Source of the DNA: Drouetiella hepatica Uher 2000/2452 | GTDB taxonomy: Bacteria; Cyanobacteriota; Cyanobacteriia; Elainellales; Elainellaceae | Assembly (NCBI GenBank): GCA_019359505.1 | Contig: JAHHHD010000011.1 | Coordinates: forward strand, 62,001-126,000 | Direction of reading: 5' to 3' | DNA length: 64,000 bases | Part shown: piece by piece, positions 1-64,000 of the stretch | Layout: each line of letters begins with the position of its first letter | Numbering within the stretch: the first letter of the stretch is position 1 | The notes under the pieces: model-generated | Seen by the model: the letters and a program-made list of their open reading frames with translations, nothing else | Databases searched by the model: none | What the model was told of the DNA's origin: nothing | Made by a program: the position numbers and the translations under genes

Positions 1-1156
1 GCATGTCCCAAATTTGCCCCACTGAAGGCAACCAGCGAGAGCTGATTCTGCCCGCCAGTCGATAGGCTCCGGCAAACTGCATGAGATCTGCCATCTCTGG
101 CGCAAGCTCTGGCAAGATCGTCACGCTATCAGGCAACCGGAGCAGGGTGGCGGCAGAGGTGGTATCCCCTTCTTTCCATTTTGCAATGCCCAAGCGCAGC
201 AGCTTTTGGCTCCACTGCTGCACTTGGACATGGGTTTCTGCTTGGGCATAGGTGTTGGGGGGCACCTGCTGCGCTAGGGCGATCGCCTGACTCAGCTGAT
301 AGGGCGAACCGTCAACGACGACTTTTTTAGCCTGGTTTAAAACCTGCCACGCCTGTTTTTCAGCTCCAAGCTGCTGCGCTAGGGCAACCGCTCGATTGAG
401 CCGCCAGTAGTCGTAGCTTGATTCATTCAAGATGGCAATCTGCGCGTAGGCATCATCCCACTTCTGTTGCTTCATCGCGACTAGAGCCTTGTTGGCGATC
501 GCTTCCCCTGCCGCCCACTGTTTTTTCCAGCGCGTTACAGATTTTTGGACATCGGCATAAATTTCTGTGTTTTTGGGAATGTGGCTAATGATTGCCATTG
601 CGCCCTTCATGTCGCTCTGATCCACCTTGTTGCGAGCCACCACAAACAAACGCTTCGACCATTCCTCCCGCAGATTTTGCGCTTCGCCTTGTAAGGGGTG
701 ATCTTCATCCCACGACTTGACCAAATCGAGTCCGGCAATAATCTTGGGCAACTCGCCCGATCGCGCGGCTTCACGGGCGCAGTAGAGACGTTCCCCATCT
801 AGGGTGAGCTTGGCAGGGTTTTGGCAGTTTACAGGGGGTGGCAGGGTGATGAGCCACAGTAGCGCTGAGGTGCCCATGCCACCAAAGACACCTAAAATAG
901 CCAGCCAAGCTAATGACCAAGTCCAAGCCCTGGGTTTACCAGACGGAGATTTGCTAGACGGAGGTTTGCTAGACGGAGGTTTGCCAGGTGAGAGGTTGCC
1001 CGGAATTTCCTCAGCTGGCTGGGGCGATCGCTCCACTAGACGACCCATGTGCCAACTTTTACGAGACAGCAATCGGTTCAGGGAAATCCCTGAAGCCGGA
1101 TTCTCGCAGGTCTGATTCTCTTCTAATGGACTCTGTTCAAACTTCTGTTCAGCCAT
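1..1156 (-). CDS. membrane-anchored helical-repeat protein, 3' end beyond window
   Basis: The minus-strand frame is open from the ATG at 1156 to the window edge, giving 385 codons with no stop, so the C-terminus is missing. The first 78 residues are polar, with a Pro/Ser/Lys-rich linker of five-residue repeats. One membrane helix follows at about residues 79-103 (GGMGTSALLWL), then a Cys pair (NCQ and LYCA) and a long alpha-helical part with Trp- and Gln-rich repeats. It is collinear over more than 200 residues with the next gene upstream (1581-3791), so the two look like a tandem duplication. The topology suggests a cytoplasmic tail and a large helical domain across the membrane. No catalytic motif is visible. 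Function is unknown; I would not name a family beyond TPR-like. Confidence 0.8.
   Translation of the reverse strand, partial: MAEQKFEQSPLEENQTCENPASGISLNRLLSRKSWHMGRLVERSPQPAEEIPGNLSPGKPPSSKPPSSKSPSGKPRAWTWSLAWLAILGVFGGMGTSALLWLITLPPPVNCQNPAKLTLDGERLYCAREAARSGELPKIIAGLDLVKSWDEDHPLQGEAQNLREEWSKRLFVVARNKVDQSDMKGAMAIISHIPKNTEIYADVQKSVTRWKKQWAAGEAIANKALVAMKQQKWDDAYAQIAILNESSYDYWRLNRAVALAQQLGAEKQAWQVLNQAKKVVVDGSPYQLSQAIALAQQVPPNTYAQAETHVQVQQWSQKLLRLGIAKWKEGDTTSAATLLRLPDSVTILPELAPEMADLMQFAGAYRLAGRISSRWLPSVGQIWDM
941..985. repeat. three 15-bp tandem units inside a gene
   Basis: Three units of 15 bp with one or two changes encode the SKPPS-type repeats in the juxtamembrane linker of the partial gene at the left edge. 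This is one of several in-frame 15-bp repeats in the window. Confidence 0.85.
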
Positions 1157-1580
1157 GAAAGCACACTCAATCCCACACCACTCCAAAAATGGCTGTTGCC
1201 TCGTCAGTCTGGCGATCGCGGTCAGACTTGCGGAGGCTATTAGCCTAGCTAACGGTAACGCAACAGATTCGAGTCTGCATCACTGCTGTTGCTCCTCAAC
1301 GCTGTCAATTTCATCTCATCGACTTCATCTCATCAGCTTTACCCAAATTAATAAATCGCAAGACTCATTAATTGCACGAAAATATATAGACTTTCTAGCT
1401 TAATTCAGCCTCATTAAGAATCTTCAGTCAAAAACTTACGGTATCAAAAGCGTCAGGATGTCCGAAATTTGAAAGGAGGGTCGCGATCGCCTATTGAGCA
1501 GATGCTGATCCGTCTGCCCCGTCTGCTGGGTAGTGGTATTTAGGTAAGGACTACCGTCTGCCGATATGTCTAGGAGCGGG
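1157..1580. other. 424-bp spacer between the tandem paralogues
   Basis: The spacer must hold the promoter of the left-edge gene. No convincing gene is seen. The segment at about 1534-1555 (ggtaaggactacc with a preceding gtattt) closely matches the right flank of the palindromic element G near 58505-58528, so it may be a degenerate relic of that family. Confidence 0.5.
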
Positions 1581-3791
1581 TCAGTATTCATCTGCTTCTA
1601 TTTCTTCTATTTCATCGCCTTCTGTAGCTGCTTGAGAACTCCAGACGGCAGCTCGTTCTTCTGCCCAGCTTCTGATCGAAAATTGCGCCTGGTCTGAAAG
1701 CGCGCGGTCAGGGGCAATCTGTGAGGCCATCTCGATCGCCAGGGTTAGCCGTCCTCTGGCGGCCAGTGCGTTGGCTTGATCGAGAATGGGCTGGTCTTCA
1801 GCCGTCTGAACTTTACGAATCTGAGCTTGCCAGGTGCCAATCGCAGTTTGAGCCGTCGCGTAGAGGGCGCGATCGCCCTGAATCTTTTCCGCCACCTGAA
1901 TTGCGTCAGCATATTTTCCTTGCTTTGCCAAAAATTTAGCTTGATCAAGGAATGGCTGATCTTCAATCACCTGGATTTGCCCTGTCCAGGTTTTCATCTG
2001 CGTTTGAGCCTCCTGCCATAGTGCTCGGTGCGAAGGAATTTCTTGAGCTTGGGCGATCGCCCGTTTCAAATCCTCCACTTTCCCTGGTTTTGCCATCTCC
2101 CTGGCTCGGATAAGGTACTGTCGATCTTCCAGCTTTTGAAGTTCCTGACTCCAGCGAGCAATCAACGATTGAGCGGAAAGCCGACCGGGGCGATCGGGGG
2201 TAATTTTTTGGGCTTGGGCGATCGCCATTTGCAGTGAAGCGTGATCGCCTAGCTGTGCTGTGACCTCAGCGTACTGGAGCTGAATCACGTCCTGAAGCCG
2301 CGCCTGCCAGGTCTGCGATCGTCCATGAGCCAGTTCGTAAACCGGGCTATCGTGAGAAATCTGCCCTACGGCGGAGGTGGCTTCTAATAAGCTCCAGAGC
2401 TGTTCAGTGAGTCCCTGCTGTTGGATATCCTTTGTTTGCTGCTGCGCATGGCTAAGCTGAATCAAGTCTTTCCCGGCGATCGGCAGGTCGGGATCAAATG
2501 GAATCCGCTGGGCTGTGGTCAGAGCCAGATCAATATTGCCCTGCTGCCACTGCTGCATCGCCCAATCCAGCAATGCCTGACTCCATTCAGCCAGTGCGGC
2601 TTTGGCTTCTGGGAAAGCCAGCGTTCCAGAAGGCACGGCTTGAACTAAGGCGATCGCATCCCCCAGCCTATCAGGGTCAACTTTGCTCAGATCAATCTTG
2701 TCCAAGTCAGCTTTGCTCAAGTCAACTTTGCTCAAGTCAACCTTCTCTGAATCAGACCTCTCTAAATTGGCTCTACTGGCATCAAGATCCAGATTTTTAC
2801 CTTTTATCAGCTTCTGAGCTTGGATGAGGGACTGTCGGGCATCTTTTTCCCTCAGAATTCGTTGAGAAAGCACGTCAGCTTGCTGAAGTCGCCAATACTC
2901 GTGATCCATGTAGCCCATCTCGACCACCTGCGCTGCCGCCTCTTTCCAGTTCTGCGTCCGAATGGCAATTTCAGCTTTGGCGTATAGTACGTTTCCCTTA
3001 TGCCACTGGTTTTTCCAGGCAGCGATCGCCTTCTGAGCCTTTCCATAGACTGGACTAGAGACAGGAACCTGAGCGGCGGCGGCGATCGCTCCTTTCAAAT
3101 CATTCTGGTCAATTTTATTCTGTGCGCTGATTAATACCAGCTCAGACCATTCGCTCACAAGATTCTGCGCTTGCTCATAAAACGGCTGATCGGACGACCA
3201 GTCTCTCAGCAGCGCAATCCCTTTGAGCAGATCGGGGAGCTTGCCCGATCGCGCGGCTTGCTGAGCGCAATATAAGCGAGGCATCCCAGAGTCCGGCGAA
3301 ATATCGCCGCAGTTGGGCAAGGGCGGCAGCCCCGTCAGCCATAGCAGTGCCGAAGTTCCCATGCCGCCAAAGAGACACAAGACAGTGAGCCAAGCAATCA
3401 GCCAGTCCCAGCGTTTTTTCCTTTGCTGGAATGGCAGCCAGAAAGGAATTTGTAGCGGTTTCGCTGGAGCCAGAGTTGCCTCTTGCGGCTCAAAACTTGG
3501 AGTTTCGGGAGCGATCGTCGTCACAGACTCAATACCAGACATAACGCTAGATATAGAGTTAGAAGATGGCTCTGTATCGGGCTGCACCTGCTGTCTTAAT
3601 TCAGTTTTTTCTTCAACAGGCTGATTGCGATCGGACAAGATCCGATTTCGATGCCAGGTATCAGAAAGCTTCAAAGATTGAATAGGCGAGGAATTCCTTA
3701 TCTTCTTGGAAGTAGACAAGTTTTTGGAAGTAGACAAGTTAATTTTGCGGGTTTCTTGAGCTATAGCTTGATCAAGCTGCTGTTTTCCCAT
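1581..3791 (-). CDS. membrane-anchored helical-repeat protein, paralogue of left-edge gene
   Basis: The 736-residue protein starts at the ATG at 3791. It has a polar N-terminal region of about 125 residues with six-residue repeats (NLSTSK twice). One membrane helix lies near residues 129-153 and shares GGMGTSALLWL with its neighbour. A Cys pair follows (NCGD, then LYCAQQAARSG). The rest is helical repeats of roughly 50-60 residues, clearest in the last 250 residues (pattern DQA..LA..G....AI..A..I..DRA......I..W). A five-residue KVDLS-type repeat interrupts the middle. The tail is acidic. Similar cyanobacterial proteins are often labelled chromosome segregation ATPase, but I see no Walker motif and would not accept that. 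Function is unknown. Confidence 0.85.
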   Translation of the reverse strand: MGKQQLDQAIAQETRKINLSTSKNLSTSKKIRNSSPIQSLKLSDTWHRNRILSDRNQPVEEKTELRQQVQPDTEPSSNSISSVMSGIESVTTIAPETPSFEPQEATLAPAKPLQIPFWLPFQQRKKRWDWLIAWLTVLCLFGGMGTSALLWLTGLPPLPNCGDISPDSGMPRLYCAQQAARSGKLPDLLKGIALLRDWSSDQPFYEQAQNLVSEWSELVLISAQNKIDQNDLKGAIAAAAQVPVSSPVYGKAQKAIAAWKNQWHKGNVLYAKAEIAIRTQNWKEAAAQVVEMGYMDHEYWRLQQADVLSQRILREKDARQSLIQAQKLIKGKNLDLDASRANLERSDSEKVDLSKVDLSKADLDKIDLSKVDPDRLGDAIALVQAVPSGTLAFPEAKAALAEWSQALLDWAMQQWQQGNIDLALTTAQRIPFDPDLPIAGKDLIQLSHAQQQTKDIQQQGLTEQLWSLLEATSAVGQISHDSPVYELAHGRSQTWQARLQDVIQLQYAEVTAQLGDHASLQMAIAQAQKITPDRPGRLSAQSLIARWSQELQKLEDRQYLIRAREMAKPGKVEDLKRAIAQAQEIPSHRALWQEAQTQMKTWTGQIQVIEDQPFLDQAKFLAKQGKYADAIQVAEKIQGDRALYATAQTAIGTWQAQIRKVQTAEDQPILDQANALAARGRLTLAIEMASQIAPDRALSDQAQFSIRSWAEERAAVWSSQAATEGDEIEEIEADEY
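2670..2759. repeat. 15-bp tandem repeats inside a gene
   Basis: About six degenerate 15-bp units encode DLSKV/DLSKA-type five-residue repeats in the helical-repeat protein. They keep the reading frame. Confidence 0.8.
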
Positions 3792-3942
3792 AGATTCTGC
3801 CTAAACCAACTTGTGAGATTGCAATTTGCGGTGGGTTGCCCTGCGAGGCTAGTTCAGCTTACTCACAAATTTAGGATTTGAATCAAAAATTTGGATGAAT
3901 TCTACGGGTAGTGTCTCAGAACAAAGCAAGGCCCTAAAAAGA

Positions 3943-3966
3943 AGGGACGCTCCCTGGAGCGTCCCT
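3943..3966 (-). terminator. hairpin downstream of the PerR/FurC-like gene
   Basis: A 10-bp GC-rich stem (agggacgctc and its complement) closes on a four-base loop. On the minus strand it is followed by a T-rich run (ttcttttta), as expected for intrinsic termination of the regulator gene ending at 4032. Confidence 0.7.
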
Positions 3967-4031
3967 AACAAAGTGATGATGCGATCGAAGCAGATTAGCT
4001 GTCTGAAGTTGAAGGTTGAGCCGCCTCGAAC

Positions 4032-4490
4032 TTAACCCTGGGGGTTAGCCGCAGCTTCAGCGCGGTAGCCGTAAAAATCAATGCTGTAGTTGGTAATCCT
4101 CACGCCCGTCTGCTCTTCGACTTGGCGCAGCAAATCGGCAGGTAGCTCAATGTGGACATCCATAATTTGCTGGGTGTCCAGGCAGTTAACGTGGCTGTGG
4201 GGATCGCTGATGTTCCCGTACAGCCGTCCATCCGATCGCTCCACGCACTCAATCACGCCCTGCGCCGATAGCGCCTCCAGATTTTGGTAGACGGAGGTGT
4301 GCCCAATGTCTTTGCCGCGCTGATTGAGGCGATCGTAGATTTCGCGGGCAGACAAATGCTCCTTTTCCTGCCAAAGCAGCTCCAAAACAAAGCGCCGCTG
4401 TTTGCTCAAGCGCATTCCTAGGGTCTGGCAATACTCTAAGGCATCCTCCAAAGAGCGAATTGGTTTTCTTCCTTCTGCTTCAATCTGCAT
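4032..4490 (-). CDS. Fur-family metalloregulator, PerR/FurC-like
   Basis: This is a 152-residue Fur-type repressor with an N-terminal winged helix (GMRLSKQRRFVLELLW, then GHTSVYQNLEAL as recognition helix) and a C-terminal metal/dimerisation domain (DPHSHVNCLD). The pair of CxxC zinc motifs typical of Fur and Zur is absent. The opening KPIRSLEDALEYC resembles Anabaena FurC, the PerR-type member, by memory. The frame extends upstream to a TTG at 4547. I prefer the ATG at 4490 because AGGG lies nine bases before it. ATG 4499 is an alternative. It is transcribed away from chlL across a long spacer. A role in peroxide response or control of tetrapyrrole genes is inference. Confidence 0.85.
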   Translation of the reverse strand: MQIEAEGRKPIRSLEDALEYCQTLGMRLSKQRRFVLELLWQEKEHLSAREIYDRLNQRGKDIGHTSVYQNLEALSAQGVIECVERSDGRLYGNISDPHSHVNCLDTQQIMDVHIELPADLLRQVEEQTGVRITNYSIDFYGYRAEAAANPQG

Positions 4491-5299
4491 AGCTATCATC
4501 CCTAACCCAATATTTTTGAAATCTGTGACGCTGTCTTCGCTTTTCAACTTTCGTGGCTTTGTACCGTAGTTAAGGATGATCCAGATGACTGGGCTAAATC
4601 CCTAAAACAAACTCACTACCACTTTAACTTAGGTAAGTCAAGAATGTCTATTCGCCCAAAGTCTCTCAAGGTATGGATTAGATTCTATCTACTCCGAACG
4701 CATCACTGGCACTAAGGGCGATTTTTGAAAAAATTGATGATTTGTCACAAAGCTCTTAAGAAGCCGCCTTTACTGAAGGTTCTACACCCCTGGCCCCACG
4801 CTTTACCGATTTTTTGCCGAGTCAAAAGGTAAGGACGATCGCTCAAGACCTTAAATTCATTCAGCTTCAGCCCTATCTAAAACAGAAAAATTGAGCAAAT
4901 TGGAGCAATAGAGAGCAGATTGGAGTTTGAATCGTCTTTTAGGCGGTTATGGACTCTTTCCCTTACCCAAGAACCTTCAAGGGATTAACTTCAATTTCAG
5001 GCTCATAGTCTGCTCCACCACAGAAAGATTAAAGACTTTTTTGTCTTTTGTTCTTATTTAACTAAAAAATAGAGCATAAATTTTTTAGAACGAGCAAATC
5101 TTAGACTCAGCGGTTCTTAGAAGGTTTTTTGAAGCTCAAGATTAGGCTGAATCGATTCATCTCTGCTTTTCTATCAAAATCATTCTTCATCCCCCTTCCC
5201 CTCTGCCCCAAATTCGACAATAATGCTTGCATGAGCCGTCCGTGAGCCGGACTAAGGCAGTGGATCGTTCTAAAGAGCGATCGCCTCTAAGACACATTG

Positions 5300-5331
5300 C
5301 TTTTGAGATACATCGCTTTTGAGATACATCA
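5300..5331. repeat. two 16-bp direct repeats in the chlL leader
   Basis: The unit cttttgagatacatc plus one base occurs twice head to tail and ends four bases before the AAGGAG of chlL. A weaker third copy precedes it. Confidence 0.85.
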
Positions 5332-5334
5332 TTT

Positions 5335-5340
5335 AAGGAG
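5335..5340 (+). promoter_or_regulatory. ribosome binding site fixing the chlL GTG start
   Basis: AAGGAG lies seven bases before the GTG at 5348. This spacing, with the conserved protein start [14 protein letters not shown], decides the start against the longer frame from 5297. Confidence 0.9.
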
Positions 5341-5347
5341 ACATGCT

Positions 5348-6208
5348 GTGAAATTAGCAGTTTACGGAAAAGGCGGGATTGGTAAATCCACAACAAGCTG
5401 TAACATTTCGGTTGCCCTGGCTCGACGCGGCAAAAAAGTTTTGCAAATTGGCTGCGATCCAAAGCACGACAGCACCTTTACCCTGACAGGCTTTTTGATT
5501 CCCACCATCATCGACACGCTTCAGGAAAAGGACTATCACTACGAAGATGTTTGGCCAGAAGATGTGATCTACAAGGGCTACGGCGGCGTAGATTGTGTTG
5601 AGGCAGGCGGTCCCCCGGCAGGTGCAGGCTGCGGCGGTTATGTGGTGGGTGAAACCGTCAAGCTGCTGAAGGAACTTAACGCCTTTGATGAATATGACGT
5701 GATTTTGTTTGACGTGCTGGGCGACGTAGTGTGCGGCGGCTTTGCGGCTCCGCTTAACTATGCTGATTACTGCATGATTGTTACCGATAACGGCTTTGAT
5801 GCCCTGTTTGCGGCAAACCGGATTGCCGCCTCCGTGCGCGAAAAAGCCCGCACTCATCCGCTGCGCTTGGCAGGATTAATCGGCAATCGCACATCTCAGC
5901 GCGACCTGATTGACAAATACATTGAAACCGTGCCGATGCCCGTGCTGGAAATTCTGCCGCTAATTGAAGATATTCGCGTCTCTCGCGTCAAGGGCAAAAC
6001 TCTATTTGAGATGGCGGAATCTGACCCCTCCCTCAACTATGTCTGCGACTACTACCTCAACATTGCTGACCAAATTCTGGCTCGCCCAGAAGGTGTTGTG
6101 CCCAACGACACGCCCGATCGCGAGCTGTTTAGCTTGCTATCAGATTTCTACCTCAACCCAGCTGCGCCCCAGGTCAGATCTGAGGAGAATGATTTGATGA
6201 TGGTTTAG
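5348..6208 (+). CDS. chlL: light-independent protochlorophyllide reductase, iron protein ChlL
   Basis: ChlL is the NifH-like ATP-binding electron donor of dark-operative protochlorophyllide reductase and passes electrons to ChlN-ChlB. The 286-residue protein has the P-loop GKGGIGKST near residue 7. It also has the two cysteines that bridge a [4Fe-4S] cluster between subunits (AGCGG and DVVCGGF) and the switch region around [11 protein letters not shown]. Length fits the family. The start is GTG at 5348, supported by AAGGAG and by homology. It is followed by DUF5331 and chlN on the same strand, the usual cyanobacterial arrangement. chlB is not in this window. Confidence 0.98.
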
Positions 6209-6328
6209 GGCGATCGACGATAGGAAGTCGAGTCGAAGTTTTGAATTCTGAGTTTTGAATTCGCCTATGAGCCGCTAAACTCAGAATTCGTGACCCCTAG
6301 CTCAATGAAATCCTATCTCGTTAGTTTT

Positions 6329-7189
6329 ATGAATATTGAACATCTCCGTCGATCGCTCAAAGTCCTGTGGCTGGACTACTACCGAGAAAACCGCGTCTGG
6401 CTAACGAAGTTGGGAGTATGGGTTAACTGCGAGGGCAATCGTCGCCCCTCATCCAGCTTTATTCTAGGAACTCTGTCTGTTTTGGAGCCACAGCTGACGC
6501 AGATGTTGCCTCTGGTCGTGGATCTCAGCAGCAATCCCGATCGCGTTGTCATGGCTTTAGGGCTAAACTTCAACCCTGACGAAGAGTTGGCGGCGATCGA
6601 GCAAGCGCCTCCAGAAGAAGTTAAGCTCCTTTCGCCCTTTAGTATGGCTCTGCCCAGACTCGTTCAGCCGATGGAGGCTCAGCCTATCGCAGTTCAGGTT
6701 CAGGCTGCCCAGGTTCAGGCTGCCCAGGTTCAGGCTGAGCAGCCTCGAAAAGAGCGATCGCCCATGACTCAGTTAGTTAGCGAACCTGTTAGCAAAACGG
6801 TCAACCAGCCCAATAGCCAATCGGTATTCATACGTGAGCCGCACGAGCCTGAGCCGCATGAGCCTAAGTCACAAGAACCTAAGTCACAAGAACCTAAGTC
6901 ACAAGAATCTGAGCTGCGTAAACCTGAGCCGCGTAAACCTGAATCTAATTCATTCGAGGTAGGCAAATCCTATTCTGCTCCAGTCAGCCAGCCCAAATCG
7001 TTCTCTCAATCTTCGGCTGAGCCATTGCCTCTGGTCAAACCAGCGCTAGAGAGACCTAAAGCTCCGTCCCCTCTGCTTGACGAATCTGCGATCAAGCAGC
7101 GCCCGCCCATGGATACCGCAGAACTAGCCCAAGGACAGCAGCCCGATCGCGGTACAGGTCGCACTAAAGGCGATCGCCCTGCCCCTTAG
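6329..7189 (+). CDS. DUF5331 protein between chlL and chlN
   Basis: The first 95 residues ([21 protein letters not shown] to [14 protein letters not shown]) match the cyanobacterial DUF5331 domain, which is often found between chlL and chlN. The remaining two thirds is low-complexity and probably disordered. It contains VQAAQ repeats and then seven five-residue EP.. repeats encoded by 15-bp units. I start at ATG 6329 because the family begins MNI. ATG 6305 and GTG 6290 are in frame upstream and none has a good ribosome binding site. Function is unknown; position suggests a link to dark chlorophyll synthesis. Confidence 0.85.
6695..6739. repeat. three 15-bp tandem units in the DUF5331 gene
   Basis: Units of caggttcaggctgcc repeat three times, the last with a changed end, and encode VQAAQ repeats in frame. 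Confidence 0.9.
6836..6940. repeat. seven 15-bp tandem units in the DUF5331 gene
   Basis: Seven 15-bp units encode [15 protein letters not shown]-type repeats. The three central units are nearly identical, suggesting recent expansion. Confidence 0.9.
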
Positions 7190-7244
7190 CCCTCGATCCC
7201 CACAGATATTGATCCCTGTATTAATCCCTGACCTTCAACTTTAA

Positions 7245-8663
<1,419 letters not shown>

Positions 8664-8665
8664 GA

Positions 8666-8760
8666 CATAGCTGCCGCCAGTTTGCTTAGGACATTTAGGG
8701 TGGAGCGCGAAGCACCCCACCCTAAATGTCCCTATCCTAACCGCCTTGGCGGTTGCCATA
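8666..8760 (+). repeat. palindromic element A, copy 1
   Basis: The outer arms match the A family (left catagctgccgccagtttgc, right ending ggcggttgccata). The core is a 14-bp stem with two mismatches that closes as GC-GAA-GC. It follows chlN directly. Confidence 0.9.
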
Positions 8761-8823
8761 CTTCTTTGGAAGGGAGGCACAGTTTTCCTTCCAGAGAAAA
8801 GTCTAGGATATGATCAGAACTCT

Positions 8824-8934
8824 ATGACGGAGGCTGCACTAGCGGAGGCTGCGATGACGAAATTTACGATCGCTCTTGAGCCGTTCCTTGACCTGAATGA
8901 CGAGCAATTTTTTCAAATCTGTCAGGCTAATTGA
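8824..8934 (+). pseudogene. N-terminal fragment of a Uma2-family (DUF820) gene
   Basis: The short frame encodes MTKFTIALEPFLDLNDEQ followed by FFQICQAN and a stop. This resembles the first helix of Uma2 endonuclease-fold proteins (typical opening L.LTDEQFY.LC..N), which are very numerous in cyanobacteria. The rest of the roughly 190-residue protein is missing, so I read it as a decayed fragment. The upstream MTEAALAEAA is a plausible start extension. It lies next to an A element, which may have taken part in the loss. Family assignment rests on about 20 residues. Confidence 0.5.
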
Positions 8935-8991
8935 GAGATAAAGTTTGAGCGATCGGCTAGAGGTGAATTCTAAGAATGAATAAGCCAACCT

Positions 8992-9330
8992 TTAGGAACG
9001 ATCGCCTACCGCAAAAGAATTGCCGCAGCCGCAGCTGCTAATTGCATTGGGATTATCAAACCGGAAGCCGCCGCCCATCAAGTCTTCGGTATAGTCTAAA
9101 GTCAAGCCGTCTAGATACTGCCAGCTTTGTGCCTCGATCGCCACCTGGATACCGTCATAGTCGAGGAGGCGATCGCTGGGTGACACAACTTCTTCAAGAG
9201 AGAAAGTGTAGTAAAGCTCTGCACAGCCACCTGTCTGCACGCCCAGCCGAAACAGCGCCGCAGGGTTAGAGTGCTTGGATCGAATGCGGTTAACTTCTGC
9301 GATCGCCGCAGGGCTAAAACGGACGGTCAT
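8992..9330 (-). CDS. A-type iron-sulfur carrier (IscA/SufA/HesB family)
   Basis: This 112-residue protein has the A-type carrier fold and the three cysteines that bind iron or an Fe-S cluster: TGGCAELYY near residue 36 and SSCGCGNSF near 100 and 102. Such proteins deliver Fe-S clusters or iron to target proteins in the cytoplasm. It is convergent with chlN, whose product is an Fe-S protein; any functional link is inference. Start is ATG 9330. It could be any of the two or three cyanobacterial paralogues, so no symbol is given. Confidence 0.93.
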   Translation of the reverse strand: MTVRFSPAAIAEVNRIRSKHSNPAALFRLGVQTGGCAELYYTFSLEEVVSPSDRLLDYDGIQVAIEAQSWQYLDGLTLDYTEDLMGGGFRFDNPNAISSCGCGNSFAVGDRS

Positions 9331-9431
9331 AATGTGAGTTTGCTGTGTTTCGTTCTATTTTACAGCGACTATACCTATGGCAATCAAACAACTGGCAATC
9401 AGGCAACCGACAGTCAAGACAACTGACAGTC

Positions 9432-9530
9432 ATAGCACTATGTAATTAAGCTAGGACAAGTTATTTTTGAGAGCCGCGCTCCGCGCGGCTCTCAAAAATA
9501 ATGCATTGAATCTAGACTCGTAGCGCTATA
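9432..9530 (+). repeat. palindromic element B, copy 1
   Basis: An 11-bp GC-rich perfect stem (gagagccgcgc) closes on a TCC triloop, that is GGA on the other strand, and the stem extends through A/T tracts. The right end gtagcgctata is shared with the other B copies. Confidence 0.9.
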
Positions 9531-9540
9531 AACAGCGATA

Positions 9541-9561
9541 GGGGCGAGATCATCTCGCCCC
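9541..9561 (-). terminator. hairpin downstream of the cupin gene
   Basis: A perfect 9-bp stem ggggcgaga closes on TCA. It lies 45 bp past the stop of the minus-strand cupin gene. There is no long T tract, so terminator is a moderate call. Confidence 0.5.
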
Positions 9562-9606
9562 TGCTAGCAAACGTCAGATTTTAGTGAACTCTAGATCCGG
9601 CGCAAT

Positions 9607-10023
9607 TTAAGCTTGTCCGCGAGCATAGTCATCTTGGAAACGAATAATGTCATCTTCGCCTAGATATTCGCCGTTCTGAACTTCAATCAAAATCAGAGGA
9701 ATCACACCGGGATTTTCCAGGCGGTGCTGAGTACAGGCAGGCACATAGGTAGACTGATTGCAGAACAGCAGCTTTTCTTGCTCGCCACAGGTGACTTTTG
9801 CCGTGCCGCAAACGACAATCCAGTGTTCGCTGCGGTGGTGGTGCATTTGTAGGCTGAGGCGATGTCCAGGCTTCACCTCAATTCGCTTAATTTTATAGCC
9901 TGGTGCTTCTTCTAAAATTGTGAAAGATCCCCAAGGACGAAGTTCTGTTGCGGCTACGCCTTGAAGCATAGGATTCGTTAACGTGAGAGCAGAGGCTTGA
10001 GGTGCTTCTTTCGATTGAGCCAT
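9607..10023 (-). CDS. cupin, mannose-6-phosphate isomerase type II C-domain like
   Basis: The 138-residue protein matches the cupin domain found at the C-terminus of bifunctional ManC/AlgA enzymes: RPWGSFTILEE, then KIKRIEVKPGHRLSLQMHHHRSEHWIVVCGTA and STYVPACTQHRLENPG. The His cluster and Glu (HHHRSEHW) are the expected metal ligands. It is a free-standing isomerase-like domain, common in cyanobacteria, probably acting in mannose or nucleotide-sugar metabolism. The ATG at 10023 has AAGGAGA six bases upstream and is preferred over a longer frame from 10083. The neighbouring phosphodiester glycosidase also suggests a polysaccharide context, but the spacing does not require one operon. Confidence 0.88.
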   Translation of the reverse strand: MAQSKEAPQASALTLTNPMLQGVAATELRPWGSFTILEEAPGYKIKRIEVKPGHRLSLQMHHHRSEHWIVVCGTAKVTCGEQEKLLFCNQSTYVPACTQHRLENPGVIPLILIEVQNGEYLGEDDIIRFQDDYARGQA

Positions 10024-10329
10024 GATAGTTTCTCCTTGAGAGGTGTAGAACGAAATCTTAGTCAACGAACTTCTGGTTTTCAAACCGACTTGCTTGAGAA
10101 ATAGGAATTCGGCGGTTAAATCAGGCGGTTAATTAGATTTAGTCAAATCGTTTTGGTCAATCATTCCGTCAATTCGATTAGATGCAGTCGTTACGGTAGG
10201 TGAAGAGACCTCAGCCAACATAACAAAATCAACTCTGCTTCCGTCATCCAGCTAGCTCAAACAGGGGAATTTATACTCACTCTTCACAGGAGCCGATCGT
10301 TTTTCAGAATAGCTTTAATTTTGAGAGAG

Positions 10330-12246
10330 TTACTGACTAGAGCGAACAAACACGCCAATGCCGTTGTGAACACGGGCAGCCGCGTTATTGGGGCGATCGA
10401 GCAGTTGTCCTCCCAAATAGAGTGTAGTCGAGCTACCCCCATCCAGATTGAGCGCATGGACGAATCCCATTTGCTGCATCAGCTGCGCAGTGTCTGCCAG
10501 AGAGGGGCCAAGACCCCCCACGCGATTGTGAAGGGTAACCAGCACTAGGTTTCCCGTTGCCGTGGTGGCGATCGCACTTCGAGGAGCAGATTGCTGAATG
10601 AAAGCCGTTGAAAATTTCTCTGCTTCAGCATTCAAGACAATCTGACGATTTTGCATCAGCAGTGGTCCGGCTCCTACAACTTCAGAATACTGGCTAAACT
10701 CAGAGGGCTGAGTCACGGTATGGATCTGGATTGAGGTGCCGATCGCTAGAGCCTTAGCAATCTCGGCATTGGCACGGACTGCCAGCAGATAGCCATCTAC
10801 CGGGATGGGCACAGTCGTCTGTCCGGCTGTAGCGGCATGGCGCTGGTCAACCACCTGCTGGTTACGCACCGTTACCAGCACTTCGTCATCCAGAATAGAC
10901 TTGTAGTCTGCTCCCCACTCCCGCGTGTAGCGACAGATGCCTGCCCCCACATAACCGCTGTTGAGCGAGAGAATGGGAAAATTGCCTACAGGCCGATCGG
11001 CTCTAGAAAGCGCCGCTGTTTCCAACAGACTGAGATGTCCAACTGTACTCTCTCCAGAAGGATTCCAGGCGATCGCCCCTCGATTAAGAATTGGGCTAGA
11101 AATCCAGTGGTTATCCGAGCGAATTGCCCCCAAGGGCATCTGCGTGTTGCGGTTAAAGAACCCAGCGTTGATTGCCGCCGCTGCCCGGTTGCTCTGGGCG
11201 ATTGCTAACAGCGGTGTCGTGCCCGTAACTGCCGACGCATTGCCCAGGATAGGTTTCAGCGATACGCCGGGTTGACGCGGATCAATTTCTAAAGAAGTGA
11301 CAGGAAACCTTGCTGCGCCCAGGGAAACCATCTGCTGCCGCCAGCGAATGCCCGGTGCCCATTGGATATCGCGTTCTGTCATGAAGTCAGGACGGACATC
11401 TATCAGCAGTCGAGGGGGGTTGTTGATCGACCAGACATGGGGGCGCAGGTCGTCTGGCAAGCCGACACGGATGAGGGTACGATCGCCGCTCTGTTCCGCT
11501 TTAATTGACTGAAGCAGATTGCCCGATCGCGGCATAAACTTTTGCAGCACTGCCGAATCAGCTTTGGCGTCAAGCGTGATAATTGCCTCACCAAGCCGTT
11601 CAGAAACTTGCCAGGGCGTGGGTTTATCCAAATCAATGGCAATGCGATCGCCCCAGCTTTGGCGACCTTGGCGCACCTGCATGACTTGGGCGATCGGCGT
11701 AGAAATTCGCAGGGTCGATTGGCTAGTTTGCACCTGCCAACCATAGCGTTGCGCTAGATCTGTAATGTTGAGGTAGCGATATTGCCCGGTGAGCCAGGTG
11801 GCAAGCGAGAAGGGATTCTGGGTATCAGAAAACCAGGTAACAGGCTGTTGAGCCGCATCGACAGTGCTGAGCAAATCCACACCAAAGGCTTGCATCAGTC
11901 CAGCATCCGAAATTCCTATCTGCTGCTGCCTCTGACTCCAGGCGGCTGATAGCGTACGTCCATTCAGCATGATTTGTCCACCCTGCTGGCTCAACGGCAT
12001 CACGGACTGCGCCAGCGTCGGCACCCAAGATGCGCTCAAAACCGCAGGTTGAGACAGGGCTGGCTTGGCGCTGAGGTGCTGCCGAGTCAGGTAAAGTGCG
12101 CCAATGAGAAGAGACGCGACCAGGAAAATCCGCAATTGAGAGAATGCCTGAGAGAAGGGGCGATGAGAACGACGATGACGCGATCGCCGCCCTCTGCGAA
12201 TACGACTACTAACCACAGATATGCTGAGTCTGATGATGGTGGGCAA
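10330..12246 (-). CDS. exported phosphodiester glycosidase family protein
   Basis: The C-terminal third carries the NAGPA-type phosphodiester glycosidase domain (NAGFFNRNTQMPLGAIRSD, then MGFVHALNLDGGSSTTLYLGG and NGIGVFV), linked to exopolysaccharide and cell-surface glycan processing. An Arg-rich N-terminus is followed by one membrane helix near residues 38-57 (LRIFLVASLLIGALYL), so it is probably anchored facing the periplasm. The middle (residues 150-300) has beta-strand repeats resembling AMIN/copper-amine-oxidase-like regions. The frame begins at TTG 12246 without a good ribosome binding site. GTG 12216 is an alternative, so the exact start is uncertain. Confidence 0.88.
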   Translation of the reverse strand: MPTIIRLSISVVSSRIRRGRRSRHRRSHRPFSQAFSQLRIFLVASLLIGALYLTRQHLSAKPALSQPAVLSASWVPTLAQSVMPLSQQGGQIMLNGRTLSAAWSQRQQQIGISDAGLMQAFGVDLLSTVDAAQQPVTWFSDTQNPFSLATWLTGQYRYLNITDLAQRYGWQVQTSQSTLRISTPIAQVMQVRQGRQSWGDRIAIDLDKPTPWQVSERLGEAIITLDAKADSAVLQKFMPRSGNLLQSIKAEQSGDRTLIRVGLPDDLRPHVWSINNPPRLLIDVRPDFMTERDIQWAPGIRWRQQMVSLGAARFPVTSLEIDPRQPGVSLKPILGNASAVTGTTPLLAIAQSNRAAAAINAGFFNRNTQMPLGAIRSDNHWISSPILNRGAIAWNPSGESTVGHLSLLETAALSRADRPVGNFPILSLNSGYVGAGICRYTREWGADYKSILDDEVLVTVRNQQVVDQRHAATAGQTTVPIPVDGYLLAVRANAEIAKALAIGTSIQIHTVTQPSEFSQYSEVVGAGPLLMQNRQIVLNAEAEKFSTAFIQQSAPRSAIATTATGNLVLVTLHNRVGGLGPSLADTAQLMQQMGFVHALNLDGGSSTTLYLGGQLLDRPNNAAARVHNGIGVFVRSSQ

Positions 12247-13094
12247 AAGTGGGGTAAATATAAGCGGGGCAAATTTAATCCAGGCAAATTAAGCCCAGAT
12301 CCTCTTCAGAATTCCTCAAACTTAAGGCTTCTGCCGAGGGATTTTCACAAATCGTTAACCGAAAGTTCCTCAATTGCTTCAAGAAAATTGGGCTGCTAGT
12401 GCAACTTTTGCTACAGAAATTTTGCTTGGGCTGGAGGTCTGATGGAATCTGAATGAAATAAAAAGCTTTGCGTTACAGTCTCCCCAAGACTTTCATGACT
12501 AGATACTCTGTGAAATTTGTCCAATACTTGTTCAAATAACAGATCCAATACAGGTTCAGTACCCGTCTAGGGATTGTCAACGCGATACACTTTCTATAAG
12601 ATCCTTACTCTGACCTTAGATTAACCCTAGACCTTGATAAAGCTTTTCTGGCAAAAACGCTTTTCAGGACTCTTCTCAAAACTGTAGTTTTTGCGATCGC
12701 GACTCAAAAGCTTTCGAGATGACTAGCTTCCGAGATTGCTAAAGCTAGGGGTTGAGGATTAAGACTCCTACCGAGCAAAGTCTACCAGTCTCAGCGCCTA
12801 TGGGTTTCGGGTTTCTAGCTAGGAGCAAGGGCTGTGCCCATTTAGCCTCGATCCTATCGCTTCGTAACAGATGAGTCGGAATTTTCTACTTCTCGCAACT
12901 TATTCTTCAGCAAGGAGGCAGATCAGTCTCAGGGCAGTTAGGGGTTGACGGGGTTAAGGGTTGACAGGATTAAGGATCGATAGTGGAAGAGCCATACAGA
13001 AGAGCCATACAAAAGAGCCACATGAATGATTATTTGAAAATTTCTAGCCCTTAAGTTTCAAGCAAATTAATTTCTATCCATTTTCAACGATCAC
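12247..13094. other. 848-bp spacer upstream of glsF
   Basis: It is the divergent spacer between the glycosidase and glsF and must contain the glsF promoter. Short direct repeats occur near its right end: ggttgac.gg.ttaagg twice at 12943-12975 and a 13-bp unit around agagccatac three times at 12988-13021. I looked for the NtcA motif GTA-N8-TAC and saw no convincing match. No gene is supported. Confidence 0.55.
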
Positions 13095-16000
13095 ATGAAT
13101 CGATTTAATAGCGGGAGCAATGAGAGCGTGAGTCAGGACATACAAAAGCATCAAGAGAGGCATCAAGAAAGTCATCAAGACAATCAAGAATCAAGGGCAG
13201 GATTTGCAGGACAGCCTTGGTTGGTAGAAGAACGCGATGCTTGCGGCGTAGGTTTCATTGCCGACCTTCAGGGACGTGCCAGCCATAGCATTATTGCCAA
13301 AGCATTGCCTGCTCTTACCTGCATGGAGCATCGGGGTGGCTGTAGCGCCGATCGCGATTCTGGTGATGGCGCAGGCATCATGACCGCCGTACCCTGGGAT
13401 TTATTGAGCCATTGGCTACAGGCACAAGGCATTACGCCTCCCCCAGTTGAGCAGATGGGCGTGGGCATGATTTTCTTGCCTCAATCTGTAGAGGCAGCTG
13501 ACCTGTCTCGTAAGATTGTGGAAAATGTCCTGGCAGAGTCTAACCTAACAGTGCTGGGTTGGCGTAAGGTGCCTATCAAGCCCGAGGTGCTGGGTCTTCA
13601 GGCAAGAGAAAATCAGCCTCAGATTGAACAGGTCTTAGTGCATTCTGCCGAGGTGACTGGAGAGGCGCTGGAGCAGTTGCTCTACTGGAACCGCAAGCGG
13701 GTAAAATCAGCCGTGAGCGCCGCCCCTGAGAAGCTTTCTGGACTGCCAGATTTTTACGTCTGCTCTTTTTCGACCCGAACGATCGTTTACAAAGGCATGG
13801 TGCGATCGGAAATCCTAGGGCAGTTTTACGAAGACCTGATCAATCCGGCTTACACCAGCCCGTTTGTCATCTACCATCGCCGTTTCAGCACTAACACCAT
13901 GCCCAAGTGGCATTTGGCACAGCCGATGCGCTACCTGGGGCACAACGGCGAAATTAACACGCTGTTGGGCAACATCAACTGGATGCGGGCGCGAGAAGCC
14001 GATCTGGAGCTGCCCTTCTGGGGCGATCGCCTAGAAGATCTGAAGCCTGTAGTTAATGACCAGCTCAGCGATTCTGCCAACCTGGACAACGCCATGGAGC
14101 TTTTGGTGCATTCGGGTCGCAGTCCGCTAGAGGCGATGATGATTATGGTGCCGGAAGCCTATCTAAATCAGCCAGATTTGGCCGACCACCCCGAAATCGT
14201 AGATTTTTATGAATACTACAGCGGCATTCAGGAGCCTTGGGATGGCCCAGCGCTGCTAGTTTTTAGCGATGGCAAAATTGTGGGTTCCACGCTCGATCGC
14301 AACGGGCTACGTCCAGCTCGATACCTCATCACCCGTGACGGGCTGGTTGTCCTCGCTTCTGAGGCAGGTGTAGTCGATATTCCCGAAGAAGACATTATCG
14401 AGAAGGGACGGCTAGGTCCTGGACAAGCGATCGCCGTTGACTTGGAAAACCACGAAGTCTTGAAGAACTGGGAGATCAAGCAGCGCGTCGCCAGTGTCCG
14501 TCCCTATGGTCAGTGGCTGCAAGACAACCGCCAAACGCTGGAGCCGCAGCCCTACGCCGATGCCGCCCAGATGCCGCAAGACGTTCTGCTGCGCCAGCAA
14601 ACCGCCTTCGGCTACACCACCGAAGATGTGGAGATGATCATTGAAGACATGGCATCTCAGGGCAAAGAGCCAACTTTCTGCATGGGAGATGACATTCCTT
14701 TAGCGGTGCTGTCAGACAAGCCTCGGCTGCTATACGACTACTTCAAGCAGCGGTTTGCTCAGGTCACGAATCCGCCGATCGATCCTCTGCGCGAAAGCCT
14801 AGTAATGTCGCTAGTGACGCAGTTGGGCAAGCGGGGCAATTTGCTGGAGGCTAAACCGGAACATGCCCATTTGTTGAAGCTGCAAACGCCTGTGCTAAAC
14901 GATGGCGATCTGGAGCAGATTCGTCAGTCGGGCTTTGAAACGGCAGACCTATCGACGCTGTTTAGCATCGCAGAGGGTTCGATCGGGCTTCAGGAAGCCG
15001 TCAACAGCCTTTGTCAGGCGGCTACCGCAGCCGTGCGTGAAGGCAAGCAGGTGCTGATTTTGAGCGATCGCCTCAGCCTTACCCATGAGCCAACTGTACT
15101 CAGCACTGACCTCAGCTACATTCCGCCGATGCTGGCGGTGGGTGCAGTTCACCATCATCTAATTCGCCAGGGTCTACGGATGCGGGCTTCGATCGTCATT
15201 GACACCGCACAATGCTGGAGTACGCATCATTTCGCCTGTCTGCTAGGTTTTGGTGCTAGCGCCGTTTCGCCCTACCTCGCCTGGGAAACTGTGCGGCACT
15301 GGTGGGCAGACAACAAAACCCAGAGCATGATGGAGCGAGGCAAACTCGACAAGGTGAGCCTGACAGGAGCACAGTACAACTACCGCAAGGCCATTGAGGG
15401 TGGTCTGCTCAAGATCCTCTCGAAGATGGGCATCTCGCTGTTGTCGAGCTATCAGGGGGCACAGATTTTTGAGGCGATCGGCATTGGCACCGACCTGCTG
15501 AATCTGGCGTTCACAGGCACGGCATCCCGGTTGGGTGGTCTGAGCGTTACCGATCTGGCAAAGGAAGTGTTGATCCTGCACAGCCGCGCTTTTCCAGAAC
15601 TGGCGGCTCGGAAGCTGGAAAACTTTGGCTTTTTTAACTACAAGCCCGGTGGCGAACACCACATGAACAGCCCCGAAATGTCAAAGCTGTTGCACAAAGC
15701 GGTTGCCGACCAAAGCTTTGATCACTATGCGCTGTACCAGAAATACATGGAAGGTCGTCCCCTGACGGCGCTACGCGACCTGCTGGACTTGAAGAACGAT
15801 CGCCCTTCGATCCCGGTTGAGGAAGTCGAGCCTGTGGAAGAAATCGTCAAGCGTTTCTGTACAGGAGCCATGTCGCTGGGTTCGCTGTCCCGCGAGGCGC
15901 ATGAGACGCTGGCGGTGGCGATGAACCGTCTGGGCGGCAAGTCGAACTGCGGTGAGGGGGGTGAAGATCCGCTGCGCTATGTCCCGATCGACGATGTGGA

Positions 16001-17801
16001 ATCCGGACGTTCAGCCAAGTTTCCCCATCTCAAGGCGTTGCGAAACGGCGACACCGCTAACTCTGTGATCAAACAGGTGGCATCCGGTCGATTTGGGGTC
16101 ACGCCCGAATATCTCATGAGCGGCAAACAGCTCGAAATCAAGATGGCTCAGGGCGCAAAGCCCGGTGAAGGCGGTCAGCTTCCCGGCAAGAAGGTCAGTC
16201 CTTACATTGCTATGCTGCGTCGATCGAAACCGGGCGTGACGCTGATCTCACCGCCGCCCCATCACGACATCTACTCGATCGAAGACTTGGCACAACTCAT
16301 CTTTGATCTCCATCAGATCAATCCGGTGGCAAAAGTCTCGGTGAAGCTGGTGGCAGAGGTGGGTATTGGCACGATCGCTGCCGGGGTTGCCAAAGCCAAT
16401 GCCGACATCATCCAGATCTCTGGACATGACGGCGGCACAGGGGCATCTCCCCTTAGCTCGATCAAACATGCGGGTGTGCCTTGGGAGCTAGGCTTGACCG
16501 AAGTACATCGCGTTTTGATGGAAAACAAATTGCGCGATCGCGTCCTTCTCCGAGCCGATGGTGGCATGAAAACAGGTTGGGATGTCGTGATGGCGGCGCT
16601 AATGGGTGCAGAAGAATATGGCTTTGGCTCTGTGTCGATGATTGCAGAAGGCTGTATCATGGCGCGAATCTGCCACACCAACAACTGCCCAGTTGGCGTA
16701 GCCACTCAGCAGGAAAAACTGCGGCAGCGCTTTACCGGAACGCCGGAGCATGTGGTCAATTTCTTCTACTTTGTGGCGGAAGAGGTGCGATCGCTCCTGG
16801 CGCGGTTGGGCTACCGATCGCTGAAAGATATCGTTGGCAGAGCCGATCTGCTGAAGGAGCGGGAAGTCAAGATTGCCAAAACCCATTCCCTTAATCTGGA
16901 TTGCTTGACCCGTTTACCAGATACTCGCACAGATCGCTCCTGGCTAGAGCATCAGGAGGTTCATAGCAACGGCAATGTATTGGATGATGAGATTCTGGCA
17001 AATCCCATCATTCAGGCAGCGATTCAAGAGCAGGGTACCGCCGAACTTTCTGTAGCCATGGTCAATACCGATCGCTCTGTGGCGACCCGCGTGTCAGGCG
17101 CGATCGCCAAGACCTACGGAGACACTGGATTTGGCGGACACATCACCCTCAATTTTCAAGGTTCAGCAGGTCAGAGCTTTGGGGCATTTTTGCTGCCCTG
17201 CATGACGCTGACCCTAGAGGGCGAGGCAAATGATTACGTGGGTAAAGGGATGCACGGTGGCGAAATCATCATTCGTCCGTCTGTCCAAGTCACCTACGAT
17301 CCGGCAGAAAATGTCATCATCGGCAACACCTGTCTTTACGGCGCAACGGGGGGCACTCTGTTTGCTAGAGGGCAGGCTGGCGAGCGCTTTGCGGTACGCA
17401 ATTCCTTTGGCAAAGCGGTAATTGAGGGCACAGGTGATCACTGCTGCGAATACATGACGGGCGGTGTGATTGTGGTCTTAGGCAGAGCTGGACGCAACGT
17501 TGGCGCAGGCATGACGGGTGGTTTGGCGTACTTCCTCGACGAAGACGGCAGTTTCCCCACCAAAGTCAATCCTGAGATTGTCAAGGTACAGCGCGTCGTT
17601 GCGACAGCAGGTGAACAGCAGCTTCAGGAGCTAATCCAAGCTCATGCCCAGAAAACCGGAAGTGCCAAGGCTCAGCAGATTCTCGATTGCTGGTCGGAGT
17701 ATCTTCCCAAGTTTTGGCAGGTTGTACCGCCTTCGGAAGCTGAAAGCCCTGAGGCGAACCCCAATGTCTTGACAGAAAAGGTTCTGAGTTCAGTGCAGTA
17801 G
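13095..17801 (+). CDS. glsF: ferredoxin-dependent glutamate synthase (Fd-GOGAT)
   Basis: The 1568-residue enzyme makes two glutamates from glutamine and 2-oxoglutarate. An N-terminal Gln-rich tail (12-bp DNA repeats) precedes ERDACGVGF, where the Cys becomes the catalytic N-terminus of the amidotransferase domain after cleavage. The FMN domain follows ([36 protein letters not shown]). The three cysteines [15 protein letters not shown] bind the [3Fe-4S] cluster. The beta-helix domain is C-terminal ([19 protein letters not shown]). A loop of about 25 residues between [10 protein letters not shown] and [11 protein letters not shown], absent from NADPH-type GltB, points to ferredoxin as donor. 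ATG 13095 has no clear ribosome binding site. Confidence 0.96.
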
Positions 17802-17811
17802 AGTCTACACA

Positions 17812-17903
17812 TGTAGCAGCCGCTAGGTTTATTAGGACGGGGACATTTATAGTGGGGCGCGAAGCGCCCCACTATAAACCTGAGCAAACTGGCAACAGCC
17901 ATA
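17812..17903 (-). repeat. palindromic element A, copy 2
   Basis: It lies in inverted orientation ten bases after the glsF stop. A perfect stem of 11 bp or more (tagtggggcgc) closes on a GAA triloop. The outer arms match the A family with some changes at the left. Confidence 0.9.
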
Positions 17904-17904
17904 G

Positions 17905-17941
17905 ATCAAAAAAGGGAAGGCACCGCCTTCCCTTTTTTGAT
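17905..17941 (+). terminator. strong bidirectional terminator after glsF
   Basis: A perfect 17-bp inverted repeat with an A run on the left arm, a GC-rich inner stem (gggaaggc) and a T run on the right arm closes on ACC. This is the classic shape of an intrinsic terminator and would work on both strands. Confidence 0.9.
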
Positions 17942-17959
17942 CCAGAGAATTAAACCTAC

Positions 17960-18050
17960 TAGGACTTACGCATTTTTGTTGTGTGTGGTGGGCGCAGCCC
18001 ACCACACACAACAAAAATGCACTACAGCTAGAGGGCTTGCGTAAGTCCTA
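17960..18050. repeat. palindromic element C, copy 1
   Basis: Outer arms taggacttacgca and its inverted copy tgcgtaagtccta enclose a long perfect stem (about 25 bp, gttgtgtgtggtgggc inside) that closes on a GCA triloop. It ends two bases before the stop codon of the convergent small exported protein. Confidence 0.9.
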
Positions 18051-18051
18051 C

Positions 18052-18459
18052 CTACTTAATTACCTCTGCCGCTTTTTCCTTGAGGCTTCGGACACTTTCT
18101 TGAGCACCTACTGAGTACTCTTGTCCAAATTGATTGAACGCCTCTCCTGAATCTCGAATGATATTCTGAACGCGCTCATCTAGCGGTACGCCATCACGAG
18201 CTTCCTGTTCAAATTCCCCCGTTGTTTTGGGTCTTTCAGAATTGCGATCGGTTTCTCGAATTCGTTCACGCATCCGTTCACCCAAAGATTTGTCAGTCTG
18301 CATCTGACTACTATCAGACGCGCTTAAGGCTATAGGGCTAACAGGAGGTAAAGCATAAGCAGCGCTTGAGTAAGCACTCACAAATATGAGCGCAGCGGCT
18401 AAAACTACAGTCAGGCTGCGTCTTAACAAGGAATAGGTGCTGGAAATTAGATTTTTCAT
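18052..18459 (-). CDS. small exported hypothetical protein
   Basis: The 135-residue product begins MKNLISSTYSLLRRSLTVVL, a signal peptide with Arg residues and a hydrophobic core that ends near an AYALP site. The mature part is charged and helical (ERMRERIRETDRN, ERVQNIIRDSG, SVRSLKEKAAEVIK). I start at ATG 18459 because GGAG lies four bases upstream; a longer frame starts at 18492. It resembles in style the LEA-like exported protein at 35663-36100, but I see no clear homology. Location is probably periplasm or thylakoid lumen. Function is unknown. Confidence 0.7.
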   Translation of the reverse strand: MKNLISSTYSLLRRSLTVVLAAALIFVSAYSSAAYALPPVSPIALSASDSSQMQTDKSLGERMRERIRETDRNSERPKTTGEFEQEARDGVPLDERVQNIIRDSGEAFNQFGQEYSVGAQESVRSLKEKAAEVIK

Positions 18460-18609
18460 AGACTCCACTACTGGGTTGAGAGATAGGCTCATAGCTAAAA
18501 CATTGCAGTGGCAACCTAAGACTGAGATGCGTTCGGGTAGCCATTGCAGTCCGTTCCCACTACAGTCTTAAGGTAACTAAGACCTACTCCCTTACCCTCT
18601 AGCCAAAGT

Positions 18610-18703
18610 TATAGCTGTTGCCAGTTTGCTGAGGACATTTTGGGTGGGGCGCTTCGCGCCCCACCCAAAATGTCCTCAGCAAACCGCCTTGGCGGTTGCT
18701 ATA
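18610..18703 (+). repeat. palindromic element A, copy 3
   Basis: Terminal TATAGC and GCTATA are intact. The perfect core stem (cattttgggtggggcgc) closes on TTC, the complement of GAA. Its right end abuts element B copy 2. Confidence 0.92.
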
Positions 18704-18803
18704 TGGCATTACGTAATTGAGTTAGGACGAGTTATTTTTTGAGAGCCGCGCGGAGCGCGGCTCTCAAAAAATAACTCGTTGGATCTAAGCGCGTAGCGCT
18801 ATA
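18704..18803 (+). repeat. palindromic element B, copy 2
   Basis: The perfect stem gttattttttgagagccgcgc closes on a GGA triloop. It shares arms with the copies at 9432 and 42788, and follows element A copy 3 with no gap. Confidence 0.92.
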
Positions 18804-18825
18804 TATTCTGGCGGGTTAAAGACTT

Positions 18826-19251
18826 TCAATCGATCGGAATTTCGCGAATCGATTCACCCTCTCTAGAAAAATCTGTGCTGGCTGGCTGAAGATCATTCTC
18901 TCCGAACCAATCGTTGACTTTCTGCTTTGCCATGTCTTTTACGTCGGGCGTAATGCACATCGCCACTGCGCCCAAAGCCGTCACCAACGTGGCTAAATCG
19001 TCAGCATAGCCTGTGACTGGCACAAAGTCAGGTATAAGATCGGTAGGCAAAATGAAGTAAGCCAACGCGGAATAAATCACTGTTTTTGCCCACAGGGGAG
19101 TTTCGGGGCGCTGAGCCGCATAGAGCAGAATGAGCGCCTTCTCAATCACTTCTTTCCCCGCAATTTTGGCAAAATCCCTCAGTTTTTGCCAGAAACCCTG
19201 CTCTAGATCAGCTGCTGAATCTTGCCCTACCGAATCCGAAGTTTCCCTCAT
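18826..19251 (-). CDS. YkvA family (DUF1232) membrane protein
   Basis: The 141-residue protein carries the DUF1232/YkvA signature: a hydrophobic segment followed by YFILPTDLIPDFVPVTGYADD near residues 65-85 and a second hydrophobic segment LATLVTALGAVAMCI. The ILP.DLIPDF..G..DD pattern is diagnostic of the family. The biochemical role of the family is unknown. Start is ATG 19251. The stop is close to a B element. Confidence 0.9.
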   Translation of the reverse strand: MRETSDSVGQDSAADLEQGFWQKLRDFAKIAGKEVIEKALILLYAAQRPETPLWAKTVIYSALAYFILPTDLIPDFVPVTGYADDLATLVTALGAVAMCITPDVKDMAKQKVNDWFGENDLQPASTDFSREGESIREIPID

Positions 19252-19390
19252 CTCGCTCCCATCCCTTTGCTTTCGATTAATTGGGCAGTCCTGGTAAAGT
19301 TGCTAACCCTCAACCTGACCACTTGACCCAATTTAGCCTGTAGCCCAGAGGATCAAAGCTTGCTGAAAGCAGGGATTTTACGAATGCAGG

Positions 19391-19435
19391 AATACGGATT
19401 TCAGATCACCTAGATTTCAGATCACCTAGATTTCA
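19391..19435. repeat. 16-bp direct repeat, nearly three units
   Basis: The unit gatttcagatcaccta occurs twice and a third partial copy (gatttcagatgacc) follows. It lies in the spacer downstream of a minus-strand gene. No dyad is seen. Confidence 0.85.
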
Positions 19436-19450
19436 GATGACCCAGAGCTT

Positions 19451-19882
19451 CTAGCTAGAGCGATCGCGCGAAAATTCAACCGAGTAGCGCTGTCCATCTA
19501 GCAAACCCTTACCGCTAATCTTGTCTGGATTAGCATCTGCGTAGGTAATGCTTAAGATCCCAGAGGCATCGGCGTTGCCCGAACTCTCTACCTGAAGCCT
19601 GCTGTTTTGTCCTTCTAGCAAACGTCCACCCAGCGTTATGCTCCGTCCGTCTTCTAGAAGCAGCACTAGCGTCCGGTTAGACTCACTTCCATATTGGTAG
19701 GAAATACTGGTAATGCGAGCCGCCGATCGCCCTTCCAACAAAAACGTGCCGCTGCCGCGCACCGTATCGGCAGCAGCAGGTTGCACCATTACCACTAAGG
19801 GAGCGATCGCTGCCACTCCCATAAACGCCATTGATGCTAGCCCGTCAAACCCTGCCCAGTCTTGCTTGCGTCCCATATTCAT
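19451..19882 (-). CDS. small exported hypothetical protein, beta-rich
   Basis: A 143-residue protein with a signal-like hydrophobic stretch (SMAFMGVAAIAPLVVMVQPAAA) and a probable cleavage site after AAA near residue 38. The mature part looks all-beta (GSGTFLLEGRSAARITSISYQ, LVLLLEDGRSITLGGRLLEG). It has no cysteine or catalytic motif. Start is ATG 19882, with a second in-frame ATG two codons on. It lies downstream of the ABC transporter pair on the same strand with a spacing of 54 bp, so it could be co-transcribed. Function is unknown. Confidence 0.75.
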   Translation of the reverse strand: MNMGRKQDWAGFDGLASMAFMGVAAIAPLVVMVQPAAADTVRGSGTFLLEGRSAARITSISYQYGSESNRTLVLLLEDGRSITLGGRLLEGQNSRLQVESSGNADASGILSITYADANPDKISGKGLLDGQRYSVEFSRDRSS

Positions 19883-19936
19883 ATCTTAATCTTTAGTCCT
19901 ATTTATCGATTCTACAAAGTTCTGATTTTATTAACT

Positions 19937-21295
19937 TCAGACATTTTCCCTGATCTGAGCGATCGCTGGCTCTGGTAGATACAGCCGATCCTCACTTGCA
20001 TCGTACTCGAATAATTCAGCATAGCGCCCCCAGTCTACGGCTGTGGCAAATTGTTTCTCAGCTTCTTCATGAGGATAATATTCATCCAGCAAATCCAGGA
20101 AAAAATCTGCCCGCATCGACTGGCTTTTCTTCTCCCTCAAAGTCTGCGCCATACTGCTTAGCACCGGAACATTCTGCAACGCCTGCTGTTGAAACAGGTC
20201 TTTGCTTCGCAGAATCGTGGTGGTAGCAAAATCCTGGCCGATCGATGTCAGCTGTACATCGCCCTGAGAAACTTCGGCAAAGCCTAACAGCACCGCAGCA
20301 TCCAGGATGGGCAGCAGATCGTCTACCTCAAGCTGAAGTCGATCGGCTAGTCGAGGAATATCATCTTTGCCGTCAGGTCGATCGACAATCAGCTCCAGCA
20401 GACCGCTAATGCCGCCCGATCGGGCATGGGGTAATGCTTGAGCATAGGGCGATCGCGGCACAGAGACGACTGGAGTAACTGCTACAGGGGCAGCGCTCGT
20501 TACTTCTACATCAGGATTGGTCATGACCGTGTAGATGTAATCCACGAGCGCCTTAAAGCGATCGCTCGTCCGGTCATGGGATCGCGGCAGGTCAATCACC
20601 ACTTCGCCCCGCACCTGTCCAGGGTTAGAACCAAGAATAATGACGCGATCGGCTAAAAACACGCCTTCTTCAATGTTGTGCGTCACAATCAAAATGCTTT
20701 TGGAGGGAAAAGTTCCGGCATTCCACAGGTCATCGATTTCCCCCCGCAGGTTCTCAGAAGTCAGTACATCTAGGGCGCTGAATGGTTCATCCATAAACAA
20801 TACCTGCGGTTCTAGCACAAACGCCCGCGCAAAGCCCACCCGCTGCTTCATGCCGCCTGACAGCTCCTTGGGATAAGCACTCTCGAAGCCGTCTAGCCCT
20901 ACCAGGTCAATGGCTTTGAGCGCTCTTTGCCGTCGTTCTTCTCTGGGCACACCCTGAGCTTCTAGACCCAGCTCAACATTTTGCTGTACTGTCAGCCAGG
21001 GCAATAGGGCAAAACTTTGAAATACCATTGCCACATCGTTGTTTGCCCCTCGTAACGGCTTGCCGTTGCTCAGCACCCGTCCCTGGCTAGGGGAAATTAA
21101 ACCTGCCATCGTCCGCAGCAGGGTACTTTTGCCGCTGCCGCTACGACCCAGCAAAGCCACAACCTCACCCGATCGCACCGTGACATTGATATCGCGAAGA
21201 ACAGTAAATTCCCCTTTGCCATCGGGCAAGGGAAAGCTCTTGTGAACCTGCTCAACGGCAATTAAAACATCGGTCGCTGTCTGCACTGAGTTCAT
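19937..21295 (-). CDS. ABC transporter ATP-binding protein with AAA-associated C-domain (NitT/TauT type)
   Basis: The nucleotide-binding domain fills residues 1-260: Walker A GRSGSGKST, Q-loop, signature LSGGMKQRVGFARAF and Walker B VLFMDEPFSALD. The last 150 residues (GLLELIVDRPDGKDDIPRLAD to the end) match the AAA-associated C-terminal domain found in COG4754-type ATPases. It energises the fused permease encoded just upstream (38-47 bp apart). Related systems import nitrate, sulfonates or other anions, but the substrate here is not known. I start at ATG 21295; GTG 21304 is also in frame. Confidence 0.9.
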   Translation of the reverse strand: MNSVQTATDVLIAVEQVHKSFPLPDGKGEFTVLRDINVTVRSGEVVALLGRSGSGKSTLLRTMAGLISPSQGRVLSNGKPLRGANNDVAMVFQSFALLPWLTVQQNVELGLEAQGVPREERRQRALKAIDLVGLDGFESAYPKELSGGMKQRVGFARAFVLEPQVLFMDEPFSALDVLTSENLRGEIDDLWNAGTFPSKSILIVTHNIEEGVFLADRVIILGSNPGQVRGEVVIDLPRSHDRTSDRFKALVDYIYTVMTNPDVEVTSAAPVAVTPVVSVPRSPYAQALPHARSGGISGLLELIVDRPDGKDDIPRLADRLQLEVDDLLPILDAAVLLGFAEVSQGDVQLTSIGQDFATTTILRSKDLFQQQALQNVPVLSSMAQTLREKKSQSMRADFFLDLLDEYYPHEEAEKQFATAVDWGRYAELFEYDASEDRLYLPEPAIAQIRENV

Positions 21296-21342
21296 AATCT
21301 GCACCGCTCTTGTTGTATTTCGGGTTTAATTAGCAAGTTGAA

Positions 21343-23070
21343 TCACAGATGATATTTCGTTTCTGCCAGATGATAGAGTCGCCGCCAGAGCACCCGGTTG
21401 ATCCCCACCACAAATAGACTCATCATGCCAATGCCCAGCGTAATTCGCGGCCAGTCGCCAGTCTCTGTAGCTTCAGCAATATAAGCTCCCAGCCCCGTGG
21501 CAATCAGGGTCGTCTGACCCCAGGAAACCACTTCTGAGACAATACTGGCATTCCAGGCTCCGCCGCTAGCCGTGACTCCTCCCGTCACCCATGCCGAGAA
21601 AATGCCGGGAATAATCAGCCGCCGCCAGCGCTGCCAGCCTTTCAGCCCTACGTCAGTTGCCATCTCGCGCAAGTCAGTGGGAATGCTCTGGGCACCCGCG
21701 ATCGAATTAAACAGGATATACCACTGGGAACCCAAAGCCATCAACAAGATACTGCCCCAGTTGATGCTGATGTTGGTATGAATGAAAAACAGCGTGGCAA
21801 AGGGGAAAATAAAGTTTGCTGGGAAAGAGGCAAGAAATTGCACGACGGGCTGCAACAGCCTTGCCAATTTTGGGTTGAAGCCGATCGCCACTCCAATCGG
21901 TGTCCAGACCAGCGTGGCAAAGATCAGCAGCGCTGTCACCCGCAGCAGCGTCAATAGCCCCAACCCAAAGGCTGTCACTACCTCGCCAATGCCCACGGTC
22001 GTCAGAATGAAATGAACGCCCGTCACCACTAGCGCCGCGACAATCATCAACAGAATCAGGTTATAGAGGCGATCGCTCGACCGATTCGGAGCCTTAATTT
22101 GAGCCGCAGGCGCAGGAGCCAGACCAGACAGCAGATGGTTCAGGCTCTCCTGCACAGGCGTCAAAGCTTTTCCCAACAAACGGGGAATTCGAGCTGCCTT
22201 CAGCAGGTCATAGACCCAAGATTCTGGCGCGTCGGCTGAGGCGCTCTGCTCCAAGCGAAATTTGTTTGACCAGGCAATCAGCGGTCGCCAGAAGAGCTGA
22301 TCGGTAAGAATAATAATGATGGCGATCGTCAACAATGCCCAGCCCAAGGGAAGGAGATCTTGCTTGGCGAGCGCCGCCGCCACATAGGAGCCAATTCCGG
22401 GCAGCGTGTATGCCTGATTGAGGACGCTGATTGCCTCACTCGCGGTAACAAAAAACCAGCCGCCCCCAAAGCTCATCATCGCGTTCCAGACTAGACCGAT
22501 CGTGGCAGAAGGCACCTCTAGCTTGGTGAACCGCTGCCAGCGCGACAGCCGATACAGCGTCATGGCTTCATCCAGATCTTTCGGCACCGTTTTTAGCGAC
22601 TGATAAAACGAAAAGGTCATATTCCAGACCTGGCTGGTAAAAATGGCGAAAATTGATGCCGCTTCCAACCCCAGCAAGCTGCCGGGGAACAATGCAATAA
22701 ATCCTGTAACCGTAACCGATAAAAAGCCCAGAACCGGAACAGATTGCAGAATGTCTAGCAGCGGCACCATGACCCGCTCGGCCCTAGGGCTGTTCGCTGC
22801 GACATAGCCATAGATCAGCGTGAACACCATCGAAAAGAACAGGGCAACGAACATTCGGAGGGTCGATCGCCCCGCATAATAAGGCAAGTTGCGCGGGTCT
22901 AGATCAATTCCTGGCACAACATCAGGCGGCTGAAAGCTGACCAACGTGCCTGCTCCAAGGCGGGCAACCAGCGCCAGCAGCAGTAAAGTGCCCAGGATCA
23001 CTGCAACATCTGCCAGACCGAAGGGAAGCCGACGCAAGGCTTCCGGAGAAGGAAATGTGCGTCTCAGCAT
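21343..23070 (-). CDS. ABC transporter permease, two fused permease domains (COG4986 type)
   Basis: The 575-residue membrane protein contains two NitT/TauT-type permease halves, about residues 70-270 and 345-565, each with its coupling-loop region (KLEVPSATIGLVWNAMMSFGG and IPGIFSAWVTGGVTASGGAW). This matches the duplicated permease component of an anion ABC transporter. It forms an operon with the downstream ATPase. No periplasmic binding protein is encoded nearby, which is usual for this group. Substrate is unknown. Start is ATG 23070. Confidence 0.9.
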   Translation of the reverse strand: MLRRTFPSPEALRRLPFGLADVAVILGTLLLLALVARLGAGTLVSFQPPDVVPGIDLDPRNLPYYAGRSTLRMFVALFFSMVFTLIYGYVAANSPRAERVMVPLLDILQSVPVLGFLSVTVTGFIALFPGSLLGLEAASIFAIFTSQVWNMTFSFYQSLKTVPKDLDEAMTLYRLSRWQRFTKLEVPSATIGLVWNAMMSFGGGWFFVTASEAISVLNQAYTLPGIGSYVAAALAKQDLLPLGWALLTIAIIIILTDQLFWRPLIAWSNKFRLEQSASADAPESWVYDLLKAARIPRLLGKALTPVQESLNHLLSGLAPAPAAQIKAPNRSSDRLYNLILLMIVAALVVTGVHFILTTVGIGEVVTAFGLGLLTLLRVTALLIFATLVWTPIGVAIGFNPKLARLLQPVVQFLASFPANFIFPFATLFFIHTNISINWGSILLMALGSQWYILFNSIAGAQSIPTDLREMATDVGLKGWQRWRRLIIPGIFSAWVTGGVTASGGAWNASIVSEVVSWGQTTLIATGLGAYIAEATETGDWPRITLGIGMMSLFVVGINRVLWRRLYHLAETKYHL

Positions 23071-23216
23071 AATCTGGCAAGGGCTAGCATACTTTTCTGA
23101 ATTAAGCAGGGATTACTGCCACAGTCTATAACAGAGCAGATGCCATAGCCTTTGCCTGAGGAAAATAATTAAGATTCAGTTTAGGATTCACCGGTAGATT
23201 TGGTCAGAAGATTGAG

Positions 23217-23735
23217 TCAGAGATTCAGCAGACCCTTTTCTTTAAGCTTGGGATCGAACCGAATTGGCATCTTAACGCCGCGCGCGTCTAGTTTCGCCAA
23301 AACTTCTTCCTCAACCCGCCGGGCAACTTTTTTGAGCGTCTTAATTTTGCCAGGATCATCACTCGCCTCGTAGATTGCTAGCTCTTCAGCCGTCATGGTC
23401 AACTTGGCGTCGATCGCCTGATTCCACATCGCCTCCCCAGCAGCATTGCCCACTGGAACCGAGCCATTCTCGGCAATCCAGGCTGCCCGCATCTCCTCAA
23501 GCAGCGTGCGGCTAGGACGATCGATGGTCTGCACTTTCATCCAGTAACAGCTCTGGGGCTGCCGCACTAAATGCTGTTTCAGGCTAAACCCCACGTCACG
23601 GGAATAGCCAATCATCTGGAGAATTTTTTCTTGGTCAAAAATGGCGTAGACTCCCACTTTGCCATCGAACTGGTCAGTCATTTGCCCCTCTGCGTCGAGG
23701 TAGACAATGTAGTCTAGCTCAGCGAGGGCAGTCAT
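23217..23735 (-). CDS. GIY-YIG nuclease family protein
   Basis: The 172-residue protein has an N-terminal GIY-YIG-like domain: GKVGVYAIFDQEKILQMIGYSRD gives the GVYAI and IGYSRD strands, followed by an Arg/His helix and LLEEMRAAWIAENG with the conserved Glu. The C-terminal half is charged and helical (KTLKKVARRVEEEVLAKLDARG). Related cyanobacterial proteins are annotated as GIY-YIG nucleases, but nuclease activity is not shown by the sequence alone. The start overlaps the stop of the upstream gene (ATGA, 4 bp), implying translational coupling. Confidence 0.75.
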   Translation of the reverse strand: MTALAELDYIVYLDAEGQMTDQFDGKVGVYAIFDQEKILQMIGYSRDVGFSLKQHLVRQPQSCYWMKVQTIDRPSRTLLEEMRAAWIAENGSVPVGNAAGEAMWNQAIDAKLTMTAEELAIYEASDDPGKIKTLKKVARRVEEEVLAKLDARGVKMPIRFDPKLKEKGLLNL

Positions 23736-24079
23736 GCTCCCTCTCCTTGCGGAAGAGCGTAAAGCTTGCGATAGATGGCACAGAGGCGACTCGGCTGAAA
23801 CACCTTTGCCTTAAACATGAAATTGGGCGGCACATTAATAATGGCGTAGTCTGGCTGAAGGTACTGCTCGTATTCGGCAGGCATACCTCGCGGAGTTGTG
23901 GGGGTATAGGGAATGGGTTGAAATAAGAGTTCGGTAAACTCAAGGCGATCGCCCCCCGCTTGTGCCGCCACCTGTTCTAGAAATCCGGGATTGGTCAGTA
24001 GGCTAAACAGCTCCGCTTTGACTTCGGGTGCCAAGGTAAAGCTGCCGTCATACCGATCGACAATTTTGATTTGAGCCAT
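23732..24079 (-). CDS. conserved hypothetical protein coupled to the GIY-YIG gene
   Basis: A soluble 115-residue protein (MAQIKIVDRYDGSFTLAPEV at the start, then PPNFMFKAKVFQPSRLCAIYRKLYALPQ). It has one Cys and no known motif. Its last codons overlap the ATG of the GIY-YIG gene by four bases, so the two are translated together and may act together. Start is ATG 24079. I do not recognise the family. Confidence 0.75.
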   Translation of the reverse strand: MAQIKIVDRYDGSFTLAPEVKAELFSLLTNPGFLEQVAAQAGGDRLEFTELLFQPIPYTPTTPRGMPAEYEQYLQPDYAIINVPPNFMFKAKVFQPSRLCAIYRKLYALPQGEGA

Positions 24080-24130
24080 GAACCAGAAAAATTTAGGATA
24101 AAAAATTCAAGCTACAAAATTAAGCTTAAG

Positions 24131-25060
24131 CTACAGAATAAAGCCAAGACTGAGCAGCAACCCGCTCCAGAAATGCAGCGCTACGGCAATAAATTTGCAG
24201 TTTTTCACGTTGTCGGGCTTGTCATGATTTTCTAGCACGTGCCGACAGAGCTTTAGAGCAGAGGGCAGACTGGCAAAAATCATCAATGTCCAAAGAGGGA
24301 AACTGCCGATCGCCACTCCTATGACCGTCAAGCCGTAGAGACTGCCGCAGAGCCAGGGTAAAAGCTGTGCGCCGCGCAGGGTTCCAAGCCGGACAATAGG
24401 CGATCGCTTCCCTGCATTTAGATCATCCTCTACCTGATGAAAGTGAGAGCAAAGCAAGATCAGACTCGTGCTGATGCCCAAAATCACCGAGACCACCAGC
24501 GCCGTCACCGACCAGGATTGGGCTTGGCTGTAGTATGCCGCAGACACCGCCAACGGCCCAAAGCTAAAAAAACAGAGAATCTCGCCCAATCCCTGATAGC
24601 CCAGGCGAAAGGGAGGCCCTTGATAGAGATATCCCAACCCACAGCACAGTAGAACCAGCAGCACAACGGTGGGGTCTTGTTGCAGGTAGGCGATCGCTAA
24701 GATTCCAGCAATCCCGGCTGCCAGACAAAGCGTTCCTAGCCAAAACACCAGAGCTTTGTTTCCGGTCAGATTAACCACAGAATGATGCTTGTTGTGATCG
24801 ATGCCCGTCTCCGCATCGAACAGATCATTATGGATATTTTCCCAGGCCAAAATCAAAATAGCGGATATTAAAAAGATGCTGAAGGTACCCCAATGAACCC
24901 TCTGAGTTTTGGCATAGGCAACGGCTGTTCCCAACGCAATGGGCATGATGGCGACACTGTACATGGGAGGCTTGATTGCCGCCATCCATAGCTTACGTTT
25001 GTCGGGCAAATTGGCGGGAGAAGGAGTTGGACTGGAGTACCGAACTGAATCGATCGTCAT
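24131..25060 (-). CDS. menA: 1,4-dihydroxy-2-naphthoate phytyltransferase MenA
   Basis: A 309-residue UbiA-superfamily prenyltransferase with about eight membrane helices. The first Asp-rich motif is NIHNDLFDAETGID (NDxxD) near residue 96 and the second is HFHQVEDD near residue 210. Together they bind Mg and the prenyl diphosphate. In cyanobacteria MenA joins phytyl diphosphate to dihydroxynaphthoate, giving demethylphylloquinone for photosystem I. Start is ATG 25060. Other UbiA members (tocopherol, chlorophyll synthase) are less likely given the KRKLWMAAIKPPMYSVAIMP start. Confidence 0.93.
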   Translation of the reverse strand: MTIDSVRYSSPTPSPANLPDKRKLWMAAIKPPMYSVAIMPIALGTAVAYAKTQRVHWGTFSIFLISAILILAWENIHNDLFDAETGIDHNKHHSVVNLTGNKALVFWLGTLCLAAGIAGILAIAYLQQDPTVVLLVLLCCGLGYLYQGPPFRLGYQGLGEILCFFSFGPLAVSAAYYSQAQSWSVTALVVSVILGISTSLILLCSHFHQVEDDLNAGKRSPIVRLGTLRGAQLLPWLCGSLYGLTVIGVAIGSFPLWTLMIFASLPSALKLCRHVLENHDKPDNVKNCKFIAVALHFWSGLLLSLGFIL

Positions 25061-25446
25061 AGATTTTCCTTAAACGCTTCTCTGAGCCGCGTTTGAAGTC
25101 GTGAGGCTGCCGAGAACAACAGGACTCATTATAAAGTGCAGCCGCCACGTTCCGCGCAGAGAGGGCGAGAAGCGAAATGATCTGTTAAATTGCGGAGCCT
25201 GTCTCAGGCTGTAAAGGAGATTGTCGTTACGAATGCCACAGCAGCAATAACGAATGTAATAACGAATGCTGTAACGGTCATGAACGCTGCGCCCTTGATT
25301 ACAAGCGCTGTAGCATTCGCCAAGAACGCTGTAACGTCAGCCCCAGCCAGAGCGATCGCCCTATGACCCGCGAAAAGTGTAAGCAGGCAGAATTCTTGGC
25401 ATACTGAAGTCTTCAGATCCTTTTATCTAAGACACGAGGCAAAGCC
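25061..25446. other. 386-bp divergent spacer with degenerate repeats
   Basis: It separates menA and a small membrane protein gene. The stretch at 25223-25340 has five or more degenerate copies of a motif like aacgaatgctgtaacg or aagaacgctgtaacg. No gene or clear fold is seen. Confidence 0.55.
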
Positions 25447-25851
25447 ATGGGACAGTACGATCGCGTAATCATGATGGCAGAAGATGAGCTGACGCAATAC
25501 AGCACTGACGCTCGTAAAATCGAAAAGCTGCGGCAAAAGATTGGTCTGTCGGTTTCGCTAGCCGAACAAAAGCAAATTAAAGCGGTGCTAATGTCCGAGC
25601 TACCTAACGAGGGTTTAAGCAAGCTGCTAGAGACTCAGCGCCAGACGATCGCTCTTCCCTTTTGGGGAATTGCTGGACTAGGTCTACTATTTGGCATCTC
25701 TATGTTTCAGCCGCTAGATTTTTTGGCAACTATTGGAGGCACTGCTGCGGCGATCGTTATTCAAAAGCGGGGCTGGAAGCTGCAAGCCAAACGTCTGGTT
25801 TTGAATACGCTAGAAGAAATCGAGCGTGCCCGTAATCCTGTGGTCAGCTAG
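25447..25851 (+). CDS. small membrane protein, hypothetical
   Basis: The 134-residue protein has a soluble N-terminal helical half (DELTQYSTDARKIEKLRQKI) and two predicted membrane helices in the second half (FWGIAGLGLLFGISMFQPL and FLATIGGTAAAIVIQK), then a basic and helical tail. GAGG lies eight bases before ATG 25447, supporting the start. I do not recognise a family. It stands alone between menA and the hybrid kinase. Confidence 0.75.
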   Translation: MGQYDRVIMMAEDELTQYSTDARKIEKLRQKIGLSVSLAEQKQIKAVLMSELPNEGLSKLLETQRQTIALPFWGIAGLGLLFGISMFQPLDFLATIGGTAAAIVIQKRGWKLQAKRLVLNTLEEIERARNPVVS

Positions 25852-26138
25852 GAGTCTTTTGGCTGACCCGCCGATGCCTCTAGAGAAATGAGACGCAGTA
25901 AAAATGAAGCATAGGTGAAACAACGGGTAGTAGTTTTACGGGTAAACTCAACCAACTTCACCCTCGCTTCCGAAATCTACGCATTATTTACGAACCAAGG
26001 GTTAGCGCTCCGGTGCTAGCTTATGACGAAAGGCTCTGTCTTAGGGATCATCCTAGCCAGGGGCTTAGTAGCCAGGGTTATAGTAGCTAAGCATCTTTTG
26101 CAACTTCTCTGCGATCTCAGCAAGACTACGGTACTGAT

Positions 26139-29100
26139 ATGCGCATTGCTCCCCTTACGGCAAATGAATCCGAGCGACTTGTGGCGCTCCAGCAGTGCAA
26201 AATTCTGGACACATCGCCCGAACGCGCTTTTGATGATATCTGCCAGGTAGCGGCATATATTTGCCAAACGCCGATCGCCCTTGTGAGCTTGGTGGATGAA
26301 CAGCGACAGTGGTTTAAGGCAAGAGTGGGATTAGCGGTGAATGAAACCCATCGCAACATAGCTTTTTGTACCCATGCCATTCTGCAAGATGATGTGTTTA
26401 TCGTCCCGGATGCGCTGGCTGACAAGCGGTTTGCTGACAATCCTCTGGCGATCGGTGAACCCTTTGTGCGATTTTATGCGGGTGTGCCGTTGACCACATC
26501 TGAGGGCTATCGTCTAGGCACGCTGTGTGTGATCGACCATGTGCCTCGGCAGCTCACTTCCAAGCAAATCAACACCCTCAAGGCGCTAGGGCAGCAGGTT
26601 GTCGATCAGATCGAGATCCGTCGAAATCTAGCCGAAATTGAGCGATCGGTCATTAGCTCTGAAGCCAATCGCGCCGTTAGACTCACCAAAGATCCCTTTA
26701 TTAGAAGAGTCGCAGTCTGGCTAGGCATTGCATCTGCCGTGTTGCTGACAGTCAATGGGTTGTTTTACTATCAGATTGCCGAAATGCGATCGTCTCAAAC
26801 GCCAGAAGAACCGCAAACCTCTGAAAGCTTAGAACTAGAAAAGCTGGAGTTGGCGAGAAACAGATCCTCGATCGATCGGATAGCCTATACCTCCACTGTA
26901 GGAACGCTTTTAGAACTTATAACCCTAGCAGGTGTCTTCTATTTCATTCGCGAGGATCTAAAAAAAAGGCAAAGTATAGAACAAAATCTGGAACAAGAGC
27001 GTGACTTCATAACAGCAATCTTAGATACTACAGATACTCTCGTTATTGTTCTAGATTTAGCTGGGAGAATTATTCGTTTTAATCAAAAATGTGCCGATAT
27101 TACTGAATACTCCTTCTCTGAAGTTCGGAATAAGTTTTTTTGGAATATTTTTCTCGATTCTAATGACGCAGAGTTTATGCAGTCAGCTTTTTCGGCAGGC
27201 AACTCTTCTGACCTTCCGAAACACCATGAAAACAACTGGATTACTCGGAAGGGCGATCGCCGTCTTATCGCCTGGACTAACACCGTTCTCCTAGATGCCA
27301 AAGGAAAGACAAAATATATTATCGGTACTGGAATTGACATCACAGAAAGGAAGCGCGCTGAGATTGAGCTACGCCAGACCGAGGAAAAATATCGCAGCAT
27401 CTTCGAGAACTCGATCGTCGGCATTTTTCAAGCTACACCTGAGGGACGTTTACTAAACGCCAACTCGGCTCTAGCTAAGATTTACGGCTATGAGTCTCCA
27501 CAAGACTTTATCTCAAGCGTAACCAATATTGCTAAGCAGCTTTATGTTGACCCCACTCTACGGCAAGCTCTGCTAGAGCGGATGAAAACGCAGGATCAGA
27601 TAACCGATGTAGAGTCTCAGGTTTATCGCAAAGACGGCAGTATGACCTGGATCTCTGAGAGCGTACGGGCAATTCGTGACAACAGCGGCGATGTGCTGCA
27701 CTACGAAGGTTCGGCGGTAGATATTAGCGAAGCCAAGCGCGCTGAGGCTGAACGCCAGCACATCCAAGGGCAAGAAGTTCTTCGTAATCAGCATCTGGCA
27801 GAGCAGAATGAAGCATTGGATTTGGCACGCAAACGGGCTGAACAGGCAGCTCAGATGAAAAGCACTTTTTTGGCAACCATGAGTCATGAAATCCGCACAC
27901 CGCTGAATGCTGTTTTGGGCATGACTGGATTACTCCTTGATACTCGTTTGGATGCACAGCAGTATGATTTCGCCGAAACGATTCGCACTAGCGGCAATCA
28001 CCTGCTGATGTTGCTGAACGAAATTCTAGATTTCTCCAAGCTGGAAGCAGGCGAAATGGAGCTGGAGATCTTAGATTTTGATGTCGTTTCTTGCGCCGAA
28101 GAAGTGACCGATCTGCTGGCGGCATCAGCCCATGCTAAACAGCTAGAGATTGCTGCCTGGGTGGAACCCAATGTGCCCACTCGACTGCGGGGTGATGTCA
28201 GCCGTTTGCGTCAGGTGTTGACCAATTTGGTTAGTAACGCGATTAAATTTACGGCAACGGGCGAAGTGGTGATTCGGGTTTCGCTGCAATCTGAGACGCA
28301 ATCTGAGACGCAATCTAAAGCAAAAACAGCAGATTCAGGCGCGATCGCCACCCTGCTATTCTCAGTAGAGGATACCGGGATGGGCATTGCGCCAGACGGT
28401 TTAAAGAAGTTGTTTCTACCTTTTTCTCAGGTTGACGCTTCCACTACGCGCAAATTTGGCGGCACGGGCTTAGGGCTAGCTATTTGCAAGCAGCTTGTAG
28501 AGCTGATGGGCAGTACCATTCAAGTGAGCAGCACCCCCGGACAAGGCTCGAAGTTTCAGTTTGAACTTGCCTTTGAAAAGCAGCCCCAGGTTGCCATGCC
28601 GTTGGTAACGGACAGTCTGCGGGGACTGCGGCTCCTGATTGTGGATGACAGCCCCACTAACCGCAAAATCCTACAGCATCAGGCAGCTGCTTGGGGAATG
28701 CGGGTCGAAGAGGCAGCAAGCGGCGAGGAAGCCTGGAAAATGCTGGAATCTGGGCTGCTTCAGGGTCGTTCCTATGACATCATCATCTTAGACATGCAAA
28801 TGCCCAGCATGGATGGAGAAGCAGTCGGAAAAGCCATCAGGGCTAATCCTCTGTTAGCTAACACTAAGCTAGTGATGTTGACCTCACTCAACCAAAAGGG
28901 CATGAATCGGGTGCAGGAATTGGGATTCTCTGCTTATCTGATAAAACCCGTGAAGCAGTCTCGCTTGTTTGACTGCTTGATACAGGTGATGAATTCTGAA
29001 GCGGGTCACCTGGCGTTGAGGGACGATCGCCCCTCTCAACCCCTCTCTGCTCTCCCCGATCGCTCCTCAAAAAAGCTCAAAATTCTCCTGGTCGAAGATA

Positions 29101-29486
29101 GCCTAGTCAATCAAAAAGTCGCGCTAAACCAACTCAAAAACCTGGGCTATGCAGCTGACGTTGCCGCCAACGGTAGAGAGGCATTGGATTTGGTGTCGCA
29201 GATCGGCTACGACGTGATTTTCATGGATTGTCAGATGCCGATCATGGATGGATATGAGGCAACTCAAGCCATCCGGCAGCTTCAGGAGCATGAGCTTCAG
29301 GAGCATGAGCTTCAGGGTTTAACCCGATATCCGGTCATTATTGCTATGACGGCTAATGCGATGAAAGAAGATCACGATCGCTGCCTTCAGGTCGGCATGG
29401 ATGATTACCTCAGCAAGCCTGTACAAAAGCAGGTGCTAGCCGATAAGTTAATTCATTGGAGTCAGGCGATCGCCGCCAGATCTTAG
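26139..29486 (+). CDS. hybrid sensor histidine kinase: GAF, two TM, two PAS, HisKA, HATPase, two receiver domains
   Basis: The 1115-residue protein is a multi-step phosphorelay sensor. A GAF domain (residues 1-170) precedes a membrane helix (about 187-210, VWLGIASAVLLTVNGLFYY) and another (about 252-270). Two PAS domains follow (about 285-410 and 412-535), then a coiled linker. The HisKA motif MSHEIRTPLNAVLG has its phospho-accepting His at 583. HATPase motifs are NLVSNAIKFT, DTGMGIA and GGTGLGLAI. Receiver 1 has Asp 885 (IILDMQMPSMDG) and receiver 2 has Asp 1030 (FMDCQMPIMDG). No Hpt domain is seen. The ATG lacks a strong ribosome binding site. The signal is unknown. Confidence 0.93.
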   Translation: MRIAPLTANESERLVALQQCKILDTSPERAFDDICQVAAYICQTPIALVSLVDEQRQWFKARVGLAVNETHRNIAFCTHAILQDDVFIVPDALADKRFADNPLAIGEPFVRFYAGVPLTTSEGYRLGTLCVIDHVPRQLTSKQINTLKALGQQVVDQIEIRRNLAEIERSVISSEANRAVRLTKDPFIRRVAVWLGIASAVLLTVNGLFYYQIAEMRSSQTPEEPQTSESLELEKLELARNRSSIDRIAYTSTVGTLLELITLAGVFYFIREDLKKRQSIEQNLEQERDFITAILDTTDTLVIVLDLAGRIIRFNQKCADITEYSFSEVRNKFFWNIFLDSNDAEFMQSAFSAGNSSDLPKHHENNWITRKGDRRLIAWTNTVLLDAKGKTKYIIGTGIDITERKRAEIELRQTEEKYRSIFENSIVGIFQATPEGRLLNANSALAKIYGYESPQDFISSVTNIAKQLYVDPTLRQALLERMKTQDQITDVESQVYRKDGSMTWISESVRAIRDNSGDVLHYEGSAVDISEAKRAEAERQHIQGQEVLRNQHLAEQNEALDLARKRAEQAAQMKSTFLATMSHEIRTPLNAVLGMTGLLLDTRLDAQQYDFAETIRTSGNHLLMLLNEILDFSKLEAGEMELEILDFDVVSCAEEVTDLLAASAHAKQLEIAAWVEPNVPTRLRGDVSRLRQVLTNLVSNAIKFTATGEVVIRVSLQSETQSETQSKAKTADSGAIATLLFSVEDTGMGIAPDGLKKLFLPFSQVDASTTRKFGGTGLGLAICKQLVELMGSTIQVSSTPGQGSKFQFELAFEKQPQVAMPLVTDSLRGLRLLIVDDSPTNRKILQHQAAAWGMRVEEAASGEEAWKMLESGLLQGRSYDIIILDMQMPSMDGEAVGKAIRANPLLANTKLVMLTSLNQKGMNRVQELGFSAYLIKPVKQSRLFDCLIQVMNSEAGHLALRDDRPSQPLSALPDRSSKKLKILLVEDSLVNQKVALNQLKNLGYAADVAANGREALDLVSQIGYDVIFMDCQMPIMDGYEATQAIRQLQEHELQEHELQGLTRYPVIIAMTANAMKEDHDRCLQVGMDDYLSKPVQKQVLADKLIHWSQAIAARS

Positions 29487-29516
29487 ACCAATCTTTGCCC
29501 AACTCCAAAGAATCAA

Positions 29517-30701
29517 TTAACCGATCGCCTTGGCACTCTGTTGACGATGCAGCAGCATTGCCTGAACGAATTTCTCAAACAAATAGTCTGCATCATGGGG
29601 ACCCGGACTCGCCTCTGGGTGATACTGCACCGAGAATAGCGGCAGGGTTTTATGGCGTAGACCCGCCACCGTGCGATCGTTCAAATTCAGGTGCGTGATC
29701 TCCACTTCGACATTGGGCAAAGAATCAGCGCTAATGGCAAAGCCGTGATTTTGGCTGGTGATTTCTACGGGCTGCTGACTCATGCCGCAGGGCTGATTGA
29801 GTCCCCGATGCCCAAATTTCAGCTTGAAGGTTTCAGCTCCCAGAGACAAACCCAAAATTTGATGTCCCATACAGATACCAAACATTGGCTTTTCGCTGGT
29901 CAAGAGCGCTTTAGTAGTGGCGATGCCCTCTGCTACGGTTGCCGGATCGCCAGGCCCATTCGAGAGAAAGATGCCATCTGGGTTGTACTTGAGGATGTCT
30001 TCGGGCGGCGTGTCTACGGGTACGACAATGACCCGACAGCCGTAGCTGGCTAGCCGTCGCAAGATATTTTTCTTGATACCAAAGTCGATCGCCACAACGG
30101 TCAGAGGTTCGGTTGGAGCCTGGGCGATCGCGGTCGAGGTCGGTTTAATCGTATAGTCCCAGGCAGCATCCGTCGTTTCAGACCATTCGTATGCCGATTG
30201 CGTGCTGACTTCGCGCACCAGATTTAGCCCTGCCATGCTGGGGGCTTCCTGCACCCGCATCAACAAATCGGCTGGATCAAGAATTTCGGTAGAGATGCCG
30301 CCATTCATCGCGCCTGCCGATCGCAGCTTGCGGGTCAGAGCGCGAGTGTCAATGCCGTAAATGCCGGGAATCCCATACTTCTTCAGGTAATCTTGCAGCG
30401 ATTGAGTCGATCGCCAGTTGCTGGGGCGAGAGCAGATGTTTCGGGCGATCGCCCCTTTAATCTGCGGACGACCTGACTCTTCGTCTTCAGGATTAACGCC
30501 CGTATTTCCTAACTCAGGATAGGTAAAGGTAATAATTTGCCCTCGGTAGCTTGGATCGGTCAGCACCTCCTGGTAGCCCGTCATGCCTGTGTTAAATACC
30601 ACCTCGCCGATGGCAGTAGCCGATGCACCAAACGACCACCCTCGATAGGTTGTTCCATCTGCCAAGACGAGTAATGCAGGCTGAGCACCAGAGAACAGCA
30701 T
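29517..30701 (-). CDS. carA: carbamoyl-phosphate synthase small subunit CarA
   Basis: CarA hydrolyses glutamine and channels ammonia to CarB for carbamoyl phosphate, the precursor of arginine and pyrimidines. The N-terminal domain is typical ([29 protein letters not shown]). The class I glutamine amidotransferase domain has the nucleophile Cys 277 ([14 protein letters not shown]) and the His-Glu pair in [12 protein letters not shown]. Length of 394 residues is normal. It is convergent with the hybrid kinase, 30 bp apart. carB is not in the window. Confidence 0.98.
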
Positions 30702-31095
30702 AGAATTCCTCTCATGAATAGGTTGAATAGAATCTGAATAGCAAGCGTTCTTATCCTACGTCTGTAGGGGGAAGATGAACAGTCACAACGGTGACGGTTA
30801 TAGCTGTCGCTAGTTTGCTTAGGACATTTTTGGTGGGGCGCTTAGCGCCCCACCAAAAATGTCCCCGTCCTAACCGCCTTGGCAGTTGCTATAAAAGAAG
30901 GGTTAAGGGTGTAGCCTGCCTCCTGTAGGGTCGGTCAGCCCGCCTGCCCAAAATTTAGCAAGCACAATAAATATTTGCGATCGTGTAATATGCGAGGCTA
31001 TCTTGCTAAGCTTATATTTCAGGAGTTATTGTCCAGACCACCTGTACATTAACCGTTCCCGCCATCCAATTTCTCAATTACCTTAACCGCGCCTG
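30702..31095. other. 394-bp divergent spacer carA / GNAT gene
   Basis: It holds the promoters of carA and the acetyltransferase, and one A element at 30799-30893. Here an element sits between two divergent starts, unlike the mostly 3' positions of other copies. Confidence 0.6.
30799..30893 (+). repeat. palindromic element A, copy 4
   Basis: Intact ends TATAGC and GCTATA. The perfect stem gacatttttggtggggcgc closes on TTA, the only A copy whose triloop is not GAA or its complement. Confidence 0.92.
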
Positions 31096-31611
31096 ATGGG
31101 TTTCTGGAAAAGCTTATTTAGCACTTCTGATGCCGCCCTGCCCAAGACCACCGAAGCGGATGGTTCCTCTGCTCAGGGCGTTATGGTGGGCAACTCTCGT
31201 ATTTTCTTTAGCACCGATCGCGAAATCGATCTCTACGAGCTAGAAGAGCTTTGTGATGCGGTGGGTTGGTCGCGCCGTCCTTTAAGAAAAGTTAAGAAAG
31301 CTATTCAATTTAGCTTTCTGGTGGTTTCTATGTGGGAGCAGAAGGGCGCAAGTAAGCGGCTGGTAGGCTTCTCGCGGGCAACCTCTGATCACGCATTTAA
31401 CGCCACTATTTGGGATGTGGTGATTCACCCAGATTTTCAGAGCAAAGGGCTAGGAAAAGCCTTAATGCGTCAGATGATTAAAAAGCTCCGCAGCGAGGAC
31501 ATCAGCAACATTACGCTGTTTGCCGACCCGCAGGTAGTCGAATTTTATCGGGGTCTAGGGTTTATGCAAGATCCTGAAGGCATTAAAGGTATGTTTTGGT
31601 ATCCAGATTAG
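31096..31611 (+). CDS. GNAT acetyltransferase, Ycf52/NSI (SNAT-like)
   Basis: The 171-residue protein matches the plastid Ycf52 and plant NSI/SNAT group: [18 protein letters not shown], then [20 protein letters not shown] and the acetyl-CoA loop QSKGLGKAL, ending [20 protein letters not shown]. Plant homologues acetylate lysines of chloroplast proteins and serotonin in vitro. The cyanobacterial enzyme is described as a serotonin N-acetyltransferase, but its natural substrate is less certain. Cytoplasmic. ATG 31096 is the first start in frame. Confidence 0.9.
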
Positions 31612-31624
31612 GGGACTTATATTC

Positions 31625-31679
31625 ATGTGATGATTTTCTACTGGGTGTGCAAAGCGCACCCAGTAGAAAATCATCACAT
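31625..31679. repeat. palindrome D, 26-bp stem
   Basis: A 26-bp inverted repeat with one T-G mismatch closes on an AAA triloop. It starts 14 bases after the GNAT stop codon and ends shortly before the stop of the convergent DUF4332 gene. It probably ends transcription on both strands. No second copy is in the window. Confidence 0.9.
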
Positions 31680-31714
31680 TTTGACAATTACCCTAGATGA
31701 GTTGGGTATCCAGA

Positions 31715-32188
31715 TTAGCCCTTGGGCGCGGCGCGGCGAGCCTGGAGCTGAATAGCCTGCTCAATCCACTGGGCAACTTCACCAAATCCAGGACAAAGAT
31801 CCTGCCGCTGCATTGTGGCAATTTGCAGCTTGAGAACCTGCTGGTGCAATCGGGCGATCGGGGTCTGAGCCAACTGTCCCGGAGAGCTAATACCCGCGTG
31901 CAGCAGCAGTCCACAATATTGACAGCCTACTGTTGGAATGCAGGCAAGGTGAGCCAGCGCCGCCCACTTGTTGACATGCTGAATAGGAATTTGCATTTCA
32001 GCCGCCAGAATTTGCCGCTGGTCGGGCGTCTGAGCCTTTTGAAGAAGCTGAAACGTGGTGTGAATGCCGCAGCCCACTAAGCTAGCCTCATCTTGAGGGC
32101 TGATGCCGGGTAGCTGAGCGATCGCCCAATTGCTAGGTTTCAATTGACTAGGTTTCAATGGAACGATTTTCGGCTGAGGCGGTTCCAT
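31715..32188 (-). CDS. DUF4332 helix-hairpin-helix-like protein
   Basis: The 157-residue protein reads NWAIAQLPGISPQDEASLVG, with two HhH-like helical repeats (LPGISPQDEASLVGCGIHTT and CGLLLHAGISSPGQLAQTP) and conserved Cys residues (GCQYCG). This fits the cyanobacterial DUF4332 family, which resembles DNA-binding HhH modules; function is not established. It follows the Ser/Thr kinase on the same strand by 23 bp, so the two could be one transcription unit. Start is ATG 32188. Confidence 0.82.
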   Translation of the reverse strand: MEPPQPKIVPLKPSQLKPSNWAIAQLPGISPQDEASLVGCGIHTTFQLLQKAQTPDQRQILAAEMQIPIQHVNKWAALAHLACIPTVGCQYCGLLLHAGISSPGQLAQTPIARLHQQVLKLQIATMQRQDLCPGFGEVAQWIEQAIQLQARRAAPKG

Positions 32189-32211
32189 AAATTTTGAGGG
32201 TATTGAAAAAT

Positions 32212-34125
32212 CTATTGAGGCTGGTCGTCCAGCAAAACTCTGAGCGAGAATGACGATCGGCGATTGGCGACTACATCAATTTGATAGCGCCCCTGGTCAA
32301 AAATCCGACCTGACCAGTTTCTCACCTCGTTGCCCCCTTCTACCAACTCACCGTTAGGATAGCGCACGTTAATCGAGACTCTGCCCTCTAAAACCTCAGC
32401 GCTAAGAATCTGCCCAGGCTGGACATCGACGAGATAGCGCTTGGTGACTTCGTCGCTTGCCCTGTCGGAAAACTCGACCGGACGACCTAGAGACACATTC
32501 AGCGGCGTAGTTTCAATCTGCGGCTCTGTAGGCGGCAGCGTATCAATCGGGCTGGGCGATTCGGGTGAAGGCGAGGGCGAAGGGAGAGGCTGAAGGTTAA
32601 GATTCAGCCGAAAATCGCTTTCGGGCAGACCTTTAACAGGGCTAAGCCGCACCACATAGTCTCCCGTGTAGGTGAGCGCCCCTTGCCAAGCCGGAACGCG
32701 ATCAACGACGGGTTCCCGATTGGGCGCTAGCACCGTCAGCAGCACTCCTTCTCCTTCCAGCGAGGCATTCAGCGTTTGTCCTTGCTCAGCCGGAATGACA
32801 TAGGCAATGGTTTCATTCGATCGCAAATTGCCCTGGAAGGTTTTGGTTTCGCTATCAGGCAGCAGGATTCCTTCTAGCCGCTGGCTATATTCCGTCGGCT
32901 GTGTGGGCGGGGGCGTAGGAGTGGGGGTCGGGGTGGGCGTGGGGGTCGGGGTGGGCGTGGGCGTGAGGGAAACTGTGGGAGTCGGCGTGGGGCTGGCGAT
33001 AGGCTGATTGGCATTGCGGAGCGCGCTAACGATCGCCCAGCTGGCGATTCCGGCAACGACTGCCACTCCCAGCGCCGTCAAGATAATAGCTAAAGGATTA
33101 TCCCATCCAGAAGAGGGCGTAGAAATAGAGGGGGACGATCGCCGAGAAGCATTCGCTCGAACGGGCGCTTCAGCCGGGGCAGGACGACCGATCGCCATGG
33201 TCTGCATATGAGACACATCGGGTGCGGCGGGGGTAGGCACCTGGGAAACTTGAGCCTGAGTGATCACACCTGCCGGATTGACTGCTGGCTCTGTCGCGAT
33301 TTGGAGGGCTTGAGCTAGGTCAGCAGCAGAGGCATAGCGATCGCTCGGACGATAGCTCAGCATCCGCTCTAGAACTTGGGCAAACCCCGGACTGAGTTTC
33401 GTCCAGCGCTGCCAAGTCCAGGTGAGGCTGCGATCGTCATACAGTGCTTGAGGTTCTTGTCCGGTCAGCAGCACCAGCGCTGTTACTGCCAGCGCGTACA
33501 GATCGCTGCTGGGATAGGCGCGCCCCGTCTGCATTTGTTCGCTGGGAGCATAGCCAAATTTACCTACGGTGGTTGGTTCGGCAACAGCATCAGGCGACTG
33601 AACGCGAGTCGCGATTTCTTTGACCACGCCGAAATCAATTAGCACAGGCAAATTATCGGACTGGCGTAGAATAATATTATCTGGCGCAATGTCGCGATGA
33701 ATGATGCCTTTACTGTGAATGTGGTGCAAAATCGGCAGAATTTGACGGATGAACTGGAGTGCCTCTGGCTCCGAGAAAGTGCTGCCTTTGGCTTTGCGTT
33801 CGTTGAGCAACAGCCGAAACGTCTTGCCCTCAACGTAGTCTTGGACTAAAAAAAGTCGCTGATTATCTTCAAAAGTGGCTCGAAACTGCGGAATCTGCGG
33901 GTGTTGAATTTGGTAGAGAATGGCGGCTTCGCGTTGAAACAGCTCTTTTGCCTTCGTCAAAGCGTAGGCGCTGCCCTGAGGCGGAATAAATTCTTTGAGG
34001 GCACAGCGTTCGTTATAGCGCCCCTGATCTTCTGCCAGATAAGTGCGACCAAACCCTCCCTGTCCCAGAATACTGAGAACACGGTAGCCCTTCAAGATAG
34101 TTCCCAACGGAATTGATGGTTGCAT
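32212..34125 (-). CDS. membrane Ser/Thr protein kinase with extracytoplasmic C-domain
   Basis: A Hanks-type kinase fills the first 280 residues: glycine loop GQGGFGRTY, catalytic Lys in CALKEF, catalytic loop HRDIAPDN (Asp 145), then IDFGVV. The loop has Ala where most Ser/Thr kinases have Lys. One membrane helix follows at about 345-370 (ILTALGVAVVAGIASWAIV), then a Thr-Pro repeat linker and two beta-rich modules resembling pre-peptidase C-terminal domains, probably in the periplasm. Signal and targets are unknown. I start at ATG 34125; the frame also has GTG 34152. Confidence 0.9.
   Translation of the reverse strand: MQPSIPLGTILKGYRVLSILGQGGFGRTYLAEDQGRYNERCALKEFIPPQGSAYALTKAKELFQREAAILYQIQHPQIPQFRATFEDNQRLFLVQDYVEGKTFRLLLNERKAKGSTFSEPEALQFIRQILPILHHIHSKGIIHRDIAPDNIILRQSDNLPVLIDFGVVKEIATRVQSPDAVAEPTTVGKFGYAPSEQMQTGRAYPSSDLYALAVTALVLLTGQEPQALYDDRSLTWTWQRWTKLSPGFAQVLERMLSYRPSDRYASAADLAQALQIATEPAVNPAGVITQAQVSQVPTPAAPDVSHMQTMAIGRPAPAEAPVRANASRRSSPSISTPSSGWDNPLAIILTALGVAVVAGIASWAIVSALRNANQPIASPTPTPTVSLTPTPTPTPTPTPTPTPTPPPTQPTEYSQRLEGILLPDSETKTFQGNLRSNETIAYVIPAEQGQTLNASLEGEGVLLTVLAPNREPVVDRVPAWQGALTYTGDYVVRLSPVKGLPESDFRLNLNLQPLPSPSPSPESPSPIDTLPPTEPQIETTPLNVSLGRPVEFSDRASDEVTKRYLVDVQPGQILSAEVLEGRVSINVRYPNGELVEGGNEVRNWSGRIFDQGRYQIDVVANRRSSFSLRVLLDDQPQ
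32900..32962. repeat. Thr-Pro coding short tandem repeats
   Basis: A 6/12-bp GC-skewed repeat (ggggtgggcgtg type) encodes the TPTPTP linker of the kinase. Such tracts are prone to copy-number change. Confidence 0.85.
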
Positions 34126-34308
34126 GGCAGAATAATCGACTCTTTCAATCACAGAAACTACACCACAAAAGCTCTCTTAAGAAACTTCACGCTCAGCTCA
34201 GGAAATTTCTGAGCCTTCCAAGCCTGTGTTCGTGATTCAACCGAACATCTCATCATAGCAAGGAATAATCTGGGGAAATCACGGTTTTGTGGCAGAGTAA
34301 ATTCCCTC

Positions 34309-35451
34309 TCAATCTATGCCGCGAATGCGAAACAGGAGGAATTGAGTCACCTGAGCAGGATTGAAATTATCGTCGCTCACGAGTATCAGGCTACGGCTGC
34401 CATCGGGCAAGCGCGACCCGATCGCCATGCCTTCCAAATTATCGAGCGGGATGCCTAAGTCTTGAAGGTTGAGCAGCGATCGTTTATAAATCGGCGCAAT
34501 TCCAGAAATATCTCCTTTGAGCGTAGGAACGCCTGAGATGTCCGTCGCCACACCCGTAGCAATCTGAAAAAGCTGAGCATTAGACCCGGCAAGCACGCCA
34601 AACGATCGCTCCAGACTCAAAAAATGACCAGCTTGATCAAGCGTCAGGAGTTCAGTTAAGCCATTGACGGCGTTCTCGACAGGCTCCAAGAGATAGAGAT
34701 GCTCGGCAAGCAGCGTCGTCTGATTCTCTCCTACCAGGTAATGCAGAAAGCGAACAGGCTGCGAAGAGTCCGACTCAGGCAAATCCTGCTGAAGGGCAGC
34801 CTCAGTTGCCGAAAACACCCGAAACGGTTCCAGCCGCCCCCCTGCCGAGCCGCTGGCGTTAAGAGTCAGAGCTTCAAAGCCTAGATTGTCCTGAATGCCG
34901 ACAGGCTGACCCTCGATCGTGTCAGGCAAAAACTCTCTGGGAATGGGCAGACGGCTTTGCCACCGCCCGTCTAGATCAAACTCATCAATGAAAGGGGGAA
35001 TCCCGTTGCGGCTAACCCCTTCGCTAGAGATCAATAGAGTCTGACGCGGCGAGAGAGCAATTCCCTCTGGATCGATCGTGCCAACAGCATAGGGGCGACC
35101 GTCTTCTGCTATTAAAGTCGTGGCTTTCTCGATCTCGACGGAGCTAAGGGCGATCGCCTCCCCCGCCGAACTAAAGCTGAGCTTCAGGGTATAAAACCGT
35201 GCAGGTGCCCGATCGCTGCGATCGTCTGAGATGGCGTAGAAGCGCTCACGTTGGCGATCGTAGGTCAGACCCGACAAACCACCGACCGGAGCATCCTCGA
35301 AGGTAAGCTTCGGCAGCCGATATTCGCCCAGGAAATCGAGAGAAAGATCGAGAAATAGCCGATCTTCTGCTTTGACCTGCGGAATGCTACAGGCGGTCAG
35401 AAAAATCAGGGGCGCTAGGAGGGCAATCAGCAGTCGAGAGAATTGAGGCAC
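34309..35451 (-). CDS. lipoprotein with esterase-like phytase domain
   Basis: The product carries a lipoprotein signal (LLIALLAPLIFLTAC) with lipobox LTAC, followed by a beta-propeller-like domain typical of the esterase-like activity of phytase family: GGLSGLTYDRQRERFYAISDD and TIDPEGIALSP, later DNLEGMAIGSRLPDGSRSLI. It is probably exported and lipid-anchored. Actual phytase or esterase activity is unproven. The frame opens at TTG 35487; I use GTG 35451, which gives a compact lipoprotein signal. It lies upstream of nothing obvious in an operon. Confidence 0.85.
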   Translation of the reverse strand: MPQFSRLLIALLAPLIFLTACSIPQVKAEDRLFLDLSLDFLGEYRLPKLTFEDAPVGGLSGLTYDRQRERFYAISDDRSDRAPARFYTLKLSFSSAGEAIALSSVEIEKATTLIAEDGRPYAVGTIDPEGIALSPRQTLLISSEGVSRNGIPPFIDEFDLDGRWQSRLPIPREFLPDTIEGQPVGIQDNLGFEALTLNASGSAGGRLEPFRVFSATEAALQQDLPESDSSQPVRFLHYLVGENQTTLLAEHLYLLEPVENAVNGLTELLTLDQAGHFLSLERSFGVLAGSNAQLFQIATGVATDISGVPTLKGDISGIAPIYKRSLLNLQDLGIPLDNLEGMAIGSRLPDGSRSLILVSDDNFNPAQVTQFLLFRIRGID

Positions 35452-35662
35452 TACAGTATGGAGTCGCAAAGTTGGCAGGGTAAGCAATAAATATAGAGCG
35501 CTTCTGTCTATCTTCTATCGTGATCGGTTGGATAAGGTGCGATCGGGTGAATCAGAGGAAAATCGAGACAGCCCAAAGGAACAACTTCTGCCTGGAGGGT
35601 GATTAAGTAAATCAATTAAATCTAGTAGAAATAGAATATCAAATCACGTGGAACTGTATTCT

Positions 35663-36100
35663 ATGAAACTGAATTCTTTTACAAAACGACTGTCAGCTAT
35701 GGGACGTTGGGTTGCCATGGCGCTATTTTGCCTATCGACAATCACTTCCGCAGGCGCATTTTTGTCAGGTGGAATGGCGATCGCTGCTCCTAGCCTAATT
35801 GCGGCCTCAGACCTGGGCGACCAGGTTCAAGACAAAGCCAGACAGGACGCTGGACGAGCTAAGAACTTTATCCGAGACACGGCAGATAAGGTTGAGCAAA
35901 CTGCGAAGAAGAATGCTAGCCGCGTAGAGGATGCCACAGATGGCGATGGCAGCTTTGTTGAGCGCAAAGCCAAGAGAGATGCAGCGCGGATTGAGCAGAG
36001 AGCAGAAGAAGATGCAGCGCGCACTCAGAAAGCAGTAGACAACACAAAGAACGCTGTTGAACGCACGGTTGACAACATCAAAGATGCTTTTAGCAACTAG
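35663..36100 (+). CDS. exported LEA-like amphipathic protein
   Basis: A signal peptide (residues 1-35, ending near GGMAIAAP) precedes about 100 residues of charged amphipathic helix, with repeated D.AR..AR/ DA.R and VE.TAKKNA segments. It lacks Cys and Trp in the mature part. The pattern resembles late-embryogenesis-abundant or CsbD-like stress proteins, which protect membranes or proteins; this is inference from composition. Start ATG 35663 is preferred over GTG 35648. A strong terminator follows. Confidence 0.78.
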   Translation: MKLNSFTKRLSAMGRWVAMALFCLSTITSAGAFLSGGMAIAAPSLIAASDLGDQVQDKARQDAGRAKNFIRDTADKVEQTAKKNASRVEDATDGDGSFVERKAKRDAARIEQRAEEDAARTQKAVDNTKNAVERTVDNIKDAFSN

Positions 36101-36113
36101 ATTGGTGGCATAA

Positions 36114-36159
36114 ATTCTAAGCCCTGTTTGGCAGACTTCTGCCAAGCAGGGCTTAGAAT
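36114..36159 (+). terminator. terminator of the LEA-like gene
   Basis: A 21-bp inverted repeat (attctaagccctg arm, one internal mismatch) with loop ACTT is followed by tttt. It starts 13 bases after the stop codon. Confidence 0.88.
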
Positions 36160-36162
36160 TTT

Positions 36163-36256
36163 TATAGCAACCGTCAAGACGTTAGGACGGAGAAGTTTAG
36201 GGTGAGGCGCGAAGCTCCTCACCCTAAACTTTTTAAGCAAAATGGCGACAGCTATA
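36163..36256 (-). repeat. palindromic element A, copy 5
   Basis: Inverted orientation with intact TATAGC and GCTATA. The stem reads gtttagggtgaggcgc and closes on GAA. Compared with other copies the inner GGGG/CCCC has become GAGG/CCTC, a compensated change. Confidence 0.92.
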
Positions 36257-36269
36257 AAGGTCAGAAAAT

Positions 36270-36803
36270 TTAGTAGAAGAACTTGAACCTTTTCTTCTGC
36301 TTATAGTTTCGAGTTGGAGAAGCCGAAGAGAGGTTTCTGCGCCCTCGAAGTAAAGTCCAAATCGTTGAATTGACGATGCTATCGGGACGAAGGTGGTGCT
36401 CTCTCTGAAACGCCTTAATGGCAGCCCTGGTTTTTTCACCAAAGTATCCATCCCGCCGTACCTCATAGCCACAGACACGCAGCAGCCCCTGTAGCTCCAT
36501 TACGTCTGAACCCACTAGCCCTGGCTGTAGCAGACGGCTTCCGGGCTGTATGCTCGATCGCAATGATGTCCAGGTTTCTGCACCTACAACGCCATCAATT
36601 CGTAAGCCGTGCCGCTTTTGATAGAGTTTTACAGCTCTCTCGGTTTTTGAGCCAAAGTCGCCATCTGGTCGTATTCCTGAGGCACCGTGGGCAGAGAGCA
36701 GTTCCTGAATTTCCACGACTGCCGCACCCTGATCCCAAGGGTAAACGGTTGGGCAATCGGCAGGGTTAGGGGGACTGGGAGAAGTGCGATCGCCTTCATT
36801 CAT
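36270..36803 (-). CDS. peptidoglycan-binding protein with two PG_binding_1 domains
   Basis: The 177-residue protein has two tandem peptidoglycan-binding repeats: VVEIQELLSAHG with IRPDGDFGSKTERAVKLYQ, and VMELQGLLRVCG with VRRDGYFGEKTRAAIKAFQ. Such domains anchor wall-active enzymes, but no catalytic domain and no obvious signal peptide is present. The C-terminus is very basic (NYKQKKRFKFF). It lies convergent with the LEA-like gene. Start ATG 36803. Confidence 0.9.
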   Translation of the reverse strand: MNEGDRTSPSPPNPADCPTVYPWDQGAAVVEIQELLSAHGASGIRPDGDFGSKTERAVKLYQKRHGLRIDGVVGAETWTSLRSSIQPGSRLLQPGLVGSDVMELQGLLRVCGYEVRRDGYFGEKTRAAIKAFQREHHLRPDSIVNSTIWTLLRGRRNLSSASPTRNYKQKKRFKFFY

Positions 36804-37065
36804 AGGTCGAGTTTTGCTTGGGTTACTAGGACTCTAGCTCTCTGATGTAAAGGGGTCAAGCTGCGATCGTTACCTCTAGACAATAGGGTTTCGTAACAGA
36901 CTGTAACTGCTTCCGAACAAGAAGCTTAAGCCGTGTAAAACCCTATGATTCTCATGATACTTTGTGAGCAAAGCAGTTTAGGTAAGCAAGGCAGTCTAAC
37001 CTAAAAGCCATCTAGCTTAGACCACTCAATCGCCTAGACAACTCAATCTAATTAGGAATTGTCTT

Positions 37066-37533
37066 ATGGTTCATACCCCACCGTCTATTTCTCCTCGTCA
37101 GATGAACCTGTTACGCACCGTTACCGCCATGGCTTGGGCAGATGGCGATCTTGCGGCTGAAGAAGTTGAGATTATGCTCGATCGCTTCAGCAATATTTTT
37201 GCCAAAGATGCCGCTCAGCAACAGCATCTTCGTCAAGAGCTTCAAAACTACATGAAGCAAAACATCCCTCTTGAAGAAATCACCTCAAAGCTCCATAGCC
37301 CTGAGGAAAAAGAGATGGTGTTGCGGTTAGCGTATGAGGTGATTTCTTGTAGTGCCCGATCGCCCCAAGAGGACAATATCAATGCCGATGAAGCTGCGGC
37401 ATATCAGCAGCTAGTCAGCCTTCTGGGTTTATCAACTGAGAAGGTACAGCAAATCGAATCTGAAGTGCAGTCTTCCTCTGAGGGAAGCCTAGTCGATCGC
37501 TTGGCTCAACACCTTGAGGGCTTTCCCCGCTAG
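37066..37533 (+). CDS. TerB family tellurite-resistance-like protein
   Basis: The 155-residue helical protein matches TerB: LLRTVTAMAWADGDLAAEEVEIML near the start and ADEAAAYQQLVSLLGLS near the end, with acidic residues that in TerB bind metal. Family members occur in stress-response gene sets; here the gene stands alone, so tellurite resistance is not implied. Cytoplasmic. Start ATG 37066. Confidence 0.88.
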   Translation: MVHTPPSISPRQMNLLRTVTAMAWADGDLAAEEVEIMLDRFSNIFAKDAAQQQHLRQELQNYMKQNIPLEEITSKLHSPEEKEMVLRLAYEVISCSARSPQEDNINADEAAAYQQLVSLLGLSTEKVQQIESEVQSSSEGSLVDRLAQHLEGFPR

Positions 37534-37855
37534 ATTCTTAGGGACTGCCTCCGGTATCCGGCTAGCGTGCCGCTGCATTCCCGCCCTTAACTTAATCGAT
37601 TTATTTAGAGAGCAGCCGACCCTGTGCATCCGATCGCCCTTTCAACGCTCTCTCGTATAAGTTTGTTGCATGATTGCGGCTGTAAAAATTGAGATTTGGA
37701 AAGCGCGGAATTCATGCGCAAACTTAATCGCACTAGGTTCAACTTCTATAGTCTCAATAGATCCCTTTCAAGTCAGGTTTAGTGGCGATGTAGCCGTCAC
37801 TAAGCCTAACTTGAAACCTCTGATTTGCAAGAGATCCAACCGCTGTGGAGAAAAA
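37534..37855. other. 322-bp convergent spacer
   Basis: No gene is supported. It contains an imperfect 18-bp inverted repeat at 37767-37815. The rest has no structure I can see. Confidence 0.55.
37767..37815. terminator. 18-bp imperfect stem-loop between convergent genes
   Basis: Arms ttcaagt.agg.ttagtg and complement pair at 16 of 18 positions with one additional G-T, loop of 13 bases. It lies about 40 bases beyond the DUF2808 stop and could serve as a terminator, but no T tract follows. Confidence 0.45.
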
Positions 37856-38431
37856 TTAAGGGAAGAAATTGCTGTCAGACTTATCGAAGTCGAGTCGCCC
37901 ATATCCCAAAAACTGACCGTAAGCCTTCTCTCCGGCGGGATATGCCGTCACCCCAAACAGATACACACCATCTGAAAGCGGATTGCGTCGGGGACGCAGC
38001 CCAATTGTGACCGTTTTTCCTGCCGATACGGGTGGATCGAAGAGCACCGAAACAGTCTGGCTATCTCGATCGAAGGTTGTAGCGCCTAGCGTGATTGCCT
38101 CAGAACGACTGCGAGGAGTCCCTATAAAAGCACGGGTTGCTTCCGTGTTGTAGCGGACTAGCTGATCGAAGCTTGAGCCGTCTTTCTGAGCGATCGTAAT
38201 CCGTTGTAGAGGCTCACCTGCGTCTTCAGGTACCGTCAGCGTAAAGTAATAAGTGGCGCTTGATGCAGTGGTGCGTCGCTCAGTCGTCATGGCATTGACA
38301 AGCGTCGGCGGATGATCAAAATATACTTCTCCCCGCAACTCAACCGCCTGTCCTGCCTGCATCAGAAATGGAGTGAAGGCACCCATAGCTAAACCGACTG
38401 CAGCTAGAAGCGATCGAGACATAAACCGCAT
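37856..38431 (-). CDS. DUF2808 exported protein
   Basis: The 191-residue product has a signal peptide (LLAAVGLAMGAFTPFLMQAG) and a beta-rich domain with YYFTLTVPEDAGEPLQRITI and VSAGKTVTIGLRPRRNPLSDGVYLFGV, ending GYGRLDF. The RPRRNP segment and GVYLFGV are features of the cyanobacterial DUF2808 family, annotated only as exported proteins of unknown function. Start ATG 38431. Confidence 0.88.
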   Translation of the reverse strand: MRFMSRSLLAAVGLAMGAFTPFLMQAGQAVELRGEVYFDHPPTLVNAMTTERRTTASSATYYFTLTVPEDAGEPLQRITIAQKDGSSFDQLVRYNTEATRAFIGTPRSRSEAITLGATTFDRDSQTVSVLFDPPVSAGKTVTIGLRPRRNPLSDGVYLFGVTAYPAGEKAYGQFLGYGRLDFDKSDSNFFP

Positions 38432-38554
38432 GGATGAAGCCCAAACTTAGGATACTCCTATGGTAACAAAGGGGTATGGCAGCGCGGGAGCACCTTTCGA
38501 GAGACACTGCTGAGCAGTGCCTCCCCAAGAAACAACATCTTGAGTAATCTCATC

Positions 38555-38668
38555 ACTGAGTCTCAGTAGATCGTAAATGCTCGTTAATTCTCTAAAAAGT
38601 TAACTTTTTAGAGTTTTGGGTTGCGCGTAGCGCAACCCAAAACCCTGTTTGAGATCTACTGAGTCTAG
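38555..38668. repeat. palindromic element E
   Basis: Outer arms actgagtctcagtagatc and gatctactgagtc surround two stems: a perfect palindrome ctaaaaagttaactttttag at 38592-38611, and a 14-bp stem gttttgggttgcgc closing on GTA at 38613-38643. The right arm overlaps the stop codon of the SIMPL gene. Confidence 0.85.
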
Positions 38669-39405
38669 TAGCTGATTTGAAGCGTCACAGAGGCTTGCAC
38701 TTCCTGCTCACCGCCTACCACAGGGGTAGGGGCAGCGCTGTCCGCCATCGCCATCGTTCTCTGCTCTCTAGCAAAGATCGGCGTGGGTGGCGTTGCTCCA
38801 TTCACCTGTACACTCACAATTTCCTTGCGCTGTAGCCCCAGAGCGCTCAACGCTGCCTCCGCCTGCTCTTGGGCATCTTGAGTTGCCTCACGAATTGCCT
38901 GCTTCTGAGCCGTGGAAACTGCGCTGTCTTCAGCCACAAAGCTGACGCTATCAATCCGCGTTGCCCCTGCCTTTACTGCATCATCCAGTAGGGTGCCTGC
39001 GCGATCGGTTGGCAGACGAAAGCTGACGGAATTGGTGGCGGTATAACCTCTCAGCTTTTGCTGTCCGTCGCTATAGTCATAGGCAGGGCTGAGGTAAATG
39101 CCCGTGGTCTGAAGCTTATCCACATTGCGCGATCGCAGTAGCTCCACCACGGCAGAGGAGCGTTGTGCCGCCTCCTGCTGGGCTTCTTCTGCGGTTTTGC
39201 CCTGCACCTCAACGCCAAGCTGCACCTGAGACAAGGTCGTAGGAATCGACTCTGTACCCATACCTGTCACCGTCAATGTTCTCAACATGCGCTCAGCCTC
39301 TGCAAACGCGGGATTCGTCATAGATAAACTCAATACGCCCATGAGGAGCGGTAGCATACACGCTTTTTTAATCGAAAAACCAGAACGAACAGTCAGTGAT
39401 TTCAT
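38665..39405 (-). CDS. SIMPL domain (DUF541) exported protein
   Basis: The product has a signal peptide (CMLPLLMGVLSLSMTNPAFA) and a SIMPL domain: RTLTVTGMGTESIPTTLSQVQLGVE, then LLRSRNVDKLQTTGIYLSPAYDY and LRGYTATNSVSFRL. The family occurs as periplasmic or outer-membrane oligomers of ill-defined role. The frame starts at ATG 39429; I prefer ATG 39405, which gives a compact MKSLTVRSGFSIKK signal start and has GAGAAG upstream. The stop codon lies in element E. Confidence 0.88.
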   Translation of the reverse strand: MKSLTVRSGFSIKKACMLPLLMGVLSLSMTNPAFAEAERMLRTLTVTGMGTESIPTTLSQVQLGVEVQGKTAEEAQQEAAQRSSAVVELLRSRNVDKLQTTGIYLSPAYDYSDGQQKLRGYTATNSVSFRLPTDRAGTLLDDAVKAGATRIDSVSFVAEDSAVSTAQKQAIREATQDAQEQAEAALSALGLQRKEIVSVQVNGATPPTPIFAREQRTMAMADSAAPTPVVGGEQEVQASVTLQISY

Positions 39406-39574
39406 TAGAACACTTCTCACAAGAATCATGTTTCTAATGTGCCATTGCCGACTACAATGATGAGTCCAGTTACACTTTTAGTTACAACTAATTACCCTTC
39501 TTTAAATCTATCTGTTTGAGTTGAACTTCTTCCAAACAGATTTTGCTGCATACGGCTTGACCTACGCTTAACCC

Positions 39575-40384
39575 ATGCCCCTCCCTCGCAAACAGTTTGG
39601 ACAACATTGGCTCCGTAGCGATACGGCACTGGCGCAGATCGTGGGTGCGGCAAAGCTAGAAAAAAGCGATCGCCTCCTCGAAATTGGCCCCGGCACGGGT
39701 ATTTTGACGCGCCAGCTTTTGACGCGCACGCAGTCGGTTGTGGCGGTGGAAATCGATCGCGATTTGTGTAAAAGTTTGGCGCAAAAGCTAGGCAAGACTC
39801 CCAATTTTTTGCTGCTAGAAGGCGATTTTCTGTCGCTAGATCTGCCTCCCATATTGGCAGGCTTTCCCAATTTCCAGCATCCCAATAAAGTAGTTGCAAA
39901 CATTCCTTACAACATCACTGGCCCGATTCTAGAAAAGCTGTTAGGAACGATCGCCCAACCCAATCCCGCTCCCCTCGACAGCATCGTGCTGCTCTTGCAA
40001 AAAGAAGTTGCCGATCGCCTCTGTGCTAAGCCCAGCTCTAGAGCCTTTGGGGCGCTTACGGTGCGCGTGCAGTACCTTGCCGACTGTGAGCGGATCTGCA
40101 CTGTTCCTGCTAGCGCATTCTATCCGCCTCCTAAAGTTGATTCAGCCGTGATTCGGATTCTGCCTCGATCGCCTCAGCCTTTGGCGAACAATCCGCGACA
40201 GCTCGACAAGCTGGTAAAACTGGGTTTTGCGACCAAGCGTAAGATGCTGCGAAATAACTTGCAGAGCGTTGTAGACCGCGATCGCCTGAATGAATTGCTC
40301 GAATCTCTCGATCTCAATCCACAATCTCGCGCTGAAGATCTTAGCGTTGCCCATTGGGTGGCATTGAGTAATAAGCTGGAGTAG
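39575..40384 (+). CDS. rsmA: 16S rRNA dimethyladenosine transferase RsmA (KsgA)
   Basis: RsmA dimethylates two adjacent adenines in helix 45 of 16S rRNA using SAM. The 269-residue protein has RKQFGQHWL at the start, SAM motif LEIGPGTGILT, and catalytic NIPYNIT with a downstream AFYPPPKVDSAV motif. Length and order are normal. ispE follows 36 bp later on the same strand, a common bacterial pairing, so an operon is likely. Start ATG 39575. Confidence 0.97.
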   Translation: MPLPRKQFGQHWLRSDTALAQIVGAAKLEKSDRLLEIGPGTGILTRQLLTRTQSVVAVEIDRDLCKSLAQKLGKTPNFLLLEGDFLSLDLPPILAGFPNFQHPNKVVANIPYNITGPILEKLLGTIAQPNPAPLDSIVLLLQKEVADRLCAKPSSRAFGALTVRVQYLADCERICTVPASAFYPPPKVDSAVIRILPRSPQPLANNPRQLDKLVKLGFATKRKMLRNNLQSVVDRDRLNELLESLDLNPQSRAEDLSVAHWVALSNKLE

Positions 40385-40420
40385 GCTCAATCCAGCTATC
40401 AGCCATCCAGACTATCAGCC

Positions 40421-41365
40421 ATGCGCGCCTATTCTTTGATTGCCCCCGCGAAAATCAATCTCTATCTGGAAATTATTGGCGATCGTCCTGACGGCTATCA
40501 TGAGCTGGCGATGATCTTGCAGAGCGTGGCGTTGAGCGATCGCGTTGATCTGCGTGCCAATGGTACCGATCGCATTCGCGTGTTCTGCGATAACCCGCAG
40601 GTGCCCATAGACGAAAGCAATCTGGCTTATCGGGCGGCAGATCTGATGGCGCAGCAATTTCCTAAGCTCTTTGAAAAGCTGGGCGGCGTAGATATCATGC
40701 TCGAAAAAAAAATTCCCATGGGAGCCGGACTGGCGGGTGGCTCAGCCAATGCGGCCGCTGTGCTAGTCGGGCTAGATTTGATGTGGAATTTGGGGCTGAC
40801 CCACTCAGAGCTTCAGGCATTGGCGGCTCGACTCGGCTCAGATATCCCCTTCTGTATTTCGGGTGGAACGGCGATCGCCACAGGCCGAGGCGAACAGCTT
40901 GCGCCCCTGCCCAGCCCTGATCATCTCCATGTCGTGTTAGCAAAATATCGCAGTATAGCTGTTGCAACACCCTGGGCATACAAAGCCTATCGGCAGCAGT
41001 TTGGCAGTTCCTACATTTCAGATCCAGCAGAGCAAACAGGGCGCAGACAGCAGATGCATTCGGGCGAAATGGTGGGGGCGATCGGTCAACGGGATAGCAA
41101 ACGCATTGGGCAGTTGTTGCATAACGACCTAGAGAAAGTTGTCTTACCTGCCTATCCCAAGGTAGCTCAACTGCGGCAAGCGTTAGAGCAGATGGAAACT
41201 TTGGGTGTGATGATGTCCGGCTCTGGCTCAACGGTATTTGCTCTAGTGGAGACTCAAGCTCAGGCAAAACAAGTTTATCAGCGACTCTCCGCTGCAATTC
41301 CTGACAATGATCTGAGTATTTGGACAACGCATCTAACGGCAGGTGGAATTCAAGTATCGCCTTGA
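40421..41365 (+). CDS. ispE: 4-diphosphocytidyl-2-C-methyl-D-erythritol kinase IspE
   Basis: IspE phosphorylates CDP-methylerythritol in the MEP route to isoprenoids, which feeds carotenoids and phytyl chains. The 314-residue GHMP kinase has APAKINLYLEI at the start, the ATP-binding loop PMGAGLAGGSANAAAVL and C-terminal MSGSGSTVFAL. Start ATG 40421, 36 bp after rsmA. Confidence 0.97.
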   Translation: MRAYSLIAPAKINLYLEIIGDRPDGYHELAMILQSVALSDRVDLRANGTDRIRVFCDNPQVPIDESNLAYRAADLMAQQFPKLFEKLGGVDIMLEKKIPMGAGLAGGSANAAAVLVGLDLMWNLGLTHSELQALAARLGSDIPFCISGGTAIATGRGEQLAPLPSPDHLHVVLAKYRSIAVATPWAYKAYRQQFGSSYISDPAEQTGRRQQMHSGEMVGAIGQRDSKRIGQLLHNDLEKVVLPAYPKVAQLRQALEQMETLGVMMSGSGSTVFALVETQAQAKQVYQRLSAAIPDNDLSIWTTHLTAGGIQVSP

Positions 41366-41367
41366 AA

Positions 41368-41397
41368 TTGCACCTTTAGATGAAGGAATGCTATACT
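41368..41397 (+). promoter_or_regulatory. promoter of tRNA-Gly
   Basis: TTGCAC, an 18-base spacer and TATACT form a good sigma-70 type promoter. The expected start near 41404 is about 26 bases before the mature tRNA. The -35 box overlaps the region just after the ispE stop. Confidence 0.75.
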
Positions 41398-41429
41398 GGG
41401 AAAGGCATAGCTAAGTAGCCTTAACTCTT

Positions 41430-41500
41430 GCGGGTGTAGTTTAGTGGTAAAACTTTAGCCTTCCAAGCTAATAATGGGGGTTCGATTCCGCCCACCCGCT
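41430..41500 (+). tRNA. tRNA-Gly (anticodon UCC)
   Basis: The 71-base cloverleaf has acceptor gcgggtg/cacccgc, discriminator T, D-arm gtttagtggtaaaac, anticodon stem ttagc/gctaa and loop cttccaa with anticodon TCC, and T loop ttcgatt. The T stem reads ggggg/ccgcc with a G-G mismatch in the middle. CCA is not encoded. Confidence 0.93.
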
Positions 41501-41941
41501 TAGTATTTGTACAGTATTATTTCTGCCAATTAGCGCCTTCAGCGTTTCTTTCACTTTGGTAAGAACCTTAGTGATTGTATCTATGGTGGCTTGTGTTAAG
41601 TGCGATCGGTCGTAGGCTTGGTTTAGGTCAAGATCAGTGCCTATACCTGTAATCACAAAGATCACAGGTATAGGTACTGACTAAAATGAGAAATTAGAGT
41701 TTTCGTTTTAATAGGACTTATGCATCCGCCCCTCAGAATTGGGGGACTCTGAACTCCGGCTCCCCCAGAATTGGGGATTTGGGGGGCGGATTTCGCTTCA
41801 ATCTGCGTAAATCCTACTCAAGAAGAAGCCAGTAGGGCAGCCTTCCTGTAACAAGATATGCAAGAGCGCTTTGCTGCTAGCGATCGCCCCTAATTCCAGT
41901 TCAATCTTCAAGTTTTTGGGGCTGAGGACTTTAGTCTAAGT
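41501..41941. other. 441-bp spacer between tRNA-Gly and zur
   Basis: It holds element C copy 2. A short minus-strand frame ending near 41468 overlaps the tRNA and is not credible. No other gene is seen. Confidence 0.6.
41712..41816. repeat. element C, copy 2
   Basis: Outer arms taggacttatgca and tgcgtaaatccta match element C copy 1. The interior is different: ccgcccc....ggggggcgg with two copies of cagaattgggg, not a simple hairpin. Confidence 0.75.
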
Positions 41942-42346
41942 TCAACCTCCAGCGCCAGATGCCTGGACAAGCTGGCAGGTCGTGCAGACCCCAAAAAATT
42001 CTAGGGTGTGGTAGAAGATCTTAAACTCGTAAGATTGATTCAGTTGATGTTCGAGTTCATGAACAGGACATTGATCAATGGGTGTAGAAGCGCCACACTG
42101 AAGGCAGGTCAGGTGATGACGATCTTGTTGAACCGTGCTGTAGAGGGATTCGCCGTTGCCCAGCGTACGGACTTGTACCACGCCTTCAAGCTTCAGGGCT
42201 TCTAGCGATCGATATACCGTTGCCAACCCCATGTTTTCACTGCGGTTTCGCAGATCCATGTAGATATCTTGGGCAGAAATTGCCCGGTTTAAAGACTTGA
42301 GCAAGCTCAAAATCCGCTCTTGACTGCGAGTTCGCTGGGTTCTCAT
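41942..42346 (-). CDS. zur: zinc uptake regulator Zur (FurB)
   Basis: A 134-residue Fur-family repressor with a winged helix (QERILSLLKSL, AISAQDIYMDLR, GLATVYRSLEAL) and a metal domain HHLTCLQCG with a second CTTCQ. The two CxxC pairs form the structural zinc site. The close match in length and order to Anabaena FurB supports Zur, which shuts off zinc uptake genes when zinc is ample. It is divergent from a small conserved gene 64 bp away. Start ATG 42346. Confidence 0.88.
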   Translation of the reverse strand: MRTQRTRSQERILSLLKSLNRAISAQDIYMDLRNRSENMGLATVYRSLEALKLEGVVQVRTLGNGESLYSTVQQDRHHLTCLQCGASTPIDQCPVHELEHQLNQSYEFKIFYHTLEFFGVCTTCQLVQASGAGG

Positions 42347-42410
42347 AAGAAATTTCGCTACGTCAACCTGATCCCATCTTACTTTTAACTCACACTTAAC
42401 TAGAGAAGCT

Positions 42411-42701
42411 ATGGCAAAGCAGGAAGACCCACTGACTGGAGAAGCGCTGATTAAGGAAGTCTGTCGGCGGATTCGGGTGGCTCGGAGCTATTGGGATGCT
42501 CACAACAATGCCGCCTGCCGGGGAGAACGCGATCGCGCCTTAGCGCTTTACAATACCCTGACGAAAGAACAAAAAGAGCAGATTCCAGAAGCCCTGCGAG
42601 TGTGGTTGCGCTACCGAAGCGAAAAATATTTTGGGGCAGATCGAACGCCACCTGGGTCGAATCGGAAACAGCCCAAGCAAAAACGGCTTAAGCAGAAATA
42701 G
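42411..42701 (+). CDS. small conserved basic protein, hypothetical
   Basis: A 96-residue protein (GEALIKEVCRRIRVARSYWD, ACRGERDRALALYNTLTKEQ, ALRVWLRYRSEKYFG) with a very basic tail rich in Lys and Gln. The first 75 residues look conserved and helical. It is divergent from zur with 64 bp between starts, so shared control by Zur is possible but no operator was identified. I do not recognise a function. Confidence 0.8.
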   Translation: MAKQEDPLTGEALIKEVCRRIRVARSYWDAHNNAACRGERDRALALYNTLTKEQKEQIPEALRVWLRYRSEKYFGADRTPPGSNRKQPKQKRLKQK

Positions 42702-43066
42702 CGGCTCAGTTCATGAGCTTTCCTGTGAGAGATTTAATTGGCGATCGCCGAGTCTTACAGCAACTTAATAAGCAGTATTACCTAATGTAGAGCATTAAGT
42801 AATTGAGTTAGGACGAGTTATTTTTGAGAGCCTCGCGGAGCGAGGCTCTCAAAAAATAACTCATTGGATCTAAGCGCGTGGCGCTATATGATGTGCATCT
42901 TCCTATAGATTTTTAGGCTGCTTAGGTTGTCGGCTGATTGGGGCAGTCATTTAAGATGAATGCTGAGGAAAGAGTCACAGTGAAGATAGAAGCCTTCGCT
43001 ACGGGCAGTAAAAAATTGATAGGCGATCGCTTGCGAACTTAGTCCAATTCTTCTTTAGATAGTTTT
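42702..43066. other. 365-bp spacer upstream of the metal exporter
   Basis: It holds element B copy 3 and the exporter promoter. No gene is seen. Confidence 0.6.
42788..42888 (+). repeat. palindromic element B, copy 3
   Basis: Same arms as the other two B copies. The stem reads gagagcctcgc and closes on GGA. At one base pair it has T-A where the other copies have G-C, with both arms changed. Confidence 0.92.
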
Positions 43067-44020
43067 ATGCACATCCATACTCTTGAACAATGGCAACACT
43101 CTCATAATTTTTCTGCCGATCAGAATCAGGCAGAAAAAAATACCAAAATAGTGCTTTTGCTCACAGCAGTGACAATGATTACTGAGATTGTAGCTGGTAC
43201 AACCTTTGGTTCGCTGGCTCTGCTTGCTGACGGTTGGCATATGGCAACACATGTTGGAGCCTTTGGTATTGCAGTGTTTGCCTATCAATACGCCCGAAGA
43301 CATGCAAACAACCCCAGATATACCTTTGGTACAGGTAAAGTCAGTGTGCTGGGGGGTTTTACTAGCGCGATTGTACTTGCAGTAGTGGCTCTTGCCATAG
43401 CAGTTGAGTCATCTGTCCGTCTTCTTGAGCCTCAATCTATCCAGTTCAATGAGGCAATCTATATTGCGGTTATTGGATTAATAGTAAATCTTGCCAGTGC
43501 TTTTTTGTTGCAAGAGCATCATGATCATTCCCATAACCATCACGGTCATTCCCATGACTATCCCCATCATGATCACAATCTCCGTGCTGCCTACATTCAC
43601 GTTCTAGCAGATGCCTTAACTTCGGTTTTTGCAATAGTTGCCCTACTCGGAGGGAAGTTTTTAGGCTGGGTTTGGATGGATGCAGTAATGGGTTTAATTG
43701 GGGCCTTAGTGATTGCAAGATGGTCTTATGGACTGGTTCGTGAAACTGGTTCCATCTTGCTGGACGGAGCAGTTGATAAAGAAACAAAGCTGGCGATCGT
43801 AAATGCGGTTGAACAAGATGCTGACAATCGTGTTACCGATTTGCACGTTTGGAACCTTAGCGAAAATCATCTAGCAGCCACAGTTTCCCTTGTTACTCAT
43901 TATCCTCAGAAGCCAGAATATTATAAAAGCTTACTTAATCACATTCCATTACTCTCTCATGTGCTTGTCGAAGTCCATCACTGCCATGATGAACCCTGCG
44001 TAGAGCTACACACAGCCTGA
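43067..44020 (+). CDS. CDF cation efflux transporter, DmeF-like
   Basis: The 317-residue protein has six membrane helices with metal-site residues (LLADGWHMATH and HVLADALTSV, HxxxD and HxxxD pattern) and a His-rich cytoplasmic loop (residues about 145-175). The opening HTLEQWQHSHNF matches DmeF, which exports cobalt and nickel, rather than the zinc-type ZitB. Cytoplasmic C-terminal domain has HHCHDEPC. Composition is more AT-rich than neighbours and has almost no HIP1 sites, which suggests recent acquisition. Start ATG 43067. Confidence 0.88.
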   Translation: MHIHTLEQWQHSHNFSADQNQAEKNTKIVLLLTAVTMITEIVAGTTFGSLALLADGWHMATHVGAFGIAVFAYQYARRHANNPRYTFGTGKVSVLGGFTSAIVLAVVALAIAVESSVRLLEPQSIQFNEAIYIAVIGLIVNLASAFLLQEHHDHSHNHHGHSHDYPHHDHNLRAAYIHVLADALTSVFAIVALLGGKFLGWVWMDAVMGLIGALVIARWSYGLVRETGSILLDGAVDKETKLAIVNAVEQDADNRVTDLHVWNLSENHLAATVSLVTHYPQKPEYYKSLLNHIPLLSHVLVEVHHCHDEPCVELHTA

Positions 44021-44435
44021 CAGCTCAAATTGCTCTAGGCATAGCTGTGAACCTAGCAGTGAATGTGAGCGATCGCTGCATAAAAATCCGCTTGCACACT
44101 AACCGTTTAGAGGTAATCAGTTAATTCCAAGAGGTTATTTGTGACGGGTAAAGCGGGTCGCTACTCCTATTTAGCTGCCTTCGCTAAGAGCTGCGGACAG
44201 GAACGCCTCCTAGCCTAGGATGAATTCCGGTTCCCCGCTGAATATCCTTTAGGCAATTGAGACCACCTCAAACTACGATCGCTCCGTCTGAAATGCTTTG
44301 CACAAGGGCTATTTCCCTAGATCAAATTACGACATAACGCTTAATACCTTAGTTGAGAAGTTAAGGAGTGGGGGCGATCCTCTCAACCCGCAATGCTGAT
44401 GAGGTGATTAGCCTCATGCATCGTCTCTTCAGTTT
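44021..44435. other. 415-bp spacer, possible IS200/IS605-type right-end remnant
   Basis: No gene is supported. The block at about 44145-44255 is GC-rich and structured (cctatttagctgccttcgct, agcctaggatgaattccggt, ccccgct). It recalls the structured 3' region of TnpB-type elements. No TnpB frame remains. This is a weak, composition-based call. Confidence 0.25.
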
Positions 44436-45056
44436 CTATGGAAACTTGCCTAATGTAAGAGGTTGATTTGGTACAAGGTTAAATCCTTGAGCAAAGCTTG
44501 TAGTAGCCGGGAGATTTTGGATTTTTAACTCTTGCTCTAGAATTTTTTGTGGCTTCTTCTTGCCACTGATATCACCGTAAACGGCAAATTTGCTTATGGA
44601 TAAAGATAAGACCCAATCAGAGGGAGCGATAAAGGATAGATACTTTGTTTGGCTCTCTCCTGGCTTCAGTACAAATGGACGAGGCAAATCCTTTAAGCTA
44701 GGTTCAGTAAACGGTATTTCATACGACATACCTGCTAGTGGAATATGCTTAAAAAATTCTTCAAGTCCTTCCCCGTCCGAAATAGCATAAAAGATTGGCT
44801 CATTTTCGTATGCTGACTTTGATACTTTAAGATAGAGAGAATCGACAACTCCAATTTGAGCGCCAATGTTTGCGATTGTTATGGGTAGAATGAGGAAATC
44901 TTGTCTGTCTGCAACATAAAGATAGATGGCAAAGCGAGGTGCTACAGCAATAAATTTCGCTCCTCTCAAGCTATTCCAATAACCAGATATAAAGAGAGAT
45001 ATTGCAGATATAACTAATGAAATTGCATAAAAGAAATCTCGAATTTCTAATTTCAT
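44436..45056 (-). CDS. membrane-anchored hypothetical protein
   Basis: Starting at ATG 45056 the 206-residue protein begins MKLEIRDFFYAISLVISAIS, with one membrane helix, and the remaining 170 residues look like a soluble beta-rich domain (FLILPITIANIGAQIGVVDSLYLKV, VLKPGESQTKYLSFIAP). The frame extends to GTG 45128. AT-rich composition and no HIP1 sites in the gene suggest transfer. Family not recognised. Confidence 0.75.
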   Translation of the reverse strand: MKLEIRDFFYAISLVISAISLFISGYWNSLRGAKFIAVAPRFAIYLYVADRQDFLILPITIANIGAQIGVVDSLYLKVSKSAYENEPIFYAISDGEGLEEFFKHIPLAGMSYEIPFTEPSLKDLPRPFVLKPGESQTKYLSFIAPSDWVLSLSISKFAVYGDISGKKKPQKILEQELKIQNLPATTSFAQGFNLVPNQPLTLGKFP

Positions 45057-45278
45057 TGGTGAATTTAAGTCCACTGACAATCCTCGATAAAGACTAAGTC
45101 TTCTACTCAACAGTATAATTAGCTTCACCGTAGATAAAAATTAACCACTAGAACTACCCAATACATCATTTAGCTTCTCTAAGAGTTCAAGCGATAGTAA
45201 AGCCTCTAGGTTTACTAGCACACACCGAAGGGCTTAAGCGGTTTTGGATAGGGCAATTATGCACTATGAGCTAGCCCA

Positions 45279-47789
45279 TCACGTCAAAATTGTGCCACCC
45301 ATAAGACGCTGATACCGATACTCCAACTCCGATCGCAGTAGTGCCCAGCGCTCCAAAGTGGCATCGATGGCAATCAGCTTTTCTGCGGCTTCTCGTGCCA
45401 CCTCCAGCACATCCTGATCGTTGACCAAACTCGCCAGCGCAAAGTCGGGTAAGCCCGATTGGCGGGTGCCCAGCACTTCACCAGGGCCGCGAAACCGCAT
45501 ATCCATTTCGGAGATAAAAAAGCCGTCCTGCGACTGCTCTAATACCTTTAGCCGCTGCTTCGCCGTTTCTGATTTTGAGCTACTCATGAGCAGACAAAAA
45601 GCCTGATCTCCGCCGCGTCCTACCCGCCCCCGCAACTGGTGGAGCTGCGATAGACCGAAGCGATCGGCGTGTTCGATCAGCATGACCGAAGCATTCGGAA
45701 CATCAACCCCGACCTCCACGACTGTTGTAGACACCAAGATCTGAGTTTGGTTATCCCGAAACTGGCTAATGGACTCGTCCTTCTCTGCCGAACTCATGCG
45801 CCCATGCAGCAACCCCACCCTAAACTCCGGGAAAACGCCCTCTTGTAGGTGTTGAAATTCTTCGATCGCTGACTTCAGATCCAGCTTTTCCGATTCCTCC
45901 ACCAGCGGCAGCACCACATACACTTGACGACCCTGAGCAATTTCTCGGCGAATCAGATCATAAGCATGAGCGCGATCGCCCCCCGACAGCACTGTCGTTT
46001 GAATCGGCTTGCGTCCCGGCGGCAGCTCGTCAATTTGACTCACCTCTAGATCGCCATGCATCGTTAGCGCTAGAGTGCGGGGAATGGGAGTCGCCGTCAT
46101 CGTCAGCACATGGGGATAGTCGCCTTTCTGCTGGAGGCGGGCGCGCTGCTGCACCCCAAACCGATGCTGCTCATCAATCACCACCAGCCCCAGCTTTTGA
46201 AACTGCACCGGGTCTTCGATCAGCGCATGGGTGCCCACTAGCAGCGGCAGTTCGCCTGTTGCCAGCTGGGCGTGAATCTGCCGTCGCTTGGCAACCTTGG
46301 TAGAACCTGTCAGCAGCTCAACAGGCAGATGCAGCAGATTGAACCAACCCACCAATTTGCGGTAGTGCTGCTCAGACAGGACTTCAGTGGGAGCCATCAG
46401 CGCCGCCTGGAAGCCTGACTGAATTGCCGCCAGGATGGCAACGACCGCCACAACAGTTTTTCCTGACCCGACATCGCCTTGCACCAGCCGATTCATCGGG
46501 GTAGGAGTCTGGATGTCATTGAGGATATCGTTGATTACCCGCTGCTGGGCATTGGTCATCTTAAAGGGCAGCACCCGATAAAACTCTTCGATCAGTTCGC
46601 CTGTGGCAGCCAGCTTGGCGGTGGTTTGCTGCTGGCGCTGAGTCATGCGGCGTTTTAGCAAGCCGAGCTGTAGGTAAAAGAATTCATCGAATACCAGCCG
46701 TCGTCGGGCTGCCGCTAAAGCCTCAGCATGGGGAGGGAAATGGATGTGGGCGATCGCCTCCTGTAAGCCAATTAGCTCATACTTGGTGCGCAGACCATCC
46801 GGCAATGGCTCCTGAAGCTGCGACACGGCAGGCAACGCCTCCACTACTGCCTTGCGCACCACGTCAGCGCCTACCCCATCGGTAAGGGGATAAACAGGCA
46901 CCACGCGACCGACCTGCATGGAGTCGATCGAGGCTCCCGAATGATCTAACACCTCAATTTGCGGATTGTCTAGCGTCATGCCAAACTTGCTCTGCTTGAC
47001 TAAGCCCGATGCGGCGATCGTTGCACCCATGGGATACAGACGCTTTTGCTGCTCCTGCCAACCGCGATTTTGATACCGACTTCCAGCAAAAAAACGGCTC
47101 AGCTTCATCTGTCCGCTAGAGTCACGCACCACCAGCTCAAAAATGGTGAGTTTGGTATTACGCGGGCTGCTGTAGCAGGTGCATTTTTTCACTGTGACCA
47201 CTAGCGTCACCGTCTCTCCTGGCTCCAGCTCCCGAATTTTTACCTGACGGGCGTAGTCAATATGGTCGCGCGGATAGTAGTACAGCACGTCGCGTACGGT
47301 ATTTAGCCCTAGCTTTGCCAGCCGCTCGGCATTCTTCACCCCTACTCCTGGCAGATAGGTGACTGCCTGATCGAGCTTGACGGGCGCTCTGCTTTTTGGC
47401 TCCACCAAAGGCTTTGTCCGAGGAACTTTTTTCTGAGCCGCCTTAGCGACGGTAGTTGATGGTTGAACAGAAGAGTAGCGGATGCCGGATTGTTCAGCCG
47501 TTTCTGAATCCGGTGTCGATCGCTCCTCCAACTGCTTACGGGTCTGGTAAATAAAGCGGCGGGTTTCGGCAACCAAGTGCTGCCGTTGGGCAAAGCTGAG
47601 TTCTGTATAGCGCGTGAACTCCTGGGAAATTTCCTGCGATCGCTGTCGTTCATTCTGAGTCAGCTCTGTGGGCGGCTGTGCCAGACTAAAGCTGAGGAAT
47701 TCGCTGAACCGATACTGGCTGCCCACCAAATCATTGAAGCCGCGATCGGCTTCGACAGAGAGGGCTTTTTGCAGGCGTAGCCAGTCCAT
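45279..47789 (-). CDS. recG: ATP-dependent DNA helicase RecG
   Basis: RecG remodels stalled replication forks and Holliday junctions. The 836-residue protein has an N-terminal extension of about 140 residues not found in E. coli, then the wedge domain (ITYLPGVGVKNAERLAKLG, LEPGETVTLVV). The helicase core follows (QGDVGSGKTVVAVVA, VVIDEQHRFGVQQR, LTMTATPIPRTLALT, GRVGRGGDQ) and ends with the typical TRQSGLPDFAL. Start ATG 47789. It is convergent with nothing close. Confidence 0.97.
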   Translation of the reverse strand: MDWLRLQKALSVEADRGFNDLVGSQYRFSEFLSFSLAQPPTELTQNERQRSQEISQEFTRYTELSFAQRQHLVAETRRFIYQTRKQLEERSTPDSETAEQSGIRYSSVQPSTTVAKAAQKKVPRTKPLVEPKSRAPVKLDQAVTYLPGVGVKNAERLAKLGLNTVRDVLYYYPRDHIDYARQVKIRELEPGETVTLVVTVKKCTCYSSPRNTKLTIFELVVRDSSGQMKLSRFFAGSRYQNRGWQEQQKRLYPMGATIAASGLVKQSKFGMTLDNPQIEVLDHSGASIDSMQVGRVVPVYPLTDGVGADVVRKAVVEALPAVSQLQEPLPDGLRTKYELIGLQEAIAHIHFPPHAEALAAARRRLVFDEFFYLQLGLLKRRMTQRQQQTTAKLAATGELIEEFYRVLPFKMTNAQQRVINDILNDIQTPTPMNRLVQGDVGSGKTVVAVVAILAAIQSGFQAALMAPTEVLSEQHYRKLVGWFNLLHLPVELLTGSTKVAKRRQIHAQLATGELPLLVGTHALIEDPVQFQKLGLVVIDEQHRFGVQQRARLQQKGDYPHVLTMTATPIPRTLALTMHGDLEVSQIDELPPGRKPIQTTVLSGGDRAHAYDLIRREIAQGRQVYVVLPLVEESEKLDLKSAIEEFQHLQEGVFPEFRVGLLHGRMSSAEKDESISQFRDNQTQILVSTTVVEVGVDVPNASVMLIEHADRFGLSQLHQLRGRVGRGGDQAFCLLMSSSKSETAKQRLKVLEQSQDGFFISEMDMRFRGPGEVLGTRQSGLPDFALASLVNDQDVLEVAREAAEKLIAIDATLERWALLRSELEYRYQRLMGGTILT

Positions 47790-47943
47790 AAGAAAGGAAG
47801 AGAAAGGGCAAGATCCAGCGCTAGCGATTAGTTAAATAATAGTTGGCGGGCAGATGAGTGGACGAGAGTTTCCTATCCACCCATCCACCCATCTACCCAT
47901 CTACCCATAGGCATCAATCCGTCAGTTAATAATTGCCAAACCG

Positions 47944-48915
47944 CTAGTCTTCATACCAGCTCGATCGCCATGCGGATTCGGCTTGAGCGATCGCCTTTTC
48001 TTTTTGCCGCTTCTGATATTCTCGCCCCAGCTTGTTGAGCTGTGCTACCAGAGTACGGACTTTCGATCGCCATAGCGCAACGGTAGTGTCGCTAAACTCA
48101 ATTTCTGACAGATGCAGACGAATAGTCGTGATTTGAGTCATTGCCGAGTCTTCTGAGTCGCTCTCGATCAGCAAACTAATCAGATTAGGTGAACCGACAG
48201 GCGTTTCAGAGATGACATCCGCCCTAGATGCAATTTCTAAGATGGGAGCCGGGAGTTGGCTAGGGAGAATTTTGCTTTGTTGCAGCAAACGGTTGGCAGC
48301 ATGAGAGAGATTTTGCAGGTGCTCAACGATGTCTTGTTCTAGCTGCTCCTGCCAATCTGCCAGGGCTATGGGAGTAATGGGCTGAGTGGGCGATCGCTCT
48401 AATAGCTCATCTAAGCTGACCCGACGCACATCAGGTTTCGCCTCGCCAGGTTCAGCTTCATCAGGTTCAGCCTCGTCAAGTTCAGCCTCATCAGGTTCAG
48501 TCTCGTCAAGTTCAGCTGCGTCAAGTTCAGCTTCGTCAAGTTCAACGAGCAAGAATCCAGCCTCATCAGGCTCACTCTCTGACTCGTTGCTAAGCTCATA
48601 ACTCAGTTTATGATCAGATTCATCTAACTCTAGAGCTGCCTGAAGCTGATTGGTAAGCTGGGCTTGAGTCCGCTTAGCCAGCTGCCGTAGCGATCGCTGA
48701 AGCTCTTGCCGCTGATGGAGTGAAAGCTGCAAAAACTGCTCTGGATAACCATGGGTGCAGATGTGGTAGCTTGCCAAGACGAGCTGCTGCCGCACGGTTT
48801 TGCCCAGAGCCGCTAGATAGGGCGTATAGGTATCGTGGAACTCTTGAGCGATCGTCCGTACCGCCTGATCGAGTTTGGCGATCTCTTGCTCAATTTGCTC
48901 AACGGGTCTAACCAT
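47944..48915 (-). CDS. coiled-coil hypothetical protein with acidic repeat
   Basis: Starting at ATG 48915 the protein begins MVRPVEQIEQEIAKLDQAVR and continues as a helical coiled-coil region with LHQRQELQRSLRQLAKRTQ. An acidic five-residue repeat region follows (ELDEA/EPDEA type, 15-bp DNA units). The C-terminal helical domain includes WRSKVRTLVAQLNKLGREYQ. It has no membrane segment. The frame reaches ATG 48939. Family not recognised. Confidence 0.78.
   Translation of the reverse strand: MVRPVEQIEQEIAKLDQAVRTIAQEFHDTYTPYLAALGKTVRQQLVLASYHICTHGYPEQFLQLSLHQRQELQRSLRQLAKRTQAQLTNQLQAALELDESDHKLSYELSNESESEPDEAGFLLVELDEAELDAAELDETEPDEAELDEAEPDEAEPGEAKPDVRRVSLDELLERSPTQPITPIALADWQEQLEQDIVEHLQNLSHAANRLLQQSKILPSQLPAPILEIASRADVISETPVGSPNLISLLIESDSEDSAMTQITTIRLHLSEIEFSDTTVALWRSKVRTLVAQLNKLGREYQKRQKEKAIAQAESAWRSSWYED
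48433..48552. repeat. eight 15-bp tandem units in a gene
   Basis: Units like aggttcagcctcatc repeat about eight times and encode (E/L)DEAE-type five-residue repeats on the minus strand. Units keep a fixed 15-bp period. Confidence 0.92.
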
Positions 48916-49140
48916 TCGATCTAGGATATGGGTTTGCAAAAATTAGATAGGAAGTTAATTCAGATTCCAGGATAGCGAGTTCAGCCACAAAAGTTGATTA
49001 GCAGCAAAATTGGGATGGAAAATTGCCATAAAAAATGAGTAATGAGTAGGCGATCGAGCAATGCTCAGACCTTACGACCCATTACCCAGATATCCCAAAA
49101 TTGCTTCAACGACTGAGCTAACTAACTAAGGAGCCATCAG

Positions 49141-49929
49141 CTATTTTTTGGACTTCTTAGATTTCTTATCAGACTTCTCAGCTTTGGCTTCCTCAGCAGG
49201 CGCCTCAACTTCTACAGGCGCTTCAGCTACGAGCGCTTCTGCCACAGGTGCTTCAGCTACAGCCGCTGCTTCCTTCACCGCAGTTTGAGCTGCCACTTCT
49301 GCTGCAAAATCTTCCTCTTGCTTCTCAATGCCTTCGCCCATAACAAAGCGGACAAAGCGTCGCACCTGGATGTTTTCACCCAAACTTGCTACCTTTTGCT
49401 TCACCAGTTCGGCAACCGTGATGCTCTGATCTTTGATGTATTGCTGATCGAGCAGAGACAGCTCCTTAAGGCGCTTATCAATCCGACCTTCCACAATCTT
49501 CTCGCGGATGTTGACGGGCTTATTGGACAAATCGTCTTTGCCCATCTCAATCTCTTTTTCCTTAATCACCACGTCTGGAGGAATGTCTTCGACTTTGACA
49601 TATTCCACGTTGGGGCAGGCAGCAATCTGCATGGCAATATCTCTCACCAAGACCTGAAAAGCCTCGTTTCGGGCAACAAAGTCAGTCTGACAGTTGATTT
49701 CTACCAACACGCCAACCCGTCCACCCGTGTGAATGTAGCTGCCTACTAAGCCTTCGGCTGTCACTTTTCCGGCTTTCTTACCTGCCGAAGTGATGCCCTT
49801 TTGGCGTAGCCATTCCATTGCCTTTTCTACATCGCTGTCGGATTCTGCAAGGGCTTTCTTGCAGTCCATCATTCCTGCGCCAGTCTTATCGCGCAACTCC
49901 TTCACAAGCTTTGCCGATATTTCCGCCAT
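49141..49929 (-). CDS. tsf: translation elongation factor EF-Ts
   Basis: EF-Ts recycles EF-Tu by nucleotide exchange. The 262-residue protein has the N-terminal UBA-like part ([20 protein letters not shown]), the core ([14 protein letters not shown]) and dimer region. A C-terminal tail rich in Ala, Glu and then Lys ([11 protein letters not shown]) extends it. rpsB lies directly upstream on the same strand, 135 bp away, in the usual rpsB-tsf order. Start ATG 49929. Confidence 0.97.
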
Positions 49930-50064
49930 TGCTTTAGTCCTGTGTCTCTAGGTTTGAGGTCTGAATCTTTGAGGTCTGAATCTAGGATATAGGGATATGG
50001 ATCAACCGCGAGGGATGAAGCCCACAATTAGGCGTTTCACCCCTCACCAGACTCGATCGCCTTA

Positions 50065-50850
50065 CTATTTGTCTGTCCCTTCTTCGTCAGGCGGGAAATC
50101 AGCTTCATCGAAGACATAATCTTCGTCTGCAACTTCATAATCGTCAAACTCTTCCTCGGCTTCTAGCTCACCATGACGACCTTCGTAGATCGCGTCTGCT
50201 AGCCGTCCGACAATCAGCTTGATCGATCGAATCGCATCATCGTTAGCTGGAATTGGAATATCTACGGTGTCAGGATCGCAGTTGGTATCTAACAGAGAAA
50301 CGATCGGCACATTTAGCTTTTGGCATTCCTGCACGGCGTTGTATTCTCGACGCTGATCCACAATCACTACGATATCGGGCACTTTGCGCATCCCTTTGAG
50401 ACCGCCCAGATACTTTTGCAGCTTTTCCAGCTCACGGCGCAGCACTGCCGCTTCTTTCTTGGGCAGCAAGTCCAGTGCACCTGTTTCTTGACGACGCTCT
50501 AGATCCTTGAGGCGATCGACGCGAGTTTTGATCGTCACCCAGTTGGTGAGCATTCCGCCCAACCAGCGCTGGTTGACATAGTAAGAGCCACAACGTAGCG
50601 CCTCTTGGGCAATGATGCCTGCCGCCTGCCGCTTTGTGCCGACAAACAGGACGCGCTTGCCCTGTTCGGAAGCCTTGCGCAGGTAGTTGTAGGCTGCATC
50701 CATGAGCTGGGCAGTCTGCACCAAGTCAATGATGTGAACCCCGTTCCGGGATGTGTAGATGTAGGGGGACATCTTGGGGTTCCATCGGCGGGTTTGGTGC
50801 CCAAAGTGAACACCAGACTCCAATAATTGAGCCAAAGTAACAACGGGCAT
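50065..50850 (-). CDS. rpsB: 30S ribosomal protein S2
   Basis: S2 joins the small subunit late and binds near S1. The protein starts [20 protein letters not shown] and contains [36 protein letters not shown] and [12 protein letters not shown], the last two being family signatures. The 261-residue protein has an acidic C-terminal tail ([18 protein letters not shown]). AAAGGAG lies six bases upstream of the ATG at 50850. It leads the tsf operon. Confidence 0.98.
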
Positions 50851-51315
50851 GAATTTACTCCTTTTTCGGGTTTATCCTCCATCCAGGTGCATTTCTGGCA
50901 GAGCATATGCCTTGCTGAAACACCCGAAATCCTGAATGTGTGATTTTAGACAGCTTAACTAGGATAGCATGGCAGAAATTTTTCGTTAGAGGCAGGGGCT
51001 GAAAGTGTGTCTTAAGGAACTGGAAAAAGATTCAGCAAAAATGAGGACGATCGCCTCTATATAAATAAAACTTTACAAAATCTCATGAAAATTAAACTTA
51101 AACCACAATTCTAAAGAAAAAATTAAGACCGCTGTGAATCGGCCTAAGCCTTGCTACTCTGAACACATATATAAAGAGGTCAAGCTAATTAAAGACCTCG
51201 ACTCATAAAAACTGTAAATATTTTGTGGAGCGTCAATTCTCATTTTTGAGGGTTGGCGCTTTACTATTTGGTGTCTAAACTTGCTATTCTCAAGCAGCTC
51301 TTTTCAAGCGTACCC
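50851..51315. other. 465-bp divergent spacer rpsB / proB
   Basis: It holds the rpsB leader and promoter and the proB promoter. On the rpsB side a GC-poor leader of more than 100 bases may allow autoregulation by S2, but I see no defined fold. No gene is supported. Confidence 0.5.
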
Positions 51316-52419
51316 ATGGCTCAAACGATCGTCATCAAAATTGGTACTTCTAGCCTGACCCAACCCGAAACGGGGTTTTTGGCGCTGGCGACGATCGCTC
51401 AGCTTGTAGAAACCCTTAGCCAGCTTCGCCAGCAGGGGCATCAGGTCATTCTAGTTTCCTCTGGAGCCGTGGGCGTAGGCTGCGCAAGGCTGGGTCTTAC
51501 CGAGCGTCCGCGCACGATTTCGATGAAGCAGGCGGTGGCGGCAGTGGGGCAGGGGCGGCTGATGCGAGTCTATGACGATCTGTTTAGCGTGTTAGGTCAG
51601 CCGATCGCCCAGGTGTTGCTGACCCGCAGCGATCTGGTACAGCGCAGCCGCTATGTCAATGCCTACCGCACGTTTCGGCAATTGCTGAAGCTGGGGGTAA
51701 TTCCGATTGTGAATGAAAACGACACGCTGGCGATCGAAGAACTGAAGTTTGGCGATAACGATACGCTGTCGGCAATGGTTGCTAGCTTGGTGGAGGCGGA
51801 CTGGCTGTTTTTGCTAACCGATGTCGATCGCCTCTACTCCGCCGATCCGCGCCATAATCCAGATGCTCAGCCGATCTTAACGGTAGATAGCATCGATCAT
51901 CTGGAGGCAGAAGTAGGCGATCGGGGCAGCACCTGGGGCACGGGCGGCATGGTGACAAAAATTGCGGCTGCCCGGATTGCGACTACGGCTGGAATTCGCA
52001 CAGTGATTACGGAAGGGCGATCGCCCCAAAACATTGAGAAAATTTTGCAGGGCGAATCTTTAGGCACGCAGTTTGAGCCGCAGCCGCGCCCGTTCAATGC
52101 CCGCAAGCGCTGGATTGCCCATGGTTTAGTTCCGGCAGGCAAGCTTTACCTTGATCCGGGAGCCGTCAAAGCACTCTGTCAATCGGGCAGATCGCTGCTT
52201 GCCGCCGGAATTAAGGAAATCGAAGGCGAGTTTCAAACCCAAGATGCAGTGCAGCTCTGCGATCTGGCGGGTCAGGAGATCGCCCGTGGCATCGTTAACT
52301 ACGGCAGTGGAGAACTGCAACAGATCTTGGGGCATCACTCAGATGAGATTTTCAAGATTTTAGGATACGCAGGCGAAGAAACGGTAGTTCACCGTGACAA
52401 TTTAGTGCTGAGTTGCTAA
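51316..52419 (+). CDS. proB: glutamate 5-kinase ProB
   Basis: ProB makes glutamyl-5-phosphate, the first step of proline synthesis. The amino acid kinase domain covers the first 260 residues ([42 protein letters not shown], and [12 protein letters not shown]), with a C-terminal PUA domain ([13 protein letters not shown] and ELQQILG). The start ATG 51316 follows homology; a longer frame begins at TTG 51253. It is convergent with the GTP cyclohydrolase-like gene, six bases apart. Confidence 0.97.
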
Positions 52420-52425
52420 AGGCTC

Positions 52426-53787
52426 TCAATAGTCTCGCCCTTTGATCTGCGCCAATTCTTCTGCGGCTAATACCTCATCCTCCGAGTAATAGCCTGAAGC
52501 TTTTTTAGCTTCGATCTCCACTTGTGCATCGGCAGGAACCAGCTCTGGCGGAATGGCGATCCGCTGCACCACCTCAATTCCGGCATGGGTGATGGCGTTG
52601 TATTTCATGTTGCTCATGGAGACAAGGCGATCGATCCGCGTAATTCCTAGCCAGTGCAGCATGTCCGGCATCAGCTCTTGAAAGCGCATGTCCTGAACTC
52701 CGGCAACGCACTCGGTACGGGTAAAATAGGCATCGGCGCGATCGCCTCCCTCCTGACGTTTGCGGGCGTTGTAGACCAAGAACTTTGTCACTTCACCCAA
52801 AGCCCGACCCTCTTTGCGACAATAGACAATCACGCCTGCGCCACCTTCTTGTGCTGTCTGAATACAAACCTCGATACCGTGAACGAGATAAGGACGACAG
52901 GTGCAGATATCAGAGCCGAATACATCCGAGCCATTGCATTCGTCATGCACCCGTACCGCCAAAGGTTTCGTGGGATCGACGATCGCTTTCTCATCGCCAA
53001 TAATATAAATGGTTGAACCGCCGATCGGTGGCAGGAACACATGAAGATCGGGTCGCGTCACCAGTTCGGGGAACATACCGCCTGTTTGCTGAAACAGAAC
53101 GCGCCGCAAATCTGTTTCCTCGATGTTTAACCGTTTAGCAATGCCAGGAAGATACCAAACGGGATCGATCGCCGCCTTCGTCACCAACAAATTGCCATCT
53201 GACTTCAGCAGCTTGCCGTCCACCGTGATGCGACCTTGGGCGACAGCCTCTTTTAGCTCTGGGAGGTTGATGTGGGCTTTGGTGATGGCGATGGTCGGCA
53301 GAATGTCGTATCCCTCTGACTCATAGTCTGTGAAAACATTGCCAGCAAAAGCCCCAAACGGATCGAGTGAGACAATTTTATCCGGATCGCTCCAGCTTGG
53401 GTAAGGCCCAATCTGCACAGGGGGCGATGTATTGGTGAGATCGGCTTTGTGGGTGGGATCAAGATCGCCGCTTGCTACCGCCAGGGCACGATAGACACCA
53501 TACGATCCGGCATGGGTGCCTATGACGTTCCGATGTTGCAGATTGCGGATTGAGCCAATGATGGGGCCGCGATCGCTCGGATTTTCTGCACCCCAATGGA
53601 TAGGAACGGCTTTGCCCCGATGCTGATGGGAAGTGAGGATAATATGCTTGGGTTTAGCTGCTTTAGAATTGCCCTGAGTTGAATTTTCTGAGGCTAAATT
53701 TTCTGAGGCTAAATTTTCTGGGATTAAATTGCCTGTAGCCAAATTGCCTTGAGTCAAATTGCTTTCAATCAAGTTATCTTCAGTCAT
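52426..53787 (-). CDS. GTP cyclohydrolase II homologue, URC1 type
   Basis: The 453-residue protein has a C-terminal GTP cyclohydrolase II domain (residues about 225-430) with HDECNGSDVFGSDICTCRPYL in place of the canonical ECLTGD..CDCG zinc motif. A long N-terminal region reads HIILTSHQHRGKAVPIHWGA and SLDPFGAF. This architecture fits the URC1 group, tied in yeast to uracil catabolism, rather than riboflavin RibA. The usual partner URC4 (DUF1688) is not in the window. The extreme N-terminus is a five-residue NLASE-type repeat. Start ATG 53787. Confidence 0.85.
   Translation of the reverse strand: MTEDNLIESNLTQGNLATGNLIPENLASENLASENSTQGNSKAAKPKHIILTSHQHRGKAVPIHWGAENPSDRGPIIGSIRNLQHRNVIGTHAGSYGVYRALAVASGDLDPTHKADLTNTSPPVQIGPYPSWSDPDKIVSLDPFGAFAGNVFTDYESEGYDILPTIAITKAHINLPELKEAVAQGRITVDGKLLKSDGNLLVTKAAIDPVWYLPGIAKRLNIEETDLRRVLFQQTGGMFPELVTRPDLHVFLPPIGGSTIYIIGDEKAIVDPTKPLAVRVHDECNGSDVFGSDICTCRPYLVHGIEVCIQTAQEGGAGVIVYCRKEGRALGEVTKFLVYNARKRQEGGDRADAYFTRTECVAGVQDMRFQELMPDMLHWLGITRIDRLVSMSNMKYNAITHAGIEVVQRIAIPPELVPADAQVEIEAKKASGYYSEDEVLAAEELAQIKGRDY
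53667..53786. repeat. eight 15-bp tandem units at the start of a gene
   Basis: Eight 15-bp units like aattttctgaggcta encode the five-residue repeats at the N-terminus of the GTP cyclohydrolase II homologue, from its second codon. Two are identical. Confidence 0.92.
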
Positions 53788-53906
53788 GGTTCAGTAGTTA
53801 CACCCGTAAAGCGATGGAGCGATCGACTTCGTGAGCCGACTATAGGCTTTCATGAGTCTCAATATTCTCATTAGTCTAAGCTTCTTCAGTCGGTTCTGGT
53901 TAGCCT

Positions 53907-55883
53907 CTACCAGCTCAACTGCAAGCCTTGATCAATTAAATACTGCTGGAGGTTTGGCATAAGCTTTTTTGAAATAATATCTGCGGCAGACATTTCTTCG
54001 GGTGCCTTGGTTATCAGCCATCCAGAAGTTGCCCCTGCTGCGGCTCCAATGCCCCACTCGCTGTAGTGAGTTCGCGTCACAGCGTTAACAATATGGCTGA
54101 CGGCAATGCTTTTTCCCCCAATTAATAGATTTCTGACTCCCTGAGGAATCAGGCTTTCCAAAGGAATCTGTAAGGGTCGAATCTCATACTCTGAAGCATG
54201 GGCGCTAGTGGCTTCCCCAGAGGGCTGCCAGTTGCGGTAGCGACAGCCGTGCATATCAACGTCATAGTGGGCAAGGGCGATCGCTGTTTCACTAAAGTCT
54301 CGTCCACCGGGTAAATCGAGCCGCAGATCCGCCTCGCGGAGCATGAAAGCAGGCTGACCGTAGGCTTGCCGTCCCATAATCCGCCGTCCTTCTCGAATGT
54401 AGGGAGTCATGCTGAGTCCTGAAGCAGTGCCCATTGGCGTGTCTGCACCCGAAAGATAGGTCAGCGGCAAATCAGCTTCCTCTAAGTCAGCTTGCTGTAG
54501 CAGCCAGCGGGCAAACAGCAGCGCGTGTTCTTCGGCGTGTTTGAGGGCAATGACTGACAATCCGCCCAGCCAGTTGTGCTGCTGTCCGGCAGCTTTCACG
54601 TTTTTGGAATTCAGAATCAGCGGATGGGTCATCAAATTCCAATCATTGCCCTGTGTCCAGTTGATCGCCGTCATATCGCCCATATCAGGCATTGACCAAA
54701 AAGGATCATTTCGAGTGGTGCTAACGATGCGACGATAGTTGAATAAGCTTCGCCCTGCAAACATTGGCGTTCCATCAAGCGAATAAGCCTGTAAATGCTC
54801 ATGCAGCGGGAACTCCGGCTCGAACTGTGCCAGTGCCGCCAGACTTTTGCCGCGATCGTCATGTAGTGCCAGTACGAAGGGGAAGGTAAACGCCTGAGTG
54901 CAGTCGGGGTTATCTCGCTCAGCGGCGTGGGCTTCGCCCGATGTTGTTTTGGCTTCTGATCCCAACCGATGCGGAATGCTTGCCCAGCCGACTAGCTCTC
55001 CGGTGTCAGTGGCATCAATCACCATTAGCCGCTTGCCGGGTGGTGCTTCTAGCCGCAGGGGAAATTTCTCAAACTCAGCGTCAGCAGACCAGGAATACCA
55101 GCTTGCAATTTCTTGGGAGAGTCTGCCTTTGGATTGAACAGCTTCGGGCTGAGTAGAAGGATGATGCACACGACGCACGGCGTAGATGGCGGTAATTTCT
55201 TGCCCTGTGGTATCAAACTCAGCGCCTTTGAAAGCGATCGCCGTTCCCCATCGACTTCCTGAGGCTTTAGCTTTGGCAGACTGTAACAACGCTTCTGCCG
55301 CATTCGCTCCTGCCTCTGGAGGAAAACATAGCCGTCCCACCCAGCAGCTATTCAGCTCGGCAACCTGAGTCTCAGGCGATAGATTTGCCCAAGCAGGTAG
55401 CTGCACTTTCTGAGACTGAATCAGCTGTTTGAAATCGCTCCAGCTTTGAGAAAACCGCTGTTCTGCGATCATGGTGTGCGATTCATCTAGAGCAGAAACC
55501 CCTTGAGAACTAATCTGTCCCCCCAGCCAAGGAGTTAGCTCAATTAGGCAAGTAATAGCGCCAGACTGCATGGCGTGAAATGCCGCCGCCACGCCGCCCA
55601 GAGAGCCACCCACCACCACCACCTCACAGTTCCATACCTCTTGGGCAGGAGGCAACGGATCGAGCTGAGGTCTGCCGTTGGAGATAAGCTGAACTGCGTC
55701 TGGCGATCGCCCAGCCCCAAAAGATTCTACCTGGGTGGTTTCTACTGGGGCGGTTTGCACCTGAAAGCCAGCCAGCAGAGCGGTAAAGCCCCCAGATGCA
55801 AAGCAAAGACTAACGATCGCCAGCAGCAAAAATCGCACCCCCCAACGGATTCCCCGTTGAGGCAAAAACAAGCGTCGTTTCAT
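53907..55883 (-). CDS. exported FAD-dependent oxidoreductase
   Basis: The 658-residue protein has an N-terminal membrane or signal segment (VRFLLLAIVSLCFASGGF) and a FAD-binding dinucleotide fold: CEVVVVGGSLGGVAAAFHAM, then LIELTPWLGGQISSQGVSALD. The FAD-dependent oxidoreductase family (PF12831) fits this order. A second cofactor region is MVIDATDTGELVGWASIP, and NLLIGGKSIAVSHIVNAVTR is near the end. The substrate is unknown. I start at ATG 55883; GTG 55892 is in frame. An A element follows upstream of it on the map, between this gene and the zinc ATPase. Confidence 0.9.
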   Translation of the reverse strand: MKRRLFLPQRGIRWGVRFLLLAIVSLCFASGGFTALLAGFQVQTAPVETTQVESFGAGRSPDAVQLISNGRPQLDPLPPAQEVWNCEVVVVGGSLGGVAAAFHAMQSGAITCLIELTPWLGGQISSQGVSALDESHTMIAEQRFSQSWSDFKQLIQSQKVQLPAWANLSPETQVAELNSCWVGRLCFPPEAGANAAEALLQSAKAKASGSRWGTAIAFKGAEFDTTGQEITAIYAVRRVHHPSTQPEAVQSKGRLSQEIASWYSWSADAEFEKFPLRLEAPPGKRLMVIDATDTGELVGWASIPHRLGSEAKTTSGEAHAAERDNPDCTQAFTFPFVLALHDDRGKSLAALAQFEPEFPLHEHLQAYSLDGTPMFAGRSLFNYRRIVSTTRNDPFWSMPDMGDMTAINWTQGNDWNLMTHPLILNSKNVKAAGQQHNWLGGLSVIALKHAEEHALLFARWLLQQADLEEADLPLTYLSGADTPMGTASGLSMTPYIREGRRIMGRQAYGQPAFMLREADLRLDLPGGRDFSETAIALAHYDVDMHGCRYRNWQPSGEATSAHASEYEIRPLQIPLESLIPQGVRNLLIGGKSIAVSHIVNAVTRTHYSEWGIGAAAGATSGWLITKAPEEMSAADIISKKLMPNLQQYLIDQGLQLSW

Positions 55884-55989
55884 ACCCAGCACACCACAAA
55901 TCGAGCGGAACTTAGTTAGCGCAACTCAGTTTTAACTCAACTTGGTTCTACAGCAACTCAGTTTTGACTTGACCCAGTCCTGTAGTTTT

Positions 55990-56084
55990 TATAGCCATCG
56001 CCAGTTTGCTTAAGACATTTTGGGTGGGGCGCGAAGCGTCCCACCCAAAATGTCCCCGTCCTAACCGCCTCGGCGGTTGCCATA
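55990..56084 (+). repeat. palindromic element A, copy 6, overlapping a gene end
   Basis: Intact TATAGC at left and GCCATA at right. The stem cattttgggtggggcgc closes on GAA with one mismatch. Its right 24 bases encode the last seven residues and the stop codon of the zinc ATPase on the minus strand. Confidence 0.93.
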
Positions 56085-58283
56085 CTTCATCACCCTAGTC
56101 GCGTTCAGAATCGCCAATAGCGCCACACCCACATCGGCAAATACAGCTTCCCATAGGGTGGCAACCCCCAGAATGCCCAGAATAATAAATGCTGCCTTGA
56201 CCACGAGGGCAAGAGTAATATTTTGCCAGACGATCGCGTGAGTTCTGCGAGCAATCTGAATTGCCTCAGCAACCTTGGAGGGATCATCGGTCATCAGCAC
56301 CACGTCAGCCGTTTCGATCGCCGCATCTGATCCTAGCCCTCCCATCGCTATACCCACATCGGCTCTGGCAATCACTGGAGCGTCATTAATGCCGTCTCCC
56401 ACAAAGGCAACCTTGCCCTTTTTGCCAACCGTTTGCAGCAGCTTTTCCACGGCAGCAACCTTATCTTCTGGCAATAGCTCTGCCTCAAACGCATCAACTT
56501 CTAGCCTATGCGCCACCCGTTGCGCCACTGCCTGCGAATCTCCTGTCAGCATCACGACTTTCTCCACGCCCAGCGCTTTGAGCGATCGGATCGCCTCCAT
56601 TGCACCGGGCTTTGGCTCATCCGCAATCAGAATATAGCCCCCATAGCGGCGATCGATCGCCAGATGCACCACGGTGCCTTCTACGTCACAGGTGTTGTGG
56701 TCAATTTTTTCTCGGTGCATGAGGCGATCGTTTCCTGCCAGCACCTCACGGTTTTCTACCTTTGCCTGAATGCCGTGCGCCGTAATTTCGGCGTAGTCTG
56801 TAACCCTTGACTCATCCATAGGCTTGCCGTATGCCGCTCGAATCGATTGGGCGATCGGGTGGTTGGAGTTGGCTTCGGCAATTGCCGCCCAGCGCAGCAG
56901 TTCATCAGGGGTAAACCCGTTGTGGGGGACTATTTCACAGACTTTGAATATGCCCTGGGTGAGGGTACCTGTTTTATCAAAGGCGATCGCTTTGACTGCC
57001 GCCAAGCTGTCCAGGAAAGTAGAGCCTTTCACTAAAATGCCGCGTTTTGCAGCGCCGCCAATGCCGCCAAAATAACCCAAGGGAATACTGATCACCAGTC
57101 CACAAGGGCAAGAAATTACCAGCAGCACCAAGGCGCGATAGACCCAGTCAGCAGGACTTGCACCTGGAATGAATATCGGCGGCAGTAGCGCCACGGCTAG
57201 AGACAAAATGACAACGATCGGCGTGTAGCGTTGGGCAAAGCGGGTGATAAATTTCTGGGTTTCAGCTTTCTTGCTGCTGGCGTTTTGCACCAGATCGAGA
57301 ATCCGGGCGATCGACGATTCACCAAAAAGTTTTGTCACCCTCAGGGTGAGAACACCAGACTGATTAATCATGCCTGCCAGCACAGTTTCTCCAACGCGAA
57401 CGGTGCGCGGCACAGATTCACCTGTAAGCGCTGAAGTATCAACCTGAGAATTCCCCTCCAGAATTTCTCCATCTAGCGGAACTTTCTCACCAGGTTTGAC
57501 GAGGATCAGGTCGCCGATTTTCACTGCTTCAGGAGAGACAACCTGGATGCCATCTGCCGTTTTAAGATTGGCAGAGTCAGGGCGAACTTCTAGAAGCGCT
57601 GAAATAGAGCGTCGGGAATTGCTGACTGCCGCATTCTGAAACGTTTCACCAACTTTAAAGAACAGCATGACTCCCACTGCCTCCGGGAGCTGGTGAATGG
57701 CGATCGCCCCTAAAGTAGCAATGCTCATCAAAAAGTTCTCGTCAAACACCTGCCCTTTGAGAATATTGCGACCTGCGATCGTCAGTACGCCCCAGCCACT
57801 CAGCAGGTAAGCCGAGATAAAAACCGCATATTCAGCGATCGAGAAGGGGGTATTGTGCAGAGATTTTTCAAAAAAAGAACCCAGAATGAAAAGCGTTGCG
57901 ACAACGCCAATCAATAGCCCTTCTCTCTTTAAGCTAAATTCACCGTCACCGTGGCTATGCCCATGTTCTTCGTGATTGTGATCATGTTCACCCTCACAGC
58001 CGTCATGCGGATGGGCGTGACTGTGAGGCTGCTCAGAGGTGTGCAGGGTCAGCTTTGGGGTAACGATTGTATAGCCCAACGCAATCAGGCAGTTGTCGAT
58101 CGCCGCTTCGTCAATTTGTTGTGGATCGTAAGATACGGTCAGATGTCCAGTCGCAACATCAGCAGCAGCCTCAGCAATCCCCGTCAACTTTTGTAGAGCA
58201 GCCTCAATTTTCATCTCGCAGCTTGGGCAGTCCATGCCGCCGACCTGCATTCGTCGTGTTATGAAGGACGGGGAGTTGACCAT
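56061..58283 (-). CDS. ziaA: zinc-exporting P1B-type ATPase, ZiaA-like
   Basis: ATP-driven zinc export. The 740-residue protein has an N-terminal HMA domain (GGMDCPSCEMKIEAAL), a His-rich linker (HSHAHPHDGCEGEHDHNHEE) and eight membrane helices with the CPC ion site in helix 6 (VISCPCGLVIS). The phosphorylated Asp is residue 436 in DKTGTLTQ. The hinge is GDGINDAP and the C-terminal helices have AIVWQNITLAL. The sequence matches Synechocystis ZiaA closely by memory. The last residues YGNRRGG come from a repeat element. A SmtB/ZiaR-type operator lies 62 bases upstream of the ATG. Start ATG 58283. Confidence 0.93.
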   Translation of the reverse strand: MVNSPSFITRRMQVGGMDCPSCEMKIEAALQKLTGIAEAAADVATGHLTVSYDPQQIDEAAIDNCLIALGYTIVTPKLTLHTSEQPHSHAHPHDGCEGEHDHNHEEHGHSHGDGEFSLKREGLLIGVVATLFILGSFFEKSLHNTPFSIAEYAVFISAYLLSGWGVLTIAGRNILKGQVFDENFLMSIATLGAIAIHQLPEAVGVMLFFKVGETFQNAAVSNSRRSISALLEVRPDSANLKTADGIQVVSPEAVKIGDLILVKPGEKVPLDGEILEGNSQVDTSALTGESVPRTVRVGETVLAGMINQSGVLTLRVTKLFGESSIARILDLVQNASSKKAETQKFITRFAQRYTPIVVILSLAVALLPPIFIPGASPADWVYRALVLLVISCPCGLVISIPLGYFGGIGGAAKRGILVKGSTFLDSLAAVKAIAFDKTGTLTQGIFKVCEIVPHNGFTPDELLRWAAIAEANSNHPIAQSIRAAYGKPMDESRVTDYAEITAHGIQAKVENREVLAGNDRLMHREKIDHNTCDVEGTVVHLAIDRRYGGYILIADEPKPGAMEAIRSLKALGVEKVVMLTGDSQAVAQRVAHRLEVDAFEAELLPEDKVAAVEKLLQTVGKKGKVAFVGDGINDAPVIARADVGIAMGGLGSDAAIETADVVLMTDDPSKVAEAIQIARRTHAIVWQNITLALVVKAAFIILGILGVATLWEAVFADVGVALLAILNATRVMKYGNRRGG

Positions 58284-58344
58284 AGCAGCTTCAAAAGATG
58301 ATTCAAAGAGAATTTCAGCACCTTAACATCATATTGGAAATATG

Positions 58345-58358
58345 TGAATATATGTTCA
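58345..58358 (-). promoter_or_regulatory. SmtB/ZiaR-type operator of the zinc ATPase
   Basis: TGAATATATGTTCA is a 6-2-6 inverted repeat of the form bound by SmtB and ZiaR. It lies 62 bases upstream of the ziaA start in an AT-rich promoter region. Zinc binding would release the repressor. The regulator gene is not adjacent. Confidence 0.75.
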
Positions 58359-58446
58359 TATATGAGTAATTTTTACCGTAGTAAGGCTGGCAGTTCTCAT
58401 TAGGGATTTTTATGTCGGGGAATTCGCGCTCTGCGGACGCAAACTC

Positions 58447-58505
58447 CCCCCAACAAAGCCTGAAAAAAGCTCGCCGCAGGCGAGCTTTTTTCAGGCTTTG
58501 TTGGG
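58447..58505. repeat. palindrome G, perfect 28-bp stem
   Basis: A perfect 28-bp inverted repeat (ccccaacaaagcctg arm with an A/T run) closes on GCA. Its flank gtatttgggtaaggactaccc recurs in degenerate form near 1534-1555. It could terminate transcription in both directions. Confidence 0.9.
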
Positions 58506-58901
58506 GTATTTGGGTAAGGACTACCCAGGCTTTGTTTCAAAATGAGAGCAGTTGCAGTGAGGCTTATTGCTTTGACAAAGTTTCTGAAAAGCCATCTCAA
58601 TGTAGATTTCTCAAAAAGTAAACAGTAATAAGCAATTTTTTGAATGAAAAGTCTTCCGATTTGGCGATTTATGTGACTCGATCGAATAGACAACCCCCGC
58701 ATTCTGAGACGCAGATGGCAGAATAGGGGAATAGTCATACAGTTGCGTAGCCGTTCTATGTCAGGTTCAGATCACCCTTAAACCGACGAGAACCCTGATT
58801 GAATGCAGTTTCGAGATCTAGATGCAAGCTAGATGAGCTACATTAATAAATATTAAGAAACTGAAAGACTTCGCATCAGAAATTTAGGAGGAAAGACCTC
58901 G

Positions 58902-60743
58902 GTGAATAACAAACGGTGGAGAAATGCAGGGCTGTACGCTCTTTTAGTGGTCGTTGTCATTTTCTTGGCAACGGCACTACTCGATCGTCAGCCGACTAAT
59001 GCAACCTCATGGCGCTATAGCCAGTTTGTCAGTCAGGTACAGAGCGGTCAGGTAGAAAAGGTTAGCATCAGCGCCGATCGCACCCGTGCGACTGCCAAAA
59101 CTAGCAGTGGTGAAACGGTGCTAGTCAACCTGCCCAATGATCCAGAAATGCTGAACATTCTGCAAAAGAATGGCGTAGATATTTCTGTTTCTCCACAGGC
59201 AGAGGAAAATATCTGGGCGCGAGTTCTGAGTACGCTGCTAATTCCGTTCCTGCTGCTGGTGGTGCTGTTTTTTGTGCTGCGTCGCGCTCAGGGTGGTCCT
59301 GGCAGTCAGGCAATGAATTTCGGCAAGTCTAAGGCACGGGTACAGATGGAGCCGCAGACCCAGGTAACTTTTGGGGATGTTGCTGGCATTGAGCAAGCCA
59401 AGCTTGAGCTAGCTGAAGTTGTAGACTTTTTGAAGAATGCCGATCGCTTCACTGCCGTCGGAGCCAAAATTCCCAAAGGCGTTCTGCTAGTTGGTCCTCC
59501 GGGTACAGGTAAAACCCTGTTGGCAAAAGCTGTTGCTGGTGAAGCGGGCGTGCCCTTCTTCTCTATCTCTGGCTCTGAATTTGTGGAAATGTTTGTGGGC
59601 GTGGGCGCATCCCGCGTTCGCGACCTGTTTGAACAAGCCAAAGCCAACGCACCCTGTATCGTCTTTATCGATGAAATTGATGCGGTCGGTCGCCAGCGTG
59701 GTGCAGGTCTGGGCGGCGGTAATGATGAGCGCGAACAAACCCTCAACCAGCTCTTGACCGAAATGGACGGCTTCGAGGGCAACACAGGCATTATCATCAT
59801 TGCGGCAACCAACCGTCCTGATGTCTTGGATGCGGCGCTGCTGCGACCCGGTCGTTTCGATCGCCAGGTGGTGGTCGATCGCCCCGACTTTGCTGGACGA
59901 CTGGAGATCCTCAACGTTCACGCCCGTGGCAAAACGCTGTCGCAGGACGTAGACCTAGAGAAAATTGCCCGACGCACTCCTGGGTTTACGGGAGCTGACC
60001 TGGCAAACTTGCTGAACGAGGCGGCAATTTTGGCGGCTCGTCGTAACCTGACCGAAATCTCAATGGACGAAGTCAATGATGCGATCGATCGCGTCCTTGC
60101 TGGGCCAGAGAAGAAAGATCGCGTCATGAGCGAGAAGCGCAAGACTCTGGTGGCTTACCACGAGGCAGGTCACGCGCTGGTAGGTGCGCTGATGCCTGAT
60201 TATGATCCAGTGCAAAAGATCAGCATCATCCCACGCGGTCGTGCTGGGGGGTTGACCTGGTTTACGCCAAGCGAAGATCGCATGGACTCTGGGCTGTATT
60301 CCCGCTCATATCTGCAAAACCAAATGGCGGTCGCTCTGGGCGGTCGTTTGGCAGAAGAGATCATCTTTGGGGAAGAAGAAGTCACAACGGGTGCTTCCAA
60401 TGACCTTCAGCAGGTGGCGCGCGTTGCCCGTCAGATGGTGACTCGATTTGGCATGAGCGATCGCCTTGGCCCTGTAGCTTTGGGTCGTGCCCAAGGCGGC
60501 ATGTTCTTGGGACGCGATATCATGGCAGAACGCGATTTCTCCGAAGAAACGGCGGCAGCGATCGATGACGAAGTTCGTAATCTGGTAGAACAGGCTTACC
60601 GCCGTGCCAAGTCGGTACTGCTAGAAAACCACGCTATTCTCGACAAGTTGGCAGCTATGCTAATTGAGCGCGAAACTGTGGACGCTGAAGAGCTTCAAGA
60701 TCTGTTGGCAACCAACAGCGTCAAGATTGCGTCGATCGCTTAG
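58902..60743 (+). CDS. ftsH: ATP-dependent zinc metalloprotease FtsH (FtsH3-like)
   Basis: FtsH degrades damaged and unassembled membrane and soluble proteins. The 613-residue protein has two membrane helices (residues 9-25 and about 110-130), an AAA domain ([26 protein letters not shown]) and a zinc protease site HEAGHAL near residue 426. The opening [18 protein letters not shown] is close to the Synechocystis FtsH3 type, which pairs with FtsH1 or FtsH4. GTG 58902 is supported by AGGAGG upstream. A terminator follows. Confidence 0.96.
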
Positions 60744-60767
60744 GCTCTGCTTCAGGTGAATTTGGGT

Positions 60768-60807
60768 GGGGAGGAGGTGCGATCGATTGCGCCTCCTCCC
60801 CATTTTT
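60768..60807 (+). terminator. terminator of ftsH
   Basis: A 13-bp stem (ggggaggagg..gc, one mismatch) with loop gatcgatt is followed by attttt. It lies 24 bases past the ftsH stop. Confidence 0.88.
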
Positions 60808-60866
60808 ATGGCTATTAGGATTTTTCTATAGCTATCAAGCGCTAGCTGTCAGCAGAACGATTCGCC

Positions 60867-61553
60867 ATGACACCCCCCATTGTTAGCCCTTCAGCTTCGA
60901 TCATTCATTCACCGGATTCCTGGCTGTCTGCCGTCCGATCGCAGCGGGTAATTGCCGTGATCCGTTCTCCTAATCTAGAGTTAGGCGTTCAGATGGCGCA
61001 GTCTATGGCGGCAGCAGGACTGAGATTAATCGAGATTACCTGGGATAGCGATCGCCCCGTTGAGCTAATCACCACACTCCGGGCAATCCTACCCCACTGC
61101 TGGATTGGAGCAGGGACACTGCTAACTCTGACAGACTTGCAGACGGCGATCGCGGCAGGGGCGCAATTTTTGTTCAGCCCTCACCTCAACTTAGCCCTCG
61201 TTGAAGCTGCGGTGAGCCAATATGTTCCCATCGTTCCCGGTGCCCTCACCCCCAGCGAAATTGTGGCGGCATGGCAGAGTGGCGCGACCTGCGTCAAGGT
61301 ATTTCCGGTACAGTCTATGGGCGGTGCCGACTATATTCGCCATTTACGATCGCCGCTAGGACAAATTCCTTTGATTCCCACCGGGGGCGTGACGCTAGCA
61401 AACGCGCCAGAATTTTTGCAGGCTGGAGCGATCGCAGTAGGCTTATCCAGTCAGCTGTTTCCTAGAGAGGCGATCGTCACTGGCAAATGGGCAGAGATTA
61501 CTAGCCGAGCAGCAGGACTTCTGCAATCCCTTCAAGCAGATCCTCTGGCGTAA
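60867..61553 (+). CDS. eda: KDPG/KHG aldolase (Eda)
   Basis: Eda splits 2-keto-3-deoxy-6-phosphogluconate into pyruvate and glyceraldehyde-3-phosphate in the Entner-Doudoroff route. The 228-residue TIM-barrel protein has RVIAVIRSPN, the catalytic Glu in RLIEITWDS, GAGTLLTLTD and Schiff-base Lys in TCVKVFPVQSMGG, followed by LIPTGGVTLANAPEFL. About 18 extra residues precede the usual start. It follows ftsH by 123 bp and has its own spacer. Start ATG 60867. Confidence 0.93.
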   Translation: MTPPIVSPSASIIHSPDSWLSAVRSQRVIAVIRSPNLELGVQMAQSMAAAGLRLIEITWDSDRPVELITTLRAILPHCWIGAGTLLTLTDLQTAIAAGAQFLFSPHLNLALVEAAVSQYVPIVPGALTPSEIVAAWQSGATCVKVFPVQSMGGADYIRHLRSPLGQIPLIPTGGVTLANAPEFLQAGAIAVGLSSQLFPREAIVTGKWAEITSRAAGLLQSLQADPLA

Positions 61554-61572
61554 GCGTCCAGTTTTGCAAAAT

Positions 61573-61639
61573 GCGGTTAGGACGGGGACATTTTTGGTGG
61601 GGCGTGAAGCGCCCCACCAAAAATATCCTAAGCAAACTT
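61573..61639 (-). repeat. palindromic element A, copy 7, truncated
   Basis: The core stem acatttttggtggggcg closes on GAA and inner flanks match the A family, but both outer ends (TATAGC side) are missing. Confidence 0.85.
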
Positions 61640-61661
61640 AGTAGATCGCAAAGCTTACACT

Positions 61662-61737
61662 TGATCCCCCCAACCCCTTTAAAGAGGAGGCTTCAGAACT
61701 CAAAGTCCCCCTTGTTAAAGGGGATTTAGAGGGATCA
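61662..61737. repeat. imperfect palindrome F, CCCCTTTAAA type
   Basis: Arms tgatccccccaacccctttaa and ttaaaggggatttagaggga form an imperfect inverted repeat around agagg...aact. Similar CCCCTTTAA-type dispersed repeats are common in cyanobacteria. It adjoins element A copy 7. Confidence 0.65.
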
Positions 61738-61787
61738 GATACTTCAGAAATCGGTGGGTGCTTCAGAAAAAAGGGCTGCACATCGCA

Positions 61788-62270
61788 TTATTTGTCAGCT
61801 GTGTGCCGACTGTCTTTGCGGGGCGGTTGCTGAAAGGCGGCAACGAGAAGGCAAAAAATGCCGATATTGATAAAAACATCCGCCAAATTAAACACCGCAA
61901 AGCGAATTATCCGAAGATCCAGAAAATCAACGACCTGCCCGGCTGTAAAGCGATCGATGCCATTTCCCAATGCCCCTGCCAAAACGCAGCCATAGCCCAC
62001 CTGTTCCAACCGGTTCATGCGAGTGCGCCAAGCTAACAAAATCAGTCCTGCGCTAACAATTAGTGACAGCCAGCGCAGCCATTCACCCCTTTCGCTAAAT
62101 AGGCTAAAAGCCGCCCCTTTATTGACCACATAGGTAAAATGGAAGACCCCTGGAATCAGCGCTAGCGTCTCCCCAATCTGAAAATTTTGAACGATCGCAA
62201 ACTTGCTGAGCTGATCCAAGACCAGCCCTACTGCGGCAGTAACCCAAAATAAGCGATTTTTCAAATTCAT
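61788..62270 (-). CDS. lspA: prolipoprotein signal peptidase LspA
   Basis: LspA cleaves signal peptides from lipoproteins at the membrane. The 160-residue protein has four membrane helices. The two catalytic Asp are in GALGNGIDR and VFNLADVFIN, and NKGAAFS is present. It follows bioY on the same strand. Start ATG 62270. Confidence 0.96.
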   Translation of the reverse strand: MNLKNRLFWVTAAVGLVLDQLSKFAIVQNFQIGETLALIPGVFHFTYVVNKGAAFSLFSERGEWLRWLSLIVSAGLILLAWRTRMNRLEQVGYGCVLAGALGNGIDRFTAGQVVDFLDLRIIRFAVFNLADVFINIGIFCLLVAAFQQPPRKDSRHTADK

Positions 62271-62325
62271 AGGTTATGGGGCGATCGGGTCACGCTCTTT
62301 CCAAAAACATTTTTAGCAGCCATTA

Positions 62326-62901
62326 CTAATAAAACATTAAACGGCGCAAACCGAAGGCAAGCACTGCCACCGCACACACGATCGCCATCTGCCCAGCAAG
62401 CGGATTGAGAGAATAGGTGACGATCGCCTGAAGCACAGAGACTTGCCCCGCCCAGTGAAAATAATCTGCTGTCAGCAAATAGCCAATGCCCACTAGATGA
62501 ATAGTGAGTAGCCCACCCAAACAGCTCAAGGCTAAGTGTTCTAGCCGCACGGGCAGCCAAAAAGCCAGCAATCCACAGATCCATGCCCCTGGAATAAACC
62601 CCAACAAATAGCCAAAGCTTGGACGATGTACGTAGTCTAAGCCGCCGCCGTGGGTGAACACGTTGAACCAGGAAGTTAACCCTAGCAGCAGGTAGGCAAC
62701 CTGGGAGATCACTGCCGCGTTTTTGCCGCCTAGGCATCCCACCAGCAGCACAGCCCCAATCTGGCAACTCACACCCAAAGAATAGGCGGGTGCTTGCCCC
62801 CAAAGGCTAAAGGGACTGGCGATAAAAGCTTCAAGCAGGGTGCCACCAATGGTCAGAATCAAGCCAACGATCGCCCAGAGCAGTTGGGTGGGAGCAGTCA
62901 C
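62326..62901 (-). CDS. bioY: biotin transporter substrate-binding subunit BioY
   Basis: BioY is the biotin-binding S component of an ECF transporter. The protein is hydrophobic with about six membrane helices and has LTIGGTLLEAF, NVFTHGGGLDYVHRPSFGYLLGF, the last segment being the BioY signature. I start at GTG 62901, giving MTAPTQLLWAIVGL; the frame extends to TTG 62961. It lies 55 bp from lspA and is probably co-transcribed, a common cyanobacterial pairing. The ECF ATPases are not in this window. Confidence 0.93.
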   Translation of the reverse strand: MTAPTQLLWAIVGLILTIGGTLLEAFIASPFSLWGQAPAYSLGVSCQIGAVLLVGCLGGKNAAVISQVAYLLLGLTSWFNVFTHGGGLDYVHRPSFGYLLGFIPGAWICGLLAFWLPVRLEHLALSCLGGLLTIHLVGIGYLLTADYFHWAGQVSVLQAIVTYSLNPLAGQMAIVCAVAVLAFGLRRLMFY

Positions 62902-63025
62902 ATTCAATTTAGGGGTGAGGGGTGAGAGAGCCGAGAACAGAAAAGGCTGCAAGTGCTTCAATTTTTCTGGCTCCTGTCGTCTGACCCCAAATTATAGCCG
63001 CAGTGAGTAACCTCGGTGCGGAACC

Positions 63026-63982
63026 TCAGCGCGTCACTGTCAATTCTTGAGTTTGACGACGGGGAATGTCGTAGGTGAGAAAGTCGTGCGCCATTAAGGT
63101 ATTGGGGAAAATGGCTTGGGCTTCTTTAAGCAAATCCTCCAGAGCGATCGCATTTCCTGGCGCATAGCGCGGACTAAAGTGAGTCATGATCAGCCGTCTG
63201 GCTTGCGCTCCCAGAGCCGTCTGAGCCGCCATCGTTGAGGTAGAATGCAGCCGCTGATAGGCAAGTTCAGCATCTTGGTGGGCAAAGGTGGCTTCGTGAA
63301 TCAGCACATCGGCATCTTGTGCCAGCTCAACGGCGTTATCGCAGTAAATTGTGTCTGTGCAGTAGACAAACTTGCGCCCAATTTGGGTTTCGCCACACAG
63401 CTCACTGCCGTTGATCACCCGCCCGTCTGGCAAAGTCACCGCTTCGCCACGCTTGAGCTTGCCATACAGCGGCCCAGACGGAATGCCCAGCGCGGCAGCG
63501 CGTCCCACATCAAACCGTCCTGGCTTATCTTTTTCGGCAATCCGGTAGCCAAAGGCAGGTACGCGATGGGTTAGCGGGGCACAGCTCACCACAAACTCGT
63601 CATCTTCAAACACAATTCCTGGCTGCACGGTATGAACTTTCACCGGGTAGTGAAAATGCGTTTGGGAGTATCGCCCACAGGCTCTCAGGTATTCATCCAG
63701 CTTGGGTGGCCCGTAGATGTCAATGCGGCTAGGATTTCCAGCCAGTCCGCAACTTGCCAGCAAGCCCATCAGCCCGTACACATGATCGCCATGCATGTGG
63801 GTGACAAAGATGCGGGTGATCTGGCTGCTTTTGAGTTCGCTGCGAAGAATTTGGTGCTGTGTGCCTTCGCCGCAATCAAACAGCCAAACTTCTGAACGCT
63901 GTGGCAACCTCACCGCAACGCTGGAAACATTGCGCGATCGCGTTGGCACGCCAGAGCTGGTTCCTAGAAACGTAATCTGCAA
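63026..63982 (-). CDS. rnz: ribonuclease Z
   Basis: RNase Z cuts the 3' trailer of tRNA precursors, which suits the tRNA genes that lack encoded CCA. The 318-residue metallo-beta-lactamase-fold protein has the metal site THMHGDH (His 62, His 64, Asp 66, His 67), FGYRI and [11 protein letters not shown]. The family start [14 protein letters not shown] falls on TTG 63982, a rare start codon. About 18 bases remain before the window edge, so no upstream context is visible. Confidence 0.95.
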
Positions 63983-64000
63983 GGTTGAACCTGACTTTCT

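Follow-up and report, generated by a model that had tools for sequence, protein, structure and literature searches.

Location of the ATPase gene and its repeat-encoded end

The window analysed here is a stretch of 64,000 nucleotides from contig JAHHHD010000011.1 of Drouetiella hepatica Uher 2000/2452. On its minus strand, at 56061..58283, lies an ORF of 740 aa that encodes a ZiaA/ZntA-like heavy-metal P1B-type ATPase with HMA, E1-E2 ATPase and HAD hydrolase domains (PF00403, PF00122 and PF00702, respectively). In profile searches, the ORF matched TIGR01525 (E 8.6e-168) and TIGR01512 (E 2.3e-163) and scored above the cut-offs of the heavy-metal P-type subfamilies, while its scores against the ZntA equivalog models were below the cut-offs of those models. 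The label ZiaA and the zinc specificity are those of an earlier, sequence-only reading of this DNA; the profile matches themselves place it among heavy-metal P-type ATPases of the Cd/Zn type. The next gene downstream encodes a FAD-dependent oxidoreductase-like protein (53907..55892, minus strand; PF12831) and is read in the same direction, and the gene order is the same in G002, a genome of the same genus. A long inverted repeat (CCAACAAAGCCTGAAAAAAGCTCGCC...GGCGAGCTTTTTTCAGGCTTTGTTGG) was observed at 58450-58504; it lies upstream of the ATPase gene, between this gene and an ORF at 58902 that we take from its sequence to be FtsH-like.

At its 3' end the ATPase gene runs into a 95-bp repeat, copy 6 of element A (55990..56084), which has the ends TATAGC and GCCATA and lies on the plus strand if the consensus is oriented so that the AACCGCC arm is on the right. 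The minus strand from 56090 to 56061 reads ATG AAG TAT GGC AAC CGC CGA GGC GGT TAG, which translates to M K Y G N R R G G and a stop. The ATPase therefore ends in ...LNATRVMK/YGNRRGG, where the slash marks the border between host and element. The final host codons are ATG AAG (56085..56090, minus strand); the 24 nt that follow (56061..56084, minus strand), comprising the last eight codons, belong to the right arm of the element and contain a small palindrome, AACCGCC/GGCGGTT (56063..56078, minus strand). The sequence-only reading had assigned YGNRRGG and the stop to the right arm of copy 6. This was borne out, with correct coordinates and with the codons read on the minus strand. Of the positions that it had given, 56061-56090, the part 56061..56084 is repeat-encoded and the ATG AAG at 56085..56090 is host sequence. 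Beyond the TAG, after a further 6 nt, begins the core hairpin of the element (56013..56055, minus strand), which in the consensus has a 20-bp stem and a 3-nt loop and which is not followed by a T-run.

Structure and family of element A

Seven copies or part-copies of element A are present in the window, at 8667, 17814, 18610, 30799, 36163 and 55990, with a partial one at 61570. The modal length was 95 bp, found in 46 of 65 copies, and the consensus ends are TATAGC...GCTATA. These ends pair as terminal inverted repeats, although the outer stem is imperfect and only 25 of 46 copies pair at its column 4/92. The element is of MITE size and has no capacity to encode a transposase. It is dispersed at high copy number, and counterpart sites that lack it were found in G002 and G003, some of them with flanks that align poorly. 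Collectively, these features fit a small, non-coding, palindromic mobile repeat that is MITE-like. Pairing in the core stem has been maintained through paired change: across 36 copies, changes on both sides were found in 13 of the 26 pairs of a structure that we had chosen ourselves, 98.3 percent of the cells pair and none of 500 shuffles equalled this. In two copies (L024:2477-2516 and L213 near 701-741), the core hairpin is gone and both ends are kept, as if the stem had been deleted.

Membership of an Rfam family was rejected, since the five Rfam matches near the site were all below gathering scores; only a tRNA elsewhere in the window reached its gathering score. Target-site duplications of 4-13 bp were not in excess over shuffled partners in 65 copies, and the outer TA could not be distinguished from the element ends. 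Near-repeats of 8-12 bp that flank five copies (L013, L023, L187, L214 and L218) were considered as longer target duplications and resemble host repeats or chance matches. The window also contains a second family of hairpin repeats (GTAATTNAGYTAGGACRAGTTATTTTTGAGAGCC...GGCTCTCAAAAA), seen as long, very similar copies at 9434-9530, 18706-18804 and 42791-42889; one of these starts directly beside an element A copy with its end at 18703.

Abundance and spread of element A

Allowing up to 3 mismatches, a search with the right-arm pattern gave 250 matches genome-wide (107 forward and 143 reverse), compared to 0 and 1 for a backwards control. In the window, GGCAACCGCCGAGGCGGTT with up to 3 mismatches gave 4 matches against 0.01 expected. 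The link between the tail and the repeat is thus real and far above chance. For the analyses of individual copies, 130 distinct full-length copies were collected from the stretches of this genome that were covered, which were chosen for a good match to the right-arm pattern or to a covariance model rather than at random. When up to 105 candidates per genome were scored with the covariance model, there were at least 105 matches in this genome and, within the same genus, 13 in G002, 27 in G003 and 0 in G001. A match with an E-value of 1e-4 or better was found in 12 of 40 genomes, this genome included. Outside the genus, the best matches were weaker yet sometimes many (104 of the 105 scored in G038, 74 in G010 and 24 in G020), and related hairpins therefore occur more widely. 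The matches in G038 and G010, which belong to other genera (L348 and L349), suggest related hairpin families elsewhere in the class. A plasmid collection gave no match for the 106 bases around the window copy. In one open-licence literature library, no description of the repeat family was found; searches there with short strings of the arm sequence listed unrelated matches, and two 16-base strings were absent among those listed. Element A is apparently an undescribed cyanobacterial repeat family.

Most relatives without the element stop at the element border

In G002, the site is syntenic on both sides and carries no element. The orthologous ATPase ends in LNATRVMK, encoded by a final ATG AAA that is followed directly by TGA. 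It is 90 percent identical to the ORF of the window over residues 331-734; the G002 sequence is partial, its 5' part being lost at a contig edge, and the G002 genome is 72 percent complete. The flanks differ, with TGAGCGCCATAAAG in G002 and the element end TGGCTATAAAA in the window, and cannot be aligned base for base, which is not a perfect match to a simple insertion. Right after the ATPase stop on this G002 contig (C479, L235), short tandem units (CTGCAATAGAACCAAT-like) precede the next gene; the same interval in the window holds the element and a diverged stretch. The empty-site comparison of the window with the genus covered positions 1-19500 and 53000-62500 and so part of the copies.

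We then compared the ATPase C-terminus across 17 aligned orthologues (L032-L044, L046 and L051-L053; identity of at least 57 percent, with paralogue-like sequences at 38-39 percent left out and L057 giving no aligned sequence), among which at least two pairs come from one genome each (G022, G025, G047). Eleven of the 17 stop at the identical codon and the other six continue with other short tails; YGNRRGG was found in none of the 17. A set of 10 named cyanobacterial loci gave nine aligned sequences (L080 had none), all of which stop at that codon and lack the tail; one of these loci, L063, shares a contig with L036 of the orthologue set. A relative that lacked the element and still ended in YGNRRGG would speak against a repeat-derived tail, and there was none among the 17 orthologues or the nine named loci, the syntenic G002 protein ending in ATRVMK. 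The sequence-only reading had left it open whether the element replaced or extended the native C-terminus. Since the native stop codon marks the start of the element and the relatives stop right at the lysine, the native C-terminus was extended by seven residues and not replaced. By sequence comparison, then, the tail is repeat sequence, the relatives have neither repeat nor tail, and their stop codon stands where the repeat starts.

The same tail on other proteins

To 16 of the ORFs of at least 80 codons, one of the 130 copies contributes the stop codon. Four of these ORFs share a single reading frame through the right arm: the ATPase ORF, RsmD (identified by TIGR00095), a GltX-like ORF and an ORF of 145 aa. 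RsmD ends in ...SPLL/YSNRQGG. In G003, RsmD ends in ...DSSPP at the codon where the element begins. The C-termini of RsmD vary, and among 16 other aligned sequences only that of G003 clearly matches in stop position, that of G001 ending far later; the tail was absent from all 16 (L330, L333 and L335 gave no aligned sequence). The 486-aa ORF of L233, which we take from its sequence to be the glutamyl-tRNA synthetase GltX, ends in ...SQGS/HGNPQGG. In the relatives, GltX stops at the codon where the element starts, G002 ending in SQVN and G003 in SMGS, and neither genome has the element or the tail at this site (L414 gave no aligned sequence in this comparison). The 145-aa ORF ends in ...EEE/HRNRQGG, and its G002 counterpart ends in EDYQ, by eye one codon past the start of the element.

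In another seven ORFs, the stop is a TAG or TAA located 2 nt inside an element end. At L229 (15925-16013), a copy closes the ORF of a GAF-GGDEF diguanylate cyclase, which ends in ...RDRVQVM, its TAG lying 2 nt within the element. The copy may have truncated this protein rather than extended it, because the aligned G003 sequence differs, by eye, after RDRV.

Stop codons inside the element and its position relative to genes

Both ends of element A carry stop codons close to the border. The first stop was at offset 21 in frame 0 in 104 of 130 right ends and 89 of 130 left ends, and at offset 2 in frame 2 in 73 right ends and 79 left ends of the same 130 copies; the right end of the window copy, TATGGC, is not among the offset-2 stops. 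The third frame is open across the whole element in 95 copies read from the right and 107 read from the left. In most copies, both ends thus encode seven codons followed by a stop, typically YSNRQGG or YSCRQFA. The repeat does not always end translation, since an ORF of 220 codons reads through one copy (L210).

The copies are not spread evenly around genes. Using ORFs of at least 150 codons and the first ATG, GTG or TTG as the start, 94 gene 3' sides were found within 300 bp of copies, of which 25 lie 0-15 bp past the stop and 10 more have their stop inside the copy (35 in total). Among 93 gene 5' sides within 300 bp, only two were at 0-15 bp; 16 count as overlapping the element, which stems at least in part from ORF starts set too far upstream. 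None of the 130 copies lies inside an ORF of at least 150 codons with 60 bp or more of the ORF on both sides. Either target choice or purifying selection could account for the bias towards 3' ends.

The TA at the far element end (55990..55991) and the TA at 56083..56084 may represent a 2-bp target duplication. When the window copy was removed in silico and one TA was kept, the sequence became ATG AAG TAA, an immediate stop at the position where the relatives have theirs, with either choice of outer dinucleotide. For RsmD and GltX, one of the two possible outer dinucleotides likewise left an immediate TAA on removal. Among the seven ORFs that stop at offset 21, removal gave an immediate TAA in five and not in the other two, and two of the five are short (81 and 96 codons) and have no relatives shown. 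A restored TAA is weak evidence on its own, because 38 of 65 copies have A or G directly after the right end, and TA plus such a base is often a stop by chance. TAA as the target is not proven either, since the relatives use TGA (G002 at the ATPase, G002 and G003 at GltX) and the original stop of this strain is not seen. The right flanks of the 65 copies are skewed, with C at +2 in 32 and T at +3 in 33 (56085-56087 at the window copy), which could reflect a target preference or a longer element end.

A model for the origin of the tail

In the model that we favour, element A would have entered the zinc ATPase gene at its stop codon, and a ribosome reaching the lost stop would read seven repeat codons (YGNRRGG) and halt on the TAG of the repeat. 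The target may have been the TA of a TAA stop codon, duplicated over 2 bp. An insertion with such a duplication in a TAA or TAG stop would always set the frame Y-S/G-N-R-Q-G-G-stop, with the tail codon TAT starting with the outer TA. Insertions of this kind would persist because the repeat brings its own stops beside both ends, and the tail is probably tolerated rather than useful. As a whole, the insertion of a MITE-like repeat at the ATPase stop codon, adding seven residues and a stop, is very probably the best explanation of the locus.

An extended version of this model is that the repeat has adapted to land on stop codons, in that it targets the TA of TAA or TAG and retains a TAG 21 nt in from either end; we regard this as rather unlikely. 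The same reading would include the second TAG, 2 nt inside the element and in another frame, so that the ends would have evolved as replacement gene 3' ends, and we give this part no better chance. If the adaptation were real, an insertion on a stop codon would cost the host only seven extra residues.

Alternative explanations for the hairpin and the tail

One alternative takes up the replacement of the native C-terminus, which the sequence-only reading had offered beside extension, together with the terminator proposed there, and has the hairpin serve the ATPase gene as a Rho-independent terminator. The 20-bp stem with conserved pairing past the stop would suit such a role, and the RNA fold at the site is stable (z -4.0, with none of 200 shuffles as stable). 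A canonical terminator requires a T-run. None (at least 5 T in the 8 nt past the stem) was found at fixed offsets in any of the 260 copy orientations, and a terminator scan of the site returned 0 terminator-like sites, a result that is weak alone as shuffles averaged only 0.5. The identity as an intrinsic terminator was rejected because the stem lacks the T-run that directly follows the G+C-rich stem of such terminators. The stem also begins just 6 nt from the stop codon, and in E. coli a terminator few base pairs past a gene was reported to be almost fully repressed by ribosomes (PMC4824070). With the relatives pointing to extension of the protein, replacement together with termination is unlikely, and the terminator claim is not upheld. 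The hairpin would be at most a 3' mRNA structure and not an ordinary terminator; a putative role in 3' stability is possible.

The element might instead have been present at the site in the common ancestor with G002 and then been deleted in G002, which would make the tail older than the split. A CCATA-like sequence past the G002 stop at both the ATPase and the GltX sites might be what is left of an element end, but the resemblance covers only about five bases. Across the class, 11 of 17 orthologues lack the tail and stop at that very codon, and at GltX G003, too, has neither element nor tail. Taken together, this makes ancestral presence very unlikely. That the basic YGNRRGG is useful and was co-opted, for instance as a cytosolic charge cluster or a degradation tag, would explain why the same type of tail recurs on the ATPase, RsmD, the GltX-like ORF and the 145-aa ORF and why the right-end stop at offset 21 is retained in 104 of 130 copies, but it is the most improbable of these alternatives, since these proteins have no common function and conservation of the arm is expected from the repeat itself, the arm being a palindrome and its frame being conserved in untranslated copies as well.

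Comparison with known systems

Insertion of the repeat at the stop codon, the reading preferred here, would provide a comparative example of how mobile repeats can give proteins C-terminal residues without breaking them, including an rRNA methyltransferase and an apparent tRNA synthetase. If the targeting of stop codons is real, a very abundant repeat could spread through a gene-dense genome with little harm. For annotation, C-terminal tails of the type xGNRQGG or xSNRQGG can be repeat-derived in this group.

Element A shares features with several known repeats. REPs tagged with GTAG or CGTC, including the cyanobacterial GTAG-15/16, are likewise high-copy palindromes that are mostly extragenic, and the passages on their structure give stems of 5-13 bp (GTAG) or 8-9 bp (CGTC) (PMC3733652). 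Element A does not qualify as a REP of either type, as it has a 20-bp core stem inside 95 bp, compared to 20-40 bp for a REP with a stem of 5-13 bp. Intragenic cases are treated in a MITE review (PMC10969869), whose section on Rickettsia palindromic elements describes repeats of about 150 bp that lie in frame inside ORFs and are translated within host proteins. Element A resembles these in being a palindromic repeat that is translated as part of a host protein; unlike them, none of its 130 copies interrupts an ORF in the interior as defined above.

The closest parallels are repeats at gene ends. In the account of RU-1 at the end of the Erwinia carotovora amidase gene (ECA3499), the normal stop is lost and 35 residues are added (Delihas 2007; PMC2759123). 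In both cases a short mobile repeat removes a stop and adds residues beyond the conserved domain, but RU-1 is 127 bp long, has another sequence and adds 35 residues, whereas element A adds seven, at the stop itself and on several proteins. In Coxiella burnetii, copies of QMITE1 and QMITE2 reach 1-50 bp into the C-terminal ends of functional genes, and one of them makes a protein 33 residues longer (PMC5896051). Element A likewise overlaps the C-terminal ends of functional genes; its sequence and host are unrelated, and the passages on QMITE (PMC5896051) do not mention conserved stops at both ends. Repeats that supply C-terminal codons are thus already in print for enterobacteria and Coxiella, and the present case is a known kind of event in an apparently undescribed repeat family. 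Compared to the published cases, it is less usual that several unrelated proteins share the same kind of seven-residue tail, added at the stop codon or directly beside it.
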